DNA of 64,000 nucleotides, taken from Sipunculus nudus. Lineage: Eukaryota; Annelida; Sipuncula; Golfingiida; Sipunculidae. Of the stretch, positions 1 through 64,000 are shown piece by piece. The notes beneath the pieces were generated by a model, which was given only the letters and a program-made list of their open reading frames with translations, did no database searches and was not told where the DNA came from. The stretch covers positions 1,557,501 through 1,621,500 of the forward strand of contig CM049319.1 of NCBI GenBank assembly GCA_026874595.1, in the 5' to 3' direction. Position 1 is the first letter of the stretch; every line of letters begins with the position of its first letter. The translations under genes were made by a program, and so were the position numbers.

Positions 1-3000
1 GTACTTACAGGGAGGGAGGGTACAACAGGCCTTCATCAGTATATAAGGTACTTATAGGGAGGGAGGGTACAACAGGCCTTCATCAGGATATATGGTACTT
101 ATAGGGAGGGAGGGTACAACAGGCCTTCATTAGTATATAAGGTACTTATAGGGAGGGAGGGTACAACAGGCCTTCATCAGGATATATGGTACTTATAGGG
201 AGGGAGGGTACAACAGGCCTTCATTAGTATATAATGTACTTATAGTGAGGGAGGGTACAACAGGCCTTCATCAGTATATAAGGTACTTATAGTGAGGGAG
301 GGTACAACAGGCCTTCATTAGTATATAAGGTACTTATTGGGAGGGAGGGTACAACAGGCCTTCATTAGTATATAAGGTACTTATAGTAAGGGAGGGTACA
401 ACAGGCCTTCATTAGTATATAAGGTACTAATAGGGAGGGAGGGTACAACAGGCCTTCATTAGTATATAAGGTACTTATTGGGAGGGAGGGTACAACAGGC
501 CTTCATTAGTATATATGGTACTTATAGGGAGGGAGGGTACAACAGGCCTTCATTAGTATATATGGTACTTATAGGGAGGGAAGGTACAACAGGCCTTCAT
601 TAGTATATATGGTACTTATAGGGAGGGAGGGTACAACAGGCCTTCATTAGTATATATGGTACTTAGAGGGAGGGAGGGTACAACAGGCCTTCATTAGTAT
701 ATAGGTACTTATAGGGAGGGAGGGTACAACAGGCCTTCATTAGTATATATGGTACTTATAGGGAGGGAGGGTACAACAGGCCTTCATTAGTATATATGGT
801 ACTTATAGGGAGGGAGGGTACAACAGACCTTCATTAGTATATATGGTACTTATAGGGAGGGAGGGTACAACAGGCCTTCATTAGTATATATGGTACTTAT
901 AGGGAGGGAGGGTACAACAGGCCTTCATTAGTATATAAGGTACTTATAGGGAGGGAGGGTACAACAGACCTTCATTAGTATATAAGGTACTTATAGTGAG
1001 GGAGGGTACAACAGGCCTTCATTAGTATATATGGTACTTAAAGGGAGGGAGGGTACAACAGGCCTTCATTAGTATATAAGGTACTTATAGGGAGGGAGGG
1101 TACAACAGGCCTTCATAAGTAAATATGGTACTTATATGGGGGGAAAGTACAACAGGCCTTCATTAGTATATAAGGTACTTATAGGGAGGGAGGGTACAAC
1201 AGGCCTTCATTAGTATATAAGGTACTTTTAGTGAGGGAGGGAACAACAGGCCTTCATTAGTATATAAGGTACTTATAGTGAGGGAAGGTACAACAGGCCT
1301 TCATTAGTATATAAGGTACTTATAGTGAGGGAGGGTACAACAGGCCTTCATCAGTATATAAGGTACTTATAGGGAGGGAGGGTACAACAGGCCTTCATCA
1401 GGATATAAGATACTTATAGGGAGGGAGGGTACAACAGGCCTTCATTAGGATATATGGTACTTATAGTGAGGGAGGGTACAACAGGCCTTCATTAGTATAT
1501 AAGGTACTTATAGTGAGGGAGGGTACAACAGGCCTTCATTAGTATATAAGGTACTTATAGGGAGAGAGGGTACAACAGGCCTTCATTAGTATATGAGGTA
1601 CTTATAGTGAGGGAGGGTACAACAGGCCTTCATCAGTATATAAGGTACTTATAGGGAGGGAGGGTACAACAGGCCTTCATCAGGATATAAGATACTTATA
1701 GGGAGGGAGGGTACAACAGGCCTTCATCAGGATATATGGTACTTGTAGTGAGGGAGGGTACAACAGGCCTTCATTAGTATATAAGGTACTTATAGTGAGG
1801 GAAGGTACAACAGGCCTTCATTAGTATATAAGGTACTTATAGTGAGGGAGGGTACAACAGGCCTTCATCAGTATATAAGGTACCTATAGGGAGGGAGGGT
1901 ACAACAGGCCTTCATCAGGATATATGGTACTTATAAGGAGGGAGGGTACAACAGGCCTTCATCAGTATATAAGGTACTTATAGAGAGGGAGGGTACAATA
2001 GGCCTTCATTAGTATATGGTACTTAAAGGGAGGGAGGGTACAACAGGCCTTCATCAGGATATATGGTACTTATAGTGAGGGAGGGTACAACAGGCCTTCA
2101 TTAGTATATAAGGTACTTATAGGGAGGGAGGGTACAACAGGCCTTCATCAGGATATATGGTACTTATAGGGAGGGAGGGTACAACAGGCCTTCATTAGTA
2201 TATAAGGTACTTATAGGGAGGGAGGGTACAACAGGCCTTCATCAGTATATAAGGTACTTATAGTGAGGGAGGGTACAACAGGCCTTCATCAGTATATAAG
2301 GTACTTATAGAGAGGGAGGGTACAACAGGCCTTCATTAGTATATGGTACTTAAAGGGAGGGAGGGTACAACAGGCCTTCATCAGGATATATGGTACTTAT
2401 AGTGAGGGAGGGTACAACAGGCCTTCATTAGTATATAAGGTACTTATAGGGAGGGAGGGTACAACAGGCCTTCATCAGGATATATGGTACTTATAGGGAG
2501 GGAGGGTACAACAGGCCTTCATTAGTATATAAGGTACTTATAGGGAGGGAGGGTACAACAGGCCTTCATCAGTATATAAGGTACCTATAGTGAGGGAGGG
2601 TACAACAGGCCTTCATTAGTATATAAGGTACTTATAGGGAGGGAGGGTACAACAGGCCTTCATTAGTATATAAGGTACTTATAGGGAGGGAGGGTACAAC
2701 AGGCCTTCATCAGGATATATGGTACTTATAGGGAGGGAGGGTACAACAGGCATTCATTAGTATATAAGGTACTTATAGTGAGGGAGGGTACAACAGGCCT
2801 TCATCAGGATATATGGTACTTATAGTGAGAGAGGGTACAACAGGCCTTCATTAGTATATAAGGTACTTATAGGGAGGGAGGGTACAACAGGCCTTCATCA
2901 GGATATATGGTACTTATAGGGAGGGAGGGTACAACAGGCCTTCATTAGTATATAAGGTACTTATAGGGAGGGAGGGTACAACAGGCCTTCATCAGGATAT

Positions 3001-6000
3001 ATGGTACTTATAGGGAGGGAGGGTACAACAGGCCTTCATCAGGATATATGGTACTTATAGGGAGGGAGGGTACAACAGGCCTTCATTAGTATATAAGGTG
3101 CTTATAGTGAGGGAGGGTACAACAGGCCTTCATTAGTATATAAGGTACTTATAGGGAGGGAGGATACAACAGGCCTTCATCAGGATATATGGTACTTATA
3201 AGGAGGGAGGGTACAACAGGCCTTCATTAGTATATAAGGTACTTATAGGGAGGGAGGGTACAACAGGACTTCATTAGTATATGGTACTTATAGTGAGGGA
3301 GGGTACAACAGGCCTTCATTAGTATATAAGGTACTTATAGTGAGGGAAGGTACAACAGGCCTTCATTAGTATATAAGGTACTTATAGTGAGGGAGGGTAC
3401 AACAGGCCTTCATCAGTATATAAGGTACTTATAGGGAGGGAGGGTACAACAGGCCTTAATCAGGATATAAGATACTTATAGGGAGGGAGGGTACAACAGG
3501 CCTTCATCAGGATATATGGTACTTATAGTGAGGGAGGGTACAACAAGCCTTCATTAGTATATAAGGTACTTATAGTGAGGGAGGATACAACGGGCCTTCA
3601 TTAGTATATAAGGTACTTATAGGGAGGGAGGGTACAACAGGCCTTCATTAGTATATAAGGTACTTATAGTGAGGGAGGGTACAACAGGCCTTCATTAGTA
3701 TATAAGGTACTTATAGTAAGGGAGGGTACAACAGGCCTTCATTAGTATATAAGGTACTTATAGGGAGGGAGGGTACAACAGGCCTTCATTAGTATATAAG
3801 GTACTTATAGTGAGGGAGGGAACAACAGGCCTTCATTAGTATATAAGGTACTTATAGTGAGGGAGGGTACAACAGGCCTTCATTAGTATATATGGTACTT
3901 ATAGGGAGGGAGGGTACAACAGGCCTTCATTAGTATATAAGGTACTTATAGGGAGGGAGGGTACAACAGGCCTTCATTAGTATATAAGGTACTTATAGTG
4001 AGGGAGGGTACAACAGGCCTTCATTAGTATATATGGTACTTATAGGGAGGGAGGGTACAACAGGCCTTCATCAGGATATAAGAAACTTATAGGGAGGGAA
4101 GGTACAACAGGCCTTCATTAGTATATAAGGTACTTATAGTGAGGGAGGGTACAACAGGCCATCATTAGTATATATGGTACTTATAGGGAGGGAGGGTACA
4201 ACAGGCCTTCATTAGTATATAAGGTACTTATAGGGAGGGAGGGTACAACAGGCCTTCATTAGTATATAAGGTACTTATAGGGAGGGAGGGTACAACAGGC
4301 CTTCATTAGTATATAAGGTACTTATAGGGAGGGAGGGTACAACAGGCCTTCATTAGTATATAAGGTACTTATAGTAAGGGAGGGTACAACAGGCCTTCAT
4401 TAGTATATAAGGTACTTATAGGGAGGGAGGGTACAACAGGCCTTCATTAGTATATAAGGTACTTATAGTGAGGGAGGGAACAACAGGCCTTCATTAGAAT
4501 ATAAGGTACTTATAGTGAGGGAGGGTACAACAGGCCTTCATTAGTATATATGGTACTGATAGGGAGGGAGGGTACAACAGGCCTTCATTAGTATATAAGG
4601 TACTTATAGGGAGGGAGGGTACAACAGGCCTTCATTAGTATATAAGTTAATTATAGGGAGGGAGGGTACAACAGGCCTTCAATAGTATATAAGGTACTTA
4701 TAGTAAGGGAGGGTACAGCAGGCCTTCATTAGTATATAAGGTACTTATAGGGAGGGAGGGTACAACAGGCCTTCATTAGTATATATGGTACTTATAGTGA
4801 GGGAGGGAACAACAGGCCTTCATTAGTATATAAGGTACTTATAGTGAGGGAGGGTACAACAGGCCTTCATTAGTATATATGGTACTTATAGGGAGGGAGG
4901 GTACAACAGGCCTTCATTAGTATATAAGGTACTTATAGGGAGGGAGGGTACAACAGGCCTTCATTAGTATATAAGGTACTTATAGTGAGGGAGGGTACAA
5001 CAGGCCTTCATTAGTATATATGGTACTTATAGGGAGGGAGGGTACAACAGGCCTTCATTAGTATATAAGGTACTTATAGTGAGGGAGGGTACAACAGGCC
5101 TTCATTAGTATATAAGGTACTTATAGTGAGGGAGGGTACAACAGGCCTTCATTAGTATATATGGTACTTATAGGGAGGGAGGGTACAACAGGCCTTCATT
5201 AGTATATAAGGTACTTATAGGGAGGGAGGGTACAACAGGCCTTCATTAGTATATAAGGTACTTATAGGGAGGGAGGGTACAACAGGCCTTCATTAGTATA
5301 TAAGGTACTTATAGGGAGGGAGGGTACAACAGGCCTTCATTAGTATATAAGGTACTTATAGTAAGGGAGGGTACAACAGGCCTTCATTAGTATATAAGGT
5401 ACTTATAGGGAGGGAGGGTACAACAGGCCTTCATTAGTATATAAGGTACTTATAGTGAGGGAGGGAACAACAGGCCTTCATTAGTATATAAGGTACTTAT
5501 AGTGAGGGAGGGTACAACAGGCCTTCATTAGTATATATGGTACTTATAGGGAGGGAGGGTACAACAGGCCTTCATTAGTATATAAGGTACTTATAGGGAG
5601 GGAGGGTACAACAGGCCTTCATTAGTATATAAGGTACTTATAGTGAGGGAGGGTACAACAGGCCTTCATTAGTATATATGGTACTTATAGGGAGGGAGGG
5701 TACAACAGGCCTTCATTAGTATATAAGGTACTTATAGTGAGGGAGGGTTAAACAGGCCTTCATTAGTATATATGGTACTTATAGGGAGGGAGGGTACAAC
5801 AGGCCTTCATTAGTATATAAGGTACTTATAGGGAGGGAGGGTACAACAGGCCTTCATTAGTATATAAGGTACTTATAGGGAGGGAGGGTACAACAGGCCT
5901 TCATTAGTATATATGGTACTTATAGGGAGGGAGGGTACAACAGGCCTTCATTAGTATATAAGGTACTTATAGGGAGGGAGGGTACAACAGGCCTTCATTA

Positions 6001-9000
6001 GTATATATGGTACTTATAGGGAGGGAAGGTACAACAGGCCTTCATTAGTATATAAGGTACTTATAGGGAGGGAGGGTACAACAGGCCTTCATTAGTATAT
6101 AAGGTACTTATAGTGAGGGAGGGAACAACAGGCCTTCATTAGTATATAAGGTACTTATAGTGAGGGAAGGTACAACAGGCCTTCATTAGTATATAAGGTA
6201 CTTATAGTGAGGGAGGGTACAACAGGCCTTCATCAGTATATAAGGTACTTATAGGGAGGGAGGTTACAACAGGCCTTCATCAGGATATAAGATACTTATA
6301 GGGAGGGAGGGTACAACAGGCCTTCATCAGGATATATGGTACTTATAGTGAGGGAGGGTACAACAGGTCTTCATTAGTATATAAGGTACTTATAGTGAGG
6401 GAGGGTACAACAGGCCTTCATTAGTATATAAGGTACTTATAGTGAGGGAGGGTACAACAGGCCTTCATTAGTATATATGGTACTTAAAGGGAGGGAGGGT
6501 ACAACAGGCCTTCATTAGTATATAAGGTACTTATAGGGAGGGAGGGTACAACAGGCCTTCATAAGTATATATGGTACTTATAGGGAGGGAAGGTACAACA
6601 GGCCTTCATTAGTATATAAGGTACTTATAGGGAGGGAGGGTACAACAGGCCTTCATTAGTATATAAGGTACTTATAGTGAGGGAGGGAACAACAGGCCTT
6701 CATTAGTATATAAGGTACTTATAGTGAGGGAAGGTACAACAGGCCTTCATTAGTATATAAGGTACTTATAGTGAGGGAGGGTACAACAGGCCTTCATCAG
6801 TATATAAGGTACTTATAGGGAGGGAGGGTACAACAGGCCTTCATCAGGATATAAGATACTTATAGGGAGGGAGGGTACAACAGGCCTTCATTAGGATATA
6901 TGGTACTTATAGTGAGGGAGGGTACAACAGGCCTTCATCAGGATATATGGTACTTGTAGTGAGGGAGGGTACAACAGGCCTTCATTAGTATATAAGGTAC
7001 TTATAGTGAGGGAAGGTACAACAGGCCTTCATTAGTATATATGGTACTTATAGTGAGGGAGGGTACAACAGGCCTTCATCAGTATATAAGGTACCTATAG
7101 GGAGGGAGGGTACAACAGGCCTTCATCAGGATATATGGTACTTATAAGGAGGGAGGGTACAACAGGCCTTCATCAGTATATAAGGTACTTATAGAGAGGG
7201 AGGGTACAATAGGCCTTCATTAGTATATGGTACTTAAAGGGAGGGAGGGTACAACAGGCCTTCATCAGGATATATGGTACTTATAGTGAGGGAGGGTACA
7301 ACAGGCCTTCATTAGTATATAAGGTACTTATAGGGAGGGAGGGTACAACAGGCCTTCATCAGGATATATGGTACTTATAGGGAGGGAGGGTACAACAGGC
7401 CTTCATTAGTATATAAGGTACTTATAGGGAGGGAGGGTACAACAGGCCTTCATCAGTATATAAGGTACTTATAGTGAGGGAGGGTACAACAGGCCTTCAT
7501 CAGTATATAAGGTACTTATAGAGAGGGAGGGTACAACAGGCCTTCATTAGTATATGGTACTTAAAGGGAGGGAGGGTACAACAGGCCTTCATCAGGATAT
7601 ATGGTACTTATAGTGAGGGAGGGTACAACAGGCCTTCATTAGTATATAAGGTACTTATAGGGAGGGAGGGTACAACAGGCCTTCATCAGGATATATGGTA
7701 CTTATAGGGAGGGAGGGTACAACAGGCCTTCATCAGGATATATGGTACTTATAGGGAGGGAGGGTACAACAGGCCTTCATTAGTATATAAGGTGCTTATA
7801 GTGAGGGAGGGTACAACAGGCCTTCATTAGTATATAAGGTACTTATAGGGAGGGAGGATACAACAGGCCTTCATCAGGATATATGGTACTTATAAGGAGG
7901 GAGGGTACAACAGGCCTTCATTAGTATATAAGGTACTTATAGGGAGGGAGGGTACAACAGGACTTCATTAGTATATGGTACTTATAGTGAGGGAGGGTAC
8001 AACAGGCCTTCATTAGTATATAAGGTACTTATAGTGAGGGAAGGTACAACAGGCCTTCATTAGTATATAAGGTACTTATAGTGAGGGAGGGTACAACAGG
8101 CCTTCATCAGTATATAAGGTACTTATAGGGAGGGAGGGTACAACAGGCCTTAATCAGGATATAAGATACTTATAGGGAGGGAGGGTACAACAGGCCTTCA
8201 TCAGGATATATGGTACTTATAGTGAGGGAGGGTACAACAAGCCTTCATTAGTATATAAGGTACTTATAGTGAGGGAGGGTACAACAGGCCTTCATTAGTA
8301 TATAAGGTACTTATAGTGAGGGAGGGTACAACAGGCCTTCATTAGTATATATGGTATTTATAGGGAGGGAGGGTACAACAGGCCTTCATTAGTATATAAG
8401 GTACTTATAGGGAGGGAGGGTACAACAGGCCTTCATTAGTATATAAGGTACTTATAGGGAGGGAGGGTACAACAGGCCTTCATTAGTATATAAGGTACTT
8501 ATAGGGAGGGAGGGTACAACAGGCCTTCATTAGTATATAAGGTACTTATAGTAAGGGAGGGTACAACAGGCCTTCATTAGTATATAAGGTACTTATAGGG
8601 AGGGAGGGTACAACAGGCCTTCATTAGTATATAAGGTACTTATAGTGAGGGAGGGAACAACAGGCCTTCATTAGTATATAAGGTACTTATAGTGAGGGAG
8701 GGTACAACAGGCCTTCATTAGTATATATGGTACTTATAGGGAGGGAGGGTACAACAGGCCTTCATTAGTATATAAGGTACTTATAGTGAGGGAGGGTACA
8801 ACAGGCCTTCATTAGTATATATGGTACTTATAGGGAGGGAGGGTACAACAGGCCTTCATTAGTATATAAGGTACTTATAGTGAGGGAGGGTTAAACAGGC
8901 CTTCATTAGTATATATGGTACTTATAGGGAGGGAGGGTACAACAGGCCTTCATTAGTATATAAGGTACTTATAGGGAGGGAGGGTACAACAGGCCTTCAT

Positions 9001-12000
9001 TAGTATATAAGGTACTTATAGGGAGGGAGGGTACAACAGGCCTTCATTAGTATATATGGTACTTATAGGGAGGGAGGGTACAACAGGCCTTCATTAGTAT
9101 ATAAGGTACTTATAGGGAGGGAGGGTACAACAGGCCTTCATTAGTATATATGGTACTTATAGGGAGGGAAGGTACAACAGGCCTTCATTAGTATATAAGG
9201 TACTTATAGGGAGGGAGGGTACAACAGGCCTTCATTAGTATATAAGGTACTTATAGTGAGGGAGGGAACAACAGGCCTTCATTAGTATATAAGGTACTTA
9301 TAGTGAGGGAAGGTACAACAGGCCTTCATTAGTATATAAGGTACTTATAGTGAGGGAGGGTACAACAGGCCTTCATCAGTATATAAGGTACTTATAGGGA
9401 GGGAGGTTACAACAGGCCTTCATCAGGATATAAGATACTTATAGGGAGGGAGGGTACAACAGGCCTTCATCAGGATATATGGTACTTATAGTGAGGGAGG
9501 GTACAACAGGTCTTCATTAGTATATAAGGTACTTATAGTGAGGGAGGGTACAACAGGCCTTCATTAGTATATAAGGTACTTATAGGGAGGGAGGGTACAA
9601 CAGGCCTTCATTAGTATATAAGGTACTTATAGTGAGGGAGGGTACAACAGGCCTTCATCAGTATATAAGGTACTTATAGGGAGGGAGGGTACAACAGGCC
9701 TTCATCAGGATATAAGATACTTATAGGGAGGGAGGGTACAACAGGCCTTCATCAGGATATATGGTACTTGTAGTGAGGGAGGGTACAACAGGCCTTCATT
9801 AGTATATAAGGTACTTATAGTGAGGGAAGGTACAACAGGCCTTCATTAGTATATAAGGTACTTATAGTGAGGGAGGGTACAACAGGCCTTCATCAGTATA
9901 TAAGGTACTTATAGGGAGGGAGGGTACAACAGGCCTTCATTAGTATATATGGTACTTATAGGGAGGGAGGGTACAACAGGCCTTCATTAGTATATAAGGT
10001 ACTTATAGGGAGGGAGGGTACAACATGCCTTCATTAGTATATAAGGTACTTATAGGGAGGGAGGGTACAACAGGCCTTCATTAGTATATAAGGTACTTAT
10101 AGTAAGGGAGGGTACAACAGGCCTTCATTAGTATATAAGGTACTTATAGGGAGGGAGGGTACAACAGGCCTTCATTAGTATATAAGGTACTTATAGTGAG
10201 GGAGGGAACAACAGGCCTTCATTAGTATATAAGGTACTTATAGTGAGGGAGGGTACAACAGGCCTTCATTAGTATATATGGTACTTATAGGGAGGGAGGG
10301 TACAACAGGCCTTCATTAGTATATAAGGTACTTATAGGGAGGGAGGGTACAACAGGCCTTCATTAGTATATAAGGTACTTAAAGTGAGGGAGGGTACAAC
10401 AGGCCTTCATTAGTATATATGGTACTTATAGGGAGGGAGGGTACAACAGGCCTTCATTAGTATATAAGGTACTTATAGTGAGGGAGGGTTAAACAGGCCT
10501 TCATTAGTATATATGGTACTTATAGGGAGGGAGGGTACAACAGGCCTTCATTAGTATATAAGGTACTTATAGGGAGGGAGGGTACAACAGGCCTTCATTA
10601 GTATATAAGGTACTTATAGGGAGGGAGGGTACAACAGGCCTTCATTAGTATATATGGTACTTATAGGGAGGGAGGGTACAACAGGCCTTCATTAGTATAT
10701 AAGGTACTTATAGGGAGGGAGGGTACAACAGGCCTTCATTAGTATATATGGTACTTATAGGGAGGGAAGGTACAACAGGCCTTCATTAGTATATAAGGTA
10801 CTTATAGGGAGGGAGGGTACAACAGGCCTTCATTAGTATATAAGGTACTTATAGTGAGGGAGGGAACAACAGGCCTTCATTAGTATATAAGGTACTTATA
10901 GTGAGGGAAGGTACAACAGGCCTTCATTAGTATATAAGGTACTTATAGTGAGGGAGGGTACAACAGGCCTTCATCAGTATATAAGGTACTTATAGGGAGG
11001 GAGGTTACAACAGGCCTTCATCAGGATATAAGATACTTATAGGGAGGGAGGGTACAACAGGCCTTCATCAGGATATATGGTACTTATAGTGAGGGAGGGT
11101 ACAACAGGCCTTCATTAGTATATAAGGTACTTATAGTGAGGGAGGGTACAACAGGCCTTCATTAGTATATAAGGTACTTATAGGGAGGGAGGGTACAACA
11201 GGCCTTCATTAGTATATAAGGTACTTATAGTGAGGGAGGGTACAACAGGCCTTCATCAGTATATAAGGTACTTATAGGGAGGGAGGGTACAACAGGCCTT
11301 CATCAGGATATAAGATACTTATAGGGAGGGAGGGTACAACAGGCCTTCATCAGGATATATGGTACTTGTAGTGAGGGAGGGTACAACAGGCCTTCATTAG
11401 TATATAAGGTACTTATAGTGAGGGAAGGTACAACAGGCCTTCATTAGTATATAAGGTACTTATAGTGAGGGAGGGTACAACAGGCCTTCATCAGTATATA
11501 AGGTACTTATAGGGAGGGAGGGTACAACAGGCCTTCATCAGGATATATGGTACTTATAGGGAGGGAGGGTACAACAGGCCTTCATCAGTATATAAGGTAC
11601 TTATAGAGAGGGAGGGTACAACAGGCCTTCATTAGTATATGGTACTTAAAGGGAGGGAGGGTACAACAGGCCTTCATCAGGATATATGGTATTTATAGGG
11701 AGGGAAGGTTCAACAGGCCTTCATCAGGATATAAGATACTTATAGGGAGGGAGGGTACAACAGGCCTTCATCAGGATATAAGATACTTATAGGGAGGGAA
11801 GGTACAACAGGCCTTCATTAGTATATGGTACTTATAGGGAGGGAAGGTACAACAGGCCTTCATTAGTATATGGTACTTATAGGGAGGGAAGGTACAACAG
11901 GCCTTCATTAGTATATGGTACTTATAGGGAGGGAAGGTACAACAGTCCTTCATTAGTATATGGTACTTATAGGGAGGGACGGTACAACAGGCCTTCATTA

Positions 12001-13686
12001 GTATATGGTACTTATAGGGAGGGAAGGTACAACAGGCCTTCATTAGTATATAAGGTACTTATAGAGAGGGAGGGTACAACAGGCCTTCATTAGTATATGG
12101 TACTTAAAGGGAGGGAGGGTACAACAGGCCTTCATCAGGATATATGGTACTTATAGGGAGGGAAGGTACAACAGGCCTTCATTAGTATATGGTACTTATA
12201 GGGAGGGAGGGTACAACAGGCCTTCATTAGTATATAAGGTACTTATAGTGAGGGAGGATACAACACGCCTTCATCAGGATATAAGATACTTATAGGGAGG
12301 GAAGGTACAACAGGCCTTCATTAGTATATATGGTACTTATAGGGAGGGAGGGTACAACAGGCCTTCAATAGTATATGGTACTTATAGTGAGGGAGGGTAC
12401 AACAGGCCTTCACTAGTATATATGGTACTTATAGGGAGGGAGGGTACAACAGGCCTTCATTAGTATATATGGTACTTATAGGAAGGGAGGGTACAACAGG
12501 CCTTCATTAGTATATGGTACTTATAGGGAGGGAGGGTACAACAGGCCTTCATCAGGATATAAGATACTTATAGGGAGGGAAGGTACAACAGGCCTTCATT
12601 AGTATATATGGTACTTATAGGGAGGGAGGGTACAACAGGCCTTCAACAGGATATATGGTACTTATAGGGAGGGAGGGTACAACAGGCCTTCATCAGGATA
12701 TAAGGTACTTATAGGGAGGGAGGGTACAACAGGCCTTCATCAGGATATATGGTACTTATAGGGAGGGAGGGTTAAACAGGCCTTCATCAGGATATAAGGT
12801 ACTTATATGGAGGGAGGGTACAACAGGCCTTCATCAAGATATATGGTACTTATAGGAAGGGAGGGTAAAACAGGCCTTCATTAGTATATGGTACTTATAG
12901 GGAGGGAGGGTACAACAGGCCTTCATTAGTATATAAGGTACTTATAGGGAGGGAGGGTACAACAGGCCTTCATCGGGATATATGGTACTTATAGGGAGGG
13001 AGGGTACAACAGGCCTTCATCAAGATATATGGTACTTATAGAGAGGGAGGGTACAACAGGCCTTCAATAATACATGGTACTTATAGTGAGGGAGGGTACA
13101 ACAGGCCTTCATTAGTATGTAAGGTACTTATAGGGAGGGAGGGTACAACAGGCCTTCATCAGGATATATGGTACTTATAGGGAGGGAGGGTACAACAGGC
13201 CTTCATTAGTATATATTGTACTTATAGGGAGGGAGGGTACAACAGGCCTTCATTGGTATATATGGTACTTATAGGGAGGGAGGGTACAAAAGGCCTTCAT
13301 CAGGATATATGGTACTTATAGGGAGGGAGGGTACAACAGGCCTTCATCAGGATATATGGTACTTATAAAGAGGGAGGGTACAACAGGCCTTCAATAATAT
13401 ATGGTACTTATAGTGAGGGAGGGTACAACAGGCCTTCATTAGTATGTAAGGTACTTATAGGGAGGGAGGGTACAACAGGCCTTCATTAGTATATATGGTA
13501 CTTATAGGGAGGGAGGGTACAACAGGCCTTCATTAGTATATATGGTACTTATAGGGAGGGAAGGTACAACAGGCCTTCATTAGTATATATGGTACCTACG
13601 GAGGGAGGGTGCAACAGGCTTTTATTTGTATATGGAACTTATAGGGAGGGAGGGTACAACAGGACTTCATTAGTATATGGTACTGG
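1..13686. repeat. 47-bp satellite array (about 290 tandem units)
   Basis: A continuous head-to-tail array begins before the window and ends near 13686. The common unit is 47 bp: GTACTTATAGGGAGGGAGGG, then TACAACAGGCCTTCATTAGT, then ATATAAG. Units vary at a few positions: GGGAGGG or GTGAGGG, TTAG or TCAG, ATATAAG or ATATATG, and a 45-bp form with ATATG. Each unit carries the G-run block GGGAGGGAGGG on the + strand and an AGGCCT palindrome. Rare variants recur at fixed long distances, which shows higher-order duplication (see findings). Units become more diverged and shorter after about 11650, as expected at an array edge. No coding role is apparent. Confidence 0.98.
11771..12040. repeat. 45-bp subfamily block inside the satellite
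   Basis: Six consecutive units here are 45 bp instead of 47 (ATATGG replaces ATATAAGG or ATATATGG) and carry GGGAAGG in place of GGGAGGG. Because 45 is divisible by three, the minus strand stays open and would read a 15-residue repeat (MKACCTFPPYKYHIL). This is most simply a consequence of the local unit length, not a gene: there is no start context, splice signal or homologous protein feature. Confidence 0.9.
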
Positions 13687-13945
13687 TGGCAAAGAAAGCA
13701 CAAAGGATTTGAAATCACAAAAGAAACCACCCTAGATGGGGAAGAAACATTTTTATTCGATAAACTTGATAAAGAAAATAATTCAGGGCTTATAATCTTA
13801 AGTGTTAGTGTCAATTTTATATAAAAATGTTCAACCCGCATTGATTCGTGCATACACGTATTAGCACTCGACACATATTTGTCACACTGTTAATTTGAAA
13901 TACATACTTGATTTTAATAACATCTGTATCATGTGTTACTTTCAG
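13687..13945 (+). other. Satellite edge to splice acceptor of the glycosyltransferase gene
   Basis: Only about 260 bp separate the last satellite unit from the acceptor (TTACTTTCAG, ending 13945). No TATA box or plausible first exon with a donor is visible in this gap, so the first exon should lie further left, beyond or within the satellite. That would put the array in the 5' intron. Alternatively, transcription starts in this gap and the acceptor is unused. Confidence 0.4.
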
Positions 13946-15028
13946 ATGATGGAGCAAAAGTACCCAGACGGTCTTAAAGATAGTGCTCTCTGTAACATGA
14001 ATCGGAAATTCGTGTCCATTAAATTCATGTTGTTTGTGTCTGCTATTATGTTTGTGACTGGAGTTACTGTTGGAATGTGGGAGACAATTTTCAGTTACCA
14101 AAATGAATTCTCAAGTCTACCTGAGTCATATACAAATCAAGAAAACAACACCGACAAAATATGGGAGAACGTCCCCGCTTGCAAAAATGATTTGACAGCA
14201 AGACTGAAGAATGATTCTTTACAAGGAGAACAAGTAGAATACAAAATCCCGAACGTAGTGCATTATCAGTGGTATTCAGATAAACCCCAGGTGTTTCCAT
14301 TCACGGCCTACCTGAGTGTGATGAGCGTGTTCCGCTTTCAGAAGCCTTGTAGGATATACTTCCACACCAACATGGAGCCGTATGGGAAATACTGGAGCAT
14401 GACCAAATGCCTTCCATCTTTTGAAGTAGTCAAGACAGAACCACCTAAACAGTTGTTTGGGACAAAAATTGCAAATAGGTTTGACACATCTTATTCAAAT
14501 GTTGGTCGCTTGATGGTGCTTCACCGTAATGGTGGTATATATCTAGACACAGATGTACTTATTCTAAAATCTCTGGACACGTTACGTGAACATGAGTTTG
14601 TTATTGGCTATCAAGATGACCGTAAGACCGTTTGCAGCGCTGTTTTAATGTCAACGCCGTCCAATCCTTTGTTGAAATTATGGATGGAGCATTTTATATT
14701 TGACTACAAACCAACCATCTGGGCTTACAATATGCAGGCTGTACCTTCCTCAATTCTGAAGCGATATCCTGAACTGGCGTATATAGTAGAAAAAGAATTC
14801 CACCGGCCAAGTTATGTCGAATTGGATAATATATATAAGGAAGAGAATTATGACTGGAGTAATAATTATGCACTGCACTTATGGAGCAACATCATGAAAC
14901 AATATAGATTTAGATATGATTCCATCACTCAAGATAACATAAACAACATAAAAAGCACAGTGGGACAGATAGCCAGGTATATACTTTACCGTAATTCATC
15001 GCTTATGGATTTATTTTATGAGTGTTGA
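13946..15028 (+). CDS. GT32/A4GALT-like type II membrane glycosyltransferase (coding exon)
   Basis: The 360-aa product is a probable Golgi glycosyltransferase of the DXD-containing GT32 type, related to alpha-1,4-galactosyl/GlcNAc-transferases, whose members are usually about 340-360 aa. Seen: a short cytoplasmic N-terminus, one hydrophobic segment (about 24-44), a stem with sequons at N67 and N89, the N-terminal fold motif IPNVVHYQWY (101-110), the nucleotide-sugar/metal motif GGIYLDTDV (197-204; DTD at 201-203), and the C-terminal motif YALHLWSN (309-315). The frame opens further upstream, but TTACTTTCAG ends at 13945 as a splice acceptor immediately before ATGATGGAG, and the paralogue at 22531 has an acceptor at the same point. 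I therefore start at 13946 and infer an upstream non-coding exon not visible here. The whole coding part is in one exon. Donor and acceptor substrates cannot be told from sequence. Confidence 0.85.
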   Translation: MMEQKYPDGLKDSALCNMNRKFVSIKFMLFVSAIMFVTGVTVGMWETIFSYQNEFSSLPESYTNQENNTDKIWENVPACKNDLTARLKNDSLQGEQVEYKIPNVVHYQWYSDKPQVFPFTAYLSVMSVFRFQKPCRIYFHTNMEPYGKYWSMTKCLPSFEVVKTEPPKQLFGTKIANRFDTSYSNVGRLMVLHRNGGIYLDTDVLILKSLDTLREHEFVIGYQDDRKTVCSAVLMSTPSNPLLKLWMEHFIFDYKPTIWAYNMQAVPSSILKRYPELAYIVEKEFHRPSYVELDNIYKEENYDWSNNYALHLWSNIMKQYRFRYDSITQDNINNIKSTVGQIARYILYRNSSLMDLFYEC

Positions 15029-16551
15029 TTCCAGCAAACACCGGAGAATCTGTGAAAGAATGAGCACTGATCAGGACAACAATTGTTCTTACAATGGAAA
15101 TGTGACATTGAACAGGACTAGTGACTAACAAACCTATACAAACCACGTGAAGAGGGATGCATGTGACCAATTTATCTGGATTTCTTTATATGTGCTGGTC
15201 TACCTAATCAGTAAAAAAAGCTATTGACACTGGAATCTTGTAGCTCCAGTGATTTACACGTTCATACCGGAAGTTGACTGATTCTTTCACATCGGCTGTT
15301 CGTGAGCTTTCATGTCACAAACTAAGGTCATTATCTCGGCCTAGATTATTTTAAAGATATATATGTTTTTAACCTTAAAATTTATTTTAAAATTAAACCT
15401 TTAATTCATAGCCGATGCCAATAGCGTCTGGTAATCGAGAAGTATACCAGATGCTGCCTTTTATGCAAGTCACGTGTAACAGGACTAGTCACATTCGTGT
15501 TCTAACTCCTCCCACTAAACTGCTGCTTTCAATGGTACTATTACAGGTACAAGGCCAAAAATGTACTGATTATGTTTGAGTCATTTGATACTATGTAACT
15601 CAAAATGTGATAATATGAGCAATTACTACATACAGTTACATGTGGGTCACCAGTCTAGGTTTTTCCCTTAATTCTAACCTTCCACCTGATGATTCGATCA
15701 CAGGAATATATGAGTGCACACGATGTGATTTTGTTGATTAAGTTGTGATTATGGGATTATATCATAGTATGGGAAACTCCATTGCTGAAGAGAGATACAG
15801 GTACGCCATGCTCGTGGCCAACAACAATGTAAATATTTCCTGTGTCTGGAGTAGTCTAGAACTTCGTGTGACGTAATCTTATACTATAAATATTTAATAT
15901 ATTGGATGCTTCCCACAAATTAAGACTGGTGTATTGTTGTTTCGCCACACTTTTATTTATTTCGGCGTGACGTTCTCTTTAAGGATACATCACTTATGCG
16001 CACAACATCTCATAACACCTATGGTTTGTTGCACAGATTGTGAACCTATGTTTCTTCATAACATTTCTGTAACATTTTATTTCACATATTTTATAATTAA
16101 TTTTCTACAAAGTGATCAACATCTAGAGGCACCGATCAAATTTTAATGGATGGAACATAAATATATGTGTAGGTGTTTCATACAATTCTGCAATTTCTCA
16201 ATGTCATCCGCCATGGTACTATTTTTTAACATGTGACAATTCAGTGTGGCAACATTGTGTAAACGTGACAGAGCATCACTAACAAGACATACATTTGCTT
16301 TTAGAAAACATGTAGTTGACTTCAGTCATAGAGACTGGTTATGTTTCTCTTTGTAAGATTCATATCATCATTGTATCGGCTATGTGACGACAATGCCAAC
16401 GTACCACAAGAACAGGGGAGGAACCAATACAGCTCTAACCCATATAATTGACATTACAACAACTATATTATAATATATACACAAAATCGCAACTACACAT
16501 GATATGGTTATAGTTGGAATATGAAATGGAAGTTGCTAATAAAAGCCATAT
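15029..16551. other. AT-rich 3' flank, no gene seen
   Basis: This follows the glycosyltransferase stop codon. A weak ATTAAA-type poly(A) signal is present near 15391. Only short unrelated open frames occur, and I see no repeat family or RNA gene. Confidence 0.5.
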
Positions 16552-16553
16552 AC

Positions 16554-16597
<44 letters not shown>
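16552..16597. repeat. (TA)n microsatellite
   Basis: An uninterrupted run of about 40 bp of TA, directly abutting the TGTTACAG start of the possible LTR at 16598. Confidence 0.95.
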
Positions 16598-16601
<4 letters not shown>

Positions 16602-17389
16602 ACAGATGTCTCTTTTATTGTGTGCAGCAGTCATGCATGTGTCTTAGTAGCGCTAACATTGTCCGTTGCCATGGGAGACGCGCGAACTCGCCCGACCCAG
16701 GTGTGGGGACTGACATGAAGAAACACAGCGTTCATGCTAATCTGGAACTTTCTGGGCTGGTCGCGCTCTATGAGCGCGTGTCTTGTAATGTTCTTTGGGT
16801 GTGTGTATTATGTATTGTTGGGTTCTTAGGGAATGTTCGTGAAATGGAAGTTTCTATAATTTTCGGTTGAAAATTTATAAATAGGGGCTGTGTTTTAGAG
16901 CCAAGAGGAGGAGAGAGAAATACTCTAGCGGACACGGAAGAGTGTGAGTCAGTTTTGGGACCTATCCGATAATTGCAGTAGTTTTAGGGATTCTACGAAT
17001 TTTATGCAGATTTAGTGCGGCCTGTCTCCAGTTTGCTTTCGGGATTATTACCAGAATTTCACTTTTGGATTACAACAGAATGATTTTGTGATTGAATTGG
17101 ACTATTTTTCTCTGAGAAGATTTATGTGAACTGTTCATCTGGATAATATTCTTTAAGGGACTTGTTGTTGCTGTGACAGTGGTGGTATCCAGGTACTGTA
17201 CACTTTATTTATTATACTGTGTAATTGTATTGATTTGCTGTTGTACTGTTGTTATACTGTGTAATTGTATTGATTTAGTGTATTGAAAAGTTAGGGTTGT
17301 TTTAAGAATAAATTATAATTATTTGTTAACAAAAAAACACTGACTTCTTTATTCATTCCCCTAGACATTTCACTCTGCCTAGTGTTACA
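16598..17389 (+). mobile_element. Possible solo LTR (792 bp)
   Basis: The segment begins TGTTACAG and ends AGTGTTACA, so it has TG...CA ends. Inside are a TATA box (TTATAAATAGGGG, near 16875) and, about 430 bp later, AATAAA (near 17309) in the order expected of U3-R-U5. Its base composition is less AT-rich than the flanks. No second copy, primer site or polypurine tract is present. A clear target duplication is missing, although the left side is (TA)n, which could mask or blur it. It could instead be a host promoter and first exon. Confidence 0.4.
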
Positions 17390-17554
17390 GAATCTATTTT
17401 TTTTTTTATCTCCAAAACAAAATTTATGCTCGTCACGAATACGTGATCTGTTGATATTAGGTTCCGTAACAATATATATATCAATATATGGCCATTCTCG
17501 GACGTAAGTAAATGCTTCAGTGCTTGAATCTGCTTTTCCCTAAGCACCAAAAGG

Positions 17555-18135
17555 CTTTCATACGTCTTCGTGACTTCTAATATTTTTGCCACAGCCATGC
17601 GGGCCATGTTGCCAACATGTGAGCGAAGAGTGACCGGGGGTCATGACCAGGTGAAAAGTCCGTAGTCCGTATATAGCCTTTAACAGAGGTGAAATTAGCG
17701 TAGCGGTGGTGACCTCTAGTGTAGATTGAGTGGGCGTAACCTCAGTGACACCGGGATCACGCCGCATATAGGTGGAATTATATATTAAGGGTCCCGCTTG
17801 AATAAGCGAATGCCCTGTAGTAATCACACTGTCCGTCTGTCCCTCTGACCGTCCATAAAAATTTGTTTCCGGATGATAGCTACAATTTGGTTGACATATG
17901 GATTTCACACTTTACTTATATATGGCCAACCATGCACTTAAGCAAGAACCCTATTGATTTAGGGGTCATGAAGTCAAACGTCAAGGTCACATGACCTACA
18001 TCTTTGAAAATGTTGAGGTTGTATTTTAAGTCAAACTTTTCATCCCTGACCCTTTCATCTCGCACATATAGCTCACCTGCCAAAAGAGAAAAAATCCTGT
18101 CAATTGGGGTCAAAGGTCAAGGTCACAGGAGTCAA
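17555..18135. repeat. Diverged dispersed-repeat-like segment with AGGTCA half-sites
   Basis: The stretch contains CTGTCCGTCTGTCCCTCTG (near 17828), an array of GTCAAGGTCA-type motifs at 17980-17998, and GGGTCAAAGGTCAAGGTCAC at 18105-18124. The wording resembles repeats common in mollusc genomes; only one copy is seen here, so the family call is tentative. Confidence 0.35.
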
Positions 18136-18159
18136 CAGTCAACAAATTCAATTCCGAAT

Positions 18160-18780
18160 TATATTTCCAGTATATATATATTTACGTATTATACCTTACA
18201 CGTACACATCTTATATATACGTATTATACCTTCTACGTAAACACCTTATATAAACGTATTATCTCTCACACGTAGACACCGTAAAATTACGTATTATACC
18301 GTATACGTACACACCTTATATAAACGTATTATACCTTATACATTCACACCTTATATTTATACATATTATACCTTAAACGTAAACACCTTAAATATACGTC
18401 ATATAACTGATACGTACACATCCTATATATACGTATTATACCTTATACGTACACACCGTATATACATATATATAATATATGCGTGTTATAGCTTATACGT
18501 ACACACCGTATATACATATATATAATATATGCGTGTTATAGCTTATACGTACACACCGTATATACATATATATAATATATGCGTGTTATAGCTTATACGT
18601 ACACACCGTATATACATATATATAATATATGCGTGTTATAGCTTATACGTACACACCGTATATACATATATATAATATATGCGTGTTATAGCTTATACGT
18701 ACACACCGTATATATACATATTATACCATTATACTTTCACACCTTATATATATATACGCGTTATACCTTATACGTACAAT
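18160..18780. repeat. AT-rich minisatellite region with a perfect 50-bp block
   Basis: Irregular units built on TATACGTATTATACC and TACGTACACACC fill 18160-18448. They are followed by five near-perfect 50-bp units from 18449 to 18698 (each beginning GTACACACCGTATATACATA and ending TAGCTTATAC) and then a degenerate tail. The uniform block looks like a recent local expansion within an older array. Confidence 0.9.
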
Positions 18781-21265
18781 ATACTTACCCCGATTGAGCA
18801 CAGTTGACTTTAAAAGAATATAATGAGGATACAATTGTAGAAAGGAAAGAAGAAATACTCTGATCGTATGGACATTCTTTGATCATATATTGGAAACCGT
18901 ATTGATTTTACGCGACTTAACATGCGAATTTTGATACATGTAATGTTATTAGAAGTTACTGAAGGTTCAGCACCTTTGGTAAGGAACCTGTGGCCCTGGG
19001 TCAGGATACATCAAGAGGCTTAAATTTATTGACACTTGATGATGAAACAGAACCTCGTTTCTAGTACTCAGACAGCGCCCTCTTTGCCCTCGAGGTCCCT
19101 CAGATGGCCACAGGGCTCGCTGTAAATTGATATCTGCATTTTTTATATTACTTAGTAACCGGATCTTAATTGTTAGCATGAACGAGGAAGGCATTCCAAT
19201 CAAAGTGTTACTAGATTCTGGAATTTGGCTTAAATTTTTGTTACCCTGTTTATGATTGTTAGAAATAAGTAAGTTAAGTAAAAGTGCCCCGGTTAACCCA
19301 TAAATTTTGTCATATCGGCGTGATGGCTAGAGTTCGAACTAATGGACAACTAGATATGACAATAAACTGCACGAGTTAATCTTATACATATGACAAACAT
19401 CTGTTAAAATATGCCATGCACATTCTGCTAAAACTCCGTATCTAATATAAGATAATATTTTCTCCGAGACAATATTCTTCCTTGGTCATAATTATATTAC
19501 AGAAACTTAATATTTAGTACTAAGTCATATTTATAACCATGTGTAAAATTTAATTATGAATTTGCACATCTTTGGTACATTGATCGGCGTCACTAAAGTG
19601 AATGCCAACTCACAGCCTGCCTAAAATCACACTCTGCCAGAGTGAACGATCGAATAAACTCATGTGTACAACGTGTTCTAATATTATACTTATTGCATAC
19701 GTATATATGAAAAGCCACTTTTCCTAGTTAAAACAATAATCATTGACAGGACACGCTACACTCGCCTTAATATAAATAAGAGGCTAGACTTCTTATATAT
19801 TATAAGAAGTAACATAAACTTTTAATTGTTCTCAAATACAGCGGCCAATATAGCTATTAAAAGTTGGGGAACTCTTTCCTGAAATAATATGGAATTGGGT
19901 CAATAAAACTTATTCTGTCTTCCCGAGTTGGTCCAGTGTGTATACAGCTTGGTGTAAGATATGTGTGAAGCGTCCTCATTAACCTGTGTGTCTGGACAGA
20001 GGTATAACATGGATAAGAAACGCGAATAGCGTGGACCGATATTTTTATAAGGTTCAGAGCACTTATAACAAATTTGAATTTAAATGTCTTCCGTGTCAAG
20101 TTTGAAACTAAAGAATCACATGACCCCACTGAATAAAGTTTGTATGAGCATTAAAAATAAGAACGCCACCGAGAATAATATCAACTGACATATTTAGGGA
20201 CCTTTTAAACACAGAAAGCTATAGGTATACGTATGCATGCGTGCATGTTCAAAGTTTAACGAGTAGAAAGAATTGAAAAAAGAAAAGAACAATAAATCCT
20301 TAGTGGATTTTGTGGAGGAAAGCAGCTTTCCCACTGTTCTGAAATTTGAGGAAGAATGTGAAAGCGTGATAATTTAGTTTTTTTTTTCTCTCTACGAATG
20401 TTCACTGGACTAAACTGCTATTGCACGGGTGAAAGTATACCTCCGAAAAGAGGGTCATGTTAAACTGGTGTCGTGGACGGCTTGAGTTCAAACATTAACG
20501 TTTAATCGGCGAGACGAGACTGGAAGACAGGAATTCAATGTCAATAGCCATTTTTATTACTTTGGTAGACAAACCGACGCTATTTAACTCCAGCAATGAT
20601 GATATATGCAAAACTGAATAATTAGCACATGTTTGTTCGACACTTTTGCGTTCAGCACCCTTTACGAATTAACATAACAAAATTTGTCACATTTTAATTG
20701 TTTTAACAATTTTTCCCCTGAGGATTTAATGTAGAGTTCATTGCATTTTGTTAAAGGGGCCCAATCACCCATAACGCATGTTGAATTAACATGAAAAATA
20801 GCTTCTTTCCTTTCAAATAAATCTGTACATGCCAAAATATTGCCTTGAAACCGTTTGCTTACTCATGTAAACGAGTGTTAAAACAGTGGACCGGGCACGA
20901 TCACAGGTGTAAACATAAACACAGCGCGTTGGGCCGTGTGCATTTCGGAGAAACAATACGTGTCAATCAGGAGAAGACTTACTGACTTGGTCCAAAAATG
21001 TAATACATGTTCCCGATGAGTAAAACGAAGTGTGTTGCGGCTCACAATCGGACCTCCGGTCACGCGGTCATGGTATGGTGAACAGACACACCTGAACTGT
21101 GTTTACCAACGCGCAGAACCTTACAAGGTGTTAAACAGCCGCCGTATGGGAGGCACTGAGACTGTGCAGAGATGGTTTTGCTGGGAAACTTTTGTATAAA
21201 GGAAAACTGAACTGATAGTGGGAAAGAACAGGTGTGATATTGCTCCTGATTATGTCCCTTTAAAA
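18781..21265. other. AT-rich intergenic stretch, no gene seen
   Basis: Only short, unconserved-looking open frames occur. There are no recognisable domain motifs, RNA genes or clear repeats. Confidence 0.5.
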
Positions 21266-22531
21266 TTAACAAGAATAAAATAAATCCATATCCGATGAAT
21301 GTCTATGTAGAATGTGTCTGGCAATTTGGCCGATCGTGCTGCTCTGGGTTTTATGTAGGATGTGTCTGGCAATTTGGCCGATCGTGCTGCTCTGGGTTTT
21401 ATGTAGGATGTGTCTGGCAATTTGGCCGATCGTGCTGCTCTGGGTTTTATGTAGGATGTGTCTGGCAATTTGGCCGATCGCCCTGCTCTGGGTTTTATGT
21501 AGGATGTGTCTGGCAATTTGGCCGATCGTGCTGCTCTGGGTTTTTTATGCTCTCACGGGAAAGCGAGTTATACTTGTCTTCCTTATTTCTGAAGGCGTTG
21601 TTCCAAAGGTGCAGCGCATAATTGTGACTCCAATCTAAACTGTGTTTCTTGTATATATCATCCAATTCATGGAAACTTGGACGGTGAACTTCTTGTTCTA
21701 CTATATACGCTAGTTCAGGATATCGCTTCAGAATTGCAGATGGTACAGCCAGCATATTATAACCCCAGCGGGTTGATTTATAATCAAATATGAAATGTTC
21801 CAACCATAATTTCAGGAAAGCGTTTTCAGGCGTTGACATTAAAAACGCACTGCAAACGGTCTTACGGTCATCTTGATAGCCTATAACAAACTCATGTTCA
21901 CGTAACGTGTCCAAGGATTTCAGAAGAAGTACATCTGTGTCTGAATATATACCACCATTACGGTGAAGCACCAACAAGCGACTAACTTTTGAATAGGATG
22001 TACGAAAAATATTTACAATTCTTCTCCCAAACAACTGTTTAGGTGGTTCTGTCTTGACTACTTCAAAAGATGGAAGGCATTTGGTCATGCCCAGTATTTT
22101 CCATGAGGCTCCAGGTTGGTGTGGAAGTATATCCTACAAGGCTTCTGAAAGCGGAACACGCTCATCACACTCAGGTAGGCCGTGAATGGAAACTCCTTGG
22201 GTTTATCTGAATACCACTGATAATGCACTACGTTCGGGATTCTGTACATTTTATTGTTGGTGTTGTTGTTTGACTTATTTGCTGTTTTATTTTTGCAAAC
22301 GAATATTCTGCCAGATTCTACCGATATTAATTTGTAGATATTTTGACGACTCGGTCAGACTTATTTATGGTTCAGATTGCAATCTAGAAATGTTGTCCAT
22401 ATTTCAAACATAACTCCGGACACAAACACAACACTGCACACAACCAGCAGGAATTTCAATGAAACTCTTTTCCGGTTTTTGTTAATGGCTAAACCAGCTG
22501 TAATTCCGATTGGGTACGTTTGGTCCATGAT
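21266..22531 (-). pseudogene. Broken paralogue of the GT32/A4GALT-like glycosyltransferase
   Basis: This is a second, convergent copy of the gene at 13946. The exon opens after a CTTCAG acceptor (22533-22532) with ATG at 22528; the start MDQTYPIG and the hydrophobic segment match the paralogue. The stem hits a TAA at about 22361. The frame resumes at YRIPNVVHYQWYSDKP (about 22236 downward), loses one base near 22094 (TACTGGGCATG against TACTGGAGCATG), and reopens as MTKCLPSFEVVKTEPP with the DTD motif intact (GGIYSDTDV) and ALHLWNN near the end. Two extra bases in an A-run near 21544 shift the frame again just before a 48-bp tandem repeat. After the repeat the ancestral C-terminus MDLFYSC and stop TAA (21268-21266) are still readable, matching MDLFYEC in the intact copy. 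At least three lesions make it a pseudogene unless these are assembly errors. Confidence 0.85.
21300..21545 (-). repeat. 48-bp coding-derived minisatellite in the glycosyltransferase pseudogene
   Basis: Five head-to-tail units of 48 bp (+ strand: GGGTTTTATGTAGGATGTGT then CTGGCAATTTGGCCGATCGT then GCTGCTCT). In the gene's frame on the minus strand each unit reads STIGQIARHILHKTQS, which is homologous to STVGQIARYILYRNSS, present once near residues 337-352 of the intact paralogue. The unit length of 16 codons keeps frame. Confidence 0.9.
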
Positions 22532-23637
22532 CTGAAGAAAAAACGATAAGAGCAATGCCGCATACATTGTAGATATACACTACTGTTATTATTTTGGAAA
22601 TAAACCCCCGTCACAAAATCGGGGACGTGCAAGCGCTCATGAATAAAAATGGCGTGTTTACCTACCGTGATTGCTTGGTCGATGCTTAGTATTTTCTGTT
22701 AGAAATGGAGTGTTACTGTTTTAGCCTTAAACCGTTGAGCATGGCCTTGTCAACCACACACTGGGTTTTCCTTGGACTTGCCTGTACTGAGCACAGAAAG
22801 GATATCGTGTCTGTGGCCGTAAAACAGGATACGAAATCTGAAAAAACGCGGTTCAACGCATGATGAGGAAAATATCGACACTGTATGAATACTGTTTCAC
22901 TGACCACATTATCAACGAACTGCACCGTATAACGTTTTCACAATCAGGCGTAAAACTAAAGAGTGATTCAGGTGAAAAACAAACTCAATTTATTCATGTG
23001 AAAATCAAACCCTTTCAAAGTTCAGTTCACACATTGTTTACGAACGCGTGAATGTGTTTCTATGAGTGTACCATTATGTTTACTCTTGAGGATTTTTGGA
23101 GGACAAAGATTCCAAAACTCCCGCTTATGAAAAAAAATGAAAGAACCTGTGTGCACGAAAGTCATGTCAGTAGAGCTGTGTTTGGGTACAGCGAAAGTAC
23201 TCGAGTATGAGTTCGGGGTGTACATTAAAAGATACTCAAGTACTTGAACTTTATAGTCCTTTTTAAAACGGCACACTACTCGGTGTCCGTGTACTAAAAA
23301 CATTTACTCGTGGGCAACATAATTAGTACGTTTAGCTGTTTAACCAATTTCGTGAAATGAAGTTTTTCATAAAACTATAAATGCCATCACCTTTGAGACA
23401 CTGCTTTCTTTCGTTTAGGAAATATATGACTAAGGAAATATTGTAGCATTTTGCATGTTACAACAATTAAGGAATGCAATCAGCTGCCTTATTGGGTGTA
23501 AAATGTAAATTATTGCGTTAAACGTAAAAAGCTATGTAAAAATATTCTTTTGGTTTGTTGCATTTTTATATTTTAATAATAACATTGAGCATATATTTTA
23601 TTTTAACGCCTCTCACTTTACGCAGATGAATTTACAT
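22532..23637. other. Upstream flank of the pseudogene, no gene seen
   Basis: No first exon can be identified. A segment near 23171-23260 (GAGCTGTGTTTGGGTACAG followed by several AGTACT/AAGTAC motifs) faintly resembles a hAT transposon terminus, but no partner end is visible. Confidence 0.4.
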
Positions 23638-23862
23638 TCAAGTTGTTAGGCGTACTTGAAAATCCAGAATTGTTACACCAATTTCCGAAGTGGTGATTCT
23701 TCCTCCATATTTAAGTATACGCACGTCAACGATTGTTATATTTCCTCCTTGCTGGGCTACGTTGTGTTTTAGTATAAATTGAATCGTTCTTTGGTATTTG
23801 CCCTTAAATTTGCGGCCATTGTAGTAGACTTTAATTTGGGATCCAGATTTCGCATATAGACC
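23638..23862 (-). other. Possible coding remnant, doublecortin-like by eye
   Basis: On the minus strand an open stretch reads QIKVYYNGRKFKGKYQRTIQ, later VRILKYGGRITTSE, then a stop at 23638. The spacing of 'KVYYNG...KGKYQRT' and 'VRILKYGGRITT' is loosely like a doublecortin fold (RVYRNGD...VRTIYTxxGKKIT). It is cut on its upstream side by a foldback element. No paired splice sites are convincing. It may be an exon fragment of an unrecognised gene or chance. Confidence 0.2.
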
Positions 23863-24020
23863 CAGAAGCGGATCCAGGGGGAGGGTCCAGGGGGTCCGGA
23901 CCCCCCTCCCCCTTTTCATCCGAAGCAACCTTTTTTAGAGCTTATATTGGTGCTCCTGCGTTGGACACCACCCCCCCGCCCCCCCCCCCCCCCCCGACAT
24001 AAATCCTGGATCCGCCCCTG
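23863..24020. mobile_element. Short foldback/MITE-like element (158 bp)
   Basis: The left end CAGAAGCGGATCCAGG is the near inverse complement of the right end CCTGGATCCGCCCCTG. Between them lie a poly(C)-rich core (C7-G-C17 at 23971-23995) and the palindrome GGGTCCGGACCC. Both ends are flanked by AGACC (23858-23862 and 24021-24025), a likely 5-bp target duplication. Confidence 0.65.
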
Positions 24021-24025
24021 AGACC

Positions 24026-26190
24026 TTTTCAACCTTTAAAAAATTATTTTTAACATTTTCTGTTAACCTATATAAGTTAAAGTTTTATAGGCTTACAGGG
24101 CTTAGCACAATATCAATACGTGACCAGTCTTCAAATATCCTACCATGTTCTTCATGTTTAAGTATATTCTAAACCCAGTGTTATCTGTATCGCCGAACAC
24201 TCTCTGAAATTTCCCCTTAAGTTCTTAGGTATAGCAATTTAACATCGGTAAACACACTGAACCACATGACTCGCCAAAATGTGTATTTCAATTCAAGACA
24301 AATTCCCCTTTTCCTAATATAGATATTTTGCTTTTGTTTATACAAAGCCTTTAATTTATTTGGACAATAAATATTTGTTTATTGTTGTTTAAATCAAGAG
24401 TGAGGGCTCTCCTGTGCAGCTGACTCCGCTCCGTAACGCTTGAGCGGAGACCCCCGTTACATAATCACTAGCCGATTTCTGAAGTTTCCACTCAAGTCAA
24501 GTCAGTTGGTATTTGCATGCGCCTCGTGCAGGACTCTCAAATCTCGCTTAAGTTTATTATCTTTTCTTATCATGGGGTAATTTTCCCAATATACATATAT
24601 ATACAAAGCCTTAAATCTATCACACAAAAATGGTGGTCTCAGCATCATAATACAATTTTAGCATATTGATATTTACTTGCACAATTGTACCTTATAATTG
24701 CAAACAATTATAGTTCACTCAGTTCGGCAGTTCCTCCTATATCTACACAATTTAGAATCGAAAAGTGTTATTTTATACCTTGAATATTACTCAGTTACTA
24801 ATTACCTCCTTTCCCGGCAAATTCAACAAAGTTGAGAGTCGGGTTCAGCAAACGTATTATATCAAAATATAAATAATGATTAGATATCAATAAGAAATTT
24901 ATTTGAAAAAGCATTTAAAGAGAATACAAACCATAAACTGCTTTCAGCCTATTAAAAATGCAAGAAAAAATTACTAAACTGTAAATACATACCTAATTCT
25001 TTTATTTTGCCCTTTCCTTGTTAACTGAGTTGAATTCTGTTAATAATTAAGAATTAGGTAGTTATATTAAATTATAAGTAATGTAAGAATTTATTTATTT
25101 GAATAGATCCTAAAACCATAATTTACTTTCAACCACGAAAAAAATACAACAGATGACTAAATGCCACTGAAAGCTCCATTGCATTGAAACTTGTTTTTAA
25201 ATCGATAATTTCGATAATTTTACTGCAGTTTATTAATTTATTGGAAATGTTATTATTCCAAACATATATTTTACATAAATGATGTTCAAGGACCGCCCAA
25301 TAACTTGTTATATACTAACAAAAGTCCATGAATTTGCTTGTAGCCACATGCCAATGTTTTCCCCTGCAGATAGATTATAAAGGATAAGTTAAAACAAATA
25401 CTGCTTCATGGCACAAGATCAACATGTATTTGTGCACTGATCATTTGTGATCAAAGGTGTGGTCAATTCAATAAATTGTTTCAATCTCCTGGGCTCTTCG
25501 TTAATACTACTTCAAATACAATTTTCGAAACAGATGATTTCACTGGAAATGTATATATACTAGCATATTCCCTATATATGTTATAGAGCTGATAATTTGT
25601 TATCATTTGAACCATTATGCAGTTCTAATTAATATTCAAATGATATACAGTTTCACATCAATGGATGACGTGACCTTTTAACCTCAAATAAGCTACATAC
25701 ATTTAACACTTTAACAAGATTTTCGTCACATTTTATGCAACAATTTTTTAAGTTATTTCATAATGGTGTTCTTAATATGTATATTTATTAATTCAAAACG
25801 AGTTTTAGAGTCAGTCAATATTAAAACATTCCGTTTATTATTGTAAACATGTGGAATTTTACGTACAATCCTGTTATTGTTGTCTCGGGCCTGCTGAAAG
25901 AAGTGGAAAATGAGTTCGGGTGGGCAACCCCTCCATAATGATCATAACTGACTTGAAGATACTTCATACCAAATTTGTTGCTTTTATCCGGTGTGTAACA
26001 AAAATTCCGTTAAGTCGTCTGACTAAGAGGAAGAAGCGTGTTGTCATCAAATGGCACACAAATGGCAGTCAGCTTTTTAACAATTGAAAAATGATGTGAC
26101 ATTCAGGATTCTTTATTGATATGTAAATAACAAAATTTATAACTACATACTTTAACACTTTGTAGACACACATCAAAACTCGCAAATTAT
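24026..26190. other. AT-rich intergenic stretch
   Basis: No gene is visible. A small hairpin CTCCGCTC...GAGCGGAG occurs near 24426-24452. Otherwise there are low-complexity AT tracts only. Confidence 0.5.
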
Positions 26191-26312
26191 ACGATTACAG
26201 AGTACACTATGCTGTACGCATATCATATTACACGATTACAGAGTACACTGTGCAGAACACATTTCATATTACACGGTTACAGAGTACACTTTACGCTGTA
26301 TGCATTTCAGCA
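26191..26312. repeat. Three-copy tandem repeat of about 41 bp
   Basis: ACGATTACAGAGTACACT recurs at 26191, 26232 and (as ACGGTTACAGAGTACACT) 26272, with similar spacer sequence, just downstream of the vWA gene stop codon. Confidence 0.8.
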
Positions 26313-26514
26313 TAAGACTTGCCATCCGCTGTTACATTTAAAAAGGATTTTAATTAATGATTCTGTGAATGGAATGATAAAATTACCGACTTGATTACGA
26401 CTTCCCATGATCATGAAATGATTAATGTGTCATGTTTAATGAAAGCACACGTCAAGTACACAAAACGCATGCATTAATTGAACACATGGCGTGAGACTGT
26501 CCAATTTGTCCAAA

Positions 26515-27893
26515 TTAAACAGAGATATCAATGTTCCTCCACTGAACTGCCCTTGTACAACCTCTCCTGTACATGTTCCAGGCGTAGTCGTACTGCCGTC
26601 TCAGGAATGACGTCACATCCTTTGCTGTTAGGAACACCTGGTCGCCACACTTGGTTCTTTTAGTGATCACGGCTCGCCGGACGAATACCTTGCAGCCATT
26701 TTCAATGGCATGTTCAATATTTTTCTTGAATGAGCCTTTGCACAAATAAGTGTCCCAGCGCATACCATTGAAGCCTTTAGTACAACGGCAGCCCATGACA
26801 TATTTCCGACAGGAAACCCGGGGTTGCACCGCGAATTCATACAGTGCAGGAACACAATAAGCTCCCCGGAAAAGCGCAAGTCGTCTGCTTCCGGAAAACC
26901 CATTGCGCGCTGAGCCCCAGAGGGCGCTGTTGTTGACATAGTCCGACTGAGCGAAAGCTAGTTGCCATGGCGTCCACTTAAGGTCTCTGAGAGCAAATCG
27001 TGTTTCGAATTCTTTTTCCCGATGTTTCCTTCCAGATTTTGTTGGAATCGTTGGAACGGTCGCTTTCTTACCAGCCATCTTGATCGCCTTTCTTTCAGCA
27101 GGAGCAAGGGAAGTTGGTTTAGTTCGGGACTTCAGACAGGTGGCGCCAGTTGTCTTCTTGTCTGTAGTAGATTTCTTGGCAGCACCGGTAGCTCTGCTTA
27201 TTTTTGTCTCCCTTTTCGCGGTGCTGACTTTATTTACCAGTACGGGATCGGATGTGGACTCACTTGTTTCCCCTCTTAAGGCATGAAACATGGTGTCTAG
27301 TTCATTGCGCATGCCCGGTCCTTCCCTGTCACGTACTTCCTGTTCATACGCCTGAAAAAAATAAAATACAAAATGTGAACACATGCATTTATAAATGATA
27401 CTGTGAAGTTTAGTCTCTACTTGTTAACAATTTTATATGTGATTTGTCTAGTTTGAGCAGTTTTCACGGATTATAAGCAGGGGGTGTACACAACACATTC
27501 AAGAAAATTTATATTAATAAAAACATTTACATCCAAGATAAAAAGAATTATTTTGCTTTAAAGGAAATATTTGATTCTTCAGATAACCGTTCATAAGCGA
27601 TTAAAAGGAAAAGGACCCACCTGGAAGTACTCGACGCCATGTTCACGGTAACAGATGGCCATCATCATGTCAATGACAGTCTGAAGTTCCGTCAGCGTCA
27701 AGTAGCGACCTCCAGTACGCTGAGCCAGAGGACCCCAGAACTGATGTTTGGCCGTGGGGTGGCGTCCCGCCTGAACGCTGTATATTTTGACTCCCTGGAA
27801 AGAGGAATATCATCATCATCATCATCGTCGTCGTCGTCGTTATTATTATCAAGATTCATATTATTCCTGAGAATGTGAAAAAAATACATACAG

Positions 27894-27942
<49 letters not shown>

Positions 27943-28595
27943 GTTATTTTTTTTATTAATTTATTATTTATGACAACCCTTGAAATACTTTTATTTTATC
28001 TTTATAAATATCATCCTACTTTTTTTTATAAAATAATACTTAAATATTATGATTATTTTCAATTTTATTATGTTCTTACCATTTGATCTCTGAGCTTTTG
28101 AACCTCCTCTTCCCAGTCTATGTTGTCTTCGTTCATTGTGTAGTCAGAGCTGTGTGGCAGGTCGTCTCCGATCATCACCAGGGAGCGCTGCGTACCGGGC
28201 TTCCAGCTCAGCTTCTCTCGCACTTCACGTAACACCAACTCGTAACACTCCTCGCTGTCACCTCCCCCAGTTCCACTGACGTCGTTCACAAAAGCACACA
28301 AAGCGCCAACGTCATTGGTAAAATCCACGAATTTGGTGACGTAACTCCATTTGGCATCACAGTAGTCGCCGTGGGCAAACACTGCAATCTGGAGGGAAGG
28401 AATGTCCATGAACAGCCGCTGGATGGTGTCTTTGAGTTTGTTTCTGACTTCATCAAGATACATCGACATGGAACCTGTCGTGTCAAAAGAAAACACCACC
28501 TGGATCGGCTGAGGTCCGTAGTGAGGGACAGATGACGCCATGTCGGTGTTCTCAGGAGTCGTGGTTCCTACGTCCATTGGCTCGCTGTCTGGCAT
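26515..28595 (-). CDS. vWA (MIDAS) domain protein with uncharacterised C-terminal domain; three exons
   Basis: Exons 28595..28080, 27794..27621 and 27351..26515 join in phase 0 to 508 aa. Junctions: donors GTAAGA and GTGGGT, acceptors TTTCCAG and TTTTTTCAG; introns are 285 and 269 bp. Residues 30-230 form a von Willebrand factor A domain with a full metal site: DTTGS (D38, T40, S42), T109 in GTGGGDSEE, and IGDDLPH (D144). Its style is closest to vWA domains of the alpha-kinase/vWKA group, but no kinase follows. A basic Lys/Thr/Ser linker (about 250-320) leads to a C-terminal region (about 325-508) with scattered cysteines (CRKYVMGCRC, CKVF) that I do not recognise. No signal peptide or membrane segment is seen, so the protein is probably intracellular. 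ATTTTCCAG just before the ATG at 28595 suggests an upstream non-coding exon; CAGAG/GTAAAT at 28966 is a candidate donor. Confidence 0.85.
27795..28079 (-). other. Intron 1 of the vWA gene, carrying microsatellites
   Basis: This 285-bp intron contains (TA)n at 27894-27939 and a (CAT)/(CGT)n run at about 27810-27840. Spurious open frames rich in Ser or Asp arise from the trinucleotide run. Confidence 0.8.
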
Positions 28596-29970
28596 ATTTA
28601 TTCTGGAAAATAGAGTATACCCTGTTTTTCAAGGGAGATGTCTGCTTCGGAGAATATAGGCATTATTACCCTAAAACATTGATGTTTTTTTTCTTGCGTT
28701 AAAATTTTATCACAACTTAATACAACAATTTTGAAAGTCTGTGTATGTGTGGGCACGTAGTTGATTAAGATTGCGTTAAAATGTGACTTCAAATTAAAAA
28801 AAATAACCGGTAAAAATTATGTATATTCATCCTTAAACATGTATTACTGTTTTGTATAATAATGTGAACATATAGTTAGCAATGCTTCCCATGCTTAATA
28901 AGGGCTTTAATTAACGTTACACTTTAACATATCAGTGAATACAATGCATGTATTTCCTCATTTACCTCTGTTGGTTTTAAGAGGGATTGGTGCAGGTCTC
29001 CGATAGTGCTACTTAATTTATTTTATTAGAGACTGAACACGTTCTCGCCTGGTAGGTGAGCAAGTTATCTGAATGGAATGCGAATCGCCAGTGATATTTA
29101 TACTATGCTAGAGCCTCGGTCTGGATATCAGTTCGTAGACGCTTCACTTTGACCAGGTAACTTTATTCTCTTCGAGCTCATACAAACTGCCGAGTGGTAT
29201 GAATAAACCACGACCCGTTCAGACTTGCAAGCTGTGACATGAGTCCAGTCATTCAGTGAGATCCTGCCCAGACATGTATGCGCCGCCATCGCCATCTGTC
29301 AACGAATAATGGTACTTATTAACTGGGCACAGTTTTGCATTTTTCGATTGTAAAAATAATGGGCTCATGAGGTCAAATGAAAAGAATTATGGGCTATATA
29401 ATAGTTTCTCAGAAACAGACAATTTACTTTGTGCAGATATTTTAACAGTCCGACTGTATGTTCACAAACTGCTACAGCGCCGTCTCATACATTGCTTCAT
29501 ATCGCAGCAGTGAATCACATAGCCTCGTTTTCAAAAAAAGATTACCTCATCAAAACAAAACCACGTGCTTTCCTGACTGATGTCAATTAGTGCATGGAAG
29601 AAATAAAGCAGCTACACGTTAAAAAACTAAAACTAAAGTTGCCGATACCCTTTCGGAACTGAGGAGTTGTCAGTTTGTTCAACTTCCATGTTCGGCGTTT
29701 ATTCAGTGCACAAATAATCCTGAAGAGATATATTAACATTATTTGCCAGTGATTTAACTGATTGTTGATATACTTATTCTGTTAATAGTAAATGTGCATT
29801 GATGTGTTATAGTGGGTAGAACCACGCATGTATATATTTACTCTATTTATTAGAAATTTCAGTTTTCGGATTTTTTCCCAAGGAAATGGTGTTTGTTATT
29901 TGAAATATCATTGACTATATATATAAAATATATATTTATATATGTGTGTGTGTTACAGTCATTCTGTGAA
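28596..29970. other. Upstream flank of the vWA gene
   Basis: It presumably contains the promoter and the 5' non-coding exon of the minus-strand vWA gene; the candidate exon ends at 28966. No TATA box can be assigned with confidence. No other gene is visible. Confidence 0.4.
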
Positions 29971-31089
29971 ATCAGTCATTTCATGAAATGCCTAATTATT
30001 TAAGTCATTTCGCGTAATGCCTGTGACCACAAGTCATTACGTTAATTGAATAAAATTTTCAGTAATTTCATGAAATGACTGAAATTCCTGCCTGGTCTTT
30101 ACATGGAATGACTGGATTGAAAAGAATGAACACAGTTTAAGCTAAAGCAACGGTATAATTGTCAGCAAAGCTTCACCAGACAATTATAGTTGATGCAAAC
30201 ACTCAGTGATACCCTATTTATTCGTCTTACCTGAAAAACTACTACCAATTTAGTTGTATCACATCCTCCCATGGGTCACGGCACTCCACTGAAATTGATT
30301 ATGAGAACATTTGCAAATTTGTATTATAAAATTAATAATGGAAATGAGTTAATTCGTTGGTATGTCACTTTCTGGAATTTCTCAAAACAAACATAATTGG
30401 TGTTAAATATGTACTTTATAGGACTACACGAAAGAGGCAGAAGCTGCCTCTTATGATCATATTTTTTGTAAAAGTACCAGTATTTCAACTACGTGACTGT
30501 GATATGCATGTAAAATACCATCTGGAAATGTATGACCGTACACGGTGATATAATGGTTAAGAACGTGGCGCTGAAGTATAATGGCTTAAATAAAAGCTGT
30601 AAGAAAATTAATTTATTTTGATATAAAGAAAAAGGTGATAATCCTAAGAGTAATATGAAAGTATACATTTGATCAATGAAAACAATTGCAAAATTAATTG
30701 TTTCTTAAAACAGGTTAGACATGGTCAGTTGCTAAAAATTGATTTTTTTTTTAGATTTTTTTTTTCAATCAAATCAAAAGTTCTATGAAAATTTGTCCAA
30801 TTGACCTGATTTATTGAGTGTACGAGTTATATGTATAGGCAGCCCAAGCGAGTTTTAAGAGATATGAATGAAATGCTACACATTATATACCATTTTGCTA
30901 GTTTTATCTGACTACATGTATTTAATTCAGGAATTTATTTGACATATGAAGTGATACCAGATTGAAAACAGCTGTACTTGATGAAACTACCTGTTCTCAG
31001 GGCTTTATAATATCATTTAAGGAGCATCATGTTAATACAGATTGCAAGAGTGCAAACCTGCACCTCTACAACATTAATAAAATCAAAAC

Positions 31090-31790
31090 CTACATATATA
31101 GATGAGCCATCACCAGAGCGTTTAATCCATGCATTTGTGACCAGTAAGTTTGATTATGGTAATGATCTCCTCTTAACTTAGTATATCCAGTGTCCTTCAT
31201 ACAGTGGCTCCAGAGAGTTCAAAATTGTGCAGCTCGAATTCTGTGTGGGAGTAAAGAATACGAGCATATGACGCCTGTCTTGCAAGCCCTACATTGGCTC
31301 CCTCTGTGTCAACGGATAAAGTTTAAAGTTGCTATGTTGGTGTTTAAGGCAAAATATGGTATTGCTCCAAAATACCTCCAGGATTTAATCCAGCCTTACA
31401 TACCTGCGAGACGTCTGAGATCATTAAACCAAGAATTACTGTGTGTTCCATATCAAGGCTAATAGAACTTTTTGTGTTGCAGGACCCACTTTGTGGAACT
31501 CTCTCCCACGGGACCTAAGTCAAACTTCTAATCTTGACACATTTATAAAAAAGCTTAAAACCTATTTGTTTTTGCAATATTTTGGTAGCTAATTATACTT
31601 TCACTAAAATCATTCGGCACATTTACTACGATATTTCGCTCTTGTGTTTTAACAGCTGCTTTTAATGATATGTGTATACAAAGTACTTTAAAGCAATTTT
31701 TAATCCTTTCAGTTTGTATGTTGTAAAGCGTTTTATAGAGCGGATTTAACATAAAATAAAAATTAATATTAATTATTATTATTAATTTAT
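31090..31790 (+). mobile_element. 3' fragment of an L2/CR1-type LINE, frameshifted
   Basis: The frame reads LQRVQNCAARIL, LHWLPLCQRIKFKV and IPARRLRS, the familiar C-terminal end of L2/CR1-clade reverse transcriptase proteins. One base is out of register near 31455. The next frame continues as AGPTLWNSLPRDLSQTS and ends FGS* near 31592. Upstream, LIHAFVTSKFDYGNDLL (from about 31114) extends the homology in broken form. The 3' end has TGTAAAGCGTTTTATAGAGCG followed by ATT repeats, as in many L2/CR1 tails. It is a dead 5'-truncated copy. Confidence 0.8.
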
Positions 31791-32240
31791 CAGATAAATC
31801 TATTACAATTTACAGCTGAAAACAGCTTGCAGAACCCATGCCTTTAATGCTACACGTACGAAAACAGGAGTATTACTATTATCTAGGTCGCCCAATCCCA
31901 TTACTGAATTTCAACATGTGTAAATGATTGCGTTTGATTCTAATATTTTATCTCATTGAATTTTTTTTCAAATGTAATTAATGATTATATATGTGCAGTA
32001 TGTAGATTTGGAAACCAAGACTTCTTGAACTAACATAAACACGAAGGCTTTTTTCCCACTGTTACACTCAATACTAATGGCTACCTGATACCCCGTATTA
32101 TAGAAGGTATCTGCTCAGCTAATACATGAATATTGTTGAAGGGTTTCCTTGTAGTTACTCAATGGCGATTCCCCCCCCCCCCCCCCTCCCTTTTCAGCTT
32201 TAACAGGTGGTAAGTTTTCTTATTTCCCTGCTTTGCTAAT

Positions 32241-32345
32241 GCATTTGTGTAGGGTTTATTTATAGCTTGTATACTTTACTATATTACTATATGCATTTGT
32301 GTAGGGTTTACTTATAGCTTGTATACTTTACTATATTATAATACT
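32241..32345. repeat. Two-copy 52-bp tandem duplication
   Basis: GCATTTGTGTAGGGTTTA, followed by TTATAGCTTGTATACTTTAC, occurs at 32241 and again at 32293. Confidence 0.85.
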
Positions 32346-32730
32346 ATATTTTACTCACTATTGCTGCGGAAGGGACCAAAGACGTGTGGTATCTATGTCC
32401 CCTGCATAAATAATACGAACACGGAGGCTTTTCCCACCACTACCTATACTGCTGATGACTACATGACAGCCCTAGCGATAATACCAAACACAGTGGGAAA
32501 AAAACAGTTGGCCAGTTGCTTAATTGCCTTTATGATTAAAAAAATCTGCTCATATCTCCCTATTTTACCTGTTATACAGATTACCTGATTTGCAGTCAGG
32601 AAATTTGTGAATTTATAACCCTTAATTATCAGTCATTTCAATGAAATGAACAATTTAGTCATTTCACTTGACTGGTGGTCAAAGGCATTACGCGAAATGA
32701 CTGAAATGTTTAGGCATTTCATGAAATGAA

Positions 32731-34080
32731 CATATACATATACATATTAAACTCGTCATGAATATTTCACTATACTGTTTGCTTTATAAAGGTCAAGAAG
32801 TACGTTAGAAGTATATGCTACATTAAAAATACGCATATGTTATGACGAAACACGAACGCAAAGAGCATGTGTAAATGGAACGACCCCTGACCTATCAGGC
32901 GACTAAGTTTGTCTCCATGCAAGCAGCGTAATTGCGACCAAACAACGTATAAGTGATTCACGTTTCTAAATAATCGTCATAGTGTGTTTCACCTATAGGA
33001 TTCCCGTCCACGGGAGCTATATATAGCACGGGGAACCCCATTTCAAGTGAACGGTGACAACTAATTTTCCGAGGGGTGAAGTAAGGAAAAAGCAGGGAAA
33101 CAGAACTAGATTTTGCAAGCCTCATTATGAAGGTCTTTATCCCCATAAATACGATGGTTTATAAATTCTTAATATAATTTGACACTCTCTGAAATCAGTA
33201 TAAAAAATTGAGAAAACTGTATCCACCCCCTTTCAACACAAGGGGGGGGGGGGTGTCGCCTTCTATCTCCACCACGCTCTGACGCCTATGAAGAAGATGT
33301 TAAAAAGTAAATTTTAAATTTTCGTTCCATGAACTAAAAACATCGATTTTATTATCATAAATCATATTTAAGAAATTTAATAAACCTTTCACAATCATTC
33401 ACGAAAAATTGCATAAAAAAATATTTGTATCTGTCATGTAAACATTTTAACATGTAAATTCTTCATTAAAATTCGACTATTTCTCATCGAAACGTACTGT
33501 TGTATAATTGTTTTTGCAACTTTACCAACCAGGAAAACTATCCTAAGGACAGAAAAGTGCTGCGTGCGCAGATAATAACCGAAGGGGGTACTACAAGAAG
33601 AATAAAGCAAACAAACCATGCACATCAAGAGAATCTTGGTCATGAACATTATAATGAACACGAGCATACAAGTCGACCAAGTAATAATTAAATATGGTGC
33701 AAACATCTGATGTGGGATTATGTTGAATCCCCCTGTTTCACAATAGTGTTGAAACCATCACGAATATTGTTTATCTCTACTAATTATGGTTTTCGAGCTT
33801 GAGATAAAAAAAAGTTAATGCAGTCATTTCGTTCCCAGTTCGCCTATCGATTAATGGTTTTCTTTGATACAATGGATCGATTTTTCGATACATTGTAGGT
33901 CCGAGTCCAGTTCAGACCGCCTTCTGCGCTAAGACTCCTGATGAAAGTCTTTACCACAAGTGCCCTCTCCTCCCGTGCATTAGTGAATGGGTACTTGTTA
34001 TGATCAGCGGGAATATGTAGAACGGATAACCTTCTAGCGCTTGTTAGACATGTCTGCAAGAAGTATGGTCAGGCCCGGAA
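32731..34080. other. AT-rich intergenic stretch, no gene seen
   Basis: It contains a G12 run at 33242-33253 next to CCACCCCCTTT, and short open frames without recognisable features. Confidence 0.45.
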
Positions 34081-34083
34081 GGC

Positions 34084-34305
34084 AGGGAGCAAGTCAGATG
34101 GGACTGAAATAGGGCATTCGGTAAAACCCGGAATATCCGCGGAATTTCCGAGGCTATTCCGAGATTCCTCAGAATAAAAGTTAGAGCAATTTCCCTCGGC
34201 TGAGGACCAATGACAGTGGGAAAAAATATCTAAACATAAAGATTGAATAATAATCTTTATATTTTTATCAGGGTTCAGTTCTAATCTTCTACTATTCAAC
34301 GTTTT
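34084..34305 (+). repeat. Dispersed repeat, copy 1 (inverted partner at 43200-43390)
   Basis: GGAATATCC, GAATTTCCGAGG, CAGAATAAAAGTTAGAGC, AATTTCCCTCG, GAATAATAATCTT and GTTCAGTTCTAATCTTC appear in the same order as on the minus strand at 43390-43200. Identity is moderate and the copies are old. No coding potential is seen. Confidence 0.7.
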
Positions 34306-34679
34306 TCCGAGCCAGATCTGACCGGCCCGGGACGAAGGCAATGTTGTTGGGGCATCATACCTAAATCCGGCGACTTTAGGACAATTCTGGGAGAGTATAA
34401 ACAGCTGACAGGCCTGGATAAAAAAGATATGACCAAATTGCCGGTAAAGCGAGCGAATTTGAGATTTATCAGATATACTCTTCTTACTGATAATAAGATT
34501 ATGGATTATTGTGGAAGGCCATAACTAAAGAAAGGGACGTGACATGGAGGCTTCAACAGTATCTGTGTCTACATTTACCACTGGCATTATTAAAATTCCA
34601 TTTTGTTATTAGTTTAATGAACAAAGAAGACAACTTCCTCAGAAAAAAAAATAATTTATTAACAACTGAAGCATAATAA

Positions 34680-35270
34680 TCAAATGAAATATTTAATAAT
34701 TGAAAGTAAATTCAGCCTCATGAAATACATCAGATACCAGTTATCAATGTATGAAATATTTACAAATGACAAGTAAAAAGATGAAACACAAGTGATACCA
34801 GGTTTCAATTTATGCATTATGCAAAAGAAAAGTAAAATGATCATGTAATATACTCCCTATACCAGGTGTTAATGTATGTATTATATTTACAAATGAAAAG
34901 TGAAATCATCATCTTGAAATACATTATGTACGTTACCGGGTGATAATGAATATGAATGAGAGGAGAGGAATTAATATAGGGCTGTGCCCTGTTTTCCAAT
35001 CCTCGTTGATGAATTTGAGATTCTAAACCATTGAATGCATGAAATATTTGCATATGAAAAGCAAATCGATAATGAAGTACATGTTACACAAGGTGTAAAT
35101 TAAGACATGAAATATTTACATAATGAAAAGCGAAATGGCCATCATGTCAAATACATGTTATACCAAGTGACAATTATTGAAATATTTACAAATGAAAAGC
35201 GAAATGATCATAAAATACACGTTTTGCCTGGTGTCTATGTATGAACAATTTACAATGTAACATTGAGTAA
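34680..35270. repeat. Diverged tandem repeat, about 70-bp units
   Basis: Blocks such as GAAATATTTACAAATGAAAAG, then GAAATGATCAT, then a GATACCAGG/TATACCAAG motif, recur roughly every 65-80 bp about seven times. The array ends some 170 bp before the LTR element insertion. Confidence 0.7.
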
Positions 35271-35440
35271 CAGTTAATGAATACTATAGTACATTTATAA
35301 TTTTGGTTCTAACAGAGAAATAGTAAAAATAACACAAATACAGAAAATATGGATATAAATTAACACACACCCTGACGTATATCAACATATGATTACGTAT
35401 GTAATTAGCCGTGACAATCCGACTCAGTAGGCAATCAGAT

Positions 35441-35828
35441 TGTAGGATTTTCCCCACAGATAATAGAAAACGACACATAATTTTAGGTTTAAATTACCAA
35501 ATGACCGAAAGATCTGTCCTTTTGAATTATACTGCCAGTCTGATAGTTATAAACGTGATAAACAGGGAGCTAGAAGGGTCGCGGCAGACTACTAAACTTC
35601 GCCTTATGTCGATTATCCTTTAGCCCCTTAACACGTCTAAATGACTAAACCTAGTGCTGACCAGACGTGGGCCTGTGTGGCCCACGTCTGCATCATTCAG
35701 CTGCACGCGGAAGAGTGAGGAGGACGGGACATTCCTGGCCGTAGGCCAGCCTACTTTACAATAGGGGTGGCATTAATGGGCGAGTCCAAATACTGATAGC
35801 TGACCGGTAGTAGGCCTCATATCTTACA
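35441..35828 (-). repeat. 3' LTR of the LARD element
   Basis: This is the 388-bp copy. It contains the strong dyad CAGACGTGGGCC...GGCCCACGTCTG (near 35663-35690). It differs from the 5' LTR by an additional TG inside that dyad loop and by two base changes. Confidence 0.93.
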
Positions 35829-35841
35829 CTCTTCCCCCCTT
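35829..35841 (-). promoter_or_regulatory. Polypurine tract of the LARD element
   Basis: AAGGGGGGAAGAG on the minus strand ends exactly at the 3' LTR boundary, as required for plus-strand priming. Confidence 0.8.
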
Positions 35842-36960
35842 ATTTGAAAAAAAAAAAAAACAAAGTTTTTTTTTTTTTTTGTTAAATAAAGAAGACATCT
35901 TGGCCATATACAGGCAAAAGCAATTTTGAACAGACGCACATTACAGCCTCAAGGTAAAAAAAACCTGGGGACAGATATTCCAGGAAAAACCATGAGCTTG
36001 TAAATAATTGTGCCTATAACAGAGCTGGCAGTATTTGTTTTATATAACTGCAATATCTTGATCTGTGCCCCATCGCACAATTTTGTAAATTGGTAAGTTT
36101 ATTCAAATAAACACATCAGTTAGTAATGGAATGATAACAACATGGAATAGCATTTCATGTATCAGTAAAACATTAATGTTTGCAAAATATTTTGCATAAT
36201 GTCCAAATTTGGCTGCACTGTGTCAGCATAGCACATAAGAGAGTCCTTCTCAGAAATTACTCAGCATTTAGTATTCAAAAATGTCTTTCATCATAACTAT
36301 GCACAAGCAGGCAAGTCCATAGGCAGCCGTGTTGTAACTTGTAGCTGTGCTGAACATAATGTTGGGTGCAGGAGGCAGAACATGTACGTCTTACTCCTGC
36401 AAAGAAATAAAACAACGCCGCAGTATCTATTCCACACAAATTATATCACAACATATAACAATAATGAACAACTCTGACTTAAAATTCAATGTGATTTGTT
36501 TTTGTTTTTTATAACTACCGCTTACAGCTTTTAGGTCTGAATAACTTTGACATGCCATACCGCTCTGGTTAATGTAACAATTATCATATACAGGTTGAAT
36601 GGAGAATACGGTCAGGTCATAACAATACATTACCAGGGCTTATATATGTACCTAAATGGATGCAAACTTGCATGAATAACAATTTAACTCAAAGTATAAT
36701 ACGATGTTCTCATAATTAATGTTTTAATTAATTAAGTTGTGCAAGTCATGTTATACTAAAAGGAAGAAACTAAATAGCCTTAAACCGTAAGCTGTAATAA
36801 AAGAATACTGTATCCGTTTGCAAGGAGACCAACAGAACAGTTGGTCAAATTATGATTGAAATATCACACTATTTATTATAAATATCACACTATTTATTCA
36901 ATCCTTTAATGCGAGAGAGTGAACTAGCTAATAACAAGCTAACAAATATATATTGGGTAC

Positions 36961-37258
36961 AATTCGTAAATTAACATATCCGTTTTTAATAGATTTAATT
37001 GTTTACATTTAATATTGATATCCAGTAATTTAAAAAGTATACTACTAGAAATATTAATGTGCTGTTCTTTTTAAATGCCCAATGTTGTTCAAATTACTAA
37101 ACTGTGTATAATTCCTAAATAAACATATCCGTTTTTAATAGATTTATTTGTTTACATTTAATATTGATATCCAGTATTTTTAAAATGTATACTACTAGAA
37201 ATATTAATGTGCTGTTTATTTTAAATGCACTATGTTGTTCAAATTACTAAACGGTGTT
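36961..37258. repeat. 149-bp tandem duplication inside the LARD element
   Basis: Two copies start at about 36962 and 37111. They share AACATATCCGTTTTTAATAG, TTTACATTTAATATTGATAT and ATACTACTAGAAATATTAAT, with moderate divergence. The duplication therefore appears older than the current insertion (LTRs about 99% identical). Confidence 0.85.
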
Positions 37259-39409
37259 GGCATCCCCAAATATTACAATATGTTTCCTGTTTCGTAAATG
37301 CCACCTTTAACACACTTGACAGTCACCAATCAGGCATACTTCTCAGCCAGATTGAACTAATCTGGAATTACTCGACTTATCAGTATTTCCTGACACTCGA
37401 AAGGTATACAAAGCTACTGCACCTGATAAGCGTTTTGACAGCTGACTGCTTAATAAACAGAGACATGACATAAGGCCAGCTGCTAAGTTGATATCAGATT
37501 TTATATATACAGGATTACATAGTGTGAATTGTGGAGCACTGATAAAAGAAGGGCGATTATGGGGGTTTGGGAGATCACAAAGGCTGGTGGCCGTTGCGTG
37601 TTACATCATCTGATACCAGTGTGTAGGCTCCACAAATATGCCTGAACTTGTGACTTGTATTATCTCACTGTGAATGCACATGACTGAGCATGTGATAGAT
37701 TATTTCAATAAAGCTATTTACCTACTTTAGAAATACCTCTTTCAGTTGCCACAGTTGTTAACTATAGGCTTTATTGTTCTAGGCAAAACAGAAATATATT
37801 AAAACTGTATCTCACAGAGAACTAGTTACGTTAATTTAATATATATTATTCAGAGGGGAACGCCTATGTCTGGTTTGTTATTTAGTAATATTTACCACTA
37901 AAGAGTTTTCATTAAAAGTTTAGAGAATTGACTTTAACCACACAAAAATACCCATTACAACTCAAATCTAAAAGATTACTGCCCTTGGCCATTAAACGAC
38001 AAATTCTGCACCTGCACTTAGTATCAAATTATAGGTTATCCACTTGAGCCTTAGAGTTGTACATTTTTTATTTATTGGTATTTGTAAAATTTTTTTTTTC
38101 TATTTTTATTATTATTTATCAATATTTCATAGACTCAAACTACAAGATTAGTATAACTACTACTTTCACAGGTTGATGTTATGGAATTTTGGTGCTTGCT
38201 TTTAATCTGTTGAGAAAATTCATTTAAAAATGAGAAACTACTGGTTTTATTTTTCGTACATCAAATTGTAATTGTTAAATAAATTATGATCTTAAGCATC
38301 TAAATAACTATGAAATGTACCTTATTAAATTTTTATTTTATAGTATATTCTTTAACAGGCCTTTCCCCTTTGGGTTAAGTGAATGAAATTTTGTCTGCTT
38401 GGCCCCGGAATATGGGAGCAAACTGATTATCAGATGAAACATGTCACTAATTGCTGCCCCGGCAAGTGAATGACAGAAAATTTCTAGACGTTCATATTTA
38501 TGACTTTTTAAAGGGTGTGCATAGTTTTTCAGAATGGACTGCACAAATACACTTATTGGTTTCCTTGGATTTTTTTTTTTTTAATGTTTACGTATTATTT
38601 TAAAGCTAAAGTGTTTTAATCTTTTAAAAGTTATAAATTGTAAGATCTTGTTCAGCCACAATATTAAACCCTTGAAACCAGCCTAATAGATCTCACAAAG
38701 ATATACAAAAATGAAGAATGATTTTATTATTTTTAGACTGTATTTTATGCTTACTTTAACATTTATTTATTTTAATGGTTGTTATATGGATTAATAATTG
38801 GACATATTGATATAACAATATTTTACTCCGTTTGTGTTTTTTTTTTTTTAAATTTTTTATATCAACTTTAAACTCAAGTCTACACTTAATTACTCTATCT
38901 ATACATATATATGTAGCACGTAATCAGAATAATTAATAAATGAACGATTGGCTGTCCCCTTTTTATCATACAATTATAAAGTTCTGCATAGCGAAAAAAA
39001 AAGGATTTATAGAGCCTTACAATATATATATACACACACATATCAACGCTTACTTGACCTAACAACCTGTAAACCTCATCTTTTACATAAACTTAATTAG
39101 CACACTGCTCCACCTCTATACAATGAGTTCATGCTGCCTTACCTGGCCCTTTACTATTAACAAATACACTCAAAGTAACATTTTAAACAGTTTCTACATT
39201 TCATGTACATCAAAACAATAGTGGCACATACCTGTGTCAATAAGTACAATACTTTATTACATTTTCTCACATTATAGGCCTACCTCCTGGCCAATCATTG
39301 ACACCACACTTGTGTCATTCTTTACACACTGGTTGCTCCAAGGCACAGTTTTTCATATTAACAATAATGACACTGCCAGTCCTAAAAGGGTGCGCGTAGT
39401 GAAAGGCTC

Positions 39410-39725
39410 AAACTATCGCGGCGGCTACTTATCTTTCGCCTTATGTCGACAAGTGTTTGAACCCTTTCAGCGCCAAGGTCATTTTTCAGGCCATTGAACT
39501 ACACCAGTACCCTATTTCCAGCAACTCAGGGCCATTTCTATACAGCCAGTCCAGTCCTCGTTTGAGCGCTATTGGAAAGCTTTCAAAGTATCGCGGCAGG
39601 CTACTACTATACCGGTTCGCCTTATGTCGACACATGTTTGAACCTTTCGAGCGCTGAGGTAATTTTTCATGCCATTGAACTACAGCAGTTCCCTATTTCC
39701 AGCCACATAGGGCCATTTCTCATGT
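39410..39725. repeat. Two 175-bp-spaced copies of an LTR motif in the element interior
   Basis: TCGCGGC...GGCTACT...TTCGCCTTATGTCGA occurs at 39416 and 39591. The same order of motifs (TCGCGGCAGACTACT, TTCGCCTTATGTCGA) is in both LTRs (35579, 40340). The shared flanks CATTGAACTAC and CCCTATTTCCAGC make the two interior copies clear repeats of each other. Confidence 0.75.
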
Positions 39726-40182
39726 CATTTACAGCAATTAAATATTTCTAGCCTCATTGCTAATCATGGTTATTGCCAATATAAGCGATCTTATAAGGTA
39801 CAGGCATGTCTCCGTTACTACTTTATAAATGTTCGTGTCGGTTAACAGCGGCCACGCTTACCTATGCTATGGCAATTCTCTTTAAAAGGTCACAGAGGCC
39901 AATTTCTCATAATATGTACATCAAATCTATTCAGCCAGCCTCTTAAGGCCTTTTTGATACTTACTATAGTATATGACATTTAACACAAACACAAAATTCA
40001 CATACCGTAGTATTTCCAGGAACCTGTAACTTCTGGATTGGGTGGTCTTCTTCATCTTCACTCTTCTTCATTTATGTACCTAACTACTTTATGTGTGGCA
40101 GTTCATTTTTAAAATTTTGAAGAACAAATATTGCCAAAAATGCAGGTTCGAATCACTGCTCGTAAATATTTTGGATTTACAA

Positions 40183-40200
40183 GCTGGCAACCGCTCGCCA
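40183..40200 (-). promoter_or_regulatory. Primer-binding site of the LARD element
   Basis: TGGCGAGCGGTTGCCAGC on the minus strand, one base from the 5' LTR. The leading TGG is complementary to a tRNA CCA end. The tRNA species cannot be assigned by eye. Confidence 0.75.
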
Positions 40201-40201
40201 A

Positions 40202-40587
40202 TGTAGGATTTTCCCCACAGATAATAGAAAACAACACATAATTTTAGGTTTAAATTACCAAATGACCGAAAGATCTGTCCATTTGAATTATACTGCCAGT
40301 CTGATAGTTATAAACGTGATAAACAGGGAGCTAGAAGGGTCGCGGCAGACTACTAAACTTCGCCTTATGTCGATTATCCTTTAGCCCCTTAACACGTCTA
40401 AATGACTAAACCTAGTGCTGACCAGACGTGGGCCTGTGGCCCACGTCTGCATCATTCAGCTGCACGCGGAAGAGTGAGGAGGACGGGACATTCCTGGCCG
40501 TAGGCCAGCCTACTTTACAATAGGGGTGGCATTAATGGGCGAGTCCAAATACTGATAGCTGACCGGTAGTAGGCCTCATATCTTACA
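40202..40587 (-). repeat. 5' LTR of the LARD element
   Basis: This is the 386-bp copy and the promoter-bearing LTR for minus-strand transcription. ACGTTTATAACTATC (minus strand) is a weak TATA candidate. Confidence 0.93.
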
Positions 40588-40591
40588 AGAT

Positions 40592-41215
40592 AATTGGGCT
40601 GGTAAGCCTATTCGAGTCGTGATATAAGTTATATCTATAGGAATGTATCGCAGTGGCCTTGCATCAGTGGTCTTGATCGGCCCATAATCTCAATTTTATG
40701 CTAAAAATAATGAATTTACACAATAGTATACATGTGAGCTCACAACCCAAACTGAAACACCGTCTCCATGGACACGGGTCATTTCCTGTATCGCTTGCAA
40801 GCTGCCTGCGTCCTGTAACCCGTGCCAGCCATGCACGTGTTCATGCGGACATACTGAATTCAACAAACACGCCAACGGGTTTACCAATGGGCTGATTTAA
40901 AACTGAAATTTTCTCGCTCATGTTTGGTATTATTAGAAAGAACACAAAAAATGCTAACGATTGGTCTTGTTTATGTTGATTGACAGTTTACCTGTTGGCC
41001 ATGAAGCTTTGTCAGGAATGACGAAAATATTTGCATCTTCCTCAGACATAGATGTAATGACACGCGGGCGCAAGTAATCTGGTCGTAATGCCAGAGGGTC
41101 GATATGACGCAAGTATTTAATCAATATATGTATGTATATATATAAGTGTATATAATTATATATATATATTACTATTTGATACAATTTTGAATATTAGTTC
41201 ATGTTTTAAATATTC

Positions 41216-41269
<54 letters not shown>

Positions 41270-41562
41270 CAATTATATATACTTGAACATTTTATAAAAC
41301 AATTATACATCATAATCTATAGACATTATATATGAAATAATAATGAAATTTATGTGCTGTGAAAGAATTAAACGATGTTATGCAACAGGTACAAATTGAT
41401 TTGTCAACAGAAATGGAGAAACAGTTTTTCATTTAGGTGGTTTTAAGTGGGCCGGCCAAGTTGTCGTGGGCTGGAATCTCCGAGAATTCTCCATGATGAT
41501 GTCCGTTACACCGCTCAGGCAATAACTAGGGTTTCTACGCCGCAGTTTTGCCTCTTCGGGTA
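40592..41562. other. AT-rich stretch with (AT)n microsatellite
   Basis: An (AT)n run lies at 41226-41265. No gene is visible. Confidence 0.5.
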
Positions 41563-43070
41563 CCCCCCCCCCCCCCCCCCCCCCTCTTTGCACTGAGGTC
41601 GCCAGAACTGACACGTAGGCCAGCCAGCCAGGTCCGGCCCGCCCTCGCTGACCGACCACCACCGGGGAATCCCCCAAGTAAACCCGGGAGCCTGAGCCTA
41701 GCAACCAGCCAGTAATGTCCGAGCGTCACCGGCCTACCCCTGGACTGCCGTGAGTCCTGCCCTGAGCCTTGTCCCTTTCGACCAGGTACCGTGTTCGTTC
41801 GATCGGAGCCTTTTCTGGAGCCTTTCCTGGTTCTTGTGCCATCATGCTTGAGCCTTGTCCCTGCTGGTCCTGACCGGACCCCCGGTTTTTACGTCTCGGA
41901 GCCTTGTCCCTGACCCTTTCGGGATCCCCTCAACTTTTATCCACCAAACGGCTGGCTCTTCAGGGCCAGGTTCCATACTGTCGGCAACGGGCTGGCCTAC
42001 TCTTCTATCGAAAAACAGTATGGGATCTCTTACGTGCCCATCCCCTTCTGGACACGGGACCGCCATTTTACGTCCTCATCCGATGGACGGCCCGTATTTT
42101 GCTTTTGCAGTCGGGCGCTGCAGAGCCCGGAGCCTTTCTACCCCTGCCCCACTTTTTCTAGTGGGGTGATGATATCCGTTTGCCACTGATTTTTTGCCAG
42201 TCGAGCCACATTTTGAGGTCTTTATAGAACTTCTCTTGCTTAACCTTTTCGACATAGCCTTTGCTCAACCTTAGAATGTGGTCTTTCACATATTCTATTT
42301 CTGCCTTCTCGTGAAGCACAGATACTCGGGTTCGAGGCGGGAGTCTCAAGGCCGTCCTTAAGGCTCTGTTTTGAAGCCGTTGAAGTGTCTTAATGTGGTG
42401 CTCTTTGGCTGAGATCAGGGCTATGCAGCCGTACATCATGACCGGTCTGATCCAGGCTTTATAAAGGTATACATATCAAACTTTGGGTTGACATGCCCCC
42501 TGTCCCTGCTTTTAGCACTCTTAAGCAGTTTAGTCTCGCTTTGACCCTCTGTTCGATATCCTTTATATGAGCCGCCCATGTGAGTCTCTTATCAACCGTC
42601 AGCCCCAGGAATTTTACCTGGTCTGTGAATTGAATTGGTTCTCCGGCCAATTTCAGTTCTGGCGCTTTGTCGGCCTTGCTGCCTTTCAGGTGCCTACCAA
42701 ACTTGCAAGCCTGCGTTTTTGTCGCATTGACTCTTACCCGCCATCTGGCGCACCACTCGGTCACTTCATCTAGACCTGCCTGTAGCCTGGGTGCTGCTCT
42801 CTTGCTATGTGTCCATAGCGCAGTATCATCCGCAAATTGGCTCGTCGCCCCCGTGCGGACTCCCCCTTTCTCGGACAGGCTAGGCATGTCGTTGACGTAT
42901 ATGACGTAGAGCAGCGGGCTGAGAGCTGAGCCCTGTGGTGTGCCAGCAGCGGGTTCGATCTCGTGCGACTTAGCGTCACCTACTCTGACCCATAGCTTCC
43001 TATCTCTTAGGAAGGATGAGAGAATCCTCACGATGCGAGCCGGCAGTTTAGCATGCGTTTAGCCTCAGTC
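41563..43070 (-). mobile_element. 5'-truncated Jockey/I-like LINE with GC-rich 3' region
   Basis: On the minus strand the reverse transcriptase begins mid-domain at about 43055 (KLPARIVRILSSFL). It continues GTPQGSALSPLLYVIYVNDM (42941-42882), QFADDTALW (catalytic DD), FLGLTVDKRLTWAAHI and SLICIPL, where the frame breaks near 42465. The next frame resumes AWIRPVMMYGCIALIS and RALRTALRLPP, and stops at about 42158. This is the order of a Jockey/I-type RT and thumb. The GC-rich 600 bp to a C22 tract (41563-41584) is probably its 3' UTR and contains GGGACAAGGCTC three times. Endonuclease and ORF1 are absent; the copy is dead. Confidence 0.8.
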
Positions 43071-43199
43071 TGTGTCATGTAAACGTGAACGGCCTGTACG
43101 GTAGGAGGAACGAGATTTCTCCTGACGCTTCCGAAATATGAGTAAACATGGCGGTCGTCCAGGGCCTTTTGAAAAGATGTTTATAAAATCGTCCGCTGT

Positions 43200-43390
43200 A
43201 CCTTAATAATTGAAGATTAGAACTAAACCCAAAGAAATGGGAAGATTATTATTCATTCCTTTGGTATTGGTTCTTTTTTCCGACTTTCTTGAGTCGTCCG
43301 ACGAGGGAAATCGCTTTAACTTTTATTCCGAGATATCTCGGAATTTCCGAGGATATTCCGGATTTTACCGAGTGCCCTGAAATAGACCTT
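43200..43390 (-). repeat. Dispersed repeat, copy 2 (inverted relative to 34084-34305)
   Basis: Read on the minus strand it matches the copy at 34084 in block order: GGAATATCC, CGGAAATTCCGAG, GAATAAAAGTTAAAGCG, ATTTCCCTCG, GAATAATAATCTT, GTTCTAATCTTC. It lies just beyond the 5' truncation point of the LINE. Confidence 0.7.
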
Positions 43391-46300
43391 ATCCGGAACT
43401 CCCTGTAAGCTGGCCTGCAGGTGGTACAAACAGTGTTTAGTAGCCAGAGGCTGTGACTCACAGCAGTAGGCTGGACATAGAGCTGTTTGTATAATCTAGG
43501 GTCCTTATGTCTTAGATTTATCTGTAAATGACCATGGATAATTAGAATTAAATGCTGCTAGATGGATAACATAGGTAGCTACTGAAGTCACACATAGAAG
43601 CCATAAGATTTATTAAAATCCCAAATTAAGATGACAGGAGAAATAGATCAGACTGGATACATGTGCTTATCACTTCATGAATGTAAACAAGACAGAGACA
43701 GTGTTTATATCATGCCTAATTTTAACTCAATTTTTTTATCTATCAATTAGGGTGTTATTTGGATGAATGACAGTATTTTGGGGGAAAAAATCAATTATAT
43801 CTTTCAAACATGACTTGGATTATTTGCCAAAGACATGTAGAGCTTTTATCACTGGATTATTGCAAAGTATTGCAAACAATCAACTGATTAAGAGGATAAT
43901 ATAAGGCATAAGCATAAATTAAGATGAAAAATAATAATCCACATGATGAAGTAACATAAATTGTTGCACTAAATCATAGTGAAAAATAAATTTAACATTT
44001 ACTGAAGATTTCAACATTTATGAAACAGCTAATTTCTATTTCCTACTGATTGACAATGACCAAAAATATTAATAAGGAATATACACCAGTGATTACTTAG
44101 GGTCTAATAATGGCACCAAATGTAAAATATATTTCACATGTAAAAAATGTAACTCAATCTCTGATGGGGTACGTGGTTCCTTATGTGTTGGCTCCTCTCG
44201 CCCTGAGGTGAGACTTCACCCTGAATTTAAAGAAATATCTGGTTAATATCAACCTGATTGGCAGATTTAAAATATAAATTGTAATTTTAAAGAGGTTCAA
44301 CATTGTTCCGACAAGTTTTGTAGCTTAAGGTACACTAGCCATGAAAACATGACTCGCATACCTTTATTTGAATAACAGACTGGGCATGTAGTTATCCGCT
44401 AGTTTGATCTGCTGCTTTTCCAACAAACAGAATCAGTCCATCTGCTTACAGATAATCCAGGAATTCCTCAAATCATTCTGTTGAAAAAAAAGTGGAAAAA
44501 GAGGCCATTACACAGAACTGACTTTTATACACAGAGTAAGTGATATATAATATGACCAGAGAGCGCTGGAGCAGGCACTTTTTGTACCACCAACAGGCTG
44601 CATTGACATGCCAGATGGCCCTCATTATTGGACAGTTCCGGAGTAGATCTACTGATATGCAGTGGCTATTACTTAATTCATTTAACCTTTACATTTTATA
44701 TCCTGTTGTATATAGGATATACCATGCAAGTGCATATTTTTAGTTTCTTACCTGCTTTTGGATGACACATGAAATATACATAGGTGTCACACCACTAGAT
44801 ATGTGAACGACCAGGTTCTTTTAACTGTCAAACCAACTGGCTGAAACCCATGCATACGTACACTCAATAAGATAAATAAGACATGATTTAACAAAAACAA
44901 ATCAATACATTAAAGAACACATACACCTACGTTTCTCTGAAGAGGCAAACCATGCACATAGGCACTGATGATCATAAAAGTTTGATTATAATCACAGAAA
45001 AAAACACCAAGTCCGTTAACCACAGTACACAGAGTAGTCCCTTGTTTACACTTCTCCTGATCACATGACACACGTGACATCGGAATTTTGCGCTGCCCGG
45101 CTCACCGTTTTTTCGCGCTGTGTTCACAGAACAATCAGTCCGTTTTTGATACACGGAGCTCCGACCACCAGTAGTCCCTCGTTGGAGTACTGTTATAACT
45201 CTCAAGACACAATTCAGGCAGTACTCACTAATAAGCGCACAGACGATTCTATCTTGACTTAGAGTCAATGTGTTTTACAGCTGATGTCTCCTTGAATCAA
45301 TTTTTCTCTAGTTAACCGCATATGCTTTCAAACGAATATGCGATATCCAGTACCTACATAGTTACGCGTTTAAATAAATGTCCTCAGTCTGCTCCTGGAA
45401 GCGCTCACAACAGGTTTATATCGCCAAATTTACCAGTCCGTCGGCAAAAATGCGATACTCGCTCTGAAGTCCGTTACAGAAAATTTACAGTGGCCTTCCT
45501 CAGACACCGACAATCTACGCTTATAGACATCATCTCTCAGCTGTCTAAACTCTGACACAGACCTTCCCCTGGACTGCAGATATCGTCAAGCTACACGAAC
45601 TGGTGCGCTGACCGGGCATATGTAGCGAATTCCGTCTTAATCATGTATTATATATGCTTGCAGACGTCACAAATCCTGACGTCTTCTGGCTAAACACTAC
45701 TTCCTATTATGCTGACTACCAATTATTACATGAATCTTAATATGGACACGTATTCAGAGACAATTAAAACATTGAGAAAGCCAAATCTAAACAGCTGCAC
45801 ATCCTTTGAAGTCTACAACAAACAATCGTTACTATAAAGACCGCAAAACAGAAACGGCTCCCACGGAATTAAACTGTACTAAAATTGACATCAAACGAGA
45901 CACGTATGCTCTCTTACAAAAGTTCTTACGCTAATATCTAAACATGATACACCATATAAATGCAGTACAGTAAATTATCAAAACTATCATCTGGTTATAC
46001 TCCCTATGAGAACATGCAATACAATAACTGAGACACAGTCCTTTGGTGACAACATGTAATGACGGCAGTATACATATAAAACTAATGCTGAAAAGATTAT
46101 AATCAAGTATACACTCGAGTCAGAGTAACTTACATTTTTAGACATTGGAGCATTCTGAATTTACTAAGTATGTCCCAGCCCTGCCTGGGCTTTAATATTA
46201 GAGTTTACATATAAAATGCTTAAAATAAAACGTGATCAGGGGATTCCATGTACTGATAAATATACCTCATATCAGCTCTCATCAGTAAAGCCCTGTAAAG

Positions 46301-46905
46301 TCCGTATGGTGAATCCCTGATATTTTCATACTAGGACGTCACAAAGCTCTTTGAGGACCTGACGATTCCCCCGCATCTGCACATCAGGCTGTCACGCCTC
46401 GTGAAATCGTTACTATGAGAACGCCAACAGCGGTCCCATAGACAATAGACAGCTCGACCCGCTTGGTAACATTCGCACAGAAATCATGTATTCAGATAGT
46501 CCATACATGGACCTTCGTCTCCTATGATATATCTCTGCTGTACAAACATTACGGTCCATGGGCCAAATGTAAGTGCATTGAAGACACTATCACAACAACT
46601 TTGTATCAAAAGGTCCAGTTAAATTCCCTCTGCCGAAATGACAGGAGCAGCTGGCAGCATTTGTGTGAACTGTGTACTGGTTCGCTAAGCCATTGCCAAG
46701 TTGCGAACACGGGAATCGATCGTTATCGTTTCAGCCAGCGGTATATGTATTACATTTTGACTACGTTCATCGCGTGTACACCTGAATATCTCACGCTTAC
46801 TGGCTGAGCCAGAGTTTGTTAGGCCTAAATTTTGTTTAAACAACCCACTTTGAAGTGTGATGGTCTGATAAACGTTAACACTGAGGCTGAGAGTTTTAGT
46901 GTTGA
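43391..46905. other. AT-rich intergenic stretch, no gene seen
   Basis: Only short open frames occur, without recognisable motifs. A GC-richer patch near 45060-45180 might be a promoter or exon, but no splice-consistent model emerges. Confidence 0.45.
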
Positions 46906-47127
46906 ATGTCTCGCCAAACCCAACACAGGCGAGGGCCTAATAAAATTAAGACTGATTTAATGGAAACACTAGTAGCCAACTGGAAGCCCGCAATAGGCGA
47001 TGACTTAATGAACCATGTTGGTTTTGAAAAAGATTCCTGGAAAGACCACCAATTACTGCTGACGTCACTGGTAAAGACCTTAGTTCAGCGAGGCGGTGAT
47101 GTGTGGCGCTGGCAGTCCCATAACTAG
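46906..47127 (+). CDS. Possible small hypothetical protein (73 aa)
   Basis: The open frame starts at ATG (MSRQTQHRRGPNKIKTDLME) and ends at TAG 47125-47127. Its composition (Lys/Leu/Trp/Asp, few rare codons) is more protein-like than other short frames nearby and it sits in a less AT-rich patch. No domain is recognised and there is no independent evidence of expression. It converges with the coiled-coil gene on the other strand. It may be an exon of a larger gene or chance. Confidence 0.2.
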   Translation: MSRQTQHRRGPNKIKTDLMETLVANWKPAIGDDLMNHVGFEKDSWKDHQLLLTSLVKTLVQRGGDVWRWQSHN

Positions 47128-47512
47128 TGGAGTTTACCAGTTTATGAAATGATCGGCCAGAGATTTCTACTATAGTTATACAATTTTCTGCGAGGTGGCA
47201 TTACCTAATCTAACTTTGGAAAATAGCAAAAGTAGTTGGAGGAATAATGTTTTAACCATTGCATCGACTGGGCCAGTCTAAGTGTGCAAGTAATCTTATT
47301 CGTTTCCTAACAATATAAGTTTCATATAGCATCCCTCCATTTGCATTAAACCAATTTCAGCAATGTTGTATAATATATGCAAGCAACTCATGGATAAAAT
47401 TAGAGAAAAATAACGTTATAAATTTCATTTTATTATTTTTTATCAATATTAATTACCTCCTAGATCATTATCATGGTAACAAATGTTCCAGATTATGTCA
47501 GCTCATGGAGTA

Positions 47513-48382
47513 CTAGAGTCCACATATGCTTTCCGTTTCAGCACCACGTGACGTATGACTACCCATGTCGTAGCTGGGTGTTGCTTGGTCCTGATCATCG
47601 AGAGCTACTTCAATTTTTATCAATCCTAGGTCTGGTGCACTTATTTGCATTTCTTCACGTTTAATCATTTTGTTTTCTTCTGTGTTGTTTTCTTTTGGTT
47701 GTTGTACGTTGCTTTTAGCTTTGTTGGAATGCCTATTTTTCGGTAAAAGTTTACATTTACACTCTTTAATCTTTTTAAGCTGGTTTCTGTGATTTTCCTT
47801 CAATTTTCTGATTATAAGGTTTTTCCTTTTCAGAGATTGATCTACTCTTTTGGGGTTGAGCATAATGACTTTTCTCCTCAGGGCAGCGTTTTCATTTTCA
47901 AGCTTCTCATTAACTACCTTTAATTCCTTCATCCTTCGCACCAGCCGGACCTCTTTGACCAGACCACTTTTCTCAGCAGCAAGTGTCTCCTCCATCAACT
48001 TTGGGTGCTTTTGAGCATCTTCATCTTCCGTGGCGACACGTGACCTTGGCCGCTTGCCTCTAGCAGTCACACCCAGGTGTTTGAAGTCAAAGCCCTGTTT
48101 CAAGAAGTTGTGAAAAGACTCTGGATCACGACCTTTGCATTTTAACAGTTTCATCCGCTTAGTTTTCACCTCAAGGAAGTTCCTAGCAAAGACCCTTTGA
48201 TTTATATCTGACGCAATTACCGAAAGTTTCTCTGACATAACGGTGATGACTTCTTTCCAGGAAACATGCTTTCTTTTGTTTTGTACAAATATGACAATGT
48301 TGTATGCATCTTCATTGCTCATATGCCCTGGCTGGTACTGTCGTAAGGCTGCTAAAAACGCTTCTTTGGACAACTGATCCAT
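47513..48382 (-). CDS. Basic coiled-coil protein of unknown function (289 aa)
   Basis: A single long coding exon. The frame is open slightly further upstream, but TTTTTTTGCAG at 48399-48389 is an acceptor and the first ATG after it is at 48382 (MDQLSKEAFLAALRQY). Residues about 1-105 look globular and alpha-helical. RGKRPRSR (about 108-115) is a likely nuclear signal. About 125-215 is a charged coiled coil (KLENENAALRRKV and following Lys-rich helices). The C-terminal tail is acidic/polar and contains two psi-K-x-E sites (IKRE and IKIE) of sumoylation type. The layout suggests a nuclear DNA- or chromatin-associated protein, or a domesticated transposon accessory protein, but I recognise no family. 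A candidate non-coding first exon lies upstream at 49178. If so spliced, a TAA is in frame before the ATG, which supports this start. Confidence 0.65.
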   Translation of the reverse strand: MDQLSKEAFLAALRQYQPGHMSNEDAYNIVIFVQNKRKHVSWKEVITVMSEKLSVIASDINQRVFARNFLEVKTKRMKLLKCKGRDPESFHNFLKQGFDFKHLGVTARGKRPRSRVATEDEDAQKHPKLMEETLAAEKSGLVKEVRLVRRMKELKVVNEKLENENAALRRKVIMLNPKRVDQSLKRKNLIIRKLKENHRNQLKKIKECKCKLLPKNRHSNKAKSNVQQPKENNTEENKMIKREEMQISAPDLGLIKIEVALDDQDQATPSYDMGSHTSRGAETESICGL

Positions 48383-49177
48383 CAGACACTGCAAAAAAAT
48401 TTATCGATGCATGTTAATTCATACTCAATAATATATAGTTGTTAATATTTCGTAATGTTTAAGAATTAATCCTGTTGAGTAGTACTTATTGCTGACTTTA
48501 AAAAAAAATAGAATTAAATCTTAGATTAACTTTCTTCATTTATTAAACTGATATAAAAAAAGTCTAAATAAAAAAATAAATTTTAATACATTTTACATTT
48601 GTAACATTTTATAGGAATACCTATTAAATTAAAAAATGTCTTAATAAAAAATATTTCTGAATAAATAAATAATTAAATCAGAATAAAATCTTCCCCAGAA
48701 CACTATCCGTTTGGCCATACTGAAATAGGTAGAGGTTTTTCTTTTTAATAAATTACTTGGTTCAATATTAAAATCTTGCAAAAACTCACTTTTATGTCAT
48801 GTTAAAAGCAACATAGATTTCATGCAGTGAATTCGATCAAAATACACAGATTTCAAACTAAATATATTGCAACGAATAAAATCTTGTGAATTTTATTTTA
48901 ACATTGAAATTATGACTGGATGGGCTAAATTCAGCAAAGATTTCGTCAGGTTCAAATTGCCAAAATATGACATGCTCGGAGACGGGGAGGAATTCGGGGA
49001 GCATTCGGGAACGGTCCCGGCAGCTGTCGCCAGCCGGTGTGGGTAAACTTGAATTTTCATGCGCACGCCATGACCTTTTCATGACGTGAAAGTTTTATAA
49101 ACAATCCCATGAATAAGTGAGGGAAATAATCATAAATACTATGATTACTAAACAAATGAGCATTGTACAAAACTTAC

Positions 49178-49340
49178 CACTGAAATTTAGGATCGAAGTG
49201 GTGACCAGGCGGAAATTACCCGGATAAACCAATCTAGTCTCTTGCACAGACACAAGGTGGCGCTCGCTGCACCTAGATTGTCTTACACAGACACACGGTG
49301 GCGCTCCACTACCCGTAGTGCCAATTCGGCGAGAAGCCAA
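49178..49340 (-). other. Candidate 5' non-coding exon and promoter region of the coiled-coil gene
   Basis: On the minus strand TTTCAGTG/GTAAGTTTTG forms a strong donor with the last exon base at 49178. Joined to the acceptor at 48389 this gives a 789-bp intron. The region 48950-49340 is CpG- and GC-richer than its surroundings. It carries a short tandem (ACAGACACAAGGTGGCGCTC and ACAGACACACGGTGGCGCTC). The transcription start is not determined. Confidence 0.35.
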
Positions 49341-49513
49341 CGGATTCGGCCAAGGTGTTCGGAATGCCCAGTGCCATTGTGCTAATTTTTTTCTTTTTTT
49401 TTTTTTGCAAGAGGCTTATACCGATCTCGATGCAAAATGTCGATTCGGTCATGTGGTATAGAATTCTCGTGATTTGCATAGGACTGATATCTTAACTTAA
49501 ACGAGATACAAAT

Positions 49514-49516
<3 letters not shown>

Positions 49517-49571
<55 letters not shown>
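49517..49571. repeat. (AT)n microsatellite
   Basis: About 55 bp of uninterrupted AT. Confidence 0.95.
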
Positions 49572-49572
<1 letters not shown>

Positions 49573-51190
49573 GCCGGTATGCAGGGACCCCGGGGGAAGA
49601 GAGGTCAAGTAAGGGCTAGCTGCATCAGTCAAGTGTAGGTATCCGGGCTGGCCGGTCCATTCTGCCATGTTCGCCGCTGTACACCGTCTTTCTGATATTA
49701 AAGGTGTCTTACATCGTCCATTGGAGTTTTTGCTATAGTCGTTACATCTAATTTATATCCTGAATAAGTACAGAACATATTTTCTTAAATATTGTGTCAT
49801 TTAATTAACTTAGCATATTTCATCACATTTTATTTCATATATAGTCATTGTATCAACTCATGCTTGTATGCATATACATTGTATATTTCTTTACATTTCC
49901 TGTTGATAAATTGTAATATGTTGGAGAAAGCTTAACGTTAATCGTTGTTTGAAGGTTCCTCGTTTGATCTGTAAATTCGCACCTTCTTTGTCTGTAAGTA
50001 CAAATAAATTATCGAGAGAGTCAGATGATATTTAATGGATGTTCCTATTTTTATGAAAATACATTAAAAATCTGGCTACTTGTGATGCTGTTAAATGTAA
50101 ATGACGGCCTCTGTGTCATTTAGTCATTACTACATTTATGTTGTTACTATTAAAGTACTTCTGTCCTGTTTTGTATTAACATCATTTGTATGCACCTTCG
50201 TATGACCAAGATAGTTTACCAGGATTAACATATATGTTGAAACACGTATATTTCGGTATCAAATATGGAAGCTACTTATTCGCCTTTTCGACCAGCCCTG
50301 TCGACATCAGTTCTCAGAAAATAATTTTAGTTATCTAATTTGCTGTTGGATGACAACTGATATGAAATCAAGTCTTACCAGGCACTGCATTACATCTCAT
50401 TTTACATGTCTTAGTGGCTCTTGTTTATATAATTAATCTGCTTGCGTTTTTATTTTAAACTTGACAAAATGCTGGGTCCGCTGAACATAACAAGAGGCGG
50501 TGCGGGAGTCTTTTAATTATACATAAATAATATAAGGGCGAAATTAATTTACAGTATTACGTTTGCTTTATTTCCATAATACAAAAGCAAATTTGACAAA
50601 AGTGTTACACCACTACTTTTTTATATATACAATTATACAGGACACAAATACATCGAATACACAGAGGGCCAGAAAATAAGCCCCGATTGTTATAAATTGT
50701 CATTTCTATCAGGTTTTAGATTATGCACCATACATCTCGCACGCCGCCTTATTTTTATCAAATGTACTTTGCCATTCTTTTCTTGTATAAACGCCATAAA
50801 GCTTGTGTATAAATTTAACTGTTTAATATTTTTTCAAGGACTAAAAACAAAGTATATCTTTGTCGAAATAATAAAATGAATTAGAAATGACACAGCGCAA
50901 CCATCACCACATCATGATCTCCATATATATTCTTCTTGTTCCGTTACATTTATCTGATTCTCGATCATTTATTACTTCTTTCAGACACTAATTCTTGCAA
51001 AAAAATAATCGCCATCACCATGATTACATCATAATCATAATCATCATCGTGATAATTAGCAAGAGAGAAAAAAAGGGGGGGGGAGTTATTTCGATCTAAA
51101 CATTTGTAATCTAATATTTCATTGTGCTAAATAGCGCAGTCCTGCTGGATCCGCCCCATGATTTGCCTGAGTATGCTCCACGTAGACCCC
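49572..51190. other. Intergenic stretch, no gene seen
   Basis: A GC-rich patch at 49575-49700 (CAGGGACCCCGGGGGAAGAG) borders the microsatellite and may be the edge of an unrecognised repeat. The remainder is AT-rich and featureless. Confidence 0.45.
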
Positions 51191-51191
51191 A

Positions 51192-52629
51192 ATTTTACAA
51201 ACTGACTGAAAAATCAGTCAGTTTATTTGACACATTGACTGAAATGTAAAAAGAAAGAAATACTATTGTTATAAGGTTACAAACATTTAAATGACATTTC
51301 ATTTATTTCATATACCTTACTCTTACAAAACATTACACCATATTATTGTACAATTTAATATTTTTTTTATAAGGAGCGTCCATCTTGCTTGATTCAAGTT
51401 CTTCCATAAATAATTAGTTAATCATATGAGAAGTAAATATTTTATTATCTCACGGGCATAATTTCCTTTTGTGCTTTGGGGAGCGGGTGTGGGCGGGATG
51501 ACCCCCTCCCTCAATGCGGGATAATTGTCACAAATGTCTTTTAAAATTTCAGCAGCTTTGAAGCACATTTGGTGTAAAATAACAAGGAATATTCTCGTTT
51601 TCAGAAACCAACAACATATTGAATTGTTTAACCTAAAATTACTTAGGGAAGCAAGCGTCCCCTGAGAACCCCCCCCCCCCCCTCCCTTGGATCTGCCGCT
51701 GGTTCAAGTTCTTGTTTAAATTCTTGAAATATGCATGGATTATTTAATTTGTGCTTTACTGATTGGGTCCCATGCACAATGTCACGGAAAAGAGCTAGTG
51801 AATTATGCCATAAATTAAGCCATGGTGTAAAGTTAGTTATTAGGTATTTCTGAAAGATTACATTCTTTCAATATTTGAGGAAAATGCTACACATTTTTTT
51901 AAATAACTGTATTTTAAGGGCAAAATGACATTCTTTTATTTGTCAATATGGGGGCGAAGGGGTTATATAATATGTCAACTCAGCCCCACCCACCCCCCAC
52001 CCCCCTTGTTCCCCACCAGTTTGCACTTCTGTACTGTCTTATTAATAGCTGACTACACAATACTTTACCAGCCATCACAGTTTGGTCCCAATCAAAGAAT
52101 GTGGATGGCCAACTCATTAAAGTAACAAATACAGTTGGTATAATTGTTGTTAAACCCTATATCCTTTGTAACTCACTGAAGCATATTTTAATCGTGTATT
52201 CGATATTAACAACCATATAACTGTGGTTATCCTCCAACATTCTACAATCTACATTAAATGTTTATTTAATCAAAAGCTTCCATTTGACATGAATCTCGTT
52301 CTTATATAAAAGCAAATATGTAGCCATATGAGTTGTAAGATATAGTATGTATATTTCATTATGTTATAATAGTCTGCATATTTCATCTATATATGATTCT
52401 GGTTACCCCTCACCTGTATGTGTATTTTAGTCTTATTACCTAATCAGTATTCTTCATAAATAGCCTAAAACGTAGAAACAGGCATAAGGTTTACTTAAAA
52501 GTAGCTGGTTATACTAAATGACAATGTCTGTTTCACAAAAATGAGATATGTGAAAACAACAGATTATTCCATATTTGTTCAATCAATGTGTCAAATAAAG
52601 TGACTGTTTTTTCAGTTAGTTTGTAAAAT
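51192..52629. mobile_element. Element with 47-bp inverted repeats
   Basis: 51192-51238 and the inverse complement of 52629-52583 match at 44 of 47 positions (ATTTTACAAACTGACTGAAA ... GTTTATTTGACACATTGA). Each repeat contains an internal hairpin (CTGACTGAAAAATCAGTCAG). The 1.4-kb body has no transposase frame, so it is probably a non-autonomous DNA element. Sequence just outside the right end (TTTTAGTCGTTTTATAAAGT) resembles the ends of the 29976 element, so the two may be related. Exact boundaries are uncertain. Confidence 0.55.
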
Positions 52630-53037
52630 GCCCGAAAATTTTAGTCGTTTTATAAAGTGTCTGAAACTGAATCACTACCGTTGGTTTCGGATCATCAGGT
52701 GACTGAAGTTTAATTAATTGCGATATTGATTTTTATAATTTCTTTTTCGCACGGTTGGGTGCCCTTGGACCATGACGGCAGGCGGAAACGAACGTTCGTT
52801 CAATAGGTTCTTTTTTGAGCTTATGACTGCTAGTTTCTTTGCCAAACACATGTTGCACTGACATGAGGAGGCCATGAATGTGTTTGACTGCTTGATTATA
52901 GATCGATGATAATGAAACTTTAATTGTTGCTTGTCTTTCAGGGCCCATACGTGTTTGGCAAGCTCTGTTTCGTTTGAATGGGTACTGTGCATGCGTGAAC
53001 GATTTCTTGTGGTTGTAATACCTTTGTTTGAAGGGGC

Positions 53038-53039
<2 letters not shown>

Positions 53040-53085
<46 letters not shown>
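53040..53085. repeat. (AT)n microsatellite
   Basis: About 45 bp of uninterrupted AT. Confidence 0.95.
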
Positions 53086-53086
<1 letters not shown>

Positions 53087-53129
53087 TTAAATTTAATTCG
53101 ATACCACGTGATACATATCCTTGAAAGTA

Positions 53130-55000
53130 TATAGATAGATAGAGTTTATTCGGAAAAATTCATACACCTGTGCAACATACATATAAAAGTTACCGAGGAT
53201 AACACATAAAAGTATTATAAAACACTTATTTCCAATGTGGTCCTCGAGAGAGCAAGCATAGTACGGCAACACTTGACAAATTATGATTAGAAATACAGTT
53301 TCTACAAATATACAAGTTTACATTAAAAATCTGCACTTATTGAAAATTTCTTGAGAGTTAACTAAAAATTAAAATGAGTTGATTTAAGAAATAAGATCTA
53401 AAATAGTTACCTAAAAATCCTAATAGTACATTCTATGTACCCTGCTATTTGTTATTTACATACCACAATTTAGGAAACCAGTGGTTTTTACTTCTAATTA
53501 AATGAATGCACATTGATTAAGTGATGAAATTGAATATAAATACTGTCTTCTTCTGATTTCAGTTTGTTTCAGAAAAATAATTTCAACTGTTTTTTTAAAC
53601 ATATATGCTTTCACACTGTTTGACTGAAAGTGGAAGACTGTTCCATAGACAAACACCTGTAAAATGAAATTAGCTTTTACCAAATCCTTTAACACTGGTT
53701 ATAGAATTAGAACATGACAGATCATTATACCTTGTCCTGTGTCTGTGCTGCATATTACTCAAGTCCATATTATCTCTCAAGTATCTTAGTGCATTTCCAT
53801 GAAATAAAATTGTGCATATAACCAAGTTTCAGTTGATCTGCCCTGTAGGATACTGGTGGAATATGTGATATTTAAACTGATTGTAACCTATATGCATTCT
53901 AGAATGTACATTATACATAAATCGTATCACTTTATTTTGCATTGTCTGCAATCTAAGCTTCAGTTTCTTTGAAGACCACTGTACCAAGCAGAGCAAGTGT
54001 ATTCATGCATAATGACACAATATCAGGGCAGAAATAAGTAACTTTTTTTTAGACTGAAATTTTGTTTGTTTCTGTAGAGGAACTTTAGTGCATGTGCTGC
54101 TTTAGAAAGTACTTTTTTTACTTCATTGTACCAGTCATTGATTGATCCAGGTCAACCCCTAAGTACTTTACATTGGTCTTAGATTTAATAATACTATCTT
54201 TATAACAGACTCTCATTTCCTATATACTTTATTTAACCGTTTTTTTTTTTGAAGCAAATAATATGGATCCTGTTTTTCCTATATGTAACGATAATTTGTA
54301 ATCAATTAACCAATCTCCAACTGAGTGTAGATCATATCCCAATTTCTCTTCTACCTTTATTCTGTTTTCCCCTGAAATCAGGAGTGCAGATTCACTGATC
54401 TACATACAAGAATAGTTTACATGTTACTGCAGCAGGCATGCCATTTATGTACAGCAAAAACAAATAAGGCCCTAAAATAGACTCCCTGTGGAACTCAACC
54501 TGTTATAGGTTCCAGGCATAACACCATCAACAACCTGAGTTCTATCAGTTAAATAAGACCAATATTTACCAATATTTTATACCAATATATTTAAGTTTGG
54601 TTAATAAAATTCCATGATTTACACTTTCGAACGCATTTTGCAGATCCAACATAACCAAACCACAATATTTACCCTCCTCATACTTTTATTTTTCAATGAT
54701 CTGTCAAGTGAATTAAACAGGTATCTGTAGAATATGATGATCTGAAACCAGACTGGAGGTCAAATAGTAGGTCATGTTCAAGGCATTTAAGAAAGTACAT
54801 TAAGTTGATCATGTACTTTTCTCTCAAACACTTTGGAAATTATGCTTAAGCAGACACAGGCCTGTAATTACCTGGATCTGTTTCACTGATCTTTTAATGA
54901 AGTGGGACTATCCTGTTTTTCTTTGAATTTAAGGAAATACTCCGGTACTCAAGGATAAATGTATAATATGTGTCAGCTAGAGGTTTTGTAATAATAGTAA
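53130..55000 (-). mobile_element. Heavily decayed L2/CR1-like LINE reverse transcriptase
   Basis: No long frame survives, but minus-strand translations in changing frames give RT landmarks in order. These are PGNYRPVS and SKVFERKVHD (about 54880-54820), FRSSYSTDTCLIHLTD (about 54750), LDLQNAFESVNHGILLTKLK (54650-54585), a QGS.LGPYLFLLYINGMP-like segment (about 54500-54440), YVD...SALLISG (about 54405-54375), and the C-terminal GVCLWNSLPLSVKQC (about 53660-53615). The 3' end is near the (ATCT)n tail at 53130-53145. The many frameshifts and stops imply an old insertion. Confidence 0.75.
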
Positions 55001-56039
55001 TTGCACTGTCCTTTACAAATCTAGCAAGTAAGTTGAAGACAGTCAGTACCTCGAGATTCGTGTACTAAGAACTTCGACCTAGAAGTCCGCATAATATCAG
55101 GTATCTTATATCATCATTAGAAAGTCATTCTGTGGTTCTGGCTAGCACAAATATCGATGTGAGAATTGAGAAGATCGACTTTCGAAAAGACCTGGAGCCA
55201 ACGGGATGGTTTGTTGTATTGCCGCCAGATGTCACTAGCAAACAGTAGCTATGCAAAATTCAAAAGCTTGTAAAGTCTTTACAGAATTAATTGTGATCAT
55301 TGAAAAGAGGGGGGGGGGCATCAGTTTATGACGTTTCATACATGTCACTTTCCATACAGCAATCTGTTATCACCGTTTTAAGTTCGCAGAGTTATTATAT
55401 CAGGGTTTCTTGTGGCCACATGATTTCGCACAATCCTTACGGTATTGTCACAGATGGCTCATGGGATATATTAATATGGCGGACATCACCAAGAAGAGAC
55501 CAGCTCTCTTTTATCTGGTTAATTTTCACTGATTTAGGTAATTTTCAAAGCATTCCGTGTCATTTCAGAATCCGTTCCTAGTCATTTTACCATAGTTGCC
55601 ATGCATATGTCACAAGCGGTTGTACTGTCGCTGCATGTTGCCCCAACTTGTCTTTGTTGCCCCTATGTTTTGGGCTTTCGGCGCCAACCACCACTGCCTG
55701 GTAGTGTTAGTGTTAGTGGTACTCGAGACTGTGGCAAAAAATGTTTACAGGCTCTTGTCCTCCTGTTTGTTTTATTTGTATTTAAATGTATTATGATCAC
55801 ATGATAAGATGCATGAATGTTTTCGTCTGACAAGAAGCTTGTTCATGTCACAGACTTGCTCATTCGTGACTCGGTTTTACAGTTACAACCCCCCCCCCCC
55901 CCCCAATCTTCTTGGCAGTATTAAGTCTACTCTTAAAAGTCTCGGTCAAGACTGAAGTGCCAGGCTACTTCAGTCCAGGAAAAAGCATAATTAGTGGTGC
56001 AAAATATGCATCCTTCAAAATAATTTTGCGCAACCTAAA
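55001..56039. other. Intergenic stretch, no gene seen
   Basis: A G9 run lies at 55309-55317 and a C16 tract at 55889-55904. Short open frames do not show recognisable motifs. Confidence 0.45.
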
Positions 56040-56275
56040 TGGGAGCCACTAGAACGCAGGCTTCGTTTGTATTGAGGAACATATAAATAAAATTGTAACC
56101 TCTCATTCCCTATTTTTAACTCCTACTTTTCCCTGTAGATGTCCCTACACTCAACTCTTCTAACATAAACAACTACTAAGCATCAGAAGTCGCCTGAATC
56201 GGGAATCGAACCTACGATCTCTGGAGTAGGAGCCCTACACGCTACTAAGTGAGCCGTGAAGACGAGATACCAGCA
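56040..56275 (-). mobile_element. tRNA-derived SINE-like element
   Basis: On the minus strand the pol III box A TAGCGTGTAGG (56244-56234) and a perfect box B GGTTCGATTCC (56212-56202) are about 22 bp apart. They are embedded in a tRNA-like head (GGCTCACTTAGTAGCGTG ... CTCCAGAGATCGTA). A non-tRNA body follows toward about 56040. The cloverleaf does not close properly on the acceptor side, so a SINE or tRNA relic is more likely than a functional tRNA. Only one copy is in the window. Confidence 0.6.
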
Positions 56276-57849
56276 GGAACAAGTTTTGTTCATTTATATC
56301 TGCGATTGAAAAGGCATCTATCGCGAAAATGGGAAACCATTTACTATTTTAACAGGAAAATTTAGCTTTAGGTGGGGGCTCCGGCCCCCACCCCCGTTCA
56401 GACGGGGAACCTAGGTTCCCCGGACCCCTCCTCATCTAATATAATAAACTCCAGCTATGAGCATAATTAAATACGGGAATTCTGAGGAAAATGATATGTA
56501 TCGGCCTTTTCCAGGAATCAATTTATTATGCGACAATCGTTTTACCGGCGGTAGGCTGAAGCCCGGTTTCTATAGTTCTGCCCCTAAATGTCCAATAAAA
56601 AGTGACAACTGGGTATAAATGATACATCATTTTCCTTCTATGGGTATTTTAACAAGTTTGGGTAGAGAAAATCATTCTTGCCACGCTATCTGAAATGCTT
56701 TACAGTCTAATTTTACAACCTAAAATAGGCTTCCCAGATCTTGATCCTCCTGTTCACCATTATGCCGGCAAGCCGTTTTCTTATTGGCCATGGTCTCACA
56801 ACAGGCTGCCTCATTTGAATGGATTTATGTTGACAATAAACGCACATTTCCAAAAGCATGGGAGTTTACCATATAATAAACAAAGCAAAGGTCAGATCAT
56901 TCCCGTAAATTGTGAATAAAGCAATCTAACTGGTAACAGCTTGTTATAGCACTCTTCCCCCCCCCCCCCCCCCAAAACCCAAAAAAAAAGTTCCCTGAAA
57001 ACTTGCCATGATAAAAATTAAACATTTAAGATTAACGCGCACTTTCAGGCCAAAGCTGACTATGGGCTACATACAGGCTGCCTAGTGTGAAAAGGCTGTA
57101 CTGCTTAATTATATGCATGCATGGTCAGACGGCAGCATGGTGGTTTGAAAGCCATCAGTCAACAAACGGATAATAATGCCATGAGTTTAGGAAGAATTAA
57201 GTCAAGTAAAAATCATTTTTGTCTGAAACATTGAAATAAAACATCAATAAACCATTTGTGAACATAATTAATGTACATTGTCAGTTATTTGATGTGTTTT
57301 TCTGTTATTATCGTTCGAGGGGGCTTGCTTTCTATTCCGTGCAAGAAGTTCCCACATGTGACGTTAATGTATTCAAAGTCGAGTCCCATGACATTACTTA
57401 TTAGTCTTGACCTTATTTTCTGCTATTAATCTTATTCAATAATAGTCCATATTACATTCCTGCTTTGTTCCTGCTTCATTCACCTGTTGGGACATTCACA
57501 TTTTGTCATAGCCATGTTCCTGGACAAAACCGATGCCAGCCCAGCAAGGACCGCCCTAGAGTCGGTGTTGTTAATTTTGTTTAATCTGATAGCACACTGG
57601 CATGACACCCAGTATATACAGGTCTGTGTACCACAAGGGTGTTCTTGCTGATGTGGACCTCAACAGGAAAAATCTCTTTTGATGTACACAATAATGTGGT
57701 TGGCTTCATATTTGCGAGATTAAATTTTCACTGTTCAGTTTTACAGTCTTTTTCGATGGTAAAATTGTTGCGGTCCCACTGTGTATTTTAGAGATCTTAT
57801 ATCATTTAAAATATCAACTTTTGATTTATGGCAACATCTATTTCATTAT
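56276..57849. other. Intergenic stretch, no gene seen
   Basis: A palindromic GC-rich patch GGGGAACCTAGGTTCCCC lies at about 56403-56420 within GGCTCCGGCCCC-type sequence, possibly a MITE edge. A C17 tract lies at 56957-56973. Confidence 0.45.
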
Positions 57850-57850
57850 T

Positions 57851-58412
57851 AGCTCAGCTGACTGTAAATCATCTGAGTTATAGCGATCACTCTTTGTCTG
57901 TCGGCCGGCCGTCTGTCTGTTAACAAGGCACAGATCATAACCACTTGACCTGGAATCTTCTAACTTTACATCCTGAGAGGTCCATGAAAAATCTCCTTGG
58001 AAACCTGGAATTAAGTCTCTGTTACCCATATTCTTCAAACTATGGGGCTCTGAAGTACCCCCCCCCCCCCCCCAGAATAATGCAAAATTTGATACAAACA
58101 AAAGCTCCATTATCTGAATAACTAATGCCTTGATAGCCATGATTCTTTTGATATATATTGATCATGGAGTGTTTCATCAGTTCCTGCAGAGTGCAGACTG
58201 GTGGCACTTCCTGTATTTTTTCAAATTTTTACGCATTTTTTTTTCTATTTATGAGACCTTCAAATGAAGTTGTCATCTGTCCAAAAGCCCACTGAAACCC
58301 ATTTCTAAGGACTCTTCACAAAATTCATGATTTGTTTGCACTCTGGCAGTCATTTTCCTCATTGTTCAACATTCCTTGAATTCAGCTGAGCGTCATGGCC
58401 CAGGGGCCACTA
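57851..58412 (-). repeat. Mollusc-type dispersed repeat/MITE, copy 1
   Basis: The + strand ends are AGCTCAGCTGACTG...(left) and ...CAGCTGAGCGTCATGGCCCA then GGGGCCACTAGTT (right). GCTCAGCTGA is inverted at the two ends. Inside are TTTGTCTGTCGGCCGGCCGTCTGTCTG and a C16 run at 58058-58073. The minus-strand start (AACTAGTGGCCCCTGGGCC...GCTCAGCTGA) resembles a repeat widespread in bivalves and gastropods; that link is from memory of the general pattern, not a search. Confidence 0.65.
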
Positions 58413-58884
58413 GTTATTTCATGCGATATTTAAACTTAAACATAAACATATATAAACAAAAAGCCAACCACAGTACTAACTGTAATCAACATTTAACATC
58501 TCTCTGCATTAAACCTGGAATTTTATGAAATATAGATTCACACGGATTGCTTAACCACTGTAAATAAGCATTGTGAAACAAAATAAGGCATTTGATAATG
58601 TTAGTAAAATTACTTGTATGTGAAATTCTGAATGACCTGTAGTATAAGATAGCATAATTGTATGAAGTTTATTACTTAGAATTTCATGGACAGAAAAAAC
58701 CACGTGTAACCAATTATGTAAATTGTTTAATAGAAAAATTGCATAGTAAAATTATATGCATATTTTTCAAACAGACATTATATGGTTGTGTTATTATATT
58801 TTTGCCATAATATATGTTTGTCATTGTTCTCCCTGCCAAGGTGTTAATACACATGTCTGGAAAGATCAAATATTCAAATCAGGG

Positions 58885-59048
58885 TTGGGGCCAGGTACAA
58901 GTGAAAGTACCTAGGTACAGGTACTTGTGAATTGGCCAGGTTAGGTACTTGATTTTCACAGGGTACAGGTACAGGTACATTTATTTTATGATCACTTCAA
59001 AGACATTTTTAAAGAGAATAAAAGCGGCATTATGTTAACATGCCTTTT
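58885..59048 (+). mobile_element. Possible single terminus of a hAT-like element
   Basis: CAGGGTTGGGGCCAGGTACA is followed by many AGGTAC/AAGTAC motifs through 58976. The start matches the CAGGGTTGG terminus of the hAT element at 61996. No inverted partner is found; copy 2 of the mollusc-type repeat begins right after, so the element may be interrupted or truncated. Confidence 0.4.
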
Positions 59049-59640
59049 AGCTCAGCTGACTATAAGTCATCTGAGCTATAGTCGTGGTCCTTTGTCCGTC
59101 GGCCGTCTGGCCATCCGGCCGTTAACAGGGCACGTTTTAAAACCGTTGGACCTACGATTCCAAAATTTTGCATACCATTAGATGTCCCCAAAATCTCCTA
59201 CCATACCGAAAATTGGGTCATTAGGACTTCGTTCCTGAGAGATATTGAGGAAAAACCTCCATTTTCCATGAAAAAGCCATTGTTACACTTCAAGGCTGCC
59301 TAATATCAAAACCACTGATCTGTTTTTGATCATAATTAGTATTCATATTCTTCCATACATTTTCTATGAACATACCAAAAATTAGGTCAGTGTTGGGTCC
59401 TATTTTGAAGTTATATGCCAAAATATAATACAATTTTAAAAAATCAGGAAAGATAGTTACTCACCTAACATGAGAATTTCTGAAGCTAGAGACTTTTTTT
59501 CAGGAATATAACTTTATTTAATCAAATTCAATTGTTTACCCAAAATTAGATCTGAATTTTGTAAATTTTTCAAGTTATTAGCATAAATAAGAAATCAATA
59601 CCTTAAATTTTTTTCCAACTTTGGCAATAGCACGTTTTTT
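59049..59640 (-). repeat. Mollusc-type dispersed repeat, copy 2 (one end only)
   Basis: It begins TAGCTCAGCTGACTATAAGT, CATCTGAGCTATAG and TTTGTCCGTCGGCCGTCTGG, parallel to copy 1. The opposite terminus (GGGGCCACTAGTT) is missing. Its body diverges from copy 1 after about 150 bp. Confidence 0.6.
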
Positions 59641-59953
59641 CCCTGTAAGCACTGTTGATTTAATTTTCACAGCATATATATATATAAGGATTTAATCTTT
59701 TAAAACCTGAAATTTCAAAGGAATTGATTGAAAAGGGTAGCTTTTATTCAGGTTTTCATACACCATGTCAAGTGTTATTTACATCTAGCCCACCTAGTAG
59801 TACAGCTTTCACTTGCATTATGTAACCCACCCCAGGCAGCTTGCCTTGGCTCAGCTTGGCCACTACCAGCAGGCTTCCCCTCTGCCCTGCACTCCCCCCC
59901 CCCCCCCCCCACCAGGTGGTGCATAAACAAGATGATTATTGTTAATATGTTAT

Positions 59954-60895
59954 TGTATCCACAAACAGAGTTTTGCGGATACTATGTTTTCAGCCCACCG
60001 CCGCCGCCGCGTAGGTGTCCGGAGAACTCCTCCTTAACCTCTTGGCGGAATTTTACGAAACCCGGGATTATGTTCGGGTCACATGTGAACTGCTGCGCCC
60101 CGATTTTGTTTTGACCTCTGACCTTTCCTCTGCGCTCTGCGTCTGTTTGTGCGTCTGTTCCCACACATAAACCCACATATCTCGGGAACCGTTTGACCAA
60201 TCAGGAAATTTTTTTTGCACAAATGTAGCCCTTGGAGAGCTTTATAACATACCCAAAAAATGGTGGCGCCACCTGCAACCATGTTTGCACAGTGTCCATC
60301 TGTTCGTCTGCCTTGGGTTAAAATCACTCATATCTCTGCAGTGGTTTGCCTAATTCCCCTGAAATTTGGCATGTATATACATCCTGGATAGCTTTTCTGA
60401 TTTTATGACAGGTGGCGCCACCTACATTCACGTTTACGCTGCAGACATCCAAGCTCATATCTCGGGAACCGTTTGACCGATTTGGCCAAACTTTTGCATG
60501 TGTATAGATCTCACATAGCTCTTTATCATACGCAAAACTGGTGGCGCCACCTGCAGCCATTTTTGCACAGCTCCCGTCTATTTGTCTGCCATGGGATAAA
60601 ATCACTCATATCTCGGCAGTGGTTTGACATATCTGCCTAAAATTTTGCAGGTTTATACATCCCTGACAGCTCTCTTGATTTTATGACAGGTGGCGCCACC
60701 TACATTTTAGTTTATGCAGCAGATATCCAAGCTCATATCTTGGGAACCGTTCGACCGATTGGGCCAAAGTTTTGCATGTGTATAGTTCTCACATAGCTCT
60801 TTATCATACGCAAAACTGGTGGCGCCACCTGCAACCATTTTTGCACAGGGTCCATCTGTTTGTCTTTCAAGGGCAAAAATCACTCATATACATGT
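59954..60895. repeat. Dyad-array repeat, copy 1 (278-bp tandem units)
   Basis: The head is GTATCCACAAACAGAGTTTTGCGGATAC (hairpin-forming; 59955-59982). It is followed by tandem sequence in which the dyad GGTGGCGCCACC recurs at 60262, 60411, 60540, 60689 and 60818. The spacing alternates 149 and 129 bp, so the true unit is 278 bp with two related halves. Phrases such as ATATCTCGGGAACCGTTTGA and TTTGCATGTGTATAG recur in each unit. Confidence 0.9.
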
Positions 60896-61107
60896 TCTAG
60901 TTATTTCTGTATTTGATTCATTCTTATTCTAGGCTATGCTACATTTTAAATTTTGTATTGTACTGCCAGGGTTACAATGATTAAAGTGCACATTTAATTG
61001 TGTCCACAAATTTGTGTATTGCTATGAAAGTGTGGATGTTCATTAGATAAGTAATTCCTTACTTCAGAAGAGTAAAAACTTCACCACGTGTGAAATTGAC
61101 TATTAAT

Positions 61108-61860
61108 TGTATCCGCCAAAACAGAGTTTTGCGGATACTATGTTTTCAGCTGCACGCCGCCGCTGCGTAGGTGTCCAGAGAACTCCTCTGTAACCGCTGA
61201 GCGGAATTTGACAAAACCCGGGATTATGTTCGGGTCACATGTGAACTGCTGCGTCCATTTGTGTGTCTGTTTCCACACATAAACCCACATATCTTGGGAA
61301 CCGTTTGATGGATCAGGAAAATTTTTTTGCACAAATGTAGCCCTTGGAGAGCTTTATAACATACACAAAAAATGGTGGCGCCACCTGCAACCATGTTTGC
61401 ACAGTGTCCATCTGTTCGTCTGCCTTGGGTTAAAATTACTCATATCTCTGCAGTGATTTGACTAATTCACCTGAAATTTGGCATGCGTATACAACCTGGA
61501 TAACTTTTCTGATTTTATGACAGGTGGCGCCACCTGCATTCTAGTTTATGCAGCAGACATCCAGGCTCATATCTTGGGAACTGTTTGATCGATTGGGCCA
61601 AAGTTTTGCATGTGTATAGTTCTAACATAGCTCTTTATCATACGCAAAACTGGTGGTGCCACCTTCAACCATTTTTGCACAGCTCCCATCTGTTTGTCTG
61701 CCACAGGCTAAAATCACTCATAAACATATAGTGGTTTGACTTATCTGCCTCAAATTTTGCATATGTATACAACTTGGACGGCTTTCTGGATTTTGTGGAA
61801 GGTGGCGCAACCTACATACACCATTTGGCTGCAGACATCCATGCTAATATGCAACACTTC
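61108..61860. repeat. Dyad-array repeat, copy 2
   Basis: Same head (GTATCCGCCAAAACAGAG then TTTTGCGGATAC, a 12-bp-stem hairpin) and same order as copy 1. Dyads lie at 61374, 61523, 61652 (GGTGGTGCCACC) and 61801 (GGTGGCGCAACC), again with 149/129/149-bp spacing. The last two dyads are mutated. The copy is displaced 1156 bp from copy 1. Confidence 0.9.
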
Positions 61861-61987
61861 ACTCTATTTCCCCTTGCCACTCAATCCATGCCTCACTTCA
61901 CCGGTTCCACTCTGATTTAGGCAGATACACGTTGTCGCTTGTCGACTACCCATATTCTAGTTCCAGTAATAAATTAAAGCTGAGATA

Positions 61988-63531
61988 GTAATTAGCAGGG
62001 TTGGGTTTTAGGCTGCCTAAAACCTGTTTTCGGCAGGGCAGAGCCTAAAACATGCCTTTAACTGCCTAAAATAGGTTATAACCTGCCTAAAACTGCCTTT
62101 AACTGCCTAAAACCTTATTTACCCTTACCTATGACTTTTAGTTTAACTATGTTTTATTGTTAAACATCTAAATGCATTAAAGAAATATGCTCAACAAATT
62201 ATAATTGAGGATCATTTTATTCAAACTAAACAAATTAAACCATGACACAAAAAAAAGCAACAAATGAATTCAACACTACTTCAGGGATTTCCTTATGAAC
62301 ACAGTTCTCCGACTCTCCTACCTCCATTACTGCCAATTTATAAAAAAATGCTCTTACTTTAAGCTTATAACCAGATACTTTTATTGGCTTTTTGATCACA
62401 AGGGATTAAATTTTGTGATAAATGGAAAAGAAGTTTTCCTGGATTTAAAATGTTGTTCCATTTACACTGATGAATAGTTCTTTATACTGTAGCTTCACTA
62501 ACATAACATGTTTATTTTGTATGCCTTTAGCTTCAATGGCAAAAAGCATTGGATTGGATTTATAAATTATTACATATCTTTTATGCTAGCCATAAAACTA
62601 AAAATATGATAATATCTGATAATGAACAAGAATTTCCACTATTTGTTTATTCCCTTAGCTAGGTCATCCCTTGTCAAATTTTAAGATTTTGTGCACATAC
62701 TTATCTTCTATATAATGATGGATATACTCTGTTAATTGTATGATGAAATTGTAAAAATGGAACCCTCATTAAACACTATAATTAGTATAAAACTGAAAAT
62801 GTGAAAATATTTTGCAATGAATATGTTGCAAACCACAGAATATTCATAATTACTCAGGGGCTGTGTTAAACCTGAAGGCCTGAGGGGCACTGACTGCATC
62901 ACTCAGTAAAATGTTTGCTCAAGAACAGTCTTCAGGGCAAGGGCTTTGATTGCATCCTCCTAGTCATGTATGAAAGTTGACATGAACATCTACTAGGACA
63001 CAGTAGTAGGACTTATGACCATTAGGTCTTATGACCCCATCACCCTGATAAATTGTAATTAACTTGTCTAATCAAGTAGTCCTCCCCTCTGATAGTGATA
63101 CCCTGTCTTACAAGGGCAAACTGGAGGCTGTATTACATCATTCAAGGTAGCTGGGCACTCATCAGGAAACCCAAAAGGTCCTGATAATGTCATTACCTTG
63201 GCCAATAAAACTATGTGCCACACAAACATGGTCTCATGTTCAGACACCTATACAGGCTCTTTGAAGACTGCATGGTACCAGCCAACAGGAAATCATGCAT
63301 TTCTAATACTTGATAGCTTCCAGAAGCCCAGCAAAGCCTTGTGACTGCTTCACCCCAGCCAGTATGGTAGTTTTACAGATCTTTAAGTAAAAAATGTAAA
63401 CAAATATAGGTTTTGGGCACTTTTGGTGCCTAAAACCTGCCTAAAACCTGTTTTAGGCGGGGCGGTTTTAACCAGGTTATAACCTATGGTTAAAACCTTC
63501 ATGCCTAAAACTTGCCAACCCTGGTAATTAG
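61988..63531. mobile_element. Non-autonomous hAT transposon (1528 bp) with 8-bp target duplication
   Basis: The element is 61996-63523. The left end is CAGGGTTGGGTTTTAGGC; the right end is the inverse of CAGGGTTGGCAAGTTTTAGG. GTAATTAG flanks both sides exactly (61988-61995 and 63524-63531), the 8-bp duplication of hAT insertions. Both subterminal regions carry many GCCTAAAAC motifs, probably transposase binding sites. The interior has no transposase frame (longest about 60 codons), so mobilisation in trans is inferred. Confidence 0.93.
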
Positions 63532-64000
63532 CACAATGATATTGTTTGTCCCTCATTCAACCAACAATGTGTATACTTGATTTGAAAAGATGTTTTATTT
63601 ATCAAATTTACTGAATCTTTTATTTTATATCAGTGAATAAAATTAAGCATGTACTGAAAACTCCAATGTGCAAAACTTTTTAATAGTGATTTAAGGAATA
63701 ATCTTGTAAATGCCATGTTGTGGCATTATTTTCCTTTAAATTCTGTTTAAACATTTGTGATTTAAAAATAATAAAATATATGTGTATGCATAATATGACC
63801 CAATATGAGCTACACCATGGATATATAATGATTGCAACAATTCTAATATTTTAACTTATATTTCAGTTTTTTACTCTTGATATATAGTGATTGCAACTTT
63901 TTAATGGAAAAAGTGGATATGCTATAAAAATAGGCTTATATATAAACTTAAATGCATTATTACCATGAAAGTGAAATAAAGGTATTAGTCAATATTGTCC
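63532..64000. other. AT-rich flank, no gene seen
   Basis: Low-complexity AT sequence to the window edge. Confidence 0.5.

Follow-up and report, generated by a model that had tools for sequence, protein, structure and literature searches.

A recently active family of coding-free LTR retrotransposons with a motif common to LTR and leader

The element analysed here lies on the minus strand of a 64,000-nt stretch of DNA (the window, to which all positions refer unless a contig is given) and is very probably a copy of a LARD-like, non-autonomous LTR retrotransposon family. Searches of the same organism's genome (1.43 Gb) revealed a recently active, coding-free family rather than the duplication of one locus, because the element is present in many copies with private target site duplications (TSDs) and near-identical LTRs, and its interior recurs. 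The host genome is large and probably that of an animal.

The window copy measures 5,147 nt between two AGAT duplications (35437..35440 and 40588..40591). Read on the minus strand, it consists of a 5' LTR of 386 nt (40202..40587), an interior of 4,373 nt (35829..40201) and a 3' LTR of 388 nt (35441..35828) that starts with TGTAAG and ends with CCTACA. The polypurine tract (PPT) AAGGGGGGAAGAG (35829..35841, minus strand) adjoins the 3' LTR. One transition, one transversion and one 2-nt indel separate the two LTRs, which corresponds to 98.97% identity when the gap is counted and to a K2P distance of 0.0052. The preliminary description of this DNA had presented a complete and recently inserted minus-strand element, and both its form and its youth were borne out.

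That description had also named a TGG-type primer site one base from the 5' LTR. The sequence TGGCGAGC is indeed found there (40193..40200, minus strand), and it occupies the same position in 10 of 10 copies, nine of which have an identical 24-nt stretch; a pattern combining the LTR end with this site had 80 matches in the genome versus 4 for the reversed control. Its role in priming is that of a candidate, since the match comprises only 8 nt of what we take to be the sequence of tRNA-Arg (Arg-ACG). Located 38 nt beyond it, GATTCGAACCTGC (40142..40154, minus strand) presumably resembles the complement of a tRNA T-arm, tRNA-Arg again serving as our assumed reference. ARAGORN predicted no tRNA gene in the window, and Rfam gave no tRNA match in 35300-40800.

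The interior of the window copy shows no trace of coding sequence. A six-frame scan with stops as X found no Pfam family at E<=1 in any of the six frames, while the identical scan of the adjacent 4.2 kb detected RVT_1 at 1.5e-15 in a neighbouring LINE RT. Gag-pol, of which the preliminary description had seen no trace in the interior, is also absent from this profile search. The longest stop-free run is 91 codons; across 200 dinucleotide shuffles its counterpart averaged 96.6 codons and was no shorter in 114. Indels relative to the window copy, pooled and not independent of one another, left remainders of 1, 2 and 0 in 118, 56 and 20 cases, respectively. The interiors of the other complete copies that were aligned are 96-99% identical to that of the window copy, and it is by this identity that they are judged coding-free. 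Some of the diverged relatives may be coding.

The LTR search yielded 879 candidate places, of which 40 were scored and all 40 inspected. Among these matches there were at least 14 complete copies (the window copy included), at least 6 partial copies and at least 9 solo-like LTRs. Exact 4-bp duplications, all mutually different, flank 13 of the 14 complete copies inspected, and the remaining one has no matching duplication. Ten measured LTR pairs gave K2P values of 0-0.0105, one pair, that of the copy at C15:55.59 Mb, being identical. Five of 12 copies carry variants common to both of their LTRs and private to that copy, as expected if a single template makes both LTRs. LTR pairs 11.9 kb apart on contig C8 and 18.6 kb apart on C12 proved to be copies of the element with other sequences nested inside. 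A 1.5-kb interior piece (36900-38400) was found in full or in part, at 78-100% identity, in at least 40 loci (40 scored of 159 candidates). The leader, for which 40 of 194 candidates were scored, was found in at least 17 loci at 98% identity or more and in at least 23 at 88-93%. In two relatives, leader and interior are spaced more widely than in the window copy, by about 4.6 kb at C15:47301018-47306917 and by about 2.8 kb at C9:66139891-66144033. The element is therefore not a segmental duplication specific to this locus, which would have refuted the first reading: LTR, leader and interior are all multi-locus, and the TSDs differ. As the interior piece falls to 78% identity elsewhere, the coding-free form is probably old.

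Large retrotransposon derivatives (LARDs) were reportedly introduced by Kalendar et al. in 2004 for barley and its relatives. In the broad sense, a LARD is an LTR element of more than about 4 kb without coding capacity. The family shares with LARDs LTRs with TG...CA ends flanked by a target duplication, a PPT (identical at the 3' LTR in 10 of 10 copies) and, as candidate features, a PBS and dependence on a partner, together with an interior of several kb that lacks gag-pol (window copy scanned) and is conserved among many copies. In contrast to the LTRs of several kb in LARDs, those of the window copy have 386-388 nt, which places the element outside the original barley description; it also differs in the repeated motif common to interior and LTR. 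The total length lies far above the limit of about 1 kb for TRIMs. The name LARD is also used in an excerpt of PMC10794571.

The preliminary description held such elements to be best known from plants and a young one in an apparent mollusc to be unusual, an emphasis on plants that is overstated. According to the excerpted text of PMC3286476, the cqUNK group of Culex quinquefasciatus comprises 38 coding-free LTR families of 1.6-14.6 kb with LTRs more than 98% identical, a PBS often for Arg or Ser, a PPT, mostly a TSD and internal tandem repeats, and their master copy was not found. The present family resembles them in these general respects, its PBS being a candidate, so this kind of element is already known from animals. 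However, the cqUNK TSDs are mostly 5 bp where given in that excerpt, versus 4 bp here, and the excerpt has repeats varying between families and does not mention a motif common to LTR and interior. Small coding-free LTR elements have been published for bivalves (excerpts of PMC6934838 and PMC10886601). The biv-TRIM elements are likewise non-autonomous molluscan LTR elements with an uncertain PBS, an undetected partner and solo LTRs, but consist of 202-218-bp repeats around a 77-80-bp interior, compared with 386-388 nt and 4.37 kb here (PMC6934838, in part). Helenus TRIMs share the 4-bp TSD in animals, a Gypsy-like PBS region and proposed mobilisation in trans, but have a tRNA-derived LTR and are under 1 kb (PMC10886601, in part); the tRNA-like piece of the present element is in the leader, and ARAGORN and Rfam recognise no tRNA in it. 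A molluscan host, as initially inferred, would mean that a gene-free LTR element of several kb can persist and continue to move in an animal outside the insects.

A motif, perhaps a stem-loop, occurs once in each LTR and twice in the leader, and is new in this analysis. The LTR copies (TCGACATAAGGCGAA...AGTAGTCTGCCGCGA; 35579..35612 in the 3' LTR and 40340..40373 in the 5' LTR, minus strand) are the same in sequence. The leader copies lie on the same strand in the two units of a segment duplicated at an offset of 181 nt: int1 (unit 39408..39539, motif 39416-39449), in which one T of the pattern is missing, and int2 (unit 39583..39720, motif 39591-39630). The pattern has 145 exact matches in the genome versus none for the reversed control, and none in viral contigs. 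The constancy of the motif core is no evidence, as the search pattern fixed it. Among 24 diverged LTRs on contigs C1-C11 (79-82% identity), 9 carry the motif exactly, a count favoured by a query that itself contained the motif.

It may act as RNA or as DNA. The arms of the LTR and interior motifs are unrelated in sequence yet complementary, with 92.4% (LTR group) and 89.0% (interior group) of cells paired versus 39-59% and 38-49% when slid, percentages favoured by structures drawn from those same sequences. Only 1 of 500 shuffles reached the covariation score of the LTR group; arm duplex p values are 0.005, 0.0005 and 0.07 with 18 nt, and 0.016, 0.0005 and 0.0175 with 25 nt. These data argue against a purely DNA-level element, i.e., a promoter, enhancer or insulator binding site, which is nevertheless a serious if somewhat improbable alternative. 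In its favour, folding is only modestly better than in shuffles (z -0.63, -2.94 and -1.18) and covariation is weak in both groups. In the LTR group, G-C has become C-G at one pair in three of the 11 rows and another pair is exchanged in a single row, and neither both-side pair changes nor the number of pair types exceeded shuffles (82/500 and 310/500 as high). The interior group has no double changes, scores like shuffles (235/500 as high) and reaches 0.117 when slid one column versus 0.087 for the proposed structure.

The preliminary description had raised, as one of two possibilities, an unrecognised RNA packaging signal, for which the motif is a concrete candidate. Tentatively, and with rather low confidence, we suggest that the shared stem-loop may be a previously undescribed RNA signal that marks gene-free LTR elements for foreign Gag-Pol or for a host export or cleavage factor, kept exact in diverged LTRs beyond drift. 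Its multiplication in the leader repeats would then reflect a packaging advantage of additional copies. The motif offers a countable candidate for what makes gene-free elements recognisable in trans, open to direct in vitro test.

Since its complete, multi-copy elements are non-coding, the family must move in trans. Transcription by pol II would proceed from LTR to LTR, a tRNA would prime at TGGCGAGC, and the RT and integrase of some autonomous element would copy and insert family members. The repeated motif might then act in packaging, dimerisation or export, as the RNA signal through which the transcript is recognised by foreign Gag-Pol or by the host. The 4-bp target duplication favours a Ty3/Gypsy-type partner. 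In a shallow search, scoring covered 150 integrase candidates out of 4,779 and 150 RNaseH candidates out of 7,299, and co-location with the places matched by LTR, leader, interior, junction or motif was judged by eye among the matches listed. Mobilisation in trans, as originally proposed, fits the non-coding multi-copy element, but no autonomous partner was located among these matches.

Three of them are near such a place, on C3, C12 and C16. The sole integrase near a motif among the matches listed (C3:13327074, motif C3:13334503) was rejected: the LTR there is 79% identical and ends in CCTACA followed by CTTGAACT, and the primer site is absent. An unrelated coding element nested in the C12 copy (integrase C12:5148522) is an unlikely partner because its end repeat is about 1.27 kb and is followed by a different site. 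The RNaseH match C16:6035036 is 2.75 kb upstream of a junction of LTR end and PBS (C16:6032282) on the same strand, and is ambiguous at a chance expectation of about 0.13 (hand estimate). A 7.1-kb motif pair of Gypsy-like length (C8:50249140/50256249) has a repeat-like middle 700 nt with a longest frame of 111 aa, which does not support coding. A more diverged LTR as query (40 scored of 745 candidates) showed no co-location with the integrase or RNaseH matches listed. The failure of these searches among the matches listed would suit a BEL/Pao or other LTR element as partner. We consider this unlikely, given that 13 of the 14 complete copies have 4-bp duplications and that the Helenus TRIMs of animals, with duplications of the same length, match Gypsy elements and no others at the PBS region (PMC10886601, in part).

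A retrozyme-like element is a very improbable alternative, in which the motif would be a self-cleaving ribozyme of an unrecognised type, present in both LTRs and in the leader, and spread would involve processed or circular RNA. Plant retrozymes have a motif per LTR, a coding-free interior, PBS, PPT and 4-bp duplications, and are much smaller than this element. The position of the motif at the same place in each LTR, its constant core flanked by variable arms that are often complementary, and the general architecture all agree with such a reading. However, two extra internal motif copies would cause the genomic RNA to be cut, and Rfam at E<=5 found no ribozyme, hammerhead included, in 35300-40800, where two miRNA matches are attributable to chance. 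Plant retrozymes, the subject of PMC4918200, are likewise non-autonomous LTR elements, but where the present family has a possible RNA motif in each LTR, they have a hammerhead ribozyme. A twister-sister-like reading of the motif core, by eye against an excerpt of PMC11620745, ended in mismatch. An autonomous element that died recently and had its interior replaced once at this locus would explain the missing genes and nothing else, and is practically untenable, being already contradicted by the interior in at least 40 loci (40 of 159 candidates scored) and by complete copies elsewhere with their own duplications.

Each LTR further contains a perfect 12-bp hairpin (35662..35690 in the 3' LTR, minus strand; folding z -5.76, none of 200 shuffles as stable), whose loop holds the 2-nt LTR indel. 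Among 25 matched LTR instances, 19 are identical and 6 have single changes or deletions without a compensating pair, so covariation does not support it. Besides the LTR/interior motif and the leader duplication, a 150-nt tandem duplication (36957..37257, minus strand; two copies, 92% identical) had been absent from the preliminary description, and its presence varies among copies of the element.

The element at 35437-40591 of the window, on the minus strand, is flanked by the target duplication AGAT (35437-35440 and 40588-40591), and its LTRs (35441-35828 and 40202-40587) start with TGTAAG and finish with CCTACA on that strand. A candidate primer binding site (PBS), TGGCGAGC, is a single base away from the 5' LTR, on its inner side; a polypurine tract (PPT), AAGGGGGGAAGAG, abuts the 3' LTR. 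Two substitutions, a transition and a transversion, and a single 2-nt indel separate the LTRs (K2P 0.0052), a divergence which at an assumed rate of 1-3 x 10^-9 substitutions per site per year, not calibrated for the host, corresponds to an insertion age of about 0.9-2.6 million years. The sequence bears out the preliminary description of a complete, young, coding-free element.

The interior (35829-40201, 4,373 nt) of this copy is non-coding. The profile search proposed earlier for gag, reverse transcriptase and integrase returned no Pfam family at E<=1 in any of the six frames, with stops read as X, and the identical scan of the adjacent 4.2 kb returned RVT_1 at 1.5e-15; the scan was therefore able to detect a reverse transcriptase fragment. 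No stop-free run exceeds 91 codons, a length equalled or beaten in 114 of 200 dinucleotide shuffles. When other copies were compared with the window copy, the lengths of indels shorter than 60 nt, pooled over copies and hence non-independent, left a remainder of 1 after division by three in 118 cases, of 2 in 56 and of 0 in 20. An RVT_1 fragment outside the element (42462-43058, minus strand, E 8e-17) is probably part of a non-LTR (LINE) element.

The LTR was searched for in the 1.43-Gb assembly of 153 contigs that contains the window, and the best 40 of 879 first-look candidates were scored (identity 93%-100%). Inspection of all 40 places, two of which are the window copy's own LTRs, gave 14 complete copies (window included), six partial or cut-off copies and nine apparent solo LTRs, beside which no interior lies within about 5 kb. 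The complete copies on contigs C8 and C12 are interrupted by nested insertions. Different target duplications had been expected at further full copies, and 13 of the 14 complete copies carry exact 4-bp duplications, no two the same (ATCT, ATAG, CCCT, CAAT, GGCC, GCGC, ACAT, CTTC, TACG, ACCA, CCTT, ATAT and AGCC on the element strand); the sole complete copy lacking one lies at C9:78.58 Mb. K2P between the LTRs of a copy ranged from 0 to 0.0105 in the ten pairs measured, the LTRs at C15:55.59 Mb being identical. In five of 12 copies a variant common to both LTRs was absent from all other copies of the set, as expected if one template makes both LTRs. Aligned complete copies are 96%-99% identical to the window copy, and a partial older copy at C17:10.1 Mb is 93.5% identical.

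We take TGGCGAGC to be complementary to the last eight bases of animal tRNA-Arg-ACG, its CCA among them, and GATTCGAACCTGC, 38 nt further on, to be similar to the complement of the T-arm of a tRNA. The junction of LTR end and PBS, CCTACANTGGCGAGC, had 80 matches in the genome versus four for the reversed control, and this pairing is therefore a real feature of a family.

More diverged relatives were also found. A leader and primer site query (39740-40225) matched 17 loci at at least 98% identity and 23 at 88%-93% (best 40 of 194 candidates), and a mid-interior query (36900-38400) matched 40 loci at 78%-100% (best 40 of 159). We infer that the coding-free form is probably old, the sequence itself having been read at few of the diverged loci. 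At the 23 loci below 94% identity the match starts at query position 196-207 in 14, at base 1 in three and further in in six; two copies of 97%-99% identity likewise start matching at position 204 of the 36900-38400 query. The first unit of a 150-nt tandem repeat is variably present among loci, and may be a later duplication or easily lost. In two relatives (C15:47301018-47306917 and C9:66139891-66144033) the leader-to-interior distance exceeds that in the window by about 4.6 and 2.8 kb, respectively; either nested insertions, like those of the C8 and C12 copies, or a coding stretch could account for the extra length.

The element belongs to a known kind. The name large retrotransposon derivative is applied to plant elements (PMC10794571), coding-free LTR families are catalogued in a mosquito (PMC3286476), and small coding-free LTR elements are described in bivalves (PMC6934838; PMC10886601); our searches of open-licence papers listed no multi-kilobase coding-free LTR family of a mollusc. 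The added feature of the element is a gapped motif, TCGACATAAGGCGAA...AGTAGYCTGCCGCGA, present in a single orientation once per LTR and twice in the leader (int1, 39416-39449, which is without one T of the pattern, and int2, 39591-39630). The pattern, outside which the int1 form falls, had 145 exact matches in the genome versus none for the reversed control. Among the 100 matches listed (contigs C1 to part of C12), the commonest form, GTTCAGTAGCC (29 matches), differs from that of the window copy's subfamily; related families therefore also bear the motif. The exact motif occurs in nine of 24 LTR relatives at 79%-82% identity on C1-C11, two of the nine belonging to the window copy's subfamily. 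Although these relatives were found by LTR similarity with a query containing the motif, nine is more than would survive if 29 fixed letters were left to drift; the motif's absence from the other 15 counts against strict conservation. A partial copy at C2:2.27 Mb (loci L045-L046), a deletion derivative, has the leader motif joined to LTR sequence at the motif, which suggests recombination between motif copies. At C9:32313779-32314524 and 32319397-32319612, leader-type motifs follow one another every 176-177 nt, with one interval twice as long, a pattern resembling expansion of the leader repeat into a small array.

The motif is probably an RNA stem-loop, with a DNA-binding site a serious rival. 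Fourteen flanked variants were selected for diversity. In the LTR group (11 rows) 92.4% of cells pair versus 39%-59% in slid versions, and in the interior group (12 rows) 89.0% versus 38%-49%, both structures having been drawn from the very sequences tested and being biased in their favour in this comparison. Within the LTR group one G-C pair becomes C-G in three rows and another becomes A-U in one, and the covariation score was matched by one of 500 shuffles; doubly changed pairs and pair types were not above shuffles (82 and 310 of 500 as high). In the interior group there are no double changes, the covariation score is ordinary for shuffles (235 of 500 as high), and sliding by one column raises it. 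Constancy of the core in this set is not evidence, because the search pattern fixed it. Folding energies are only modestly better than those of shuffles (z -0.63, -2.94 and -1.18). With arms of 18 nt, arm-to-arm duplexes gave p values of 0.005, 0.0005 and 0.07; with the arms extended to 25 nt the values were 0.016, 0.0005 and 0.0175. Compared with 607 windows of the interior, the arms of the LTR and int1 copies score above every one, int2 falling between the best 1% and 5%. No Rfam family was matched.

Mobilisation would involve transcription of the element between its two LTRs, priming of reverse transcription by a tRNA at the candidate PBS, and reverse transcriptase and integrase supplied in trans by a coding LTR element. 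The supplier would most likely be a Ty3/Gypsy element, given the 4-bp length of the duplication and the report that the PBS region of animal TRIMs (small coding-free LTR elements) with 4-bp duplications matches Gypsy elements only (PMC10886601). The host genome contains candidate coding elements, several of the scored integrase hits lying in stop-free frames of 1,200-1,800 codons. The autonomous partner sought was not established among the best 150 of 4,779 integrase and the best 150 of 7,299 RNaseH hits, which does not imply its absence. By-eye comparison of the matches listed placed only three near a family place, on C3, C12 and C16. The C3 integrase was rejected on inspection, and that on C12 belongs to an unrelated element nested in the copy. 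At C16:6032282-6035347 (minus strand), RNaseH in a 729-codon frame lies 2.75 kb upstream of an LTR-end and PBS junction of this type, an arrangement that may reflect a tandem with an autonomous partner or may be coincidental. The five highest-scoring integrase-core hits (96.6-104.8 bits; other listed hits at most 74.3) are on small contigs, C106, C110, C118, C128 and C135, which may be bacterial contigs within the assembly.

Other repeats and frames were noted. Non-coding, repeat-like DNA at locus L025 and at L049 (C8:50252200-50252899), mutually 66%-72% alike, adjoins LTRs of the element's kind. A 13.7-kb array of a 47-bp satellite containing GGGAGGGAGGG (window 1-13678, about 292 copies, 94% match) has a strong skew of G over C (0.33-0.39 in 2-kb steps) and could form G-quadruplexes on one strand. 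A tandem repeat with a 278-bp unit spans 60248-60889 (2.3 copies). Open frames at 13865-15025 (plus strand) and 21498-22133 (minus strand) encode a DXD sugar-binding glycosyltransferase domain (PF04488), the former with an additional weak alpha-1,4-glycosyltransferase match, and are possibly a local gene cluster.
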